Notes under the pieces: model-generated | What the model saw: the letters and a program-made list of their open reading frames with translations, nothing else | Databases searched by the model: none | What the model was told of the DNA's origin: nothing | Program-made: the position numbers and the translations under genes | Assembly (NCBI RefSeq): GCF_026151205.1 | Contig: NC_087083.1 | Coordinates: 5,620,460 to 5,684,459, forward strand | Reading direction: 5' to 3' | DNA: 64,000 nt | From: Bolinopsis microptera | Lineage: Eukaryota > Ctenophora > Tentaculata > Lobata > Bolinopsidae | Part shown: piece by piece, positions 1-64,000 of the stretch | Layout: every line of letters begins with the position of its first letter | How positions within the stretch are numbered: position 1 is the stretch's first letter

Positions 1-446
1 GCTGTCTAGCGCTCCCTCGAATTATATCAGTACGTTGGCTGATCTGACAAATATTAAAATTGCGATCTTCAACACAACAGTTACTAAATAATGTACATGG
101 AATTGGCGTGGCTTTAATTCAGCATCAGCAGATGGCTAGCCATCGAATTTAGCACCATCAGGGATAATTCCATTAACAAATCGACCTTAAAGACCAGGTG
201 AAAATTCTGAAGCACATTTAACTCCATTTAACATTTGGACTCGACTCGATTTACACGAAATTTTCTGTTTGACTTATTATTTTATATAATACACCGCAGT
301 GTAAAGATTTCAGACGAAATTATGAAATAATTCTTGACTCGACTAGTTAACTAGCACCATAAAAAGAGGATCAATTGAAATTAATCTGTTGAAGAGTTCC
401 GTGTTTGATCATGAACTGTTCATAAAATGTAACATCAGAGAAACCT
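1..446. other. Non-coding flank, 3' side of the GALNT-like gene
   Basis: This AT-rich stretch lies downstream of the minus-strand GALNT-like stop codon and presumably carries its 3' UTR. I see no exact AATAAA on the minus strand close to the stop, no exon and no clear repeat. Confidence 0.5.
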
Positions 447-2240
447 TCACGGAGGAATAATCTGGAAGGTAAACTGTTGACTAACAGTCTGCTTACACAA
501 CACATAAAACAACAAATTATTCCCATGTCTGTACTCCAAACACAGGTCCTTGTATATGAGATACCCAACATTTGAACCCTGCGAAACAGGCTCCCACCTC
601 CACTCGTGGCCCTCTGAGCAGTAATCCAAGGTAAGCACATCATGCCAATACTGGTCACTCATCAGACACTTTCCAGTCTCGGTCTGAAGTTGTTTACCAC
701 GGTTGAGGTAGAGCCACCGTTGAGAATGCCCCCCGTGACAGGTATAAAACTCGGGTCTTCCTGGACTGAACCGTCCCTCGTGTCCCATGGTGTCCACACA
801 AGCGTCCCCCTGGGTTGATTTAATGGTTCCTTGTCTCATTAGCTTGTCTCCGTAATTCCAATCTACTGCAATATTTGTGATGAACCAGTGCATGGAGCGG
901 CAGGAGAGAGAGGATATCGTTTGCTCTAGTCTGGTGGAGTGGGAAGCGGACTGGTATTTAGATTTAGGTACAGCCTCGTGGTAATACTCAATGTACTGGG
1001 AGCCCCACCTGGTTGCGGTACGTCGTGAGTTATAGAGCCGGTTCTCAGCTTGCTGGTGACTGGACAGAGGTGGATTCCCCAGCAAGCTTACAAAGGCTAC
1101 CTTACTGCAGGGCAGATACGCTACCTCCCCGTGACATGTCCACCACCGGATGGAAAGTTCTAGAACATCGCCCGGAACTTCAGCAGCGGTCCCCAACATC
1201 CCCTCGTCAAGCCCGCCCAGTTTGAGAAAGTGTTCTCTGCTAGCAGCCCAGGGCAGGAATTGTAGTATCGGGGTTTTGACTGGGGAAGCGTCAGGGTAGG
1301 GGAGGAGTTGTCTCCGTTTCTGTTCGTACTCAGGTATCTCAATAGAAGCTGCCGTTACGAGATCCCACCGCGGTATTGATATCAAATGCCACGGAACGTG
1401 CTCTACCTGAACGAAAGTCTCTCCATTGATCTCATCCATTGATAGGCCCGCCAAAAGAGCGGGGTTATCTGAAAATGCTTCCAGTAACGGCTCCGCCCAG
1501 CCTGGTAGAATCTCAGATGCTTCTGGAATAAAAACCAAAATGTCTCCGATAGCAAACGTGGCTGCCTCGTTCCTCGCGGCTGAAAGTGTTTTCTTTGTTG
1601 GGGAAGTTATTATTCGGACCAAATGAGACAGCTGGTGAGCGTACACGTAATCAGTCATATCAGTGGAACCTTTTTGGGCGTACACCACAATGTTCGCCAG
1701 ATTTTCAGGTTTTGTCCTTCTGATTGCACTGAAAATACCTCTCAGGACTACACTCGGGGGAGCAATATCTAAAACTATAACTATCGAGATTGTCAGTGTC
1801 GTTTTTTTGTAAGGTTTAACCTTACAGACCTCTGGTCTATAGTCCGCTAGCTGTCTGTTCAAGGGAAGGGAATCACTCCTCATTTTGTCCACTCTGTATT
1901 TTTTCAAGTACAAATCTCGTTCCCCGGACTTCTCCACCGCCGCTAACCCCCGTTTCCCTGACTCTAAAAAGTACACAGGTTGATGCCCAAACGTCTCAGC
2001 AAAAGCTGGTGTTGTTCCAGTGTCCTGACACTGCAAAGCAAGGAGTAGAGAGTAAACGAGGTAAACAGAGAGCAGGATGAACAGACCCAGGTACAACCCA
2101 GCTCTCCGTCTAAAATGGAGGTTGTTGTATTTCTTTTCGATAACTTTGCGGAGTAAGATTTGAACTGCGGTGAAACTGTCCTTTTCAACCAACTCCTCGA
2201 GGTCCTCTGCTGTTGTCGACCTTTGTCTTAACTCGTTCAT
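447..2240 (-). CDS. GALNT-like (GT27 family) type II membrane protein with ricin-B lectin domain; probable pseudoenzyme
   Basis: Polypeptide N-acetylgalactosaminyltransferases start mucin-type O-glycosylation in the Golgi by moving GalNAc from UDP-GalNAc to Ser/Thr. This 597-codon single exon has the family layout: short cytoplasmic tail, one membrane helix (about residues 48-69), a stem, a GT-A fold region (about 149-390) and a C-terminal ricin-B lectin domain (about 470-597) with CVDTMG (481-486) and a QRW motif (507-509). Catalytic residues are gone: the DxH metal motif reads IPEASE (Pro239 and Ala241 replace Asp and His), the later metal-binding His of the GHVFR-type motif is Phe383, and the WGGEN-type loop reads VPGDV. 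The first possible start is a TTG at 2249; I chose the ATG at 2240, which has a good context (GCCATGA). The frame is open throughout and the length is normal for the family, so this looks like an intact protein rather than decay. A lectin or scaffold role is inference. Absence of introns may point to retrocopying. Confidence 0.85.
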   Translation of the reverse strand: MNELRQRSTTAEDLEELVEKDSFTAVQILLRKVIEKKYNNLHFRRRAGLYLGLFILLSVYLVYSLLLALQCQDTGTTPAFAETFGHQPVYFLESGKRGLAAVEKSGERDLYLKKYRVDKMRSDSLPLNRQLADYRPEVCKVKPYKKTTLTISIVIVLDIAPPSVVLRGIFSAIRRTKPENLANIVVYAQKGSTDMTDYVYAHQLSHLVRIITSPTKKTLSAARNEAATFAIGDILVFIPEASEILPGWAEPLLEAFSDNPALLAGLSMDEINGETFVQVEHVPWHLISIPRWDLVTAASIEIPEYEQKRRQLLPYPDASPVKTPILQFLPWAASREHFLKLGGLDEGMLGTAAEVPGDVLELSIRWWTCHGEVAYLPCSKVAFVSLLGNPPLSSHQQAENRLYNSRRTATRWGSQYIEYYHEAVPKSKYQSASHSTRLEQTISSLSCRSMHWFITNIAVDWNYGDKLMRQGTIKSTQGDACVDTMGHEGRFSPGRPEFYTCHGGHSQRWLYLNRGKQLQTETGKCLMSDQYWHDVLTLDYCSEGHEWRWEPVSQGSNVGYLIYKDLCLEYRHGNNLLFYVLCKQTVSQQFTFQIIPP

Positions 2241-2815
<575 letters not shown>

Positions 2816-3350
2816 TGGAATCATATTCCTCTAGCTATACGTGAGATAGAGATTATTTCTGAGTTCAAAAGCAAATTGACCTCCTACATGTGGGATAAAA
2901 TTCTGCCGGAGGACTTTGATTATGATTTAGATTATTCCCTCGAGACAGAGATGTGAGAGGCAGTCTACCTAAAGCTAATAATATGTTCATAAGAGCTTAA
3001 ATCCCTGTTGTCTGTATTTCACATTTCTCATTTTAGTGCATATCATCACATCATGGATTTCATTTTATTATATGATTTGATTGCTTTTGATATTTTTGTG
3101 TGATTCTATTTGAAATTCTATTTGAAATTTTCGATTTCCGTGTAGTGGGCCCATACTTGTGCAGGAGGTGCATTTTGCTCTCAACATCTGTGTATTGGTG
3201 ACCCTCAGGTCCTTTGATTACATACATTTTGTCCTAGAAAATCTGATTTTATCGGAGTCTTATACTTTTGAGAAGATTTAATGTTGTTCATTCATTGTGT
3301 AAATTTGTATGTAATTGATTGATTTGAAAGATTTCAATAAAAAAAAAATT
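2816..3350 (+). mobile_element. 5'-truncated LINE: C-terminal end of reverse transcriptase plus 3' UTR and A-tail
   Basis: Reading from 2816, 46 codons run to a TGA at 2954-2956. The peptide starts WNHIPLAIREI, continues with a FKSKLTSYMW stretch and matches the terminal WNxLPLxIR...FKxxLKxxL signature of CR1/L2/Jockey-like LINE ORF2 proteins; the intact LINE at 57.7 kb ends in the same way (WNELPLEIKN). About 380 bp of 3' UTR follow, ending in ATTTCAATAAAAAAAAAA, so this is a typical 5'-truncated insertion. The upstream limit of the copy is not clear; only the coding remnant and tail are certain. Confidence 0.75.
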
Positions 3351-4856
3351 TCAAAGCTCAGTTCAGCTTTTGAGAGAGTTCTTAACTTTCAGGACAATAA
3401 TTCCTACGTAATAACGCAACCTGACCTCTCCTCGCACGATTCGTGAGCGTTGTTTACTTCGGATATAGTGCTCACCTCTGTAAGTCGTCAATGCAGTTTC
3501 TTTGAAGCTTTAACTTTAAGCATATCTGATGTCATTAAAACATCTTGTATAAACCCAAACAGGATCTTATTTTTACTATAATTTGATGGACACGTACTGT
3601 AACTCTATAAGTACGACTATAATAAGATCAACCTGCCTATGTCATGTGCAATTATCATTAACCAAGGGTCCTCTGATCGTCACCATTTTCATGATCCATG
3701 TTTTCGTAACGCTCGTTCTATGAAGCACATATATTTGTTATTTTCACGGCCTCGTGAAATCTCTTCAATCTCCCCCAACACGTGCTTCATCAGCTTTATT
3801 AGCAGTGATGCATCATGCACGTGTCACCTAGATAGAGCATGTTTATTAAAGAGCTGTAGATTTTACTCGTGCGCGCGGGGCGCTCTGATTTTTCAAGTGA
3901 TATAAGTGGATTAAAATCAATATTAATGTTGCAGAGTTCTGGTGTGAAAACAGCACGTGTGGGCGGAGCTGGTCATGTGGTGTGCGGTCACGTGCAGCTC
4001 ACCCAGAAGAGGCCAAGCGGATCGTATAAACACGTGAGTTTTATAACTGTCCAATTAATCTCGGGTTGCGGGTGATTGAACCACGGACAAAGTGCAGTAC
4101 GTCGAAGAAATGCGATGAAAATTAAACTTAAAACTTTTTAATTTGATTGGAATTGAGTTAAAAGTTACTACTTTAAAGTTAAACGAGCTCTTTGATAAGA
4201 CAGTACTAGAGTATAGGAGCAAAAGATATTTTAAACTCTTTGAGTCTTTGCATGACAATCATTGAAACGATACAGTATTGGCATCAGCACTTACATTATG
4301 CATATTCATATGCACCAGGTACTCGTTAAAGAACTTAAGTTTACTAATGTGATATTGAATATTCAGGAGTCCAATTAAAACTCATGACAACTTTTAGATT
4401 ATTATGGTTGATATTAACACTTTTCCATAATAATGCGCGCAATTGTAAACTTGAAACCTCAATTTATAAACTTGAAACCACAATTTTTTAACATTAAACA
4501 ACAATTTGTAAACTTGAAACCATAATTTTCATCAACTAAAAAAATACAATAACATCTGCCAAAGCTATCGCAAGATCTTCAAGGTTAGTTGACAAGTGAA
4601 ATAAGTAGCATTTTTTTCTTGATACCCCTACAATTAGATTCAATCGTAATGTAAAAGTTTACACAAATTTAAATAAATACACATATCGGACATGTAACCT
4701 ATTCAATCATGTTTCAGTGCAAATGGTCCTTATTAGTTGTGCAATCTTGAGAATCACGTTTTCTCTTTGTACATCTTTGATCTTCTGTAATTTCTGGCAA
4801 TACATTCATCAGCTCTGCAGTTTTAACTATATAACTATAGGAGCTCCAACAGCTTA
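3351..4856. other. Non-coding region, no gene recognised
   Basis: AT-rich sequence with scattered CACGTG words (3819, 3953, 3988, 4031) and a loose repeat of phrases like AAACTTGAAACC near 4448-4530. Short ORFs here show no family signature and no convincing splice frame. Confidence 0.5.
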
Positions 4857-5269
<413 letters not shown>

Positions 5270-6352
5270 GCCTATGACTGAATAACTCACACCTGTTTTA
5301 TAATTGGTCTCGAATCTTAACAAAATACAAAAGGTTGTTGATTCCCCCCACAGAAAATACGATCAAGGACTGGACATTATATAATAGTCCCCCACCTGCC
5401 TCCCATCTTCTGGATCACCTTCTGGTTTTCAATAACTTTGCGGAGAGAAGGAACAGCAGCCGCGCAATAATCGGTAGGAATTATCACGTGGGTAACCTAG
5501 AACTGAACACGTGATTTAATCTATGTAATTTGTCGAAAAATCATCCACTCTAGCCCTTCAGATCATTGTCCGGGAGGTTTGTAATGAGTACTCATCGCTA
5601 ATAAGCTTCAAAAAATCGTCAAGAAACCCACCTGTTGGCTAAGAAAAATCGTTAAATTGCGTATTTTACCGGTTATGATCTGTTCTCGAGCTCCAAAATT
5701 AACGCAGAAAGCAAAGATGTCCATTGGTCAGTGGAGGAAATTCAAATAATGACAAAGTTTACCGTATTATGGCTCATACTAATGAAGCTTTCAAAATTAC
5801 GGGAGTAAAAATTGAGGGGCAGCTTATGATCATCACAAAAGTACTACTTATTACAGCTCAGATGATTATAGAGGGTATTTGAGTCGTAAAGAATACTGAT
5901 TTCTCATTTTCTTTATTCTGATTTTGTAAGAGTGCCGTGGTGCATTTTTGATGCTTTATTATACACTTATGAGATATTATTGTTTTACTCACGATTTAAT
6001 CCGTTTATACTTTTATATAGAAGCAATTTTACATTTCTATATTATAAGTTGGAATAATATATTTAGATGCAGTGAAACTACCGGACTGCGATGAATGGAG
6101 ACTTGCCACCCCATGGCAACATTAAAATATATCGACTCTGTTACACCGCTTCCTCAATAAATTTAATAGATTTGTATTGTTGTAATAAGTTTTGAAATAA
6201 CTCTAACAGAATTAGGCAAGGATTTTGATAATTGAGCATTCTTTGAAGATAGAATTAGAACTAAATTCATTCCATATAGACTAATAAAGATGAGACGTTT
6301 TCAAAAAAATATCCAACCGCGAAAATAATATCAGTTATATATATAATATTGT
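5270..6352. other. Non-coding region, no gene recognised
   Basis: AT-rich sequence with no long ORF, no recognised domain and no clear tandem repeat. Confidence 0.5.
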
Positions 6353-6677
6353 ACCACTCAATCAGAATAATACCACGGCCACTGATCAATCAGAATAATA
6401 CCACCACTCAATCAGAATAATACCACCACTCAATCAGAATAATACCACCACTCAATCAGAATAATACCACCACTCAATCAGAATAATACCACCACTCAAT
6501 CAGAATAATACCACCACTCAATCAGAATAATACCACCACTCAATCAGAATAATACCACCACTCAATCAGAATAATACCACCACTCAATCAGAATAATATT
6601 ATCACCAAAACTGCACTCAATCAGAATAATACCACTATAACTCAATCAGAATAATACCACCACTCAATCAGAATAAT
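6353..6677 (+). repeat. 22-bp minisatellite, about 14 copies
   Basis: Head-to-tail copies with the core CAATCAGAATAATACC followed by ACCACT. The first and last few units are degenerate, the middle nine nearly identical. It ends about 100 bp before the abnormal homopolymer block. Confidence 0.95.
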
Positions 6678-9147
6678 TTATAATACCATTATATACACCT
6701 GCGATCTGCACTCAATGTTTTACAATGCTTTTTTGTCCAACAAGAAGATCATACCTCAGCTTAAGCTAAGCTGATCGGGTTCTAAAAACCACACGTTAAA
6801 TTTAAATTCCCCGGGTAAAATTCGTTGAATAAAAAACACCCACCATTCTTCTCCCCAACCATCTTTTGCATAAAGGGTACGATCGCCAAAAGGGCCCGGT
6901 TTAAAAGGGTTTTTGGGCACTTTTTCAATGACCAGGGGGGGCCGGGGGTTTTTAAAAGGGTCAACCCTCTCAACAGGGGGTCAAAATTATACCCCCCCCT
7001 TAAAAAAGGGAAGAGGGGACCCCGGAAAACCCCTACCTTTTTAATTTTTTCTTTCCTGGGACAACTTAACCGGGGGGGGTCCCCGGGGGGTTTGCACCAG
7101 CCCCGCTTTAATGGCTGGTGACAAACGGGGCCCACGGGGCTCCAAAACCGCCCCCCCACGGGGGAAAGGGCAAACCTTGTTTTTTTCTAAATTTTTCCGC
7201 CAACCCCCAATTAAACCCCTGAAAATTTTTAGTAAAAATGGGAAAAGGACAAAGAAACCCCTTCGCGCTCTCCCCCCGGAGACGGCCTTAAGTGCGTTGA
7301 GCCCAAATTAAAAGTAAACCCCAACCCCACTGGGGGTCAAACGAGCGTTAAACGGTTTGAGCCGGTGCACTTGACCCCCCTGGCGCCCCAAAAGGTTTTA
7401 CAAGCGCCCGTCCCCGTGCCAAAGGGCCGTCCGAGACGTCCCGGGTAAAGGGGACAACAAAATTCCCCAAAATATTTTTAAATTTAAAATCGACCGGTTT
7501 AAAAGTGATACGAAATTTTTTGACCCCCAGAAAAGCCCCTTTTAAAAAATCCAACAAGAAGGGTTTTTTTTTTTCGTGGGTCACTTCTTTAATATTATAT
7601 AGAACACTCTAAAACCCCCAAAAAGGGCAAAGCCCTTTTGTAATACTGTTTTACCTTTCGCCCCGCTATTTTTTTCCCCCCCAAAATTTCATTTAGATTC
7701 ATACGTATATTCACTTTTTTTTGCCCCGGTTTTTAAAGAATTAACTTCATCCCCTTTTACGGGAAATTTTTTTTTTCTTTAAGAAAAAATTGGCTTGCCG
7801 CCAAAACTTGCAAAAATAAAAACCCCATGCTCAAAAAATCTTTTAAATTTTTAAAAACGACCCCTGGGGGAACCTTTTTTAAAAGGCCCGCCTTCGTTCT
7901 GACGCGCCCCCTAAAAAGGGCGCCCTTTAAAAAAAGTCCCCCCAAAAAGCCCCCAGACTTCTCACTCGTCTTTTCCTTTGGGGTTCCCCCGAAATTTATT
8001 TTAAAAATTTTTGTTTTTCCGGAGTGGGGGGAACCCGTGAAAGCAGAAAAAAACTAAAGGTTTTTGAAAAAAAATCGAACTTTTTTAATAATAACTAAAA
8101 AAATTTCCCGGGGCCAAACCCCCAAAATTAAATCTGTAAACCCAAAATTATTTGTTTTAAAAGAAATTCTAAACCGTTTTAAACCCCATTTAAGGAAAAG
8201 TTATTACATTAAAAAACAAAAAAGAAAAGAAAAAAAACCCCCTAATATTTTTTAAAAACAAAAAAGGCCTGTTTGCCGCCCTTTCCAAAAAAAAGATAAA
8301 GTTTAAATTAAAATTTAATATGTTAAAAAATACACCAAAATTTAAAAGTTTCCCCAAATAGAACCAAACTCAAGAATTTAAAAATTTAAAACCCCCGCAA
8401 AAATTTCCCCCCCCGGAGAAATTTTTTAAAAACAGCTGCCCTTAAATTTTGGCCCCTTTTTTCCCCTTCCCAAATTTTTCCTCCAAAACCCAAGCGGGCC
8501 GGGAAAATAAATTTGTCCAAAATTTTATTGAGATTTATGATGTTTGAATTTTCCCAATTTAAGCTGCAAAATTCCCCCAATATTCGGGGGGAAACACGGG
8601 TCTCGCAATCCCTTTAACAAGCCACAGATTAAAAATAACAAAAGTACCCCAAAATAAATTTTTAACTCTTTTAAAACCTTTTTAAACCAAAATAATATTT
8701 AAAAATTGTTCTTCCCCCAAAAAAACGAAAGCCAAAATTTTGGTTTCGTTTAAAAAAAATTTGGGTAAACCCAAACCCTCGCCCCACACTAGTAAAATAC
8801 GGGAACTAACCCGCCCACACACTATAAAAAGGGCAAACTTTTTGGGCGAGACTGGGCCCGGGCCCCTTTACGAACAAAAAGTTTTTTCCTGTACATTTCC
8901 CGGTTTTTGGAAAAGGTCCAACAGACGGGGACTCTAAAGGGGGCCTTTCGGTTGCACACGGGGGAAGGGGTTTTTGATTTTTTGGGCAAACAATTGTAAG
9001 GCTGGGGGGGCCACGCAAAGCATATTTTTGAATTTTTAAACTTTCTTCCGGGATTAACTTCGAGGGGTACATTTTTTGGGTTTTTAAAAATTGTAACCCC
9101 CTCCTTAGGAAATTTAAAAATTTGAAAAACTCCTCTAACCCGGCCTA

Positions 9148-9149
<2 letters not shown>

Positions 9150-9180
<31 letters not shown>
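9150..9180 (+). repeat. Poly-C tract (31 C)
   Basis: Uninterrupted C run inside the homopolymer block. Its length may be unreliable, although similar tracts exist in normal parts of the window. Confidence 0.8.
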
Positions 9181-12100
9181 ACCACTTTTTTACAAATTTA
9201 TTCAGGAGAGCTTTTCCGTTACCAATGTCCCTTTGGCCCGGCGGCGGGGAAGAAATTCTCGTCACTTGGAAAATATGAAGAGCCCAACCTAAAACCCCCA
9301 CAACCGGGCCCCTTTTAAACCGAAACAGTGCGGGGGTTATTTTTTGGGTTCAAAAATCTTTTTAAAAATAAATCACTTTGGAAAGGACAAGATATAAAAA
9401 AAATTAAAATTTTAAACCTTTGGAAAAAAATTGCCAAACAAGGAAAACGGGTGAAAAGGGCCCGAACAAAACCCCTAGTTTTTAACAAAATAAAAATTTG
9501 AACCCCCTTTTTAAAATTTTTCCCCCCCCCCGGGGGGTTTTTCCCCAGCTTATCCTTAAAAAACAAAAGAAAAAACCCCCTTTTTAACCCCCTCTTTTTG
9601 GGGGAAAACCGACATTTAAACCCCGCCCATTTTAAAAAACTTTAAAATGAATCCTCTGAAATTAAAACTCCTTTTTCCCCCCTTCCCTTTTACAAAAATT
9701 ATTTAAAAAAAAATTTTTTTGAAAAAATAAAAAAAATTTTTTTTTAATCTACAATCAAGGGATCCTTTTTGAAATTGACAATGTTTTTCAAATTTAAAAT
9801 ATTCCCAAAAATTCGCCCAAAAAATTTTTAAAAATTTATTTGCGATAACCCGGAGATTTTTAAAGGGTGCGTTTAAAAAATTTTCCCCAAATTTTCCTAA
9901 AAGAAAAAGCCTAAACCCCCCCTTTTCAGGGGACTTCCCAAGCCTGAAAGAAAAAAAAACACAAATTCCCTAAAGGGTGAACCCCTTTTATTTTTGTTGG
10001 GGTTTCAACACCAACAGGGGTTATACTTAAAATCGAAGCTTTAACTAAATCCCAACACCCTATTTTTCGAGATTTGTTTCTAAAAAGGGGCCCCCGACAG
10101 TTAAAAACCCAACTTAAAACGATGTTTTTTTGGGAACGCTGTTTCCGAATCACCCCAATAAAAAAGGGTAAAAAGGTCCCCTGACGGGGATATAGCAAAA
10201 CCCTTTTCTCGATCAGGGTGATAATGGGACCGTAAAGGGGTTCCCCCAAAATTTTCCTTTTGGGTTTTGGGATTTAAAAACAAAAATTTTTTTTTTAAAG
10301 GGATTTGGGTGGGTTGGGGTTTTTGGGGCCAATAAAAGGGTTTATTTTTAAAATTCTTTTCAGGGCCCAGCTAGAAACCGGGTTAAAAAATTTCCACGGA
10401 CACCCAATTAGAGTGAAAAAAACATCCCTTAAAAAATTTTTAAAACCCCGGTATTTTAAACCAATTTTAAAGGTTCCCTGGGGGCCCGATAGGGAAAAAT
10501 CCTTTTAAATAGGTTTTTTTCCCCCAAACTAAAAAATTATTTTTTCCGGCACCCCATGAGTTTTTTTAAATCAAACCAGTTTTCCACCCCCCAAACCCCA
10601 ACCACTTTGGTTTTACCCCAGAAACTGGGCTAACCCCAAACACCATACCAAAAAAAAAAAACCTATCAAAACCAGCTTTGCAGCCCCCCCAAAGATTTCC
10701 AAAACCCAAAGATCAGAAAACCCAAACTTGCTGGCTAAGTTCGGGTTAGGGTTTTTTGGGTTTTTCCGGGTGCCAATTTAACCTTTTTTTAAACCCAAAT
10801 TGTTTTTCGCAAAAAACCCTTAATGACTTAAAATTTCCCGGGCTGTCATTTTTTTTAAAATTTTGGAAACCCTCCAAAAGCTGATTTTGTTGAATGTACG
10901 CGGTTTGCATATGTTAATAGCCCAATTTGGGAGTTTAAAAAATTTCCCAGATCGTCGCGTAACAAAATTTTGGGTTTAAAAAAATTAAAACTAAATGCAC
11001 TTTTTTTTTTTTCCAAAAAAAAATTCTATTTTATTTTTATTTGCTGGAATTTTGATGTAAAAACACAAAAACAAAAACCAAAACTTTTAAAAATTTTTGT
11101 TTTAAATATAAACCTTTGACTAGCCCTAACTCTTAGTAAAATAAAAAGTAAGGTTTCCTTTACCCAAAAAAATAAAAAACCCGGCGCGGGGCATAAACTT
11201 TAAATACTTTTAAAAAAAATTCTTTTAAAAGAAAAACCAAAAATCTTTTGGGTTTTTTTTTTCCAGGTTTTTAATTTTAATTAAAAAAAACCCCCCAAAG
11301 AAAAAATTCCCACCGAAAAACCTAAAAACACCCGGGGGAGCAAAAACCCACACCGCTTTGGGTTTTTCTAAACGGGGGGCCCCCTACAGTTGAAAAAACC
11401 TGATTCGTTTTTATTTTCGAACGCTGTTTCCGAAACCCCAAAATGCCCAAAGGAAAAAAAGCCCCCTACAGAAAAGGGTAAAAACCTGTCTCAACACTTG
11501 CAAGCCCCCTTAAAAGGGGAAAGGGGAAAAAAAAACCGTTGGGGTTTATTAAAAACCCAATCAAATTGGCCCCAAAGTTTGGGGAAAGGGGTTTTTGGGG
11601 TTGGGGAATCAATTAAGGGTTAGGTTCCCCAATTAAAAATTTTAACGGGGCCCTCGGCCCCGGCTTCTATTTTCGTACCCGGGGTGCCGCCCGGGGGCCC
11701 CTAATTTTTCGAGAAAAAAGGGGCGCGCGCAACTTCGCAAAAAATTAGACGAGTAAAAACCGCCCAAAGGGGTTAATTCCAAATAGCCTTTCCCAGAGCC
11801 CCCTCCCCACCTAGGGGAAATTTAAAAAAAGGTCACGGGGAAAGTCGACAGTAAGTGATTAACCATCATCCATATAACAAAAAATTGTAAAATTAAAAAA
11901 ACAATACATACAAAAAAATTTTTTATATTGTACCCCTATCACAAGCAACCTTAAAATTTTTTAAAAAATTTTGTAATTAATTTTAATAACCGGGGCCATA
12001 AATTTGGCATGGCACAGAATTTTTTTTTTTCTAAATTTTAAAAAATTTTTTGGTACCAAAACATGCTTCAAAAAAGTGTAAAAAATTTCAAATTTCCCGG

Positions 12101-12226
12101 GTTTAGCCCATAACGTCAGCAAAAAATTGGGGGCCCCTTTGTCCTTTGGCAAGATTTTAAAAAGGGAAAAATAAAAATTTCTTGTTTAAAAAAAATGCCA
12201 AATTTTGAATTAAACCCTTTCCCCCT

Positions 12227-12227
12227 G

Positions 12228-12256
<29 letters not shown>
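12227..12256 (+). repeat. Poly-G tract (30 G)
   Basis: Uninterrupted G run inside the homopolymer block; same caution on length as for the poly-C tract at 9150. Confidence 0.8.
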
Positions 12257-12260
<4 letters not shown>

Positions 12261-15200
12261 AAAGAAAACCCAGATCGCCCCGGGGGAAATTAAAATCGAA
12301 CGAGAAATTAGTCGAACGAAAATTAAAATCCCCCCCGGGGGGCGTCAAAAATTCATCTGATTTACCATCTTGGGAAAACTTTGGTGACAGTTTTTAACTG
12401 TCCCCAAGGGGATGAAAAACGGTTTCAAATTTGGACGCCGTTCGATCTAACCCCCTCGTTCGACCCAAATTTTCCCCGGTTCAAACCCTAATTTCCTTTC
12501 AAACAATTTCCCTTTTTGGGGGACGGGTAAGATTTTCCAAAAAATTTGAAATGGGTTTTTTAAGGGGCTTTTATTTTTAAACAATTCGCTCGCCCCAAAA
12601 AATTTAATCACAATTTTTTTTTGGGTTTTTTTATTTTTTTTAAGCCAAACCAAAACCCCAACCACAACCCTAACGACCCCAACCCTGAACAATAAAAATT
12701 TGAAAATTTAAGTGTAAAACGTTCTTTCCCCCCCATACAAATTAGTTTTGGGCCCTTTTCCCCAATATCGGGGCCCAAAGATACAGTTTTTGGGCCCAAA
12801 GGGTTTTAAAGCCTGTCTTTTTTCCGGGGCCGAATCTCTACCGGCAATATATATTTTACATTTTTAAACAAAAAAGCCTTCTCCCCTGGGGTCCCCAGGT
12901 AACGAAACAGCCGCGCACTTCGTGCGGGGGCAGGTCAATCTAAAAATTTACGGAAACGAAGAAAAATTATTTTCCCTACCTGCCACTGACCAAAACATTT
13001 TTTTTGGCCCCATAACTTCCCGGGGCCCGGGAACATTTTTTACCCTACGCCCTTAAAATTTTAAAAAAATTTGTAATAAACTTATTCCCAAAACCCCGCA
13101 AACCTTTTTTTTTAGGAAAAATTTTAAAAAATAATATTTGAAAAAAAAAAATTTTTTTCAAAAATTTTTTTTAAAAATTTCAAAAAGGGCACAAAGAGGA
13201 CCCTTTCACTTTTTGGTTCATTTTTTTTTAAAAATAGAAAATAACGTTCCTTTAAATCTTGTCCTTTGGGTTAGGGACAAGCCCGGCGGGGCCGGGGGCC
13301 CTATTTTCCCACTTTTGTAGCATTTTCCTGGGGCCCCAAAAATTTCGGGGAGAAGAAATGGGGCCCGCGCCCTACTTCAAAGGTTTTTAGACGAGTAACA
13401 TCCGCCCCAATTATGATATTAGTAACTGAAAGTTTTTCCCCCTAAGCTGTTTGCTTTAATTTGCGATGCCATAAAAAAAAAATTTGCCGATTTTTGGGCC
13501 AAAAAAACCATTTTTTAAAAATTTTTTAAAGAAAATTTTTTTTTTTGTTGGGCCTATCTTTGAAGACTAGATACTAAAACCCAACCAAGCCGCAAAAAGG
13601 ACAATAGAAACAAAAAAAAACAAAATTTTTAAAACCCTTGGAGGATTTTCGCCGCTTCGCCGCGCAAATTAAAAAATTCCCTTATTTCCCGCTGCTCGGG
13701 AAATTACAAAGCAACGATCGGGAAAATTTTTGACATCGGCAAAAAAATCCTTAACCCTTAATTTCCCCCGGGTAAAATTTCAAAAAACTGGTAAAAAGGG
13801 TGCTTTTTTTTGGGCTTAATGTTTAAAATTTTGGGCCCTTTGGGAAACAATTTTCTGCATTTGTATCAAATCAACTAAAAATAGTCGAAAAAGCATTCGT
13901 TTTTGACTACCCCCTTTTTTTTCCTTTTTCCGAAAATTTTTAACCCCACTTGTTTTTTGTAGCGGGGAGGGCGTTACTGGCCGCGCCGCGCATTTAAATA
14001 ACTTCTCACAGCTGGGGATCGGCGAGCGCTACTGCCCCCGGCCGCCGACTGCCATGAATTACATCGTCAATTAACCACTTAAAATAATTTTAATTTTTTA
14101 AATTGAAGTTTAAAAATAATATTGTAAAACCCTTCGCGCAAAAACCCTTCTTTAATTTATTTGTTATCAATGGGCCCCCGGGGCCCGCGCTTTTCACCCA
14201 AAATTTCAAACAGCTAAAATAAAATAAAAAAGGGAAGGGCCTATTAATAAATTACTTCATTGGACTATCAGTTATAGATTGTCAAAGTTTAAAACGAAAT
14301 TTGGGTATAACTATAGAAACGTGACTAATAGGTCCAATTAAAATTTCTAAAAAATATTCTTGATCCTTACTGGACCCGTTGAAAACCCCTTTTTTTCCCG
14401 CGGCGGGGCCGGTTTGGGGGCCCCCTTTGGGCGTGCACGAAGAGGTATAGAAAAATCCTTAACGGTTACACATCATACTATTTGGGGTCCAAAAAATTTA
14501 AATATTTAGGCCTCCCCCTTTCAAAAAAAAACCAGAAAACAAGTAAAAATTTTTTCCCCGGGGGCGCCTTCGGCGGCGCCGCTTCCGCGCAAAAGGGGCA
14601 TGAAACGAAAGGTCCAAAAAAAAGGGAAAAAGGGGTTAAAACCGTGTTATTAGAGGCTTTTTACGGGAATGCCCTGCTCCGTTTACGCAGGGCCCCCAAT
14701 TACCCCTTTTCAACGTATTTTTTGGACCGTAGAAAACGTTTAAAAAAGGGTTTTCCGAGATGTTGGGGCCTGATTTTTAACCCGGGGAAAAAATCGAAAA
14801 AAAACCCGTTTTTTTGGGGAAAAAAAATGGGCCCAAAAAAAACCTTTTTTTTTTGATATTTTTTAAAAAAATTTTTAAAAATTTTTTTGACAGGTCGGCA
14901 AAATTTGCATGGAAATAGCAAAAAACACAGCCCACAAGAGGGTTTTAAAAATTTTTTAAAAATCCCCCTCTTTTTTTTTGGGCGGGAAAAAAACCCCAAA
15001 AAAGTGGAAAAAATTTTTTGCCCTTTTTTTCTTTGGTTTTTGAATAATTTTTTTCCCCATTTGAATTAAAAAAAACCCCAAAAAATTATTCACACGGGGT
15101 TTTCCCAAAATTTTTTCCTTACCCAAAAGAAACCCCCACTTTCATATACTTTATCGAAGTTTGAAAAATTGTCATTTTTTCCCGCAACGTTTTTTTTTTT

Positions 15201-17395
15201 CCCCAAAAATTTCCGAGCCCCAACTACGCGAAAAACCATTTAGGTTTTTTAAACCAATTTGGGCACCCCGCTTTCCCATCATAAAATTTCCCAAACAGCT
15301 ATAACTAAACGAGATTATTCCGTTCAAAGCCCCATATTTTCACACAAAATAGAAAATAATGTGATTTTATTGCTGACAAAATATGAAAATAATTACTCAA
15401 ATTTCCCTTTTGGGAAGTAATAGATTTGAAAAATTTTTAAAAACGCGATTGTTAGCATTTGGACTAATGGGGCCAAATTTAACTTCTTAACAAATTCGAT
15501 CCTTAGAACATCATACTAGGGTGTCCAAAAAGCGGTTGGGTTTCCTAAACGCGTAGCAGAAAACACGGTCTTTTTTGCCCGAATAAGGCCCTCTACAAGG
15601 AAATTGGGGGACCCCTAATAATTTTCCGTCTGATCATGATAAACCCCAAAGGGAAAAAATTTGGATTTTCAAAATTTTTAACAGAATTTCCTTAAAAAAA
15701 ATAAAATTTAAAATAAACACGAAACAAAAAGTTTTTTTAAAAATTCCAACCCCGGGGCAGGGGAGCAAACCAACCTTAATTTACCTAATGGGGGAAATTA
15801 AAAATTAGGTTTAATTAACAAGGCACAAAAGGATATAAATTTCAAAAATTTAAAGAAACACTAAAACCCCATAAAAAATTAAGACCCCAAATTTAGACAT
15901 TAAAAACAAAAATTGGGTCTTTTCAAAAATAAATTAAATTACAGTTTTTTCCCTTTCAAAAAACCTATTTTCAAATTTTTGGGAAACCCAAATTTAACCA
16001 AATTTGGGTGTGATCATATTAAAATTTTTTAAACTTTCCCAAAAAAAAATCGGCTTAAAAAAAAAGATGTGCGAAAATGAATTTGACGGTTCTATCGAAT
16101 TTAAATTTTGTTAATAAAGCCCAAAATGATGATAAAATTTTTGAAAATTTAAATTCTTTAAACAAACTTGCCCTTTAAACCCGGGGGATGCTCCCCCGGC
16201 CTATTTTAACACTTGACAATGCCTTTAAAAAATTAAGTTTAAATTTGCTTTTGGTGTTTTCATTTTACAATAACTGCCCCTGTTTTCCGCACAGACAAAG
16301 CCCCCCCCTTTTTTATCTGGCAAATTTTAACTGTTGACTTTAAAATCCCTAATTCGGCCCTGCACAAGGGATCAGCAGCTTCAACAAGAAATGATAGCCA
16401 AAATAACAGCAAAAAACACAATTCATACGTTGAGAGAAAAACCTAGAACACTGATTCAGATTTGGTACATTCTGGGGCGCGCGGCGCCCGGGAGTTTTAA
16501 GAAAACGGGGAAACCCGCCGCGCGTTTAAAAACCCCCCCGGAAATCTTACCCGCTCTAATTTTCCCCGAAACAAATTTCCTAAGCCCCACTTTGACCACG
16601 AAAAAGTCACGTTTTTAAAAGCCCTAAAAACCCGGGAAAAAACCCCCATCCTGCTTTAAAAGGCCCAACCACCACCTTTTTAATGGAAATCTTTGTTCGT
16701 TTCCGACCATCTAAAATTGTTAAATTTTTTTTAACGGGCCGAAAAAAGGAAAGGTTTATACTTTAAGAAAATTTTAAATACCAAAGCAAAATGTTTTAAC
16801 AATAAATTTTAATTACAAACATCGCAGGAATGTGACAATTCAATTCAAATCAGAGCTAAAAAAATTTTAAAAATGAAATTTATTTAACCAATAAATTTTT
16901 GTCAAAAGGGTTGTATCCCCGCCGCGCACAAATTTGCGCGGCTCCCCCGGGTTACGTCCGAAGTGAAGGGGCCCAGTGGGGGCACCGCGTGATACAAAAA
17001 TCAATGCAGTCAGGTAGTTTTGTTGTAAAAATTTCTTTGGGGAAATTTTTTCGAGTTCGGGGGATCTGGGAATTGGGAAATAAACCCCTGGGTTGTTTTT
17101 ACCCTGGATTTTTAAAAATTTTAAAAATTCAACAGGCTTTTTGGAAAATTAAAAACAACCACGAAAAAAAAAAAAACCCCTTTATTTAAACTCAAATTTT
17201 TGACCTTCAACGTAAAACAGGGAATTTCACAGGGCCCCCAAAGCTAACCACCCCCGGGGAAGTATCAGCCTACCCCCTCTCTGTTTTCCCTTTAACATGT
17301 GATACCCCGTAAAATTTTTGGGTTTCAAATATTAGACCATCAAACGGTCCAAACCTTGGCGCCGCCCTTGGGTAGGCCCATAAACCTACAATGTA

Positions 17396-17440
17396 CAGGG
17401 TGGGCCAAAAGCCCCAATACCCATACTTTTGGCCTTTATA
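17396..17440 (+). repeat. Degraded copy of the CAGGGTGGGCCAAAAG transposon end
   Basis: CAGGGTGGGCCAAAAG followed by CCCATAC and TTGGCCTTTATA matches the sequence at 63314-63357 apart from small changes and base-run errors. It shows that the homopolymer block is built on host-type DNA. Confidence 0.7.
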
Positions 17441-20400
17441 CTCAGCCCACTAAACTCCCCAAAAAATTAAAAATAATTTTTTTTTCTGGATAATTTTAGA
17501 AACCCACCACGTTTTTTTTTCCCCCAAATTAAATTTTCTTTTTTCCGGGAAATTTTTTTGAAAATTTTTGGGAAATGGGCCCCGGAAATAAAAACCCTTT
17601 AAATTTTTTAAATTGAAATTTGGTTTTTTTGGGGCCCCTTTTTTCCGAATTACTTTTTGGCCCCCGGGAAAAAAATTAAAAGTTATGGGCCCCCCCTTTA
17701 GATGGGGGCCCCGGGGGTTCCCAAAAAGAAAAAACCCAAGTTTTTTAATTTTGGGTTTTTAAAACCCAAGGGTTGGGCTTTCCCTTTAAACCCCACTTGA
17801 AAAGGGGGGCCCCCGGGTTTTAAAACCCCAAACCCCCCTTTTTTTGCCCCCCCTTTAGGGGAAATTTCTTTTTTTTAAAGGCCCTAAACCAAATTTAAAA
17901 AAGGTTTGGCCCCGGCCCCAAACGGGGGGTTCCCCATAAAATCCCCCCCCAATCAATTTTGGGTTTTAATTTGAAAACCCCAAAAAAATGTTTTTGGAAA
18001 AAAATTTTGGGAAAAATTTTTCTAATCGGTTTTCCCAAAAAATAAATTTTTTTTTTTTCCAAAACCCCAAAAGGGGCCAAAATAAACAAAAATCCCTCCC
18101 CATCTTCAGAAAAAATTTTTGGGGGCCCCAAAAACCTTTTTTTCCCCAAAGAAAAAACAATTTAGGGTTTTTTAAATTTTTTTAAAAGGGGCGGGGGCCC
18201 AAAATTTACCCCGGGAATTTTAAAAAATTTTTTTTTGGTGACGGAAATTTTCCTCCAAAAAAAAAAAGTAGGAAACGGGTTTTTTGCCCCCCCCTGCAAA
18301 CCCCAACAAATTTTCCCTTTTATAAAAAAAAGGGCCCGGGCGGGGGGTTTAAAAAGGGCCCCCCAAACGAAAGGGTTTTTTTACGGGGGCCCCCCTTTTG
18401 GGGCCCCCCCCGTACTTTGGAAAAAACCAATTTCCCAACCACGAGGCAAAAAGGGCCCCCCCTTTCCAACCCCCCCCCCAAGGAAAATTTTAACCCCCCC
18501 AATTTTGGGAAAAGGGGGGAAAAAACCCTTTGTAGTAATAACTACAAAAAATTCGGGTTTTTTTTGGGGGGGGGGGGGGTTTGGAAAAAGGGGTAAAATT
18601 TTCTTTACCCCTTTTAAAAAGGGGGACTAAAAAAAAAATCCCAAATTTTTTCCCGGGGGGCCCCGACCCCAAATTTCTTTTTCGGGGGGGTTTTTTTTTG
18701 GGAATTTTTAAAAAAAGGGGGTTTTGATCCCCAACCCTTTTTTTTGATTTAACCCCAAATCCCTCAAGAAAAACTTTGGGGGGAAACACGGGGGGCAACC
18801 CCGGGAAAAAGGTTTTTTCAAAAGGGGTTTTTAGAAATTTCCCAAGAAAGGGGGAAATTTTTAAAGGGGACCCCTTTGGAAAGGTTTTTGGTTTAGTTTG
18901 GGGTGGGAAAAAAAAAAATTTTAAAAAAGGGGTTTTAAAGGTTTCCCCCTATCTAAATTTTTTTTAAAAATTAAAAAAAGGGTTAAACCTAAAAAAACCT
19001 TGTTGGGGGGGGCCGGGGGGTTTTTATTTCCCCTTCCCCCGGGAAAATTTCCCAACCCCCCCCAATTTTTTGCCCGGGGGGGCCTTTTGGCAAAAAATTT
19101 TTTTCCCCTTTTTTAAAAAAAATTTTATGAAATGGTTTTTAACTGGGGGGGGGGCCCCCCTCACCCCTGCCCAATTTTCCCCCCAAAAATCCCCTTTTTT
19201 TTTTTTTTAAAGGGAACTTTGGAATGGGTTTTTTAAAGGCCCCCCCGGGTTTAAAGGAATCGAAAAATAAAATTTATCCAAAAAAAAATTTATAGGGGGA
19301 AAAACTTGTTAAAAGGGAAATAAATTTGGAATAACTTTTGAAAGGGGGGGGAATTTAAAATGCAAAAAAAAAACCGCAAACGGGAAAAATTTTTCCCCTT
19401 TCCCCCCCAAAAGAGCAAAAAATTTGCGTAAAGGTCGAAAATTTAAAATTTTTAAAAGTTTTCCCCCCTTTCCCAACTTTTTTTGGTCGGCCCCCCCAAA
19501 AAAACCAAAAAAATTTTATTTCCCGGGAATAAAAAGGAAAAGCTTAGACAAAAAATTTCTTTCCCTTTATTTTAAAAAATTGGGGGTTTTTTCCCTTTTG
19601 GGGCCCCGGGGAAAAATTAAAGGCCCCCCCGGGCCTATTTTAAATTTTTTTAACCCCCCCAACCCCTTTTATTTTTTAACTAAAAGGGTTTTTACAACGA
19701 AACAACCCCCCTTTGGGTTTTTTTTTCCCAAAAAGGCATTCTAAAAATTTTTTTTTTTACGCTTCCAAAAAAAGAAAAAGGGGGGTTTTTTTGGTTAAAT
19801 TTTCAAAATTTTTTTGGAAATTCCCCCTTTTAAAATTTTAAAGGGCCCCCTTTGAACTACGCTTTCCCTTTTTTCAGAAACTTTTTAAAAAATTTGAAAA
19901 TTTTTTTCTTTTTAAATTTAAAATTTTAAAATTGTTCCCAAAAAAATTTTTTCCTTTTTCCCCAAAAAAAAAAACCGGTAACCTAAGGGGATACTTTTTA
20001 AATTCTTTAAAACCCAAAGGGGGGGGGGCCAGGGTTCCCCATCGAAAAATTTTTACCCCAAAAAAGCCCCCAAAACCCCCAAGGGTTTCTTTTTTTTTTA
20101 AAACTTTTTTTAAACCATGGCCCCAAAAAAAGGGAAAAAAATTTTCTTTTAACAAAGGGAAAATTTTTTAACTTTTTAAAAAAAAACCTTTTTTTTCCCC
20201 CCACTTTTTTGGCCCGGGGAAAAAACCTTCTTCCCGGGGCGAAAAATTTTTTTCCAGTGGGTTTAAAAAAGGCCGGGGGGCCCCAATTTAAAATTTGGGA
20301 AAAAGGGGCAATCCCCAAAAATTTCCCCCTTTTTTTGGGCGTCTTTTCCCTCAAAAAAATGTAAAAAACGCCCCCCTTTTGGGAAAATTTTTAAGTTTTT

Positions 20401-23261
20401 TTGAAAAAATTTTTAAATTTAAAATTTGAATCGGGGGGAAGTTTTTTTAAAAAAATAAATTCCAAAATTTTTCCCCCGCAAGGGGGTTTTTGAGGGGGGG
20501 CCCGCCCGGCTGAAAAAAAACCCTGGGGGGGGGAAAGGGGGGTTTCCAAATCCCCAAAAAATCCCCCTTTTTAAAATTGGGGGTTTTTCCCGAAACTAAA
20601 ATTGGGGACTTTTAAAACAAATAAACCCTTAACCCCCAAAAACCCTTTTTACTCCTTCCCCCCGGGGGGGGGGATTTTTAAAACCCCAAAAAACAAAAAA
20701 AAACAAACCAAAACCCTTAAAAGGAAAATTTTCCACCCCCAAAACCCCTTGGGGGGGGGTTTGCCTAAAGGGAAAAACAAACAAAATCCCCTCCCCCCCC
20801 AAAAACCCCAAAAAAAAAACCCTTTAAAACCTTTTAAAAACCCCCGGGTTCGGTAAAAAATAATGCTGTTCAAAAATAAAGGGGGGGTTTTTAGGGAAAA
20901 ATTTTTAAATAAATTGTTTTCCCCATAGGGGGGGGGAAAGTTTTTGGGGAAATGGTTACCCCTTGTTTTAAAATTTTTTTCCAGTTTTTAACTTTTAAAA
21001 AAATGATCCCCGGAAGGAGGGGGGGTTTTATAAAAAGGGGCCCAAAAAAAATGGGGGAATATAATTTAGGGAAAAGGGAAACTCAAAAAGCAAAAAAAAC
21101 CCCAAAAGGGAATAAAAACACCCCCCCCTTAAAAAACCCATCCCCCCGGGGGGAAGGGAAAAAAGGGGCGCTTTTAAAAAAAGGAAAAACCTTTTGGAAA
21201 ACGGGGAAAATTTTCCGAAAATCCCCAAAATGGTAAAAAAAAGGGGGACAAAAATTTTTTTAAAGGGAAGGGGCCCCCTTAAGGGGTTTTTAAAAAAAAC
21301 CCCTTTTTTAAAAAGGCCCTTTTTTCCATTTAAACTAGAAAAAAACCCAAGGGTGGTTTTTTTTTTAAAAAATGGGGGAGGTGGGGAAAAAAGGAAAAAA
21401 AAAGGGGCCAAGGGGCCCCTTGGGAAGTAAAAAAAAATAAAAGGGGAAAAAAAGGCAAAAAAAAGGCCAAGGGGCCCAAAAAAGGAAATTTTTTTTCCCG
21501 GCAAAACCCAAACCCCCCCCGCCCAAAAAAAACCAAAAACCTCCCCGTTGGGCCAATTTTGGGCCCCCCCAAAACTTTTTAAAAGGATAAATACAGAAAC
21601 TTTTTCCCTTCCCCGGGCCCCACAAAAAAGTCACCGATGGCCAAAAAAAAAAGTACCCCAGACTTTTTCTAGTTTAAAATTTGTGGGGGGGATTTCCCCC
21701 CCCCGAATTTTAAAAGATGCACCTAGTGGAAAAAATTTTTTTTCCCCTTTTTTAAATTAAGGAAAAAAAAAAACCGCGGGAAAAAAAACCCCACGATAAT
21801 TTTTTTAACTTTTGGGAGAAATTTGGGGGCCCCCCCCAGGGCCCGGATTTTGGGGCAGTTTTGAAAAAAAATTTTCCACGTGGAAAAAGGGAAAGAGATC
21901 GGGGGAAAAAAGTCTGTATTTTTTTTTTTGCAAAGGGCCAAAACTGGCCCTAGTGGCAAATCGGTTTTCATGGTTACACGGAAAACACCGAAAAATTGGT
22001 TTGGAGACCTGCTAATTGGGCCTATTAATGGGGTTTTGGAAACCTGCTAATTTGGGGAATGCCTAATTGGTTTTTTTTGTTTTTTTTTTTGGGTTTGTAA
22101 ACCTTTCTGAGATATTTCTAAAAAAAAAATTTTTAAACCAGCAAACCAAAATTGGGGGGGAAAAAAAAAACCCCTAGGCCAGGCAAAAGAATTTTCGAAA
22201 AAACAAGGTAAAATTTTTTGAAATTAGTTTTTCCCTACTTAAAAACCCCCAAAACCCCCCTCCCTCGGCGATTGCCAGGTATATTTAAAATGGGGGGGGG
22301 ACCCTTGCAACTCAAAGACTAAAAAAGCCCCTAAAACCAATGGGGGGGCCCCATTTTTTTAAAAAATTTTTTACTAAAAAAACCCTCCTTAAAAAAAAAG
22401 TGGCCCCCCCGGGGCCCCCCGCCCTTTTTGTTTCCAAAGAAAAAATAAGAAGGGACGCAAACGAAAAAACCCCGCGATTGGGAAATAACACGCCCAAAAA
22501 TTAACAGTAACAAGCCAGCGACTCAAATTTCCCCCATTTTTTTTTTCCCCACACTTTTAGCCTACCTTTTTTTTCAAAGGCAGAGAATTCAATAAAGCAA
22601 AAAACCCTTTTTGGGGAAATAAAAATATTTTGTTAAAATATTTTACATTAAAATAAACCCGCCTCGGCATGCCAAAAAACCACAATGAACCAAAAATACA
22701 GCGAAACGGAACACCAAACCCAAAATCCCCAAAAAACATGCCCAAAGAAAACCAAAACCAAAATATGTTAACGATGCTGAGATTGCTGACACGGATACGT
22801 ATCTCGTATTTGTTCTTTTGAACATTTACGATATTTGTACGAAAAATGGATTATTTCTTGAAAATATTTGAATTGTATCTGTGGAGAGTGAAGGCTATGC
22901 AAATGTCTACATAGTTTAAATGTCTGCATAGTTTAATCAATTGATTGCGAGTGAAAATATAATTTGCTTTTGTATACATTTGGAGTGATAATACCACACT
23001 AATGATTCCATCAAATATCTCCAGTTAGATAACATGTGAAATATGCTGATGGTTTACAAGGAATCAAAGAATTTACGTGTTTTTTCCCAGAAAAGAGAAA
23101 ATACCGTACGATATTTAATTGTGCATACGAACACAAATCAAACGAAAATGTGAGACAAAAACATGCAGGGAAAATTGGATGTAAACAACATGCAGGTGCA
23201 TCATAATCCCGAGCCTTATCTTGTGCGAGTTGCACACACACTACACATGGTTTGATTGATT

Positions 23262-23263
23262 TA

Positions 23264-23302
<39 letters not shown>

Positions 23303-23304
23303 GC
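23262..23304 (+). repeat. (CA)n microsatellite
   Basis: About 20 CA units with one ATA break, ending in GCGCAC. Confidence 0.9.
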
Positions 23305-23582
23305 ACTTATTATAAATCTAGGGGCTGCTAACTCTTCATAATGTCAGTAATATTCTCATCTATCTACACAGGTAGGGCGTGGTCACACACGTGCCCCCGG
23401 GAAAATATGCTAGCAATGTCATTTGGTATGATCAATATTTACATCTCTTTCTTTCCATCCAGTACACCTGTTCCACCAACTGTGTCCTTCATTCACGGGT
23501 AATTATTGATGTCTATTGTTAATTTCATGTGAAAATCTGAATCTTCCGTAGCCTGGGGAGAAGGGAAAAATGTCATGGTATA

Positions 23583-23735
23583 TTTTATACCACGTGAAGT
23601 GGGGATAAACCGTGTGACGGAAAATGACGGGATGTCATGTGGTATGACGTCATAACACGTGACACGACGTCAAACCACGTGATATGACGGCATACTATGT
23701 GGCAAACCTTTAGAAAACATGTGATATGACGTTAT
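23583..23735 (+). repeat. Degenerate CRE/E-box array
   Basis: Alternating words such as CCACGTGA, TATGACGTCATA and ACACGTGACACGACGTCA at about 20-25 bp spacing, the same design as the better-kept array at 25.3 kb. Confidence 0.6.
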
Positions 23736-24551
23736 CAAAATAGTGAGTGGGGATGCAATGACAATTTTTTAAAGCTCTCGTTTCTCACCAGAGTGAATTA
23801 CATCAATTTCTCACCAAACATTTCAACACTAAGCTATGCAGTATGTAAGGTAGTCTATGAGTCTATCAGGCAAGCATTTCTGATATCGGGAATCGGGATA
23901 TGTGTCATGGAATGTGTCAAGAGCAGGTAGATTCCTGGCATATCATCGCCAATACTTATAAAAAATGTCCTAATTTGTGTCACTGGAAAGCTGTGCCCTT
24001 TATCTCAGTCACAGAAACACAAGGGCTGTGGGGAAGCGTAGTTTACACATTGTTTACACAAAACTGAATTGATTTCAGGATCTTAGTTTGACACGGTCAA
24101 TCTTTATACGTCTAGTCAATAACCAATTTATTTGTCCAATGTTCAGTGCAGTTCATTATATATTATAATATTATGATATATAGCATAATATATATATTAT
24201 GTTATATACATATTTTTTGTAAATGGTCGTTAGAAACACCGGCACCGTCCGGGTCAACAACAACAATCGAAAGAGCTTGGTTGAGATTAAGTTGATTATG
24301 CAAATTAATGTACACGAGGATATGCGGTATCAACGAAATAGAAAAACTATGAACAGTTATTTAAATTCTAATAATTTGAAATTTCAGATATTACAATATA
24401 TTTTGCCTCAATTTATGTATGTTTATTTTACTTCATTTCAGGTTAGTGATCTGAGAACGATTAAAATACAGCAGCCAAAAGCTTCACCTCTAAAGAATCT
24501 CAAGATTTTAGAACTCCACGCACATCTCAAAATGTTTACTTTTTCTAAGGC

Positions 24552-24735
24552 AAAAAATAGCATCATGTGCTGTATTATAGCTCTGGTAGCATTATGTGCT
24601 ATATCATAGCTCTGGAAGGCGGAAGCATCATGTGCTATATTATAGCTCTGGTAGCATCATGTGCTATATTATAGCTCTGGTAGCATCATGTGCTATAATA
24701 TAGCTTTGGTATCATCATGTGATCTGGTAGCACGA
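24552..24735 (+). repeat. 29-bp minisatellite, 5-6 copies
   Basis: Unit core ATCATGTGCTATATTATAG followed by CTCTGGTAGC. The third unit carries an extra GAAGGCG, the last ones are degenerate. Confidence 0.9.
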
Positions 24736-25327
24736 GCTAACGGACGGTAAAATATGTGTCGTTAACGACAGTCAAGGAACGTGTACTAAAAGGTGTGATA
24801 GTAGGTGAAGCCAGCTTAGGTATGTGAGACTTGACGCCCGGTCTAAATTACTTAACGAAGAAAAAACCTGACGAAAAATGTGTGAGCTCCAACGGGTAAA
24901 CATTGTAATGTGGGTGATACAGTACCTGTGTTGTTGGTGCTAAATGACGTCATGTACCAAGTCACACTACTAGAAACGCCGTAAAATCACGTAACATGTT
25001 ATTATGTATTAAACAACAGTAGTGCGAGTGTCAGTTTATTTCAGACATGTTCAAAATCTCAAAATATGTCAATGAGGGTTTGTGCCAGTCAGACTTTGAA
25101 TTCCAGACTTTGTTTCCGGGATTTCCCTTCCACAGTAGTATATGTATACAAATTTAAAAAGAGTTTCTTGACAAATTTAAATTTGAATACCATTTAAACT
25201 GGTCCATTTTGTGAAGTTTCACTGAGAAGTTGTGAAACATAATGTATGTACTATATAGGTAATGTGCGGGTAATTGTGAAAAGATGCGAGAAAAGTAGAA
25301 CTGTGAATGCAGCGTAACAGTGAACAA

Positions 25328-25585
25328 AATACAACGTGACATGACGTCACACCAACCCGGTTGGGGACCCTATTATTTTTTGAACGGTATTCCACTCCTC
25401 GTGACATGACGTCAAACCACGTGACATGAAGTCACGCCACGTACACGACGTACGTACGTGGAACATGACGTCTACCTCGTGACATGAGGTTCCACTACGT
25501 GACATGGCGTCACACCACGTGACAAGACGTCACACACGTGACATAGACGTCACTCCACGTGACATGACGTAACACTAAGTGAATT
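25328..25585 (+). repeat. 20-bp CACGTG/TGACGTCA tandem array
   Basis: About a dozen units of CACGTGACATGACGTCACAC with point changes. Each unit joins an E-box palindrome (CACGTG) and a CRE palindrome (TGACGTCA). Further partial units lie at 25850-25890 and 26158-26210. Confidence 0.85.
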
Positions 25586-26927
25586 TATATATATATATAT
25601 TATATACAGCTGAACAGTAAACAGTAAACAGTAAACATACTGCAATATTATAGAAAAGTGAGTACGCCAGTCCTGTTGATACATTTTATTTTGAACTGCT
25701 TGACGATGTCTGTTCTTAAATTACTATTAGTATATTATATATTACAATTACACTTGTATGTTTTATAAAGCATAACGGCAATTAATACTTTCCTTACACT
25801 TCAATTGTTAATTAACGTCAATACACGTTGTATGATTTCATACCACGTGTTGTGACGTCACAACACGTGGTATGACGTCATGTCACGTGTTTAATAAAGA
25901 ATTATGGTAATTACTATTAGCCTCATACTAATCATTAATTGTACAGTAAACGAATAAGGACATAATAACGATTATATTGTTGGCGCCAAACAGCTGTGAG
26001 TGCGTTTGAATGCGGCTTAGTTTATATTTTTATTCAACATCAAACATAAATATTAAATATAATTTTGTGATCGATAATATACATTTATGAAGCCGGTTAC
26101 TACACTGCAATTCGCTGGTTAGCCTAGTTATATACAGGAACGAACATGAGTCTCAACGACGTGATGTGACGTCACACCACGTGATGTGACGTCACACAAC
26201 GTGTGATACGACATTACAAAAAGACATTATAATGAAATACTAATACTAATACCAATGATTAACCAGATATGAACTGCCTGTTAAGCTGTTACACCATTGG
26301 ATGACCTTATCTAAAACTTAACGTATAACCTAGGTCATAAGATGATTGATAACTTAACTGATAACTTATCTCTTAACTTACTAACTAATTAGCTTAATTA
26401 CACCATTATGTACCGCTGAAACTCCTTCGAAGGTTATTTCTATTGCCGTCCCCATCGGTATCTGCTATCAATATAGTCTTGTCAACTATCTGTTGTAGCT
26501 GAACGTCCTTTAGGTTCGTACCCACCATCATCTTTAACACCTGGAATATGAATGACTATAACAAATAATTCTCTAATTAACTAGTTGACTAATTGACTTT
26601 AAACGACTACCAAAATGAGAGTTAATTTGCCAAAATTATACACTGAGAATTGAGATCCTTTTTTGTGAAAAAATTAACTAAAATTCGGGTTATGGGAAAC
26701 CTTATTTTAATTTCTATTTCTTTAAAATTTCATGTTTATTCTGATTTTCTGATAAGTAGAGCTGATAAAATCAGCTACCTCATTTAGAGTGCATGCGATG
26801 TGATCCTCATCATTAGGGTCATTAACATGTAACCTGATTTCATGGCGTTCATTGGAAAAACTTGCGATGTGATCTACACGAAGGTGTCCGATAACCATGG
26901 TGTCAGGGATCAGGGGGGGGGGGGGGG

Positions 26928-26963
<36 letters not shown>

Positions 26964-27014
26964 CAGTGCTTGTTAATGTTCTCACACCATGCTTACCAAG
27001 TTAATTCCCCCTAG
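25586..27014. other. Non-coding region upstream of the 246-codon gene
   Basis: AT-rich, with two small CRE/E-box clusters (25850-25890 and 26158-26210) and a long poly-G tract. No exon recognised. Confidence 0.5.
26913..26961 (+). repeat. Poly-G tract (about 48 G, one C)
   Basis: Near-continuous G run broken by a single C at 26928. It lies about 55 bp upstream of a TATA box; the minus-strand proline ORF across it is a by-product. Confidence 0.95.
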
Positions 27015-27022
27015 TATATAAG
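27015..27022 (+). promoter_or_regulatory. TATA box (TATATAAG) of the 246-codon gene
   Basis: TATATAAG lies about 97 bp before the ATG at 27119, a usual distance for a short 5' UTR. No other core element was identified. Confidence 0.6.
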
Positions 27023-27118
27023 CCACCCAGCTCCACATACGTCATATCTACTGTCAACTATTACGTTTACACTTCAACTAAACGACAAAACAGCTTTACT
27101 ACAATTCAACATGGGACA

Positions 27119-27859
27119 ATGCTATCCTTCCAAAAAAAACTAAACCCTAAATCCACCTTCTCCGATCATCCTGCTCACCACCGTTCTGTGATCCTCACAG
27201 CTCCAAAGAAGTCCTCCACCAGACGTCCTCACCACTCTCACCCTCCGCATAACTTCCAAACCATGTACAAGAGGAGCCAGATTGTAAACAAGCAACTGTT
27301 CCTCAACAGTGGCTTTGTGGAGGACGACTACATTTACTCTCCCTTCAACCCAGAACCTTCTAACATTTCTGAAGAACAGATCTCAAACAGAACAGACACC
27401 AGTACACGCAACCAACATGTTGTCTCTGCTACATTCGCCTACACAGTGTCAACTGAATCAACCTGCAATCCTCACTTTAGACTAAGGACTGATAATACGA
27501 TACCTAAAAAACTTGTATTCGACATCACGGAGCGGACCAACTCTATCCCTAACTGCACCACATTTATCACGGTCATGTCTGATGATAATCCTAGTTCTCC
27601 CAGAACTGTAGCAGAGAATCACGTCCTTCCTATCCTCGCCTCGGATAACTACCATTTCAGAACACCAGCTGAAGACTTCATGGAGAACCACCCTTTTGGG
27701 GCAGGGTCATCACAGAGAACGCTTGCAGAGGACCATGTGCTGCCGATACTGACGAGAGTTTCCTTGGATAGCATGGAATCTACTGATTGTGCTGGTACAC
27801 CTACAAGTGGTGGAAGAGATGGTGGAGACGAGCTCATGGAGACACTAGCTTACTTCTGA
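27119..27859 (+). CDS. Orphan intronless gene, 246 aa, Ser/Thr/Pro/His-rich with three 19-residue repeats
   Basis: I do not recognise the family. The frame is open from ATG 27119 to TGA and is framed by a TATA box and an AATAAA at 27963. The N-terminal third is basic and rich in His, Ser and Pro (low complexity, probably disordered). The C-terminal part contains three units spaced exactly 19 residues apart: RTVAENHVLPIL (162), RTPAEDFMENHP (181) and RTLAEDHVLPIL (200), followed by an acidic Gly-rich tail. There is no signal peptide or membrane helix. An upstream ATG at 27111 (MGQCYPSKKN) overlaps in another frame and stops after ten codons just past an A8 run; one extra A there would join it to this frame. 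Balanced codon use and regulatory signals on both sides support a real gene; function unknown. Confidence 0.65.
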   Translation: MLSFQKKLNPKSTFSDHPAHHRSVILTAPKKSSTRRPHHSHPPHNFQTMYKRSQIVNKQLFLNSGFVEDDYIYSPFNPEPSNISEEQISNRTDTSTRNQHVVSATFAYTVSTESTCNPHFRLRTDNTIPKKLVFDITERTNSIPNCTTFITVMSDDNPSSPRTVAENHVLPILASDNYHFRTPAEDFMENHPFGAGSSQRTLAEDHVLPILTRVSLDSMESTDCAGTPTSGGRDGGDELMETLAYF

Positions 27860-27962
27860 AGTCTGCTTGTTTTAGTGAACCATTTTATTATTTGTGAATA
27901 TTTTTTGATTTAAAATGATTACCCAAAATTATGTCTAATCAATTATAAACAAGTGCTCTGGC

Positions 27963-27968
27963 AATAAA
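27963..27968 (+). promoter_or_regulatory. Polyadenylation signal AATAAA
   Basis: AATAAA about 104 bp after the stop of the 246-codon gene, the first on this strand. Confidence 0.55.
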
Positions 27969-28642
27969 AAGAAAAATTGACATAGCATGGATAATAATGG
28001 GAAGGTTCGGTCAGAAAGTACATCTTGTTTGTGAATACTAGGTCCATCTGGTACAGTCTAATACATTGTATCCTTGATAGTTGATACCAACCTAACAACA
28101 CAATTAACATACTAAATATGAGCAATAAATATTACACATCAAAAAATCAATATACCGTAGTATATATTACACATGTTATCAGTGATACATGTGGCAATTG
28201 GCTTACATCACAGCGTCTTACCATTACAAAAACTTGGTATTTTTAACTAGAATTGTTGGCACCCTTTGTGTGAGTGTAACCTAGTGTTGAATAACCGTGA
28301 ACTTGTTTTTAAACTATTTCTGTGTATGTGACTTTGTAACTTGCCATGGGAGGGGTATGCTGTGTATGTGAATTTGTTACACATAATTAAGGGGGCAGTC
28401 TGGGGCTTATCTGTATTTTACCGCTTTTGATAATTCACAAGCTTGTCCACTAGGGCTTTATTGAGAAAATAAGTTTATTGGCATAACCCTATTACTAATT
28501 TATGTTCCCTACTATTGCCGAAGGCAAAAAGATTTTAGGGAATAAGTAATCGGATTTGGATATATGAGGTGGCCCGACGGCGCTACGTTGACGACAAAAG
28601 TCTGATCCTTCGCAATATAGACCACTCCCCCATGATTATGTG

Positions 28643-28650
28643 TATAAAAG
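28643..28650 (+). promoter_or_regulatory. TATA box (TATAAAAG) of the large TPR-like gene
   Basis: A consensus TATAAAAG lies 143 bp before ATG 28793. A start site about 30 bp downstream gives a 5' UTR of roughly 115 nt in which ATG 28793 is the first or second ATG. Confidence 0.55.
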
Positions 28651-28792
28651 GAGCCTATTTTGCGCGCGACGCCAGTTATGTGTGTTAATTGATTACAGGC
28701 ATAGCAACCAGTTTTTGGTGCTTGACGACTGTTACACAGGTTTACATCTGGTTACAATTTACACTAATTCATCAATTGGCTAACATCAGGTG

Positions 28793-28901
28793 ATGGGTAA
28801 GAGTGTGTCGGACAAGGTGGTGATATTGGGAGCACACAGAAATATCTACCAGACTATCAACTTCAGTACAGACTGTATCAAACACAACAAACTCACTAAG
28901 G
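28793..28901 (+). CDS. Putative first coding exon of the TPR-like gene
   Basis: ATG 28793 begins MGKSVSDKVVILG and runs 36 codons to AAG G|GTAAGC, a strong donor in phase 1. It sits below a TATA box. The frame continues into the exon at 30791 (G+GT). Confidence in it being this gene's start is moderate. Confidence 0.6.
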
Positions 28902-31900
28902 GTAAGCTTCCTTGAGGACACTGCCTAGAGTCAAATATCAAATCGATAAGGAGCACACCCCTCCCCCCTACAGAAGGAATCCCCAACAAAATTTGCTATA
29001 AAGCCAAAGTAAATAAGAAACTGGGTGCCATGCCAGTTCGCCGGTTTGTTCCGTCAATTATCCATACTTACATGGAACATTACTGCAATTATTGTTCTGT
29101 GCTAGCTTGAACAATGAACATGGGAGTACATTTTCAATAGCCAACCAGAGAACTGCATTTTGGTCACCTGGCGTGCCAATCAAAGATCTCGAATGGCAAA
29201 TACTGTACATTATAATTATATGTATAGTATATTGTATAATGTACGATATGCTTCTAATTCTCGTCACACAGTTATATTGGTGCTTATAATATTGTTGATT
29301 AACAGTGTACATATTTTACAAGTTACTAATCTAAAACGGCTACATACGGCTACATACGGCTACATACGGCTACATACCACTACATACCAATACATACTAC
29401 TACATACGGCTACATACCAATACATACCAATACATACCAATACATAAGTTACTACACTACACAAAGTTCATGTTATCGGATAAAGTGAAAATATTATGTT
29501 CCGGAGAAGCTAAATCCGGACCAGATTATATATTATATTCCAGAGAAGCTAAATCGGACCAGATATATTCAGAAGAAGCTAAATCAGGACCAGATATATT
29601 CCGGAGAAGCTAAATCCGGACGAGAAAAATAGGGATATCATTTGGTAGCGCACATGATACATTTACGTGGTTTAGTTAGGATATGATTTCCGGATCATTA
29701 TGATTTCTTTTACGAGAATATTTATTTGTTTACAGTCAATTAAGCCGGTCTGGCTGGCTAATCAATTGTAACCAATCAGTGAGCTGTATTCTAGTCACGT
29801 GACACAAACTAACCAATCAGAGAGCTGTATACTTATCATGTGACACATACAATAAGATCCAGGAAGATTGAACAACTCTTATTAAAGATATGATCCAAAA
29901 TATACGTGTGTCACAGTACACTAAATTGATGTACAATGTACAATGTACATTAAAAATAAATGTGTACAAACATTTAATGTGACTGTTATAGTGTAATACT
30001 TTCTTCAAGTTGGTTCAGACAATAAATAGCAATCACATTTTGATTGCTATTTATTGTCTGAACCGACGTTAAGAAATTATTTCAGTCATCTGACCGAAAC
30101 TAACCAATCAGAGAGCTGTATTCGAATCACATAACCGAAACTAACCAATCAGAGAGCTGTATCTCTCTAACTGGTCCAACTGGAGACCAGCAATCTGGCT
30201 CGAATCTGTGATTACCCTAAACCGTGACGATACACTGAGTCTCATACTTATAATTCGTGGAACATTAATTGTATAATGCACACAACTGACTAGTCAGAGA
30301 GCTGTATTCCAGTCACGTGACTCTTGCTGACCAATCAGAGAGCTGTATCGTAGTGTACACGAGTAGTCACACCACCATCTTAATATTCCACACACTGGAC
30401 TGATTATACTAGCGTAGCCTATCAGACAGCTGTTATCTAGTAACGTGACACAAAACAGCCAACCAGGCGGCTGTTATCTAGTAACTTAGTAACGTGACAC
30501 AAAACAGCCAACCAGGCGGCTGTTATCTAGTAACTTAGTAACGTGACACAAAACAGCCAACCAGGCGGCTGTATTCTGGTCACGTGATGAAAACCGGCCA
30601 ATCAGAGACCTGTATTCTGATCACGTGATGAAGACCGGCCAATCAGAGACCTGTATTCTGATCACGTGATGAAAACCGGCCAATCAGAGACCTGTATTCT
30701 AGCCATATAAAGTAGCGTAGAGTACTTACTAATAAAGACTCCCAAATTATCCTGTATAATAATTTATTGTAGGACTCGTATTGTTTACAGGTAACACAGT
30801 GTACATTGTAATACCATTGAAATGGACAAATTCAGAGCAGGGCGCCATGTACTTTGTAACATAACAGAATGCAGTATGAAAGGTCACTTTGTGTCACGTG
30901 ACAATGATAGAGCTCTCTGGTTGGCTGGCATCATGTACAATACACTGTATTATTGTGTAAGAGTAACCCACCGTACAGCAGAATGTGTCCCAATGTTACA
31001 GTGAAGGAATCTTGCAAACCCACTTATATTGCCACACAGTGCTACCTGCTACAGATGGGGGCCGGGGCCGGGGCCGGGGCCGGGGGAGGGGGGGGGGGGG
31101 GGGGGGGGGACTCTTACACCTTACACCACATCTACTCACATCCAGAGGCAGAAAGTTTTAAATTTTCTCCCAGTCCAATGTTTGAAGCCTTAAATTATAT
31201 TATGCCATAAAAAAAGTCAGGCCTTTTAAAAATGTCTTACATTTCCCTCAGACAGACTGGCGTGGTTATGAAAATGGCCACATATACCTTATCTACCACA
31301 TCTACATTATATACCTTATCTACCACATCTACATTATCTACCTTATCTACCACATCTACCTTATCCTACCACATCTACCTTATCTATTTTATCTACCACA
31401 TCTACCATATCTACCTTATCTATAATCTACCTTATCTACTTTACATCGTTACACTTCACTGTGCACTACATTTCCGTGTTATAGAAACTAGCCTATCAAA
31501 CTGAGCCAAATATATTTTGGTATATTGTATAATATGGATATTGTATACTATACAACATCTCCTGGACTTCTGCCTTGGTTAAAAGATTTGTTTGAAACTG
31601 TATGGAAAGGTGAGGATATTCCTAGTGATTGTAGGAAAGGAATCATCACCATCATCCCAAAGAAAGGGGACCTCACATATTGCAACAACAACAGAGGGAT
31701 AACTCTACGCTCCACAGTATCGAAGTTATTTCAAATCGTGTTGTTAAAAAGACTAAGTAATGGGCTTGAAAAGTTACTTAGAGAAAATCAGTGTGGTTTC
31801 AGGAGAAACCGTTCTTGTATAGATCAGCTATACTCCCTTCATTGTATAATACACAATTGTATAGAATTCAACGTCCCTTTGTATATAAACTTTATTGATT

Positions 31901-34900
31901 TTAAAGCTGCTTTTGATTCAATCAATCGTGACTTTATTTGGAAAGCTTTTGAACATTATGGTCTTCCAACAAAATACATCAATGTTTTCAAAGCGTTCTT
32001 TAGAGCAACTGAAAGTGCAGTTCGTGTCAATGGGGAATTGACAAGATGGTTTGATGTCGATTCGGGGACTGGACAAGGTGATGTGCAAGGGCCCCCCATT
32101 TTCAACCTTGTACTTAACTGGGGATTAGAACTTGCCGAGAAGTTTAAAAATATATCGCGTGGTTTTACTCTTCAGTACAGACAAAGTTCCAGACAACCGG
32201 AAAAATGTGTCATTGATTTGGACTATGCTGATGACATAGCAGGCATGGATGACACTGTCGAGGGACTGCAAGAAACAACGGACAATATTGCGAAATACTG
32301 TGGGCTTGGGGGTTTAAAGATGAACGCAAAGAAAACAGAGATCATGGTAATTGGGAAAGATACGTCGCAGCACCCACTCCCAGAGAATAGGACCATAGAT
32401 ATTACTGTCGATGGAAACCCTGCAAAGCAGGTCACTCAATTCACTTATCTGGGTGCCAAAATTACATCGGATGGCAAGATCGATAAAGAAATAAGTGTCA
32501 GGATTGGAAAAGCAACCGGAGCTTTTAACCAACTCAATAACATTTGGAAGAATAAGAACATAAGCATTAACAACAAAGTGCGAATCTACATCGCAGCTGT
32601 TCTTACCATTCTGACCTATGGAAGTGAGATATGGAACACGACTCAAGTGCAGACAAGAAGATTAGAGTCTTTCCATCAGTACTGCTTACGCAGAATCCTG
32701 AAAGTGAGGTGGTTCCATCGAGTAAGAAATGAAGATGTTTTAAGAAGGGCTTCAATAACTGCTCTTACTGACATAATAGCAACAAAACGGCTACGTTGGT
32801 TTGGACATGTCAGTAGAATGCCTGAAGATCGGTTACCTAACTATCTACTTGAATGGAAACCCAAGCATGGGAAACGATCAAGAGGCAGGCCTAGGAAGAG
32901 CTTAAATGATGTATTTATTGAAGATGCTGGGCAGAGATTGGATCGTAATGGACTCACGATTGATTGTATGAGAAGATTGGCTGCAGATCGAAAAGGATGG
33001 AGAAATATTACCCGCCGAAGTTGTATAATACAAAGTAATGACGCAGTCGACGCAGACTAATCCTTTTGGATGGAGATCTCGCCATGTAACATGTAACATG
33101 TATGTATACAACATATGCGCATATATACAGTATCACATTACAGTGTAGTAGAAATAAGATGTATCAATGAAACCGAAACATCGGCTGAAATGAACTGGAC
33201 TATGAGTAGACTATATTACATTGTGTGGTAACTGGTAATTGACCATTCTGATTGGTTGGTTTGTGGCATGTGACTTAAATCAACTGTTCTGATTGGTTGG
33301 TTTGTGGCATGTGTTACACGTATTGTGACACAGAGTGTATGTTTATTGTTTAACTGATCTAGGACAGGTTCTGGAACACGTTTAACATTATTCCAGTGTA
33401 GGTAGCTGGTTGTCCAACTCAGTAACACATCTCCAGTGCAGTGTAGGTAGCTAGTTTTCGGAATCAATATTAGATAAAATTGCCTCCGTACCCTAAGGTT
33501 TTTTTTTCTGGGTGCCACAGACCCACCCAATGGTGCTGACTTTTTTGGGTTAAAGACCCACTTTTCCATTGAATGTGGCTTGCTGGCTGAGCTGCGCTCG
33601 CAGTAACAGTTCACCACCAAATTTTTTGAACTTTCCCTATCAACAATCTTAGAGATTGGACTAAATATTACATTCCATAATTTAGGACTTGAAGTTGATG
33701 ACCTTCTTCCGTCAGAATAATTATATGTACTATTCATATATGCGATATTCCACCACATTTTGGTTGATAATTTGATTTCCAATGTCCACTCATACATATG
33801 TGGAAAACTTACAAATACCCCTTAAAATACTGGCTTTATACTTATAGTATAAAGATGTAGGTATCGGTCAGGGACATAGCCAGGATTTTTATTTGAGGGG
33901 GGCTGTCGGTGAGCGAAGCGAGCCGACGCGTCCAATCCAGCTGCGCAGCGAGCCAAGCGAGTAAGCTGTGGCAGGGGTCGGGGGGCGCAGCCCCCGGAAA
34001 TTTTTTGCGAAACATGGTGTTTTAGACGACATTTGGCATTAAAGAAATTTGTAGGATAGCAATAAACTGGGATTGAAAAGAATCAAGTACTCATGTACAG
34101 GGACGTAGCCAGAATTTTTTCTTTGATGGGGGCTGTCAGCGAGCGAAGCGAGCAGATGTGTCCAATCCAGCTGCGCAGCGAGCAAAGCGAGCAATCTGTG
34201 GCAGGGGTCTGGGGGCGCAGCCCCAAGCGGGGTCCAGGGGCGGAGCCCCTTGGCGGGGTCTAGGGGGGCGCGGCCCCCGGAAAATTTTTGCGAAACAGAG
34301 GGTTTTAGACGACATTTGGCATTAAAGAAATTTGTAGGACAGCAATAAACTAGGATTGAAAAGAATCAAGTACTCACGTAAATTTGGTTACCTCACAACA
34401 GCAATCTGCATTCTCCAATCAGAATTTACGACTTACTCAGGCCTCATCGTCTTAAGATTTTTACATTTCCTACGGTCTAGGGGACACTATTGACTATTTA
34501 TAGAAGTCTTCTAGAATGTTTGCTTGGATGTTATGACAGATACTTACTAATCCACAGTTCAAATCTTTGACTGACTGCAGTCATAAACACAGCCCAGTTA
34601 CCAGGCGACCATGGGGGAGTAGACACACAGTTGATAATGTAACAGACCCACTATCAATATCAACAGACCCACTATTTCATCTTAAAGACCCACAAGTCAA
34701 TCCACAGACCCATTTCAGAGTAGCAAAGACCCACTATTAAGCGAGTAGACACACACTTAATAACAATAGGCCCACTATTTGACCTTACAGACCCACTGCC
34801 AATAACAACAGACCCACTTTGTAACCTTACAGACCCACAAATAAATCTACAGACCCATTTCAGAGTAGCAAAGGCCCACTATTAAGCGAGTAGACACACA

Positions 34901-37900
34901 CTTAATAACAACAGACCCACTATCGATATCAACAGGCCCACTATTTCATCTTACAGACCCACAAGTCAATTTACAGACCCATTTCAGAGTAGCAAAGACC
35001 CACTATTAAGCGAGTAGACATACACTTAATAACAACAGACCCACTATCAATATCAACAGGCCCACTATTTCATCTTACAGACCCACAAGTCAATCTACAG
35101 ACCCATTTCAGAGTAGCAAAGACCCACTATCAAGCGAGTAGACACACACTTAATAACAACAGACCCACTATCAATATCAACAGACCCACTATTTCATCTT
35201 ACAGACCCACAAGTCAATCTACAGACCCATTTCAGAGTAGCAAAGACCCACTATCAAGCGAGTAGACACACACTTAATAACAACAGACCCACTATCAATA
35301 TCAACAGACCCACTATTCAATCTTACAGACCCACAAGTCAATCTACAGACCCATTTCAGAGTAGCAAAGACCCACTATTAAGCGAGTAGACACACACTTA
35401 CCACTATCAATATCAACAGGCCCACTATTTCATCTTACAGACCCACAAGTCTATCTACAGACCCATTTCAGAGTAGCAAAGACCCACTATCAAGCGAGTA
35501 GACACACACTTAATAACAACAGACCCACTATCAATATCAACAGACCCACTATTCAATCTTACAGACCCACAAGTCAATCTACAGACCCATTTCAGAGTAG
35601 CAAAGACCCACTATTAAGCGAGTAGACACACACTTAATAACAACAGACCCACTATCAATATCAACAGGCCCACTATTTCATCTTAATACAGACCCACAAG
35701 TCTATCTACAGACCCATTTCAGAGTAGCAAAGACCCACTATTAAGTGAGTAGACACACACTTAATAACAACAGACCCACTATCAATATCAACAGACCCAC
35801 TATTCCACAAAGACCCACTATTAAGCGAGTAGACACACACTTAATAACAACAGACCCACTATCAATATCAACAGACCCACTATTCAACCTTATAGACCCA
35901 TGTAAGTAAGTCTACACTATTTGACCTTACAGACCCACTGCCAATAACAACAGACCCACTTTGTAACCTTACAGACCCACAAATAAATCTACAGACCCAT
36001 TTCAGAGTAGCAAATATCAACAGGCCCACTATTTCATCTTACAGACCCACAAGTCTATCTACAGACCCATTTCAGAGTAGCAAAGACCCACTATTAAGCG
36101 AGTAGACACACACTTAATAACAACAGACCCACTATCAATATCAACAGACCCACTATTCCACAAAGACCCACTATTAAGCGAGTAGACACACACTTAATAA
36201 CAACAGACCCACTATCAATATCAACAGACCCACTAAATTCCACCTTATAGACCCATGTAAGTAAGTCTACACTGTAATAAAACACATCCAAGCTATCAAC
36301 AGGCCCACTATTTGAGCATGTACAGACCCTCATTAACCATGGTCAATTCAATCCTAACCTTACTCCCCCCCCCCCCCCCCCCCCCCCCCAAGAAAATATG
36401 TTTTTTTTTTCGTTTCAGACAATTTTAATTTTTCGATGAAAAAATTTGAGGCAAGGGTGCTGGCACCCTTGGCACCCTTTAAAAAAAAACCTTACCGTAC
36501 CCTGATTTATCATCATAATCTTGAACTTTCTGCCCCTTAAAAAATCCATCATCATATCTGGAGGAAGATACAAAACTTGATTTTATTTAATTATGTATTT
36601 ATATAACCAAACTATTTATTTTTTCTATAACCAAACTATTTATTATTTATATAACCAAACTATTTATTATTTAAATAACCAAACTATCAGGACTGGAGAC
36701 GCTACACGGTTTATACAGTAGTTCACACAGCACACATGTAAGAGCTATAGCTCTTTACGTTTTGGGGAGTCTATACCTTGATGGGTCAGTGATTTCAAAT
36801 TTAATTAAATAATCAATATTGATATTATTTATTGTTTGTTTTTATCTATCAGGGAATTCCCCAGAGAGAACGGGAATCCTGGTTATGTGTACAACAATAG
36901 CTATTTATTAATTTCAGGAGGTGACCGGGATTGGCAATTTTGAGCTATCCCGGTCCCGGTCCCGGTCCCGGTCAAATGCTGATTTATTTATTTATGGTCC
37001 CGGTCCCGGTTAATTCGGGATTCTTGGTCCCGGTCCCGGTCCCGGTCCCGGTCAATCACTCAAATTTGCTGGGATTTTGACCGGGATCTTTTACATAATT
37101 TCATTCACTGTGATTTTAAGTTTTTCCTTTTATTCATTGTGAATTTCATCTTTAAACATACTCTGAGCCAAATACAACAATGTTTAAAATTGCTAAACAA
37201 GTTTGAGTAATATTATTATTATCAAATCTAAAATAGCTAATAATTTATTAAATTATTAACAGGCCCCTTAACGTGGGCAATAATATACGCTTTTTAAATT
37301 ATATAAACAAATTGAAGTCTATTTTTCCAATGTTGTTAAGTGTCTCTTTAGATCTGTTTTGGTCTTTTCGTGGGAGTTCCCACATTTGTTGGTTGAGAAT
37401 GCTCAACATAACATACATGATGCTTGACTGCTTTATTGACCCGGACAGGCACCGGGGGCAGACATCCCAACACCAGTGCGTTGGGACATAGTGTTGGTCT
37501 GCTTCAGGACGTGTTAGATCCTAGAGAAGCCGCCATCCCCTCTACTGCTTTAGCTCAGCGGCAGCATGAGCCCTGGTTTCCTGCCACATTGGTACCTCTG
37601 AAAGTACAGAAAAGTGGTGGATTTCGGGGTCCAGGATACTCCCTCTTTGTTCTTTATGGTGGTAATATTTCTCTGAGATGTTTGCAGAGTCTTTGAGTAA
37701 TAAATTATGATCATGAATTAACCAGTAATCGACCGGAATTCCCGGTACCGGGAATCCCGGTACCGGGATTGGCAATTTTGAGCTATCCCGGTCCCGGTCC
37801 CGGTCAAGTCACATTTTTCATCCCGGTCCTGGTCCCGGTCCCGGTAAATTGATAATCTCTTTGAATCTCAGTCCCGGTCCCGGTCAAGTCACATTTTGTA

Positions 37901-40900
37901 TCCCGGTCCCGGTCCCAGTCCCGGTCAGGCCTGAAATCATGTCCCGGTCACCTCCTGATTAATTTATTTGTACACCACTTGTTGGTCCACATTTTGGGAC
38001 CTAAAGTTTTTATTCCTTTGCCTATTTTTATTTTTTCATAATGCTCAAAAGGCCATAAAAGCATTCGACTGAGCTGGAAAAGTTTCACAGTTATGATATC
38101 TCTCGCGATTTTCGCGGATAGTCTTGTAAAAGTTAATTTCTTGGTGTCAGCAAAATGGCAACAGTAAACAGATATATATTTAATATACATAATATAATAT
38201 AATTATATATATCGTCGATAGCTTTATAATATAATATAGTCAGATAATTACCATTGAATTAATTAACAAATTTTTTAACCCGAATATTCAGGTATTTAAT
38301 AACGTCCTTAACCCTACATCAGTAGGGAGTACCGGTGGGTGATGAATAATTGAGAATCCAACAGGATCTTGTTCTCTTCATTGTGCTGATTCCGGGAAGC
38401 ATTCGTTTTACGCTCTAGTTGAAGCTGATGTAGTACATCAGCTTCAACTCTTCAAGACACAAAATATATAATATACGTTCGAAGCTACCCAATGCTACAT
38501 TTAACTACGTGTCTAAACCCATAATACCAACATTTTAGTAATTGAGCAATAGCAATAGGGCGTGAGTATCTCCATCAACCTAATCACACTCAATATTACA
38601 CCTAATCACACACCTAATCACACATATTCACACCTAACATTACAGCTAATCACGCGTCATAATCTCCTATAATCACTCACAATCACGCCCTAAATTACAG
38701 CTAATATCACACTAGACATTGTTACAGGTTTGACGACAGGAGCCGTGCTGCTAAGTGTTTACAATTGGCAGACACTTTACTACAGACACAAGGGCGACAC
38801 TACAGTCGTTACTGACTGTCTGTATTCGGTCACTGTAGGTCAGTAATGGGGGGGGGGGGGGGGGGGGGGGTGAAACGGGGTTCAAATGGTGAAAAGTGCA
38901 AGTGGTGAATGATTTTTATCCAAATTGTAACGATTTTATCAAAATAAAACCCCCATATTTTAGGATCAAGAAAATTCCGATCCCCAGAATTATGTGTAAC
39001 ATAAATATGTCTCCACACTTACTCTTAAGCTCTTATGAGTATACTGAGGCAGGGCTAATTTTGGAATAAAAATCCGAAATTCAACGGTTATTAATTTGTC
39101 TGGGATTTTCTGGTTGGCGATTTTTTTACTGTGACTTCTTCTAAAGATAACAGTAATTCCAGTACTTTCTAGTATTAATACTATTAGCATCAGTATCTGA
39201 CAGCTACTGTCTCTGGTCGGCACGTGACACAGATTAGCCTATAAGAGAGCTGCAAAAATCGGAGTGCTTTCTACTTTTATCCACAACTACAATATCGTAG
39301 ATATTGTGGTAATTTTACTGATAATTTCTGAGACTGTGCCAATTCAGAATATTATATAATAACACGTGAACACGTGAACATAAGCGCTTTAGCGGCAGAA
39401 AATCATGTGACTGTGGCTTTACACGATTTCCACAAAACGAAAATAAATCAAGCATAAGGTGCTGGCAGTGGCTAGACGTTACGGTTTTAAAATATATTTT
39501 AAACACAAATATATTCTAATACTTACTTTAATTATATAAAATATACGGTACAAATGAATAATATTCTTTTTCTTCACAAACCATCTGACCGAGATAGAAT
39601 AGAATCGAGTAGATAAGAATTCGTACAATCACACAACACCCATCTGAATATGTGATAAAAGCACCGTAACGCTGTCACAAGACCATGATAGTGCTGTGGC
39701 TTACCACACGACCATCATACTTACATGATACTGTATAATTACTAGTTACTACTATATCACGTATACAAGTTACAGTGCATATTACGTGTATTATTATCAT
39801 TATCATTATACTGTATTATCTATACTGATAATCTCACGATGTGTGTTTGTCTGTTCGCGTGTAATTTCCAAACGGCTTAATCAAGAAAACGGTAAGAGTT
39901 ACGGGGCTGGTTTTTTCGGTATAGTGCGGACAAAACTCTGCCCAAATCAAATGATTAAGGATTTTTAAATCGGCCGCGCCGGTGGTAGGTGGTTTAATTG
40001 ATCATTTTGTGACCCAAATGTGATACAAAAGCGTCTCACGTACTCTCTCTCTCTCCCACTCCCGCTCTCTCTCCCCCCACAACAGATTTGCGATATAATC
40101 TTATAATTATGTAATTTGGCAGTGGACTTCAAGATTGGCTATCAAATATTACTATAAGATATATATGAGGGGCACTCAGAATTAAATTGCGGTGTGTTTG
40201 GACAGAGCGAGTTCATAATTTCGAACCGTTCTTACTACTGAAAATGTAATGTTTTCTAATATAAAAGGCGGGTTTTTACTTTTGCATTTCAACTGCGATA
40301 GCGTAGGCACGGGTTACACTAGTACTAACATATAATACTATAGTTTCGGTAACACGACTCCTGTCCGACAGCGACATCTGTCCGAAAGCGACATCTGTCC
40401 GAATCAGGGTACCAGAAAAAAACGACATCTGTCCGAAATTGTGACCTGATTTCAATACGACACATTTCCAATTAGAGACATGATCTAAACTGTTACTTGC
40501 TAAATTGTATACGTAACATGTCCAATTTGAGATATGATCTGAGCCATAGTTTACTACGACAGTTTATTTTAATTTGATGTCGATAAATTGGACTATAGTT
40601 TCAATTATAATGTACCAATATAATGAATATACATGACAATTGACAACCATACCAAGTAGTAGAGAGATAATTAAGAGTTAACACTTGACTGTATTATCAG
40701 GTGTGATGCATAATGTGTGATAAGTTTGTGTGATAGTGTGATATGTATAATACGTGTGAAAGGTACTTTTCAATGTACTGCCTCAGATTCAGATTCCAAA
40801 CAGTGTAATATTCAATCAAAATTTAAAGCACTTGAAAGAAACCTTCTAGATTGGTCAATTCAAGTCATGTGACACAAACCAACCAATCGGAATGGTTTAT

Positions 40901-43900
40901 TTAAGTCACGTGACACAAACCAACCAATCGGAATGGTTTATTTAAGTCATGTGACACAAACCAACCAACTACAGGTCCGCTATGTCAGAAAGTAAAGTAT
41001 TGTCTGGACAGACTTACTAATCTATCAGATAACCTATCAGGTAAGAACACTAGAACAGTAAATAATCACATTAGTCACAACTGGTGTTCTTAGAGGGAAT
41101 TTCTGCACAGTTAGAATCGATAGAAAATAACATTTATGGTGTCAATGTAATATGAATCATTGCTTGATTACTATATAATAATTCGAATTAACTATTACTC
41201 TCCCACATAATCAATTAATCAACTAATTACTTAACCAATCAATGAACTACAGGTAAGCTAGAAGTGGGGGAAGGGTTTGATAACTGGAACATGGAGGAGC
41301 AGAGCACTACAGTAACTGTAGAGGATCTGGAGGAGACAGCTGGAGGGGGCCTGGCTCAGACTCTGAGTAGAGGTCAGTACCACGTGGTGTATCATGTCAC
41401 GTGGTGTGATATGTCACGTGGTGTGTATAATGTCACGTGGTGTATCATGTCACGTGGTGTGATATGTCACGTGGTGTGATATGTCACGTGGTGTGTGATA
41501 TGTCACGTGGTGTGATATGTAACGTGGTGTGTGTCTTGTGTCACGTGGTGTATAATGTTACGTGGTTTGTATTACGTCATGACAATGTTGACTATGAAGA
41601 AGATGTAACCAAGCTATTCTGTAGTGCCTCAGAAAATGATATTTCTGATCCTCGAACAATTCTACAAATTTTAGCGAACAAAACTCCTCCAAACTCTAAT
41701 AACATTGCAAGAGGTCCACTCTTACATTCCAATAATCCAGAATCCAGACCCCACCACCAGTCCAATAATCATACCGCTTCATAAATATAGGCCCGGCTCA
41801 TCAAATAGCCAAATTGCGTTCCCTCCTTGAATAAACCATCATGACTCGGAATGGAATTAAAATCACATTTATTCAGAATGACAAATTATGGTGATTATCT
41901 AATCTCATAGCCACCACTAAGTGATCCTACACTCGCTTACAAGAGATTACAGTGTTCTGTTAGAGAACAGCTTAAGTAGATGTACCATTACTGAGCTTAT
42001 CACGTGACACAAACTAGCCAATCAGGGAGCTTTATTCTTGTCACGTGACACAAACTAGCCAATCAGGGAGCTTTATTCTTGTCACGTGACACAAACTAGC
42101 AAATCAGGGAGCTTTAGTCTTATCTACGTGACACAAACTAGCCAATCAGGGAGCTTTATTCTTGTCACGTGACACAAACTAGCCAATCAGGGAGCCTTAT
42201 TCTTGTCACGTGACACAAACTAGCCAATCATAAAGCTATATTCTTATCACGTGGCACAAAGTAGCCAATCAGGGAGTTTTATTTTTGTAACGTGGCACAA
42301 AATAGCTAACCAGAGAACATTTGCGCAAACTTTGAATCAAGTTAACTACTATGATTTAGCTATCTGGATTCTGACACATCTGAACTACAGCTCTCTGAAT
42401 CATTCATTAGAATCACGTGACTAAATACAGCTCTATGATTGGCTGCTATTAACAGGGTTGGAGTACACGAAGAGTGGGGAACACAAAGCGGCAACGCACG
42501 TGTATCTAGCTAAACTATCAGATTTACAGCAGTGTAACGTTATTTTAACTAGATATGATATCCTACATCTGCTCCTTCTCATCTCCAGGTAAACTCTAGT
42601 TTATAAACTAAACTTTAATATAATATATAATATAAATATTAAAGTTTTTATCATTTCTTACTTTCACAGTCAGGGGTGCACGCCGGTCCACTTTGCGTCA
42701 ACTGGCGGCGTATAATAGTAATGCTGCACCGGCGCAGAACGGCAGCGTGAAACTAGACTGAGTCCAGTATTTAGCAGATAAAATATGTGATAAATTTCTA
42801 TACTATATATTTATGATGGGCAATTCTCTAAATTTGATAATTCAATTTTGGAGATGTACATACGTGCACTAGTGATCTGGCAATTAAGAATTCAAATTGA
42901 AAATTTCGAAATTTGCACGCAGCGTGTAAACATTTATCGGTGTGGCGGCGTATGACAGTGGCTATGTTGTGTCACGTGACAAGAATGAAGCTGTCTTATT
43001 GGCTAGTGTGTGTCACGTGATGTATTTCAGGTGTTACAGGAGCTTATTCCAGTACTCTCTCTCAACACAGTTTCTAGAGAAAGCACTGTCTGTCTTACAG
43101 TCAGATGTGTCGCTATACAGTTACGATATTGTGGTAGCAAACACTTCACTTTCACAAAGGTGGGTCACGAGGTACGTGAGTTTGGGTCACGTGGTACGTG
43201 AGTTTGGGTCACGTGGTACGTGAGTTTGGGTCACGTGGTACGTGAGTTCGGGTCATCTGATTTCATGCTATGTAGCGCGTTACATTAAGCTTGACTGATC
43301 AAGGAGCACAAAAAGTAGCCTCTCTGTGTGGTAACTCCAAATCCACTATTACATTATTACAGTATTAGATTATACGGGAGTAGATCAGAGTAAAGGGAGG
43401 TCCAGATGATGCAATCAACCTCATCAGCTCGTTAACAAGGTCCACCATATGTATATTAAATATGTGTAATATGTACATGTGCAATGTGCATCTTTATAGT
43501 GTGTTTATGTGATTAAAAGTCCTTTTGGCTCAACTCACATTTCCATTTCTTAGTGAGATTGGAAAGTAATGCTGTTTCTCACCATGGATACAATAAGCTT
43601 CAACAATATGTCTTAAACGTTTTATATGGGTGGTACGTAAATGGTTTTATTAATTTGAAAATATATGTACCTTAAACGTCATATTGTGTGTGTGGTGTTT
43701 TTCTTTATTTAATATTATGGGTACCACACTACCAACTTAAACATATTGTGTGTTGTAACTGGTTTATTTATTCAATAATATACTTTAAACATATTATACT
43801 ATGTTGTAAATGGTTTTATTTATTCAATAATATACTGTAAACATATTATAATATTATATGATGTAAATAGTTTTATTTATTCAATAATATACCGCAAACA

Positions 43901-46900
43901 TATTATATTATGTTGTAAATGGTTTTATTTCCTCGATAATATAATGCCGTAAACATATTAAATAATATGTTTTACTCATTGGCTCAGTACGGACAGGAGA
44001 ATCACTCTTACATATTTTTGCAAATGTGAGATGGAAATTCGACGGATGTGGACGGAATGGGCGTTTATTGATTTATTGGATTATATTGGATTCTAATTTA
44101 TCGTTAACAGATCAGGATCTAACACATAATCATAAAATATATCTTATTATCAAAATTATATATAATTTCATGGCGATCATTAGTGGACATAATGACCGGT
44201 GCAGCATGGAATGCACATATTAAACTAGAAATTATCGAAATAACGTCATCATCTCTCTAATTTATCCATAATGAATGGGATCAACCTATTTAAATATTTT
44301 CATCACATTTTTTCTGGGAATTTTTGGTAGACGACCACGAATTCCATGGCCCAAGATGCATTCTTATTTCCGTTGTTTTGTGCACTTCAATTTTAATGAA
44401 ATTCACGACTTGCAAAGAAACCAAATAAAAATTCAAAACAATCACGAATATCGCAAACACACACTATCCCACAGCTACCATAAAGAGATAGAACATACGA
44501 AGCAGAAGATACAGACACGTATTAGTGACGTTATAAAGACACAGCTAAGAGAAGTGGGGCAGCGCGCAGCTGCACGTGTGGATGTTTATCTTGACAGTGA
44601 AAGGTAGGGTATAGCTGCACGTGTGGATGTTGAAGTATAAACTTAGCGGGGGGGGGGGGGGGTGTGGTATTTATAGCGGCCCAAATCTTAAATTTTTTAA
44701 ACATAAGTATAGTGGAATAGTCCAAAATCCACCATATTTGGACTATGGTTGCGTATCAATATTATTATACACCTAAGGTTCATTAACTCCTCAACTTGAA
44801 CAATTAGTGTACCTCAGGTATATAATAATAATAAAAAGTATGTTTATATTTGTATTCAATGCTTCAGGGGTATTGTTCCATTTGCAGTCACATTAGATTT
44901 AAGTGTCTTGCAATTATCCCTACCCTAAGAAACCCCCAACATTTAAGGTTAAATCAGTGCTTTCAATAACAATTCATGTCGCTACTCGCTTAAACAGAGA
45001 CTTTTTGCCGACAAAATAACACCTCTGATTGGCTTATAGGAACACGTGACTAAAACACAGCCCTCTGATTGGCTTATAGGAACACGTGACTAAAACACAG
45101 CCCTCTGATTGGCTTATAGGAACACGTGACTAAAACACAGCCCTCTGATTGGCTTATAGGAACACGTGACTTAAAAACAGCCCTCTGATTGACTTATAGG
45201 AACACATGACTAAAACACAGCCCTCTGATTGGCTTATAGGAACACGTGACTAAAACACAGCCCTCTGATTGGCTTATAGGAACACGTGACTAAAAAACAA
45301 CCCTCTGATAGGAACACATGACTAAAAAACAAGTTTGTGTAAACGTGTAAAACCCCACACTGTCTCACATGTAATATCTTAATGTATTATTTGTAACCAA
45401 ACTGAGCTGTTACTCAAATTGGGAAGCAATTATCTAATTATATAATTATCAAGATGTACTGGGTGGCAGTTTTATGGTTTTAGTTCAACAGGCCGGTGTG
45501 GTGTTTACTGTATCTAGTTTTTGAGCTGGCTTCTCATTCTCATACATGATTTTTTTAAAACAAGGGACGTTCACATAATATTGAGTAAGTCGGCCTAGGA
45601 GAAGTTATTAACAATAGTGTAATTTTAAACAATAATTTGTGCAAAGTAGCTTACGGAGGAGGTTCTAAAATCGCCAAAATCTGAAAATCTGGCTTTCTTA
45701 ATTTTACTGTATTAATACAGTAAAACCTCCATATTCCGTGTATCTCTATACCGTGCCTCCTTTCTACAAACTTTAAGTTAATTAAGTTGTTTTGTGCAAG
45801 AAATTTACATTATCATATCTATTTTCATTTCCCCCGAGAGGCCCGGTATAGAGATTTCTCTGTACAATTTGAACAATCCCCAAGTCATATAATGCGACCT
45901 TCAGATTGTTAATTGTGTTATTATACACAAATATTATTTACTAGACGCGGATTTAATCTGATTTAAAACACTACACTAATGCCTAATACCATGATATTTA
46001 ACTAAAATTTGAATAATTCGCTGATAATAATGTAATAATAACGTAGTAATATTATTTAATGTTCAGGTTAACTAGAACCGGCGAGATTATGGGTTGCTGG
46101 GAGAGAATACAGGCTAGCCTTACCCTCGCAGAATCATTTATAGGTGAGTAATTTGTAAGTGAATCTCTAGAAAAACCCCAAACCTTATTAATATTCAGGA
46201 AACTATGTCTGGCACTTTGTGGCCATGATCAAATAAACTTCCCATTAACAGATAGACTGAGTCTACGTGATGCAGAGAACGAATTGAAGGTAGTATCCGA
46301 CCTCCTCATAGACCTTCCACACCAGTTCAACCACATATCAACATCAATATCAACATCAGTATCAACATCAGTATCAACATCTATCAACCCTCAATATAGA
46401 GATCAAGTTGAGAAAACCACAGTTAAACTCAACTCGGAGTTTCAACTACGGGCAAGCTATGAAACTGCTGTGGAACTGATGGAAGAGGCCGAGGGTTTAA
46501 ACAACCATCAGGTTAATAATTAATATAGATACTTGTAATAGATACTTGTAATAGATACTTGTAATATATACTTGTAATAGATATTTCAAGCACCTCTCGT
46601 TTCAAAGAGACCACGAACAATGAACGCTTCGACGAAAATCTGAAAATTTTAAGTAGGGAATAGAACAGAACACCGACCTGAAAATCAACCAGTTAGCTAC
46701 CGGATATCATGATAACATCTTATCATGTCCCACTTTAAGGCTAACGTGAAGAAGAGAATGAAGAAATCCTCAGCAAACGTAAGATCACGTGATATGACAA
46801 TAAGGTCACGTGATAGGGTGATAAGATCACGTGATGAGATGATAAGAAGTCTGGAGAGAGTGGAGGTTGCCCTGACGGGAATAGTTAGAAATAGCAGGAG

Positions 46901-49156
46901 CTCTGTGTTGAGAGCGCTGGGCTACTTTCAGTTAGCCAGGTTTGTGAAAGTGTACAAAAGAAAGTGAAATTGACCGTTATCACGAAAGCGAATGTAATCA
47001 CGAAAGTAGCTCGGCAATCATGAAAGTGATGTAACAAATTCGAATTTAAACATTTAACGACCCTCACACCCAAACATTTTCCCAGAATCAGCACACAAAA
47101 AGGACAGTTCGCTGCGGCTAAATACCACTGCAACACAGCTATCACCCTCTGTTCCAAGTTTGTACCGGACTCAGATCTGGGAGGAATGGTCACACAGTTC
47201 AGGAATCTTCACAGACAGTGTACAGAGAGTATGGCAGTGGTACAGCAGGCTGTAGGTTAGCATGAAACACACCAAGTGTAGTAGGAACTGCTTATTGAGA
47301 TCATTCCTTTCAGTTCTAGTTTACATATTTTTAAAAGTATGTTTTTTATTATACCACCTTTGGAGCTTTGGAGTTTAGCCTAATTCTAAATCTAAGTATG
47401 CACTGTTGTAGGTCAATGATTTAAGATACTGTGTTTCAAAACGACTGCCTCCGACTTTATTTCCTTCTAAACAACTGCCCAATCACTCAATAATAACTAG
47501 CTGATTTAATAATTATCTAATTATCTAATTAACTAATTAATATTCACTCAGACACATTCGGGAAAGCTACACAATACACAGTTCTGGACGACACCCCACT
47601 AAAATCACCTTCAATACAGGACTTAGAGTCTGTGAGAAGTGAACACACCATAGTTTCAGGTAAATACACCATTGTAACAGGTTGAATGCAAGGCCATTGT
47701 TATTAATACGATAATCCGTAGAGCAGCTCTTGTTACAGGTGGACAGTTTGTTCCTCCAGAAAATGTAGTAAAATTGTAAAAAAACTGGTCCTGTCTCTAC
47801 AACTAATGTTACACCACTTTACCAACTTAGGAGACAGAGATAGGACACTGTCAGCAGTTGAAACCTACAACACAACCAAGATAGTTACTCCTGGTAACTG
47901 TGTAACAGAGATTCAGTTTCAGACGGACTACAACTTGTTCACTATATCCATACCCCCATCTAACAGAAGAGCTGAAGATAAGGAGCGAGATAAGGAGCGA
48001 GATAAGGAGCGAGATAAGGAGCGAGACAGGAGGGTCTCATTTGCAGCGAATGTTGGCGTGAAAGAGATATCAGAAACATCTGTTACCGATGGTCACATGA
48101 TTAAAAACAGCAATAGATTTCACAGTGACGTGATTAACACCACCAGTGGATTTCAGGGTCACGTGAACAACAACCCCAGTAGATTCCATGACTTCTTTGC
48201 TGCAGACAGTTTCGTGCTGAGCGATTGTGTTAACGGGAGGGAAATACCTGAAATTCCACCCACTCCGTGGCTGATTAGAGACATGTTTGAAAGGTGTCCT
48301 AACGGTTAGTGGACTATGCGCTTAAAACAACAAACTTTTAATTTTAATTTAAACCTGTATATTATTTTCAACCATTTTGAACCATCATACCTTAAATAAC
48401 CTAAAATAATAATTAATATTAATTAATATTAATTATACCTTAAATAACCATAATAATACACTAGGTTGTTTGACAGAGAGTGGAGAAGTTAAGATCTCCA
48501 CAACAGACAGAGTGTTATGGGGTGCTACTGACAGGGTGTTATGGGGTGCTACTGATGCTGTCTTCTTGTTTGTGTGGAGTATCAGTTGTAACACACACGC
48601 TAAATATACAGGTAATATACATTCTACATTATACACTATACACTATACACTATACACGCTAAATATACAGGTAATCTACATTATACACTATACACGCTAA
48701 ATATACAGGTAATAATATACATGCTACATTAATTAGAGGTAATATTATACAGGCTACAGGCTACATTTAGGATAATATACAGGTAACTATAAGTAATAAA
48801 CAAGCTAATATACCAACAAAACTTGTTATTTTCAACTCATTCAGTTAAGAACTGACGGCTTTAACACGAATTTTCACAGTTTTATACTTAACAAATCAAA
48901 TGTTTCAGAATACAGTAACGGAGGCCTCGGTATAGGGATAGGCCTGAGATTATCATCTGACAAGCGGAAGATTGTAAAAGAGCTGAAAGCACTAAAATAC
49001 TCCATGATGTCCTGCTACATAAACACAAGGAAATGTTTTGTGTGGTTGGCGGGTAGAGAAGGAAATGACGACACAGTTAGACAGATAGAGATATTCTTAC
49101 ATAAAATAGGAGGTATAAATAACGTCAAGAGGCAGGTTCTGGAAACTTGTAGTTGA
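28793..49156 (+). CDS. Large multi-exon gene, helical TPR-like protein of unknown function (spliced model)
   Basis: Spliced model inferred from GT-AG sites and phase. Exons: 28793-28901, 30791-30855 (gap, exon or exons missing), then 38728-38838, 40975-41040, 41253-41372, 42456-42588, 43031-43159, 44475-44603, 46067-46143, 46252-46511, 46740-46939, 47086-47255, 47552-47659, 47831-48304, 48465-48611 and 48909-49156. From 38728 every junction keeps one frame, about 790 codons to TGA. The protein is mostly amphipathic helix with TPR-like stretches (for example YFQLAR next to KGQFAAAKYHCNTAITLC), a Ser/Thr microrepeat, a KERD repeat and a globular C-terminal domain. I do not recognise the family. 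No membrane segment is evident, so a cytosolic scaffold is likely (inference). Introns carry a sense-oriented LINE, satellites and CACGTG arrays. The first two exons may belong to a separate transcript; linkage across 30.9-38.7 kb is unproven. Confidence 0.7.
29340..29446 (+). repeat. 10-bp tandem repeat
   Basis: Units of GGCTACATAC drifting to CCAATACATA, about eleven copies, inside the first intron of the TPR-like gene. Confidence 0.85.
29500..29626 (+). repeat. About 37-bp tandem repeat, four copies
   Basis: Units contain CCGGAGAAGCTAAATCCGGA followed by CCAGATATATT, with small indels between units. Confidence 0.8.
29785..30350 (+). repeat. Dispersed CCAATCAG/CACGTG units
   Basis: At least six separate units with AACTAACCAATCAGAGAGCT and GTATTC next to TCACGTGAC or a one-base variant (29795, 29820, 30110, 30142, 30290, 30333). 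They match the tandem unit at 42 kb and are separated by unrelated sequence. Confidence 0.8.
30012..30064. repeat. Perfect 24-bp inverted repeat (hairpin, 5-nt loop)
   Basis: Left arm 30012-30035 begins GGTTCAGACAATAAATAGC; the exact reverse complement occupies 30041-30064. Flanks pair weakly for a few more bases, so the stem may reach about 30 bp. Confidence 0.95.
30415..30712 (+). repeat. CCAATCAG/CACGTG tandem array (two unit lengths)
   Basis: First three units carry CCAACCAGGCGGCTGT and AACGTGACACAAAA with a 56-bp step; then three units with a 41-bp step carry GGCCAATCAGAGACCTGTA and TCACGTGATGAA. Confidence 0.9.
30791..30855 (+). CDS. Putative second exon of the TPR-like gene
   Basis: Acceptor TTTACAG at 30790; phase joins exon 28793-28901 and reads GNTVYIVIPLKWTNSEQG, then AMYF before a moderate donor GTAACA at 30856. 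Without splicing there the frame meets TAA at once. Confidence 0.45.
31056..31110 (+). repeat. (GGGGCC)n and poly-G tract
   Basis: About four GGGGCC hexamers followed by GGGGGA and more than 20 G. Strong G-quadruplex potential on the coding strand of the intron. Confidence 0.9.
31285..31445 (+). repeat. Irregular CTACCACATCTA tandem repeat
   Basis: Repeats of ACCTTATCTACCACATCTAC with variable spacing. It ends about 85 bp before the LINE ORF. Confidence 0.8.
31534..33060 (+). CDS. 5'-truncated non-LTR retrotransposon reverse transcriptase (RTE-like), 508 codons open
   Basis: Copies LINE RNA into DNA at the target site. The ORF starts inside the reverse transcriptase domain with LKDLFETVWKGEDIP and PKKGD, then FIDFKAAFDS (120-129), GTGQGDVQGPPIF (178-190) and the catalytic YADD (231-234). 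The C-terminal LERFHxxCLRRIL-like and FGHVSRMPEDRLPNYLL ... GKRSRGRPRK region is typical of a widespread LINE group often annotated as endonuclease-reverse transcriptase. No endonuclease domain is present upstream, so the copy is 5'-truncated and cannot move on its own, yet it has no frameshift or stop, so it is young. ATG 31534 is only the first Met of the fragment. It lies in sense orientation in a large intron. Confidence 0.85.
   Translation: MDIVYYTTSPGLLPWLKDLFETVWKGEDIPSDCRKGIITIIPKKGDLTYCNNNRGITLRSTVSKLFQIVLLKRLSNGLEKLLRENQCGFRRNRSCIDQLYSLHCIIHNCIEFNVPLYINFIDFKAAFDSINRDFIWKAFEHYGLPTKYINVFKAFFRATESAVRVNGELTRWFDVDSGTGQGDVQGPPIFNLVLNWGLELAEKFKNISRGFTLQYRQSSRQPEKCVIDLDYADDIAGMDDTVEGLQETTDNIAKYCGLGGLKMNAKKTEIMVIGKDTSQHPLPENRTIDITVDGNPAKQVTQFTYLGAKITSDGKIDKEISVRIGKATGAFNQLNNIWKNKNISINNKVRIYIAAVLTILTYGSEIWNTTQVQTRRLESFHQYCLRRILKVRWFHRVRNEDVLRRASITALTDIIATKRLRWFGHVSRMPEDRLPNYLLEWKPKHGKRSRGRPRKSLNDVFIEDAGQRLDRNGLTIDCMRRLAADRKGWRNITRRSCIIQSNDAVDAD
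33235..33310 (-). repeat. Two inverted CCAAT/CATGTG units
   Basis: Reverse complement of the 41-bp unit: TTCTGATTGGTTGGTTTGTG followed by GCATGTG, two copies 47 bp apart. Confidence 0.75.
33480..33865. other. Unclassified repeat-like sequence
   Basis: Contains phrases (GGTGCCACAGACCCACCCAA) related to the satellite downstream and a poly-T-rich CCGTACCCTAAGGTTTTTT whose counterpart reappears near 36480 in inverted order. The 193-codon minus-strand ORF here overlaps these repeats and shows no family signature. Confidence 0.4.
33866..34380 (+). repeat. Tandem pair of GC-rich GAGCGAAGCGAGC repeat elements
   Basis: Two copies (about 33866-34092 and 34096-34380) share GGGACRTAGCCAG, GAGCGAAGCGAGC, CCAGCTGCGCAGCGAGC, GGGGGCGCAGCCCC and a common tail TTTTAGACGACATTTGGCAT. 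The second copy has an additional GGGGCGGAGCCCCTTGGCGG module. Similar GC-palindrome repeats are common in marine invertebrate genomes (from memory). Confidence 0.85.
34605..36340 (+). repeat. 124-bp satellite with internal ACAGACCCACTA sub-repeats
   Basis: About 13-14 head-to-tail units, period 124 bp (AGTAGACACACACTT at 35137 and 35261). Each unit holds four to six copies of ACAGACCCAC, plus TTTCAGAGTAGCAAAG. Several units are shortened or fused near 35401, 35800 and 36015, the mark of unequal exchange. Confidence 0.95.
36365..36389 (+). repeat. Poly-C tract (25 C)
   Basis: Uninterrupted C run directly after the satellite. Confidence 0.95.
36887..37975. mobile_element. CCCGGT-rich terminal-inverted-repeat element (non-autonomous)
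   Basis: Left end GTGTACAA...AGGAGGTGACCGGGA is matched in inverted orientation at the right end (37940-37975). Inside each end lie CCCGGT hexamer arrays (36947-37062 and 37741-37935) and a directly repeated GGGATTGGCAATTTTGAGCT block at 36929 and 37767. The middle 650 bp holds two short ORFs without a recognised domain. I infer a DNA transposon derivative, perhaps hAT-like; no clear target-site duplication was found. Confidence 0.65.
37211..37297 (+). repeat. 87-bp dispersed repeat, also inverted at 56025-56105
   Basis: Runs through TAATTTATTAAATTATTAAC and AGGCCCCTTAACGTGGGCAA; the copy at 56 kb is nearly identical on the other strand. It lies in the middle of the CCCGGT element. Confidence 0.85.
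38417..38449. repeat. 33-bp near-perfect palindrome
   Basis: AGTTGAAGCTGATGTA, one central G, then its exact reverse complement: 16-bp arms with a 1-nt centre. Confidence 0.95.
38728..38838 (+). CDS. TPR-like gene exon (first in the continuous set)
   Basis: Acceptor TTGTTACAG and donor TAG|GTCAGT frame 111 nt, phase 1 to 1, reading LTTGAVLLSVYNWQTLYY in the frame that fits downstream exons. A second frame reads FDDRSRAAKCLQLADTLLQT, which looks more TPR-like but needs a weak donor (ACTACA|GTCGTT, at about 38802). The choice is open. Confidence 0.5.
38848..38870 (+). repeat. Poly-G tract (23 G)
   Basis: Starts nine bases after the donor of the exon ending at 38838. Confidence 0.95.
40362..40436 (+). 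repeat. Short tandem repeat GACATCTGTCCGAA
   Basis: Four copies of CGACA(TC)TGTCCGA with spacers of 3-20 bp. Confidence 0.8.
40848..40972 (+). repeat. Three 41-bp CACGTG/CCAATC units
   Basis: AAGTCACGTGACACAAACC then AACCAATCGGAATGGTTTAT. The array ends directly at the acceptor of exon 40975, so the intron's 3' end lies within or next to the last unit. Confidence 0.9.
40975..41040 (+). CDS. TPR-like gene exon
   Basis: Phase 1 to 1, 66 nt, between ACTACAG and GTAAGA. Peptide PLCQKVKYCLDRLTNLSD is helical. Confidence 0.65.
41253..41372 (+). CDS. TPR-like gene exon, acidic
   Basis: Phase 1 to 1, 120 nt, between ACTACAG and GTCAGT. Starts GKLEVGEGFDNWNMEEQS, acidic linker. The 17-bp CACGTGG array starts 13 bp after the donor. 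Confidence 0.75.
41385..41575 (+). repeat. 17-bp GTCACGTGGTGTGATAT tandem array
   Basis: About ten units with length variants (GTGTATAAT, GTGTATCAT). It lies directly downstream of a splice donor. Confidence 0.95.
41995..42310 (+). repeat. 41-bp CACGTG/CCAATCAG tandem array, eight units
   Basis: Units of TCACGTGACACAAACTAGCC followed by AATCAGGGAGCTTTATTCTT, the clearest copy of the family. Later units drift (ACGTGGCACAAA). Confidence 0.97.
42456..42588 (+). CDS. TPR-like gene exon
   Basis: 133 nt, phase 1 to 2, acceptor TTAACAG and donor CTCCAG|GTAAAC. Reads LEYTKSGEHKAATHVYLAKL and a Leu-rich helix. The two-helix pattern is TPR-like. Confidence 0.8.
43031..43159 (+). CDS. TPR-like gene exon
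   Basis: 129 nt, phase 2 to 2, acceptor ATTTCAG and donor AAAG|GTGGGT. Starts CYRSLFQYSLSTQFLEKALS, a TPR-like helix pair. The donor is the first unit of the 22-bp array that follows. Confidence 0.8.
43160..43252 (+). repeat. 22-bp array at a splice donor, four units
   Basis: Unit GGGTCACGTGGTACGTGAGT plus TT. Each unit contains GTGAGT, a consensus-like donor, and CACGTG. Confidence 0.95.
44475..44603 (+). CDS. TPR-like gene exon
   Basis: 129 nt, phase 2 to 2, acceptor CCCACAG and donor GAAAG|GTAGGG. Reads YHKEIEHTKQKIQTRISDV; long basic helix, possible coiled coil. Confidence 0.8.
44649..44662 (+). repeat. Poly-G tract (about 14 G)
   Basis: G run about 45 bp after the splice donor of the preceding exon. 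Confidence 0.85.
45021..45330 (-). repeat. 40-bp CACGTG/CCAATCAG array, inverted orientation, eight units
   Basis: Plus-strand unit CCCTCTGATTGGCTTATAGG followed by AACACGTGACTAAAACACAG. Its reverse complement has the same order (CACGTG, then CCAATCAG, then AGGGCTG) as the 41-bp array at 42 kb. Confidence 0.97.
45716..45874. mobile_element. Small MITE, about 159 bp, TA-flanked
   Basis: Ends TACAGTAAAACCTCCATA...CCG and, inverted, TACAGAGAAATCTCTATACC match imperfectly, and both sides have TA. No coding capacity. This suggests a Tc1/mariner-pogo-type derivative (inference). Confidence 0.6.
46067..46143 (+). CDS. TPR-like gene exon
   Basis: 77 nt, phase 2 to 1, acceptor GTTCAG and donor ATAG|GTGAGT. 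Reads LTRTGEIMGCWERIQASLTL, typical of a TPR helix. Confidence 0.8.
46252..46511 (+). CDS. TPR-like gene exon with Ser/Thr microrepeat
   Basis: 260 nt, phase 1 to 0, acceptor TTAACAG and donor CATCAG|GTTAAT. Helical start RLSLRDAENELKVVSDLLID, then (ISTS/VSTS)n coded by an ATCAACATCAGT repeat, then another helix pair. Confidence 0.8.
46740..46939 (+). CDS. TPR-like gene exon containing an in-frame CACGTGA repeat (RSRD repeats)
   Basis: 200 nt, phase 0 to 2, acceptor CTTTAAG (weak polypyrimidine tract) and donor GCCAG|GTTTGT. Near its start three copies of AGRTCACGTGAT encode RSRD, giving RSRDMTIRSRDRVIRSRDEM. It continues into a helix ending RALGYFQLAR. Confidence 0.75.
47086..47255 (+). CDS. 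TPR-like gene exon
   Basis: 170 nt, phase 2 to 1, acceptor TTTCCCAG and donor GTAG|GTTAGC. ISTQKGQFAAAKYHCNTAIT follows directly on YFQLAR of the previous exon: together the best TPR match in the protein. Confidence 0.85.
47552..47659 (+). CDS. TPR-like gene exon
   Basis: 108 nt, phase 1 to 1, acceptor TCACTCAG and donor TTTCAG|GTAAAT. Polar linker TFGKATQYTVLDDTPLKSPS. Confidence 0.75.
47739..47779 (+). CDS. Possible alternative last exon of the TPR-like gene
   Basis: Acceptor TTGTTACAG in the right phase would extend the exon ending at 47659 by GGQFVPPENVVKL and a TAA stop. Skipping it joins 47659 to 47831 in frame and adds about 290 codons. Both forms are possible; the long one looks like the main product. 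Confidence 0.3.
47831..48304 (+). CDS. TPR-like gene exon, longest, with KERD repeat
   Basis: 474 nt, phase 1 to 1, acceptor AACTTAG and donor AACG|GTTAGT. Starts DRDRTLSAVETYNTTKIV; a 12-bp repeat (AAGGAGCGAGAT) gives four KERD units after residue 50; then a Ser/Asn-rich section with two SRFH/NRFH units and a Pro-rich end (EIPEIPPTPW). Confidence 0.8.
48465..48611 (+). CDS. TPR-like gene exon with DRVLWGAT duplication
   Basis: 147 nt, phase 1 to 1, donor TACAG|GTAATA. A 24-bp tandem duplication gives DRVLWGATDRVLWGAT, then a beta-like hydrophobic AVFLFVWSISC. Confidence 0.8.
48909..49156 (+). CDS. TPR-like gene last exon
   Basis: 248 nt, phase 1, acceptor TGTTTCAG, stop TGA 49154-49156. 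Begins YSNGGLGIGIGLRLSSDKRK and ends in a compact alpha/beta-looking tail without low complexity, probably the best-conserved part for a homology search. Confidence 0.8.
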
Positions 49157-49267
49157 AATTAAATTAGATTAGAAAACTAAAGTTGTGTAAGTTTTGTAAT
49201 CTAATATATTGAACTATGTAGACGCTTAAAACATTTAACGTTTTCTGCAATCCTTCCAGAACTTTCC

Positions 49268-49273
49268 AATAAA
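49268..49273 (+). promoter_or_regulatory. Polyadenylation signal AATAAA of the TPR-like gene
   Basis: AATAAA 112 bp after the stop, followed by a T-rich stretch. Confidence 0.6.
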
Positions 49274-49879
49274 ACCCTTTTTTTCATGTAGTGATGAAAA
49301 AAGGCTGTTATTTAGCTCATGAAGTGTTCTGAGTTTGACTACAAAGTATTTTAAGTTTAATAATCTAATATACATTAAAGTTATAGGAATGAAAGTCTTC
49401 AACCCTGAAATCTAGTAACACACGTTGTTAAAAATCTATCGTATCAACTTCATTTTCCAATTAATCTCCTAACAAAAAATTGGATCTACTGTTATTCATG
49501 AATTTCACAGTAAAAATGTGCATTTTACTGTAAAAATGTGCATTTTACTGTAAGAATGTACCCCTGTGTTAGAATCTGTACACTTTACTTGTTTTTACCG
49601 TCACACATGTACAATGTACATGTGTCAACCGTTGTAAGTCTCAATTGAATACATTTAATTATTTATCCTATCGTAATAGTTGAGTAGTCGTAGATACGCA
49701 GCATAATTTCTTTTGACTACCGTTGGATAAGCACAACTTTAAGGATCGTTTGATGTTACGTTCAGGGAATTATGAAAATATCATAATAAACACAACCAGC
49801 CATGGTACAATATAGAGGGGGGGGGGGAGGGGCAGTCTAACCAATGGTCAGTATACACTATACAGGTGTCAGGTATACT
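49274..49879. other. Non-coding region between the TPR-like gene and the palindromic element
   Basis: Holds a 19-bp repeat (TTTACTGTAAAAATGTGCA, about three copies near 49508-49560), a short palindrome ACATGTACAATGTACATGT near 49605 and a short G run at 49817. No exon seen. Confidence 0.5.
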
Positions 49880-52599
49880 ATGTTATATAGAGTTTAATTG
49901 AGTCTCATTTCTTGGATCTAATTGAAATACACTTATTGAATGAAATGGTTATCAAATTGTTCATAATACACATTCATATCACAATTGTCTCATATTTGTA
50001 TCAAGTCCCTTCTAAGTCGTTCTTATTCAAATGTTTAATTAATTTGTAGTATGACAGTAAGGTATATAAGAAGTTATTTAATTTTGCTTGGGCTATTATA
50101 TTGACTAGGTATTGAGGTTTAATGATGATATGGAATTTGAATTCTATATAAATTTACACTATGTGGTTGGGGCATTTTGCATAGTAAATATGGTTACTAC
50201 TCATATATATCATATTATTTGATTGGTATTCGATTTCTGATTATTTCTTAGGAATATGATTATTATATCTCAATTTGGCTTTAGGTAGGGTGCCCCGCTA
50301 AAAGAACTGGATTCTTCCAGGAAGCATCCCGTGCACAGACCTTGGTCTACATATATATTAAATTATTAACCATTCATTCTGTATGTGCACGAAAATTTAT
50401 TTCAATATTCCTTTAGAGAGTCTTTAGTCGTGAGAAAACTCTTGAAGAGTGACATATCATAAACGTCGTAAGCCATCCCTCCCTAGGGATTATAATAATA
50501 TTAAGATATGACCATCTTATAAAATCAAACCGAAATATAAAACATATATCATAAAATATCAGTCAAGTTATATTATCAAATCAACACTCCCCCTTTTCTC
50601 TTTTAAAAAGTAAAACACCTGGATAGATAATGACGGTAATGAAATTTGAAAATATGACTTGACTGATATTTTATGATATACGGGTATATGGCCCCCAGAA
50701 TATAGGTGGCCCCCAAAATATAGGTCATGTTAGTGGATACAGTTCTAACCAAGATAAGCGATACTAATGGGATCTGTTACTGCTATGTTGGAGTAAAACA
50801 TGTAACTAATGTTTCTGGATAAAAATTTTGGACCTACATGAGGTATTTTGGTATATTTGGTCATGACAGCGAAAGATTTAAACGATGTTGTCATTTTCTA
50901 GAGGGGTAAATATGGCGAAAAATTGTCATGACAAAAATCTGTCCAACACATGCCATTAAGACTACTGGTATGAGTATAAGTATTATTTTAAGCTATCTTT
51001 TCATCGAGACATCTGCAAACTGACAATTTGGAAAAAAGTTATGGCCACCACAATTTTACGGGCCCCCAGAATATAGGTCTATACGACCCCCAGAATATAG
51101 GTTGGTCAAAAACCCTGAACATGCCCAAAACCATGCTTTGGGATGCTCTACTTGTAGCTACTAGTCTCCTGAACCCACATATCAAGTTTTATCAAAATTG
51201 GATAAAAATTGGCCGAGTTATGGGATAAAAACAAAAACCATATGCCCATATTTGGGCATACGCACCAAATTTGATCGATTTTGGTCCATAAATTGGTCAA
51301 ATATCAATATTTTTGAATGAAACCAACTTTATATGGAAGGTAAGCATATATTACACATTCTCTATGATTATCAGCTCAATATCTACCTAACTGTGGATTC
51401 TGTGTTCAAATAATCGCAAAAAATGAACAAAATCGCCCATATCTCAAACTGACTTCGCTCAAAACAATAGAACTCAATAGGGTTCCAATATTTTCACATG
51501 AAATTTTCAGAATCAACGTAGAATTGTCTCATGACCTTAAGTTTTGGGACAGAATTTTGAGTTAGGCCTTTAAAAAAATTTGGCGGCCAAAAATGTCTGA
51601 TTTACAGTCATTGAGGTGCACATTGTATTGATACAGATAAAAACAGCCCCCTCAATCATATCTAGGGACACTCCTTCAATCTTATTTAAGTATTTAGTTA
51701 AGATCCCTACTAAATGAGTGCATGAAAGCTTTTTAACTAGTAAAATTAAAGATTTTACTCATTACGGGTATATGGCCCCCAGAATATAGGTTTTAAAAAA
51801 AAAATAGCGACCAAGATTCTGCATTTTCTCTGTCACCCTGAGCATTAAGGAATGTGGGGTAGTGATGAGAAACAGTTAAAGAACATATGCTGAAGAGATG
51901 GCATCATCAAAATGTATGAAGGTGGAGTATTTGAGGACGATTTTTGCATACCTATATTCTGGGGGCCGTAGTTTTTGATTTTTTGCTATTAAGTATACTC
52001 TAAACCATTTCAATTTAGTATCTGGAGCCATTGGCATCATCAATACAGTCTCAGCAACATATTCTGACTGCATATAACTGTCTGTGACAATTTTAGAACA
52101 ACTTAGGAACAGATGTTTGGACCTATATTCTGGGGGCCCTGTTAAAAAATGGTATTTTTACAGGTGAAAAAAAAGTACACTTAAAAACCTAATAATTATT
52201 TTCAACTACCCAAGAAACATTTAAAGGGTTATTATGTACATATTTACAGCCCTAAACATGCTTAGAAGTAGTTTTAACACCTGTTTCTAAGTGCTCAAAA
52301 AACGACCTATATTCTGGGGGCCATATACCGGTTTGATTTTATAAGATGGTCATATCTTAATATTATTATAATCCCTAGGGAGGGATGGCTTACGACGTTT
52401 ATGATATGTCACTGCTCAAGAGTTTTCTCACGACTAAAGACTCTCTAAAGGAATAAGAACGACTTAGAAGGGACTTGATACAAATATGAGACAATTGTGA
52501 TATGAATGTGTATTATGAACAATTTGATAACCATTTCATTCAATAAGTGTATTTCAATTAGATCCAAGAAATGAGACTCAATTAAACTCTATATAACAT
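49880..52599. mobile_element. Long terminal-inverted-repeat (foldback-like) element, non-autonomous
   Basis: Left arm 49880-50028 plus 50411-50532 (149 + 122 = 271 bp) and right arm 52329-52599 (271 bp) are inverted copies; I found two mismatches by eye. The interior (about 1.8 kb) has no ORF over 70 codons, but carries eight copies of GGCCCCCAGAATATAGGT or its variants: direct at about 50692, 50708, 51061, 51087 and 51775, reversed at 51953, 52124 and 52308. It also has a 30-bp hairpin at 50549-50682. Repeated subterminal motifs of this kind often serve as transposase binding sites; that role is inference. No clear target-site duplication was found. High arm identity means recent origin or arm conversion. 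Confidence 0.85.
50029..50410. mobile_element. 382-bp nested insertion in the left arm with 5-bp duplication
   Basis: This stretch interrupts the left arm and is absent from the right arm. TATTC stands at 50024-50028 and again at 50406-50410, as expected of a target-site duplication. Removing it makes both arms exactly 271 bp. No ORF and no obvious terminal repeats; class unknown. Confidence 0.75.
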
Positions 52600-53051
52600 G
52601 GTAGCAGGAAGTGGTTACATCATATATAGTAACTACGTGCACTTTCATAAAAATAGGTTTTCCAGAGGGTAGTGAGTGTACAAAGGCTGGATAATTGCTT
52701 AACATAAAGCGTTTTGAAACGTAGTTAACTTTTCCCTCTTTAGCTCAGACAGTGAAAACTACTTACTGGGTAATAGGCTACTAATGACTCCAAAACGCTG
52801 TTACTATTAGTAATTAGTATTATATACTATGATATATGTATATTGTAGATAGTTGCTCAACGTACATATTGGAAGCAGAAAGACACACCTTAGCGTTTAA
52901 GTTTCACTTTCTACATCAATTTGAATAATTAAAATCTATTAATATTAGGTTAACCTTGAACCTGTAATTCCAGGTTTTACACTTTTACTCCATTATGATT
53001 TATGAAGCAGTAACTTTAGTGTAATGACCCACTAATGGCAACACACCACAG
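52600..53051. other. Non-coding region, no gene recognised
   Basis: AT-rich sequence after the palindromic element; no exon signature or repeat noticed. Confidence 0.5.
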
Positions 53052-53371
53052 TGAATAACTACAGTACAGCATTGTACAGCACAGCAACACTACCAACCAA
53101 CTGCAACAACACTACAACACTACCGACCAACAACACTACAACAATACCGACCAACAACACAACAACAATACCAACCAACAACACTACAACAATACCAACT
53201 TACAACACAGCATATAACTACAACACACCCGGGCTGGTGGGACTGGACTGTTATACAGGTAACATGATAACACAGAGAGACACTGTAAAGTGTAATGAGG
53301 ATCAGGCTACTAGTCAGGGAAGTGAGATATTCACTGAACTAGTCTCTGAGATATCTGGAGATCTGCTGTAG
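53052..53371 (+). CDS. Putative terminal exon, Thr/Asn-rich, of an unassigned plus-strand transcript
   Basis: Acceptor CACACCACAG is followed by an open frame to TAG at 53371. The first half is a repeat-coded (TIPTNNTT)n tract, the second half is non-repetitive (GLVGLDCYTGNMITQRD, acidic end). Phase (two bases complete a codon) would fit the phase-1 donor at 48611, so it could be an alternative 3' end of the TPR-like gene; it may equally be a separate gene or chance. There is no ATG of its own at the start. Confidence 0.35.
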
Positions 53372-53728
53372 AAAATAGACCTGCTCCATAATTGTAATTA
53401 ATTACTGTAATTATTATAATTATGATGTTGTGTTATTAGAGGGACATTTTATCTTTTGAACTGTGTGTATTTTCAACTTTAGATTGATACTATTAATTTG
53501 CTATTCTAACTATAACTTATGATTCATATCTGTTCAATTAGATGTTGATATTTCGAAACAATTCAGAACCAAAATCTATATTAATCAGTTGTCCTCTTTG
53601 TTGTATTTTAAATTTGCAGACGAATATAGTTTTTAATTTTCCACTGCTTTCCTACTTGTAACGGATGGATAATTTCTATTGTTTAAATCGGCTAGTCGTA
53701 AAGATAAAATATAAAATTCATTAAATAC
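53372..53728. other. Non-coding gap between convergent exons
   Basis: No exon for the missing C-terminal EF-hand of calcineurin B is visible here on the minus strand. Confidence 0.5.
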
Positions 53729-54641
53729 CTGGAATAATTCCCCGTTGCTGATGTAACCATCTTGGTCGATATCATATACTTTAAATGCAACTGAAATAAA
53801 AATCCAATAATTCCGTCTGCCTCAAATTATTTAAAGGCTAAATTAAATGATATCAAAATTTAAAATATATCAAATTAATTGTCCCATATGGACACCTGGT
53901 GACTCAGCAACACATATTGTATTAGACTATATTGACTTATGTAACACATTAGCTGTAACCTGATATACGCTGTACTTCATGAAAACCACAACTTCAAGCT
54001 AGTAATATATAGCAAAGTGTTGCTCCGTGAAGTTGCCATCAGCTTTACAACAACGACCAATTAAATGTGTGAACAGATATCATGTGAAGTGTGCACATGT
54101 TAGAGGCTGATGTTATCTGACAACGGTGAGGCTAAAAGAGAGAAAACTTACATTTAAGCTTTGATTCCTTATCTGCACCCTTCACTGTAAATTGAGATAA
54201 ACCTTGGACAAATTCTGAAAGAAGAAATAAACATTAGGGATAACATGATCAGTTGAAAAAAATTGAAAGTTTGAAAATCATACCACACACAATTTCGAAT
54301 AAATTAACATTATTAGGTATTTAGCGAAATTATGAACAACCCCACTTAACAGAGCAAAGAATAAAAAGTAAAGTATTTGATAACTGTAATTAAACAACTT
54401 ATTTAACAGTATTATCATGATCATATTTACCTTTAAAATCGATTTCACCATTACGATCAGTATCAAACAAGTCAATGACTCTGCGTACTAGCGGGTTCTG
54501 CTGCAATTCAGGTAGGGACATAAACTCCTCAATAGATATCGTGCCGTTCTTATCAATATCTAGCTTCTTAAAACGCTTTCCTAACCGTCTCAACTCTTCT
54601 TCACTGACTGTGATATCATAGATTGTGTCAAGGTATGATGC
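53729..54641 (-). CDS. Calcineurin subunit B, three exons covering EF-hands 1-3 (partial)
   Basis: Regulatory Ca2+-binding subunit of the Ser/Thr phosphatase calcineurin (PP2B). Exons on the minus strand are 54641-54431 (phase 0 to 1), 54214-54152 (1 to 1) and 53790-53729 (1 to 0), all with good GT-AG sites. The joined 112 codons start [20 protein letters not shown], where the family has ASYPLEM; then [12 protein letters not shown] and [13 protein letters not shown] are nearly identical to other animals. EF loops: [26 protein letters not shown] and [13 protein letters not shown]. The last exon stops at LFQ, where the family continues with VLKMMVG and a fourth EF-hand. Neither that exon nor the first one (expected MGNE, myristoylated) was found. 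Introns are about 216 and 361 bp. Recognition is firm, the model is incomplete. Confidence 0.9.
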
Positions 54642-54890
54642 CTGAAGCTACAATTTAATACAGATAAAACTGAAAAAGCAACAATAATTTGTAGCTAATT
54701 CTGATCTTCCTTGTAGTATGTACTCTCATATCATTATTGAAATATATTTCATGATACTTTAAGTTTAAGACAGCATATTGTGATTGACTAAACCATTATG
54801 TAATGCACCCAGTGACATAAATTTAAAAAGGGACTAGGAATCCAGTCTGGAAAGAAAAAACGGCTACCATATATTTTTAAAACGACTACC
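54642..54890. other. Presumed intron sequence upstream of the first visible calcineurin B exon
   Basis: AT-rich; nothing recognised. Confidence 0.4.
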
Positions 54891-55105
54891 ATAAATTTTT
54901 CGGCCGCTCCGCGGCCGGATAACGATTTCATTTTACTTTGCTAGTTATATTACAGAGGTTTAGTTATTCATTAGTATAGTTATTAATTCATTAGTATAGT
55001 TATTCATAATTGCCAAAAGATTGTGAAAAATTCCTTTCCGGGTCTCGAACTCGCGATCTGCTAATGTAGTACCGACGGTTTAACCGACTAGGCTACGATT
55101 CCATG
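54890..55105 (-). mobile_element. tRNA-derived SINE (minus strand)
   Basis: On the minus strand 55102-55037 has an A box (TAGCCTAGTCGG) and a B box (GAGTTCGAGACCC) at tRNA spacing with a plausible D-arm (GTCGGTTAAACCGTCGG). The 5' GGAATCG cannot pair with what follows the B box, so it is not a working tRNA. The body may run on toward lower coordinates through a TTAATAACTATACTAATGAA repeat and a GGCCGCGGAGCGGCCG hairpin. The 3' end is uncertain. Confidence 0.65.
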
Positions 55106-56024
55106 TACTCTTTTGTAATATTTACATATAGATCTTCGCGCGTTCCTGCAACTACCATACTACCATACTACCAAACAGTCCATACTACCATACTGGTAGT
55201 AGGAAAATCTTGGATCCTGACAGGAATATCTTGGATTATTTGGTAACACGCAAGTTAAGCGCAAGAACTAGGAATCTGCTGGGAATCTGGCATTTGCGCT
55301 TGATTCGAACATCTTCTCGGATAAATATAGAATTAAAGTACAGTGCGCGGCGTTACAGTGTGTAACAACCGAGAGCGACTATTTTAAAGTTGATTTAATA
55401 ATTTTGTTGACAAAAATTAGTCGGCGTGGCTATGGAAATTAATATGGCTAGGAATTAGATTCTTAGATTCCTCACTTTATGTCACTGGGGTAATGCAGTA
55501 AGAATAAAAAACAGTTATTGTTAAAGATTATATGATAATATATCTCACACTGAGTAGTCAAGGCAAGGTTTTGAGGTAATGAGTGTTCGTTTCCCTGAAT
55601 AGACAAAATTGGACAATTTGTTCACAATTTAGGATTTAAATAAATACTATTGGTCAATAAATTTGCAGTACCTGCCACAAGAAAATAACATATACTATCT
55701 ATTTCATAAATTCAAAAAGTCTGAAGCATTTGAACAAAATCATGATTGAAAGTTAATCAAAAGATCAATAAGAAATCAACCAATAGGCTTTAGATATATT
55801 TACCATTATTCCTGACAATACAGTTTACCTAGTTGGAGATTGAAATTTATTCCAGGTTATATTGTATTTTTCTTATAGTTAGATAATAACACCTATTATA
55901 ACAGACTGATTATAGTGATATCAATTAAAGAAATTTTGGTAAGAAATTTGATAAAAATGAATTAGTATTATAATGTTTCTAAAATTCAATTCACATCAAA
56001 TTATTGTTTACCAACATCATAAAG
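55106..56024. other. Non-coding region with short CTACCATA repeats
   Basis: ACTACCATACTACCATACTA microrepeat near 55148-55200; the rest is AT-rich without exon signals. Confidence 0.5.
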
Positions 56025-56105
56025 CGTATATTATTGCCCACGTTAAGGGGCCTGTTAATAATTTATTAAATTATTAGCTATTTTAGATTTAATAATAATA
56101 CCAAC
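56025..56105 (-). repeat. Inverted copy of the 37211-37297 repeat
   Basis: Nearly identical to 37211-37297 on the opposite strand, over about 80 bp including TTGCCCACGTTAAGGGGCCT. Confidence 0.85.
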
Positions 56106-56235
56106 ATTACTGGAGACAAGGCTTCTGACACAAACTTAATTATCTCAGTCTACAGGAAACTTGGGTTTTGTAACCTTTAAATGACACAGTTCTTTAAAGT
56201 TTGCCAGTACATTATGTATTCTGGGTCTTATAACA

Positions 56236-56545
56236 CAGCAAGACTTTTGAAACACCCTGTACTACTCAATCGAGGATTCTGTGGCCATAATTTGAAAATG
56301 GCGCAAAACGGATTTGAAGTTATCAAGCAATATTTTTATCTTGTTAGCGAAATTGATTGAGTAATCATGTGATAGTTTGCTACAAGACCCTAATTGGGCT
56401 TTCTGCATGATTCCCATAGTGCTGATCTAGTGTCAACCCAATCACCTGGTCCCACATGATGAACAAACCCATTACGCTTGGTATTTTGGTCAACTGAACA
56501 TATAGAGTTCCAATTTTTCTATATTCCGTAAAACACTGCCAAATG
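56236..56545. repeat. Dispersed repeat related to 63314-63880
   Basis: Contains GACTTTTGAAACACCCTGTA, the inverse of a CAGGGTG-type transposon end, then blocks shared with 63.4-63.8 kb in the same order: TCGAGGATTC, AATTTGAAAAT, CAAAACGGAT, GTTATCAA, ATTGGGC, AATCACCTG. Confidence 0.65.
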
Positions 56546-56570
56546 GGGTGGGGGGGGGGGGGGGGGGGGG
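56545..56570 (+). repeat. Poly-G tract
   Basis: GGGGTG followed by at least 20 G. Confidence 0.9.
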
Positions 56571-56751
56571 CGGGATCCATCTTAGGGGGCACCAAATCAT
56601 CGTTTGAATATGGGACAACTAGCAAAACTGTGTGTTATGCTCTAGAAACACACTTTTTTACAGATTTTACAAGATATATATTCTCTAAAATCATCTAATT
56701 TGTTCAATTTTAGGGAGAGGCACCCTAAGGGGAGGGGGCGCCAACAGGCTA

Positions 56752-56770
56752 GGGGGGGGGGGGGGGGGGG
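56752..56770 (+). repeat. Poly-G tract (19 G)
   Basis: Pure G run 180 bp after the previous tract. Confidence 0.95.
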
Positions 56771-57518
56771 CAACAGGCAACGTTACGTCACTGCACCAGT
56801 GAGAAATTCACTTGGGTGTTCCATTTTTTATCCAAACTACAGATGCTTGACTGACACATCTGGTTAACCACAGTGACTGCTATTTCAGTCTGCTTCACCC
56901 TTGTTTTTGGACTAGCAATAACATTATGATAATATAAATGTAATTCCTATCTTTAGGCTACAAGTATTTTAATAACAAATAGCATGATAGATCTGTAATA
57001 AGTATAATCAATAATATAAAAATAAACTAATAATTTTCCCCATAACAATTTGAAGACGATTCCTAGTAAACAGTGTCAAGCACTGGTCGTCCGGCCTACT
57101 AGGGACTTTCCATTTATTAGTGGGTAAAAAACCATAGTTTTTATTATTAAATACTTTTCAAATTTTACAGAGTACAGCAATAGATGAATATAAAATAGAA
57201 TCGTTCAAAATATCGCCCCCATCTGTAAAATATGATGGGCACCCAAACACAGTAAACACATAGTGAACTATGTCCGCAGTAACTTGGACCCATTACATCA
57301 AATCAATCTAAATCCAAAAATTTATGAAAAACTATTTAATAACAAACAAATCCATGGTGAATAACTGTGGATATATAGTCAAAATTGGTATTTCAATACG
57401 TAAAATTCCAGATACATTAGATACAGGTCTGATATGGTCATTAATGTGTGAGAAGGTGTGCGGGTGAAGTGTGATATGATGTTGAAAGTATAGGAAGGTA
57501 GATAAAAGAATTAATAAA
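56771..57518. other. Non-coding region, no gene recognised
   Basis: AT-rich; nothing beyond short ORFs before the 3' tail of the LINE. Confidence 0.5.
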
Positions 57519-57742
57519 ACAAAAATAATAATAATAATAATAATAATTTAAACTTATAGATTATAGTGGCACAACAACTTAAAATGCACAGGTGTGCCAC
57601 GAAAACAAGTCAGGATACAAGAAAACCTGAAAAGCAATCCACATTTAGGTTCCAAACCATAGAAAATTGTAAAGACTTGATACACTAAATTACAAGGTTA
57701 AGGGTATGCACTTAACAGTAGAAACGTTGAAAAAGTAGTAAA

Positions 57743-60568
57743 TTAATTAATATCAAAAGCACGTTTAAAAAGAAACGTTTTCAGATACACTTTAAAAGAT
57801 TCCAGTGACATGCAATTCTTAATTTCAAGAGGCAGCTCATTCCATAATTTAGGGCCAACCTTCTGAAACGATCTTTCTCCATACTGTGAATATACTCTTG
57901 GTTCAGTCAAATAGATAAGATGATTATAATTGGCATATTTAAACATATCACTTAAATAATCTGGTCCCATACCATTAAGACATTTATAGACAAGAAGCAA
58001 TAACTTATATTGAATTCTGTAACTAATAGGCAGCCAATGAAGGTCTTTCAGAGTGTCTCCTAGATGATCATATTTATATAGTCCTACTATAGCTTTAGCA
58101 GCTGCATTCTGAACGAGTTGGAGTTGGTGGATGAGGTTGTCACTAATTCCATAATAAAGAGCATTGCAGTAGTCCAATTTGCAGACAATGATGCTGTTAA
58201 TTATAAGCTTGAGCTGAGCTTTACTAAAGAGATATTTTCTCCTTATTACATTCCTAAGGAGTCTGAAACAATGCTTTTTGAGGGACATGATTTGAGGCTC
58301 AAAAGTAAGATGATGGTCAATTTGAACACCAAGGTTCTTTGTTGTGCTGACAAATCTGATACAGGTATCATTTGATAGCTTAACTCCCCCTATACTGACC
58401 TGGTTTAGAACTTGAGGTGAGGCGATGATAAGTATTTGTGTTTTTCCAGGATTAAGTTGAAGGCAATATTCAACCATCCAGCGCTGTATGGTCCTAGCGC
58501 AATTCACAATTTGGATGCCCAGAACATTTACCTGATCACAAGGTTTGAAAGTTTTATATACCTGGTGGTCATCTGCATATCCTTGCACATTGAATCCAGT
58601 TTTCTCGATGGTCCTATACAGAGATCTGATGTATATGTTGAATAGCACCGGTCCTAACACAGAACCTTGAGGTACACCAAATTCTAGAATGATCGTATCA
58701 CTAGTAGAAGAGCCTATTCTGGTTCTTTGAGTGCGGCCTACCAGGAAACTCTTGAACCATTTAAGAGCAGTACCTCCGATATGGATCTCTTCAGAAAGAA
58801 TTTTGAGTAATTTTCTGTGTTCCACTGTGTCAAAGGCTGCAGATAAATCGAGCATCATGAGAACAGTGGAGGATTTGCTATCACATGCCAGCAGTAGGTC
58901 ATTTGTTACTTTTAACAAGATGGTCTCAGTAGAATGGAACTTCTTATAGGCAGATTGCTGTGGAACATTGAGATCATTTTTAGCCAGATGTTCATTTAAC
59001 CTTTTCAGCACAACTCTCTCAATGAGTTTACCCAGAAAAGAGAGGTTAGATATAGGTCGATAGCTCTTGAAGTCATTTGGATCAAGTTTGTGGTCCTTGA
59101 TGGTAGGAATAATGTCAGCAGTCTTCAAACCGTCGAATGTGCCCTTAGCTAGAGACTGGTTCACCAGTTTGCACAAGACAGGAATGAAACTTGTGATATT
59201 GTCTTTGAGGACAGTTGTTGGAAGAAAATCAGATGGTGCACACTTGATTCCACTTTCTTTGATTATTTCAGACAGCTCATCCTCTGTGCATGGTTCGAAT
59301 TCATATAACTGACCTTCACAGTTGGAATTGTTCTGTTGATTCATAATGTGTTTATCAACATCAAAATCTTCTATGCTGGGGAAATCTTTCCTAATGTTCT
59401 TGATCTTTTCATTGAAATAGTGATTAAAATCACTGCAAAGTTTTGAAACATCTTCTGATTCTGGGAGAGGAGTATTCTGATGTCTGTCAAGCTCACGATT
59501 GACAATGCTATATATAGCTTTAACATCATGTTGATTTTTGTCAAGTAAACCTTTATAATACTGTTGTTTTTTAAGATTAGCCATGTTTGTTGTTTCATCT
59601 CGGATCTCTTCAAAGAGTATCCTGTTCTCCTCACTTTTATGTTTAGTTCTCTCGGCTTTCCTTCTAAGTTTCCTTTGATCTTTGTACTCAGAATCAAACC
59701 AGGGAGCATGGGGAACAAAGCTTATAGTCTTTTGGACCAAAGGTGCATGTTCATCGAGGACACTACCAATGCATTGGAAAAATTGTTCACAAGATTCAAC
59801 AAAGCAGTCTGCCAATTCATAGTCAGAGGAACACATCAGTAAATCAATCGCCAACTGATCACAATCCACGGTTTTAAGCTGTCTAGTATTGGTTGTTTTA
59901 GGAGCTTTGAGGTTAGTTTGAAACTTCTTGGTGGCAAATATGATGGGGAAGTGATCACTCAGGGTACAGTTTTTCAGGATTTCAATTGTAGACGTTTCAA
60001 TCAAGTTACTCTGGTCAAAGAGCAGGTCAATAGTTCCTCCACTCATGTGGGTCGGATTTTCAATAAGTTGCTTGAAACCATAAGATGAGGTGGTCTGCAG
60101 CAGTTCAGTTGAGTTTACAGTAATTGACTCTGTGTGAATATTGAAATCTCCTCCAATTATTATATAGTCACTTTTCAGACTTGCAGAACCCAATAAGTCA
60201 TCAAGTTCCTCAAAGAACTTCTTTGAGACAGGGCCAGTTCGATAGATGCATAGGACAAGGATCTTCATGTCAGGAGTGCACTTTATAGATCCAGCGATGA
60301 ATTCAAAGGTTGTCAGGTTCGGAACTTTCAAATTAACAACAGAGAAATGTAATGCCATGTTGTAAATCAGAGCAGTGCCACCACCTCTGTTGTTTGCTCT
60401 GAAATCATGAACAATACTGTAGCCATATGATTTTATAACTGCTGTTGTAGTATTGGCTTGGTCAGATAACCATGTTTCAGTTACAATAGCAACGTCTACA
60501 TCATGATCTTGAAGTAAGCACATAATGTCGTCACACTTATTATTAAGACTTCTAGCATTCCAGATCAT
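57743..60568 (-). CDS. LINE ORF2: AP-like endonuclease plus reverse transcriptase
   Basis: Nicks the target DNA and reverse-transcribes the element RNA. Counting from the upstream TTG at 60586 (947 codons): endonuclease/exonuclease/phosphatase domain 6-220 with ETW (37-39), GGDFNIH (145-151) and SDHFP (210-214); reverse transcriptase about 480-760 with FKSYRPISNLSFLGK, MLDLSAAFDTVEH, FGVPQGSVLGPVLF (636-649) and YADD (670-673); C-terminal domain ending WNELPLEIKN...FKVYLKTFLF. All catalytic motifs are present and the frame is unbroken. The first ATG is at 60568, right at the start of the endonuclease (MIWNARSLNNK). The frame stays open upstream into ORF1, so translation may depend on re-initiation or frameshifting after ORF1. 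Confidence 0.93.
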   Translation of the reverse strand: MIWNARSLNNKCDDIMCLLQDHDVDVAIVTETWLSDQANTTTAVIKSYGYSIVHDFRANNRGGGTALIYNMALHFSVVNLKVPNLTTFEFIAGSIKCTPDMKILVLCIYRTGPVSKKFFEELDDLLGSASLKSDYIIIGGDFNIHTESITVNSTELLQTTSSYGFKQLIENPTHMSGGTIDLLFDQSNLIETSTIEILKNCTLSDHFPIIFATKKFQTNLKAPKTTNTRQLKTVDCDQLAIDLLMCSSDYELADCFVESCEQFFQCIGSVLDEHAPLVQKTISFVPHAPWFDSEYKDQRKLRRKAERTKHKSEENRILFEEIRDETTNMANLKKQQYYKGLLDKNQHDVKAIYSIVNRELDRHQNTPLPESEDVSKLCSDFNHYFNEKIKNIRKDFPSIEDFDVDKHIMNQQNNSNCEGQLYEFEPCTEDELSEIIKESGIKCAPSDFLPTTVLKDNITSFIPVLCKLVNQSLAKGTFDGLKTADIIPTIKDHKLDPNDFKSYRPISNLSFLGKLIERVVLKRLNEHLAKNDLNVPQQSAYKKFHSTETILLKVTNDLLLACDSKSSTVLMMLDLSAAFDTVEHRKLLKILSEEIHIGGTALKWFKSFLVGRTQRTRIGSSTSDTIILEFGVPQGSVLGPVLFNIYIRSLYRTIEKTGFNVQGYADDHQVYKTFKPCDQVNVLGIQIVNCARTIQRWMVEYCLQLNPGKTQILIIASPQVLNQVSIGGVKLSNDTCIRFVSTTKNLGVQIDHHLTFEPQIMSLKKHCFRLLRNVIRRKYLFSKAQLKLIINSIIVCKLDYCNALYYGISDNLIHQLQLVQNAAAKAIVGLYKYDHLGDTLKDLHWLPISYRIQYKLLLLVYKCLNGMGPDYLSDMFKYANYNHLIYLTEPRVYSQYGERSFQKVGPKLWNELPLEIKNCMSLESFKVYLKTFLFKRAFDIN

Positions 60569-60606
60569 ATATCGAAGTTGATGCAATTTCTTTGGTTTGG
60601 AGGAAA

Positions 60607-62010
60607 CTAGTTTTTTGAATAATAAGATAGGGAGGCTTTAAGTTTCTCTTGCTGAACCCGGTAAGAAGGACACTCAGTAGAAAATGCAGCATGTTTACAT
60701 AAATCATCAGGTGAGCCAGACTTTTTGCAGTTGATACAACAGTATGTGGGCATTAGATCATTTTTCTCCTCTGAATTGTTGTCCTTATTATCACATTGTT
60801 GAGTTTCATGTCCAGGGGCGGCGCAGAAACCACAATACACTTCGTTTTTACAAGTCTTAGAATAGTGACCAAAGCCTTGACACTTGTTACATCTCTTTAT
60901 GTAAAGTTGGTCATACACTTGGCAAGACAGTAAACCGAAGAACAACCTGTTATTATTATCTCGTATAGCAATTCTAATATTATCACTCAACCTTATGATG
61001 GCTTGTTTGATATTTTGGTTTGCACGGAGAGGTTTCACAGACAGAACATCAAACAGTGAAGAGTCTGCTTTGAGGCAGTGAGAAATGTAAGGATTTTGCT
61101 TCAGGATGGTGTTCCTTATCTCTTCTTTGTGATCTCTACTAAAATCCTTAGGTAGACCAACAACTGAGATAGTGGGATATCTTTGCTTTGGTTCTTTCAG
61201 TTGATTAGCAGCTATACCTGATGATATCAGCTCTGTCTTCAGATTATCTCGTGAAGCTTGGGTTGGTAATATGAGTACTTGATCACCATTACTATCAACA
61301 TATTGCTTATGAACCTGGATTCCATTATCAACCACTGTCTTTTCTAGATCTTTACATGGAACATTAGCACCTTTTGTAACAACCAGCAAGGATTTTGTTC
61401 TTATTTCATCGAGCCACACGTTCTCACCCTGATCAGTAGCTGGTTTCAAGGTACACTGTGCTTTGGCTGTCGAGATGAGATTATCAACAGGGGAATGGTT
61501 AATAGATTTCCCAGCAATTACATTCTCCAATAATTTCTTAATCTCTGTGACATCACTAGCTAAGTGTGTTACTCTGTTGTCAAGTACCTGAACATGATCA
61601 TTAGTTGTGCTAGTCTGCTTCACTTGATGATGTGTAAAGCAAGGATCACACATAAAGAGAAAGTTTCCCATATGTTGTTCTTTACTTTTGTTCGAACTGT
61701 TTTGTACAAAAGCTGTGTAGAAAGACTTGGTACAGGGATTATTGGGCATTGACTTAGACTTGGGCCTAGCACTATTTGAGTCATTTGAAACAGGAGCCAC
61801 ACAGAGGGCATGAAACAACTTTTTACAATTGATACAACATACCGTTTCATCTTTAACTTGGGCTTTTTCAACTGCACAGTTTGAACAAGTGCCATTTTCC
61901 TCAAGCTGTCGAGGATCTTTTAATACATTGTCATTATCCTGTAATGGTACATAATTCGAAGACACCGACCCGGCCACTTTAATTTCCATATGATCTATCT
62001 TTGGGGGCAT
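60607..62010 (-). CDS. LINE ORF1: PHD-like zinc finger and CCHC zinc-knuckle protein
   Basis: Presumed RNA-binding chaperone of the LINE particle. 467 codons from ATG 62010 (a GTG lies one codon before). Cys/His cluster 42-124 (CSNC ... CCINC ... HALC ... CDPC) looks like a PHD/esterase-type zinc finger known from CR1-group ORF1 proteins. A predicted coiled-coil stretch follows (about 140-165, VTHLASDVTEIKKLLENV), then an RRM-like middle region (about 280-355) and zinc knuckles CNKCQGFGHYSKTC (374-387) and CGFCAAPGHETQQC (393-406), plus a third Cys-rich motif near the end. It ends 38 bp before the ORF2 ATG. Confidence 0.88.
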   Translation of the reverse strand: MPPKIDHMEIKVAGSVSSNYVPLQDNDNVLKDPRQLEENGTCSNCAVEKAQVKDETVCCINCKKLFHALCVAPVSNDSNSARPKSKSMPNNPCTKSFYTAFVQNSSNKSKEQHMGNFLFMCDPCFTHHQVKQTSTTNDHVQVLDNRVTHLASDVTEIKKLLENVIAGKSINHSPVDNLISTAKAQCTLKPATDQGENVWLDEIRTKSLLVVTKGANVPCKDLEKTVVDNGIQVHKQYVDSNGDQVLILPTQASRDNLKTELISSGIAANQLKEPKQRYPTISVVGLPKDFSRDHKEEIRNTILKQNPYISHCLKADSSLFDVLSVKPLRANQNIKQAIIRLSDNIRIAIRDNNNRLFFGLLSCQVYDQLYIKRCNKCQGFGHYSKTCKNEVYCGFCAAPGHETQQCDNKDNNSEEKNDLMPTYCCINCKKSGSPDDLCKHAAFSTECPSYRVQQEKLKASLSYYSKN

Positions 62011-62173
62011 CACAAGAAGATCCTGTTGGGGAGCAGGTCTTAAACTGTAGTCACGGGGGTAGTGACAAAATTTGAGTAAGTGGCAGTTTAGGGGTCCTCA
62101 AATTATTTGTTATATAGTAGTGTTGAAAGTATTAAAACTTTAAAACCATAATAATATGGGGAGCAAAGAGACT

Positions 62174-63196
62174 AGGCTAGGCTGTTGTTTCACTGTCCAA
62201 CAAACATTTCCATAGATACTTAGTGACCTCAGCTTTGAAAAGACTAGTAGACACAATCTGTCTTACCTGTAAAGGGAGTCCATTCCACAGTATATGAGTT
62301 GTGTAGAAAAATTATTTTGCCAGTGGGCTATTTGAGGTACATAAGGTGTGTGAATTCTGACTTAACTTAGGTAAAATTGATGACACAATAGACTGACTGT
62401 CGAGGTGGCAACGTCTTAGTCGAGAAGTCCCCTGATATAAAGAGAGATAGTGAGGCAGCGATACAGGAATTAAATTGTTCAGAACTTTATGGAAAAAAAT
62501 AAGATCATTCAAGTCAAACTTTTGAGACAAAGGGAGAATGACGACAAGGTTGCACTTTTTGACATATTGCTCAGGTGGATAACTGCGGCCCTCTTCAGAC
62601 AGAATCCATTTAATAGCTCTCTTTTGGAGACTTTCTAATTTATCACTAAGTGATTTATTACAAGGGCGCCAGATTATGGAGCAATTTTCGAATTGGCTAC
62701 GAACCAGGGAGAGGTAAAGCGCCCAGCGACGTTTCTGATCAATGACAATATGGCCATTTCTTCTGACCATACCAAGTTGTTGGCAGGCCTTAGTATAAAT
62801 TCTGTCGCTCTGACTATTCCAACTTAGCTTAGGAGTAACATCGACTCCAAGATCTTTTTCTAACTCTACATACACATGAGGAGAGCCATCAAGATTATAT
62901 GCGAATGGAGGAGATAAAGATGGTTTTACTGAAACAATAAGCACTTTACATTTTGCTGGATGGAATCGCATTTTGTTTCTTAGTGCCCAGTCAGAGAGAT
63001 AGTCTATACCCATTTGCAAATTAGTATTATCAGAAGATGAATGTATTTTACGCCAGATTTTTGTATCATCGGCATACAAAGGCCAAGAGGAATATCATTG
63101 ATAAACAATACAAAAAGTAAAGGACCAAGGATAGTATCAGTATTATCCGAAAGGCCAAGAGGAATATCATTGATAAACAATACAAAAAGTAAAGGG
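62174..63196 (-). pseudogene. Broken 5'-truncated LINE reverse transcriptase fragment (second family)
   Basis: Minus strand. It starts within the RT domain (LGPLLFVLFINDIPLG) just before the catalytic YADDT; a 70-bp tandem duplication (63081-63123 and 63151-63193) and a frameshift lie between them. From 63079 the frame is open for 255 codons (YADDTKIWRK ... WRPCNKSLSDKLESLQKRAI), stops at TAA 62312, and the same frame goes on after it: LWNGLPLQVRQIVSTSLFK and KYLWKCLLDSETTA, ending with TAG. The stop is therefore a point mutation. The sequence differs clearly from the LINE at 57.5-62 kb. Confidence 0.85.
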
Positions 63197-63313
63197 ATAT
63201 TGGTCTATAGTTAAATTTATAATTTTAAAATGGGATGGTTTGCCTTTATATAACGATGAAAATATTCTTTTCGGTTTCATTAATTGTACTTCATATATAT
63301 ATTTATATATATA

Positions 63314-63880
63314 CAGGGTGGGCCAAAAGTCAGTACCCATACGTTGGCCTTAATAGCTCCGCCGTGTTTTATATTTGAGAGCTGTTGCTCTGCAGATGGC
63401 ATACTGTACTTACTGGTTCGAGGATTCCGTCGTCAAAATTTGAAAATTCGAATATTTTAGACCACGCCCATTCAATATTAAAACACCTATATTGTTTTCT
63501 CTGAACATGCTGAACGCCTAATTTTTTCAGAGACGGTAGATTATCAAATGTTGCATATGATCTGAAAACATGAGGCAAAACGGATTAGAAATGACGAAGT
63601 TATCAACCATTTTCTGTATCTCGTTAACAATATTGACTGGGTGATTATGTGACACCGTGACACGACACCTTAATTGGGCACCCTTAACAATTCCCATAAT
63701 GTTTAACGGGGTAGTTAACGGGGGCACCTTATCACGTGATTAGGTAAACCAATCACCTGATCACATGTTATGAATAAACTCGTTATGCTTCATATCTCGG
63801 TCATCTGAGAAGCTACAGTTCTAATTCTTTCAGGACAAACGTAACTCGAATGGCCAAACACAATTCAATAACATTTAGCT
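63314..63880 (+). repeat. Dispersed repeat with CAGGGTGGGCCAAAAGT end (mariner-like, non-autonomous)
   Basis: Begins TATACAGGGTGGGCCAAAAG after an AT repeat. It shares ordered blocks with 56.24-56.55 kb and its first 45 bp with 17396-17440. No transposase ORF. Assignment to a mariner-like family rests only on the end sequence. Confidence 0.6.
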
Positions 63881-64000
63881 TGATCCGACTATCCAAACTA
63901 TCAAATAAATGTGAAAATGAACCTCCATTTGAAAAAAATGAACGCGAATATTTTTCGAGTTGACAAATTCCTCGAACCAGTGGTGGTACTAAGTCATATC
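63881..64000. other. Window end, nothing recognised
   Basis: Short AT-rich tail of the window. Confidence 0.4.

Follow-up and report, generated by a model that had tools for sequence, protein, structure and literature searches.

E-box and CCAAT words at preferred distances in single copies and minisatellites of a ctenophore genome, a candidate USF/NF-Y composite element

A 41-bp unit that recurs in the genome of the ctenophore Bolinopsis microptera is, as judged from DNA sequence, probably a USF/NF-Y composite element, polymerised through tandem duplication and in part retained for its function. A palindromic E-box (TCACGTGA, USF type) and a CCAAT box (NF-Y type) would be combined at two preferred distances, about 17 bp from E-box to CCAAT and about 24 bp from CCAAT to E-box. 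Such composites are scattered through the genome as single copies unrelated to one another, and have also grown into minisatellites via tandem duplication. A USF-type dimer and NF-Y would bind side by side and cooperatively, each stabilising the other. The arrays may then serve as dense platforms with a regulatory output, enhancer-like or promoter-like, in which the words are kept by selection and the linkers drift.

The window, that is, the whole stretch of 64,000 nucleotides analysed here, contains CACGTG 65 times, compared with an expected 5 (first-order) or 8.7 (second-order). The exact pattern CACGTGAC-N8-14-CCAATCAG occurs five times and is absent from 100 shuffles. These counts, together with the reversed-word controls, reject plain chance as the source of the word pairs. 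Distances in the window are taken from first base to first base, with at most one mismatch per word. From E-box to CCAAT, 20 pairs are spaced by 17 bp and 8 by 16 bp, 7 of the latter lying in the 45-kb array and 1 at 63733; from CCAAT to E-box, 25 pairs are spaced by 24 bp. A sequence-only reading of this DNA had described a 41-bp unit that recurs in both orientations, in which CACGTG and CCAATCAG keep a fixed spacing. This is confirmed for the 40/41-bp copies (Table 1), the order and spacing of the two words are kept as it had stated, and inversion is likewise confirmed for the copies at 33235-33310, 42410-42440, 42970-43020 and 45 kb. Its array steps of 40 and 41 bp are recovered by Tandem Repeats Finder, but those of 47 and 56 bp are not; the step at 30438-30572 is 49 bp. 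The copy that it placed at 39220 exists in degenerate form, without the CCAAT box, since CCTAT stands there. Degenerate words occur in several window copies. The location of the unit within one gene was not borne out; a reverse-transcriptase frame lies at 31492-33060. As tandem copies of 10-100 bp (Tandem Repeats Finder), the arrays are minisatellites by definition.

The window copies form a single related family, recognised by common linkers. Consequently, they cannot be counted as independent. Pairwise differences between window arrays are 0.10 for words and 0.39 and 0.52 for linkers (10 copies), a comparison that is biased because the words were used to pick the copies, and that is not leaned on here.

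Table 1. Copies of the unit and other E-box arrays, in window coordinates
Feature	Position	Strand	Method
Single diverged copy, CCAACC...TCACCTG, 24 bp	29141..29174	+	distance scan
41-bp array, ~1.9 copies, 17 + 24 bp geometry	29769..29847	+	Tandem Repeats Finder, distance scan
Two CCAATCAGAGAGCTGTAT copies, 41 bp apart, degenerate E-box	30104..30165	+	read from sequence
Copy with exact CACGTGAC-N9-CCAATCAG at 30314-30338	30290..30350	+	exact pattern match
49-bp array (30438-30572), degenerate words AACGTG, CCAAC, 17 + 32 bp	30415..30572	+	Tandem Repeats Finder, distance scan
41-bp array, 3.2 copies, E-box TCACGTGAT	30569..30700	+	Tandem Repeats Finder, distance scan
Single inverted copy, CCAAC to E 24 bp	30895..30925	-	distance scan
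Inverted array, E-box CACATG	33235..33310	-	distance scan
Single degenerate copy, CCTAT in place of CCAAT	39220..39252	+	
41-bp array, 2.7 copies, E-box CATGTG/CACGTG	40858..40968	+	Tandem Repeats Finder, distance scan
41-bp array, 7.7 copies, three exact 25-base-core matches	41996..42313	+	Tandem Repeats Finder, core scan
Single inverted copy, CCAAT to E 23 bp	42413..42442	-	distance scan
Inverted copy, E-boxes flanking CCAATAAG at 24 and 17 bp, E-E 41 bp	42970..43020	-	distance scan
Inverted 40-bp array, 7.2 copies, 16 + 24 bp geometry	45022..45309	-	Tandem Repeats Finder, distance scan
TCACGTGATTAGGTAAACCAATCA, one copy of separate dispersed family, 16 bp	63733..63757	+	distance scan, genome scan
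Other minisatellites (25400-25575, 25815-25891), E-box CACGTG alternating with CRE GACGTC ~10 bp apart	25400..25891	.	Tandem Repeats Finder
17-bp E-box minisatellite without CCAAT	41381..41572	+	Tandem Repeats Finder
22-bp E-box minisatellite without CCAAT	43161..43255	+	Tandem Repeats Finder
21-bp E-box minisatellite TCACGTGA	46780..46847	+	Tandem Repeats Finder
33-bp array, TCACGTGA + CCAAT, 16 + 17 bp, breaks 24-bp rule	48092..48185	+	consensus distances, Tandem Repeats Finder

The unit is not confined to the window, since its 25-base core matches 969 places in the genome with at most three mismatches, window included (reversed control, 0). The pattern TCACGTGA-N0-30-CCAATCA occurs 1956 times genome-wide (1024+932), compared with 38 (13+25) for reversed words, and the opposite order, CCAAT then E-box, 696 times (352+344), compared with 38 (15+23). 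Among 100 matches listed for E-box to CCAAT there are 73 distinct linkers, with a distance of 17 bp in 43 and 18 bp in 14. The last two bases of these 43 distinct 17-bp linkers, among the matches listed, are mostly purines; the NF-Y consensus is RRCCAAT. For CCAAT to E-box, the distance is 24 bp in 45 and 23 bp in 19 of the 100 matches listed, and after the listed matches are collapsed, 54 of the 86 clusters with unrelated linkers stand at 23-24 bp, where a uniform spread would give 5.5. Linkers of the gap-16 clusters in this order agree at 4.72 of 16 bases, compared with 4.02 from composition. The sequence-only reading had held that linkers as conserved as the words would speak for an ordinary satellite; at the genome places listed this is not the case, many linkers there being unrelated.

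The array periods fit sums of the observed distances (17+24=41, 16+24=40). For both distances to hold throughout a tandem array, its step has to be 40-41 bp, which accounts for the period. The sum rule is broken by the arrays at 48092 (16+17) and 30438 (17+32) and by C1:843932, a 41-bp E-box array without CCAAT. At 22 loci chosen only by E-to-CCAAT, with the upstream side left free, a direct upstream CCAAT within 90 bp stands at -24 in four loci and at -53, -67 and -70 in one locus each. A second E-box is found at +41 in L022 and L026, whose linkers differ; further second E-boxes within 60 bp, at -46, +36, +45 and +49, count against a 41-bp rule.

The main rival explanation, a birth bias at factor-bound sites, is considered unlikely. 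Factor-bound palindromes in germ-line open chromatin would attract double-strand breaks, and repair would yield tandem copies. The arrays would then be hotspot by-products that need no function of their own, and CRE, CCAAT and E-box words would be shared between arrays because their factors mark hotspots. Such a bias is favoured by the distribution of the palindromes: with 5214 close pairs genome-wide (reversed word, 405), the E-box octamer occupies many minisatellites that are unlike in other respects, and so does the CRE palindrome, with 3931 (reversed word, 539), compared with 34 close pairs at 4 loci for the neutral palindrome CTACGTAG. M26 belongs to the CRE-type sites, and the yeast NF-Y is Php. 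According to the available text of PMC11352267, M26 (Atf1-Pcr1) and CCAAT (Php2-Php3-Php5) are recombination hotspot sites in fission yeast, where CRE-type and CCAAT words likewise mark special genome places; however, those are known recombination sites, whereas the places described here are known from sequence alone.

Birth bias accounts neither for the 17/24-bp rule among single copies whose linkers are unrelated nor for the better preservation of the core after birth. Inside arrays, changes amount to 15/731 in the E-box core and 126/2288 in linkers, and the core is lower in 14 of 16 arrays. The effect is weaker in arrays of at least four copies (11/599 vs 70/1836, Fisher p 0.018), where the core is lower in 7 of 9 (sign p 0.18). 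In the CRE array L095, which was found via exact CRE pairs, 6/6 GACGTC are intact and linkers differ by 45%. The suggestion that both words might be spared relative to linkers holds for the E-box core but fails for CCAAT, which inside arrays changes no less often than linkers do (13/197 vs 142/2392). For a functional composite, the arrays would be kept by selection and not by birth bias.

It is quite improbable that the unit is an ordinary satellite or transposon family, spread by copying with the words as hitch-hikers. For the window's own family, such copying is a possible spreading route. The linkers common to the window copies and the 969 core matches speak for this explanation. Other families with both words look plainly dispersed, namely TCACGTGATTAGGTAAACCAATCA and L014/L020, the latter with ~100 bp in common beginning at their composite, and 32 of 43 nine-base linkers among the matches listed chain into one loose similarity group. 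The explanation is nevertheless wrong for the many composites with unrelated linkers, and the octamer common to unlike arrays also speaks against it. No common flanks were detected at 60 bp and 1e-8 among the array loci at C1:6.27 Mb, C1:12.03 Mb and the window; L004 and L006 have the array alone in common, and at these thresholds no alignment of either with the window is obtained. Ends or flanks alike beyond the unit, as in a SINE or MITE, are absent at the three loci compared, and a transposon common to the 41-bp arrays is rejected. The regulatory interpretation offered by the earlier reading gains strong sequence support, and its alternative of a mobile element finds no support for the 41-bp unit. 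An architectural role, in which arrays anchor chromatin loops or nucleosome-free boundaries via bHLH/bZIP/NF-Y without direct effect on transcription, is very hard to credit: ctenophore loops link promoters to mainly intronic enhancers with a motif at anchors, and one composite here is intronic (L016, in a Sec23/24 gene), but the loop motif, described as GC-rich and containing two CpG, is a target of the C2H2 proteins CTEP1/2 and not an E-box (available text of PMC12221973).

The factors that would bind a USF/NF-Y composite are encoded by the host, with two USF-type genes (L075 and L078, for which USF1 and USF2 are the sole solved relatives at E 1e-6) and three NF-YA-type genes (PF02045). In human cells, regions co-bound by USF1/NF-YB mostly carry CCAAT 17 or 18 bp downstream of the E-box (Ronzio 2020, PMC7046753, available text), and a USF2-NFYA motif spacing of 9 bp is given in the accessible portion of PMC5223348, along with 21 bp at HoxB7 and 10 bp at HoxB4. 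The comb jelly resembles these cases in having CCAAT 3' of the E-box, with RRCCAAT in fixed order at 17-18 bp (17 most often, then 18; distinct linkers, among the matches listed), in its N9 gap, and in encoding both factor families. It differs in a sharp second geometry, CCAAT to E-box at 23-24 bp, of which the available text of PMC7046753 and PMC5223348 makes no mention, and in that its elements are polymerised and were not found at the gene starts sampled. One study, as far as its available text goes, reports near mutual exclusion of the USF and NF-Y groups in human promoters (PMC6238301), which counts against the composite.

Taken with the human data, these results suggest that an old gene-control rule may here have been copied into repeat arrays, one of its spacings being close to that reported in human cells. 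To our knowledge, there are few known cases of a fixed spacing rule between two transcription factors that has persisted over deep time. Should the 17-bp USF/NF-Y rule hold in the ctenophore too, it would be among the oldest animal regulatory grammar, and easily tested. It is a real though tentative possibility that the composite is stereospecific and ancestral to ctenophores and all other animals, that ctenophore minisatellite birth at E-box, CRE and CCAAT words is a general enhancer-building route, and that many minisatellites form a regulatory layer with a 17/24/41-bp grammar and are not junk. The arrays pose a second testable question, namely whether factor-bound palindromes give rise to minisatellites and these to enhancers. 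Ctenophore genomes and chromatin maps can address both the age of the rule and the origin of the arrays.

Other known elements are only partly similar. The CLEAR element, GTCACGTGAC, is bound by TFEB/MITF and clustered at lysosomal genes; the identical palindromic decamer is present here, and we know of no fixed CCAAT partner of CLEAR. The ER-stress element ERSE, CCAAT-N9-CCACG, likewise joins CCAAT to a CACG-type partner at a fixed gap. Identity with ERSE is rejected: CCAAT to CACGTG peaks at 24 bp, gap 19 (18-19 bases between), and N9 here belongs to the opposite order, E-box then CCAAT. Human VNTR enhancers, in the literature excerpts available, are similar in that tandem repeats multiply factor sites; unlike them, one octamer (E-box or CRE) is here common to many unlike arrays, and the E/CCAAT array period fits two spacing rules. 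No published account of these arrays was found in titles and abstract openings, with partial coverage, on ctenophore minisatellites or promoter motifs and sponge minisatellites.

Regarding genomic placement, one NF-YA gene carries E-18-CCAAT-24-E-17-CCAAT-23-CCAAT, with differing linkers, ~3.1 kb 5' of its exon; no composite was found upstream of the other two NF-YA genes or of both USF genes. A role of the E-box as a general promoter element is rejected, since TCACGTGA is absent from 20 Ras-domain starts (0 in 46 kb, ~4 expected from an 80-kb sample). Upstream of 24 Ras starts (55 kb) there are no composites, a weak test, as the sample rate predicts only ~2. CCAATCA is concentrated at the 20 Ras-domain starts, where 10 of 15 fall within 500 bp. 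Of 30 frames located near composites, few could be assigned to a named gene by Pfam. A sponge origin of the DNA is rejected, since the ionotropic glutamate receptor L049 has the Mnemiopsis ML032222a protein as its best match; for another receptor, L047, no chain of that name is among the 60 best matches, and taken alone it would have been misleading.

The repeat unit proposed in the sequence-only reading, in which an E-box (CACGTG) and a CCAAT box stand at a fixed spacing, is real and present in the window. Read from CCAAT, the unit is CCAATCAGAGAGCTGTATTCTAGTCACGTGACACAAACTAA, with variation, and its geometry comprises 17 bp from the E-box to CCAAT and 24 bp from CCAAT to the next E-box, summing to 41 bp. 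All distances in this analysis are measured from first base to first base. Further arrays are collected in the table; alternation of the E-box CACGTG with the CRE word GACGTC, at a distance of about one helical turn, is also observed at G000:C1:930257-934239. The window contains 65 copies of CACGTG, compared with 5 expected under a first-order model and 8.7 under a second-order model. The background sample, consisting of eight 10-kb stretches elsewhere picked at round coordinates, contains 24 copies (9.4 expected) and seven of the E-box octamer TCACGTGA (0.9 expected). Consequently, the window is unusually rich in CACGTG.

Arrays in the window and NF-YA-type genes in the genome
Feature	Location	Spacing or structure
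40-bp array	window 45022-45309	16 + 24 = 40
49-bp array, words degenerate	window 30438-30572	17 + 32 = 49; outside 24-bp rule
33-bp array	window 48092-48185	16 + 17 = 33; outside 24-bp rule
17-bp minisatellite, CACGTG without CCAAT	window 41381	
22-bp minisatellite, CACGTG without CCAAT	window 43161	
21-bp minisatellite, CACGTG without CCAAT	window 46780	
20-bp arrays without CCAAT	window 23646-26203	CACGTG/GACGTC alternating ~10 bp apart
NF-YA-type gene	G000:C7:5786332	one frame
NF-YA-type gene	G000:C11:8466648	two exons
NF-YA-type gene	G000:C4:10257949	two exons

A genome-wide search for copies, suggested in the same reading, revealed that the two words pair throughout the genome (264,652,675 bases, 232 contigs) with strict spacing. 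The pattern TCACGTGAC-N8-16-CCAATCAG has 258 exact matches, and the reversed words have none. Listed matches come from the first contigs of the genome only. Among the 100 listed for this pattern, the gap is nine bases (17 bp) in 43 of 73 distinct linkers and ten bases (18 bp) in 14. The 14 ten-base linkers listed are all mutually unrelated; 32 of the 43 nine-base linkers chain by similarity into one loose group and, judged by that resemblance, may share a common ancestry. Two loci, L014 and L020, have in common about 100 bp starting at the composite of both words, and some single composites are therefore dispersed copies. A wider scan in the same order (N0-30) gave 1956 matches versus 38 for reversed words. 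Many of those listed fall in dispersed families, such as TCACGTGATTAGGTAAACCAATCA, and the 52 distinct strings among 100 listed matches form 34 clusters, including 26 at 15-23 bp, one shorter (7) and seven longer.

The opposite order obeys a second distance. CCAATCA-N0-30-TCACGTGA has 696 matches in the genome versus 38 for reversed words, and among the 100 listed the distance is 24 bp in 45, 23 bp in 19, and 25 bp in 8. After grouping of these 100, 54 of 86 unrelated-linker clusters lie at 23-24 bp, compared with 5.5 under a uniform distribution of distances (binomial p 3e-42 if the clusters are independent). Among the gap-16 clusters, linker agreement is 4.72 of 16 bases, compared with 4.02 expected from composition. 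The sharp distance and the near-composition agreement thus indicate that the words and their distance are common, while the intervening bases mostly are not. Taken as sequence patterns, these results give good support to a USF/NF-Y composite element whose two distances are fixed.

The 41-bp array period fits the two distance rules combined. In 22 loci picked solely for the E-box-to-CCAAT order, a direct CCAAT was sought within 90 bp upstream; it lies at exactly -24 in four loci, and elsewhere at -53, -67, and -70. In three loci an inverted CCAAT is found at -16 or -17, mirroring the 17/18-bp rule, and in one locus it lies at -30. Where another E-box stands within 60 bp, its position is +41 in L022 and L026, two loci with different linkers, -46/+45 in L009, +49 in L029, and +36 in L038. 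E-boxes recur every 41 bp in the L035 array, with linkers unlike those of the window, and every 21 bp in the L031 array. The L009 array repeats every 45 bp (21 + 24), and a family at C1:151918 and C1:2790431 has 16 + 24 = 40, with CCAAT followed by G; no tandem copies of this family occur among the matches listed. A 41-bp E-box array without CCAAT at C1:843932 counts against the period rule.

Palindromes also recur in otherwise unlike minisatellites. Pairs of TCACGTGA 15-45 bases apart number 5214 in the genome, versus 405 pairs for the reversed words, and the 100 matches listed fall in about 12 loci within about 2.8 Mb of contig 1 (26,206,493 bases), with unit lengths of 18, 19, 21, 22, and 41 bp. 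By extrapolation, the genome would hold hundreds of E-box arrays. For the CRE palindrome TGACGTCA the count is 3931 pairs, versus 539 for the reversed word, with CACGTG close by in several of the loci listed; for the neutral palindrome CTACGTAG it is 34 pairs, at four loci, in the whole genome. Single sites are themselves unequal in the 80-kb sample (TGACGTCA 2 and CTACGTAG 0, against the seven octamers), so part of the contrast in pair counts reflects abundance. The composite clearly also occurs in polymerised form, within minisatellites. Alternatively, factor-bound palindromes may attract breaks whose repair makes tandem copies, so that the arrays would be by-products of hotspots; this explanation is taken seriously because fission yeast hotspot sites, in the portion of the source available, include M26 and CCAAT (PMC11352267).

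Whether the two words are spared more than the linkers, a check named in the sequence-only reading, was examined within arrays: the E-box core changes less than the linkers, and CCAAT does not. In 17 arrays, selected for CACGTG in the consensus and hence slightly biased where short, departures from the unit consensus affect 15/755 core positions and 142/2392 linker positions, with the core lower in 15 of 17. Without L012, a near-identical copy of L009, the values are 15/731 versus 126/2288, and 14 of 16 arrays show the lower rate in the core (sign test p 0.004). In arrays with at least four copies the difference is weaker, at 11/599 versus 70/1836 (Fisher p 0.018), with the core lower in 7 of 9 (sign test p 0.18). 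CCAAT inside arrays is changed at 13/197 positions, no better kept than linkers. In one CRE array, L095, found via exact CRE pairs, GACGTC is intact in 6/6 copies and linkers differ by 45%.

Upstream of 20 Ras-domain starts (46 kb), CACGTG occurs 4 times, TCACGTGA never, and CCAATCA 15 times, 10 of them within 500 bp of the start; the 80-kb sample predicts about 14 CACGTG and 4 TCACGTGA. Within this limited set, CCAAT shows the placement of a promoter box, unlike the E-box. Composites number 36 in the window, 3 in the 80-kb sample, and 0 in 24 stretches upstream of Ras-domain starts (55,223 bases), an absence that is weak since only about two were expected. One composite (L016) sits in a Sec23/24 gene, between two of its exons. 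The composite may serve as an enhancer or be tied to particular genes.

The HLH domain has 29 genome matches, of which 15 were read; at E up to 1e-6, the solved structures related to two of them, L075 and L078, are limited to USF1 and USF2. The genome has at least two USF-type genes, and NF-YA-type domains are found in three genes (table). Some 3.1 kb 5' of its matched exon, the C4 NF-YA-type gene carries the order E-18-CCAAT-24-E-17-CCAAT-23-CCAAT (G000:C4:10254840-10254926) with non-repeating linkers, a hint that NF-YA possibly regulates itself. Within about 3 kb upstream, no composite was found at the other two NF-YA-type genes or both USF genes, giving one in five. Roughly 1 kb 5' of its HLH exon, the USF-type gene at G000:C7:4445739 has five CACGTG in about 130 bp, spaced 22, 20, 22, and 67 bp.

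According to the accessible parts of the literature, most regions co-bound by USF1 and NF-YB in human K562 cells have CCAAT 17 or 18 bp downstream of the E-box (PMC7046753). This agrees with the present spacing within about 1-2 bp, given that theirs is measured between motif centres or edges and ours between first bases. A 9-bp USF2-NFYA spacing, with ChIP-qPCR on some targets, and distances of 21 bp (HoxB7) and 10 bp (HoxB4) are also quoted (PMC5223348). The 23-24-bp CCAAT-then-E-box order is seen here, and the available portions of the human USF/NF-Y reports contain no mention of it. As far as the respective excerpts extend, USF and NF-Y promoter groups are nearly exclusive in one study (PMC6238301), the E-box is enriched at start sites in the sponge Amphimedon (PMC4773876), and CTEP1/2 bind a GC-rich motif at ctenophore loop anchors (PMC12221973). 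Membership in the USF/NF-Y composite class stands as a putative assignment, based entirely on sequence features and the encoded factors, and from these we infer a regulatory function for the composite and its arrays.

Several other features were observed. At 6701-22700 of the window, homopolymer runs reach about four times their density elsewhere (per kb, 60 runs of four or more A/T and 51 of three or more C/G, versus about 15 and 12-13); this stretch, which has long, oddly composed frames and a single CACGTG, is probably an uncorrected or faulty part of the assembly. Reverse-transcriptase frames at 31492-33060 and 57743-60637 probably derive from non-LTR retrotransposons, and 34641-36235 is occupied by a large compound repeat, built of ACAGACCCACTAT-type units, with a 124-bp higher-order period. 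Ionotropic glutamate receptor genes are numerous on G000:C3, C6, C8, and C12, each in one open frame of about 430-990 codons, and some are arranged in tandem. A receptor frame, L049, matches Mnemiopsis ML032222a (E 8e-32) and the Pleurobrachia chain 4zdm (3e-22) better than it matches NMDA-receptor chains (3e-16); a piece of ML032222a reaches a best identity of 81% in this genome.
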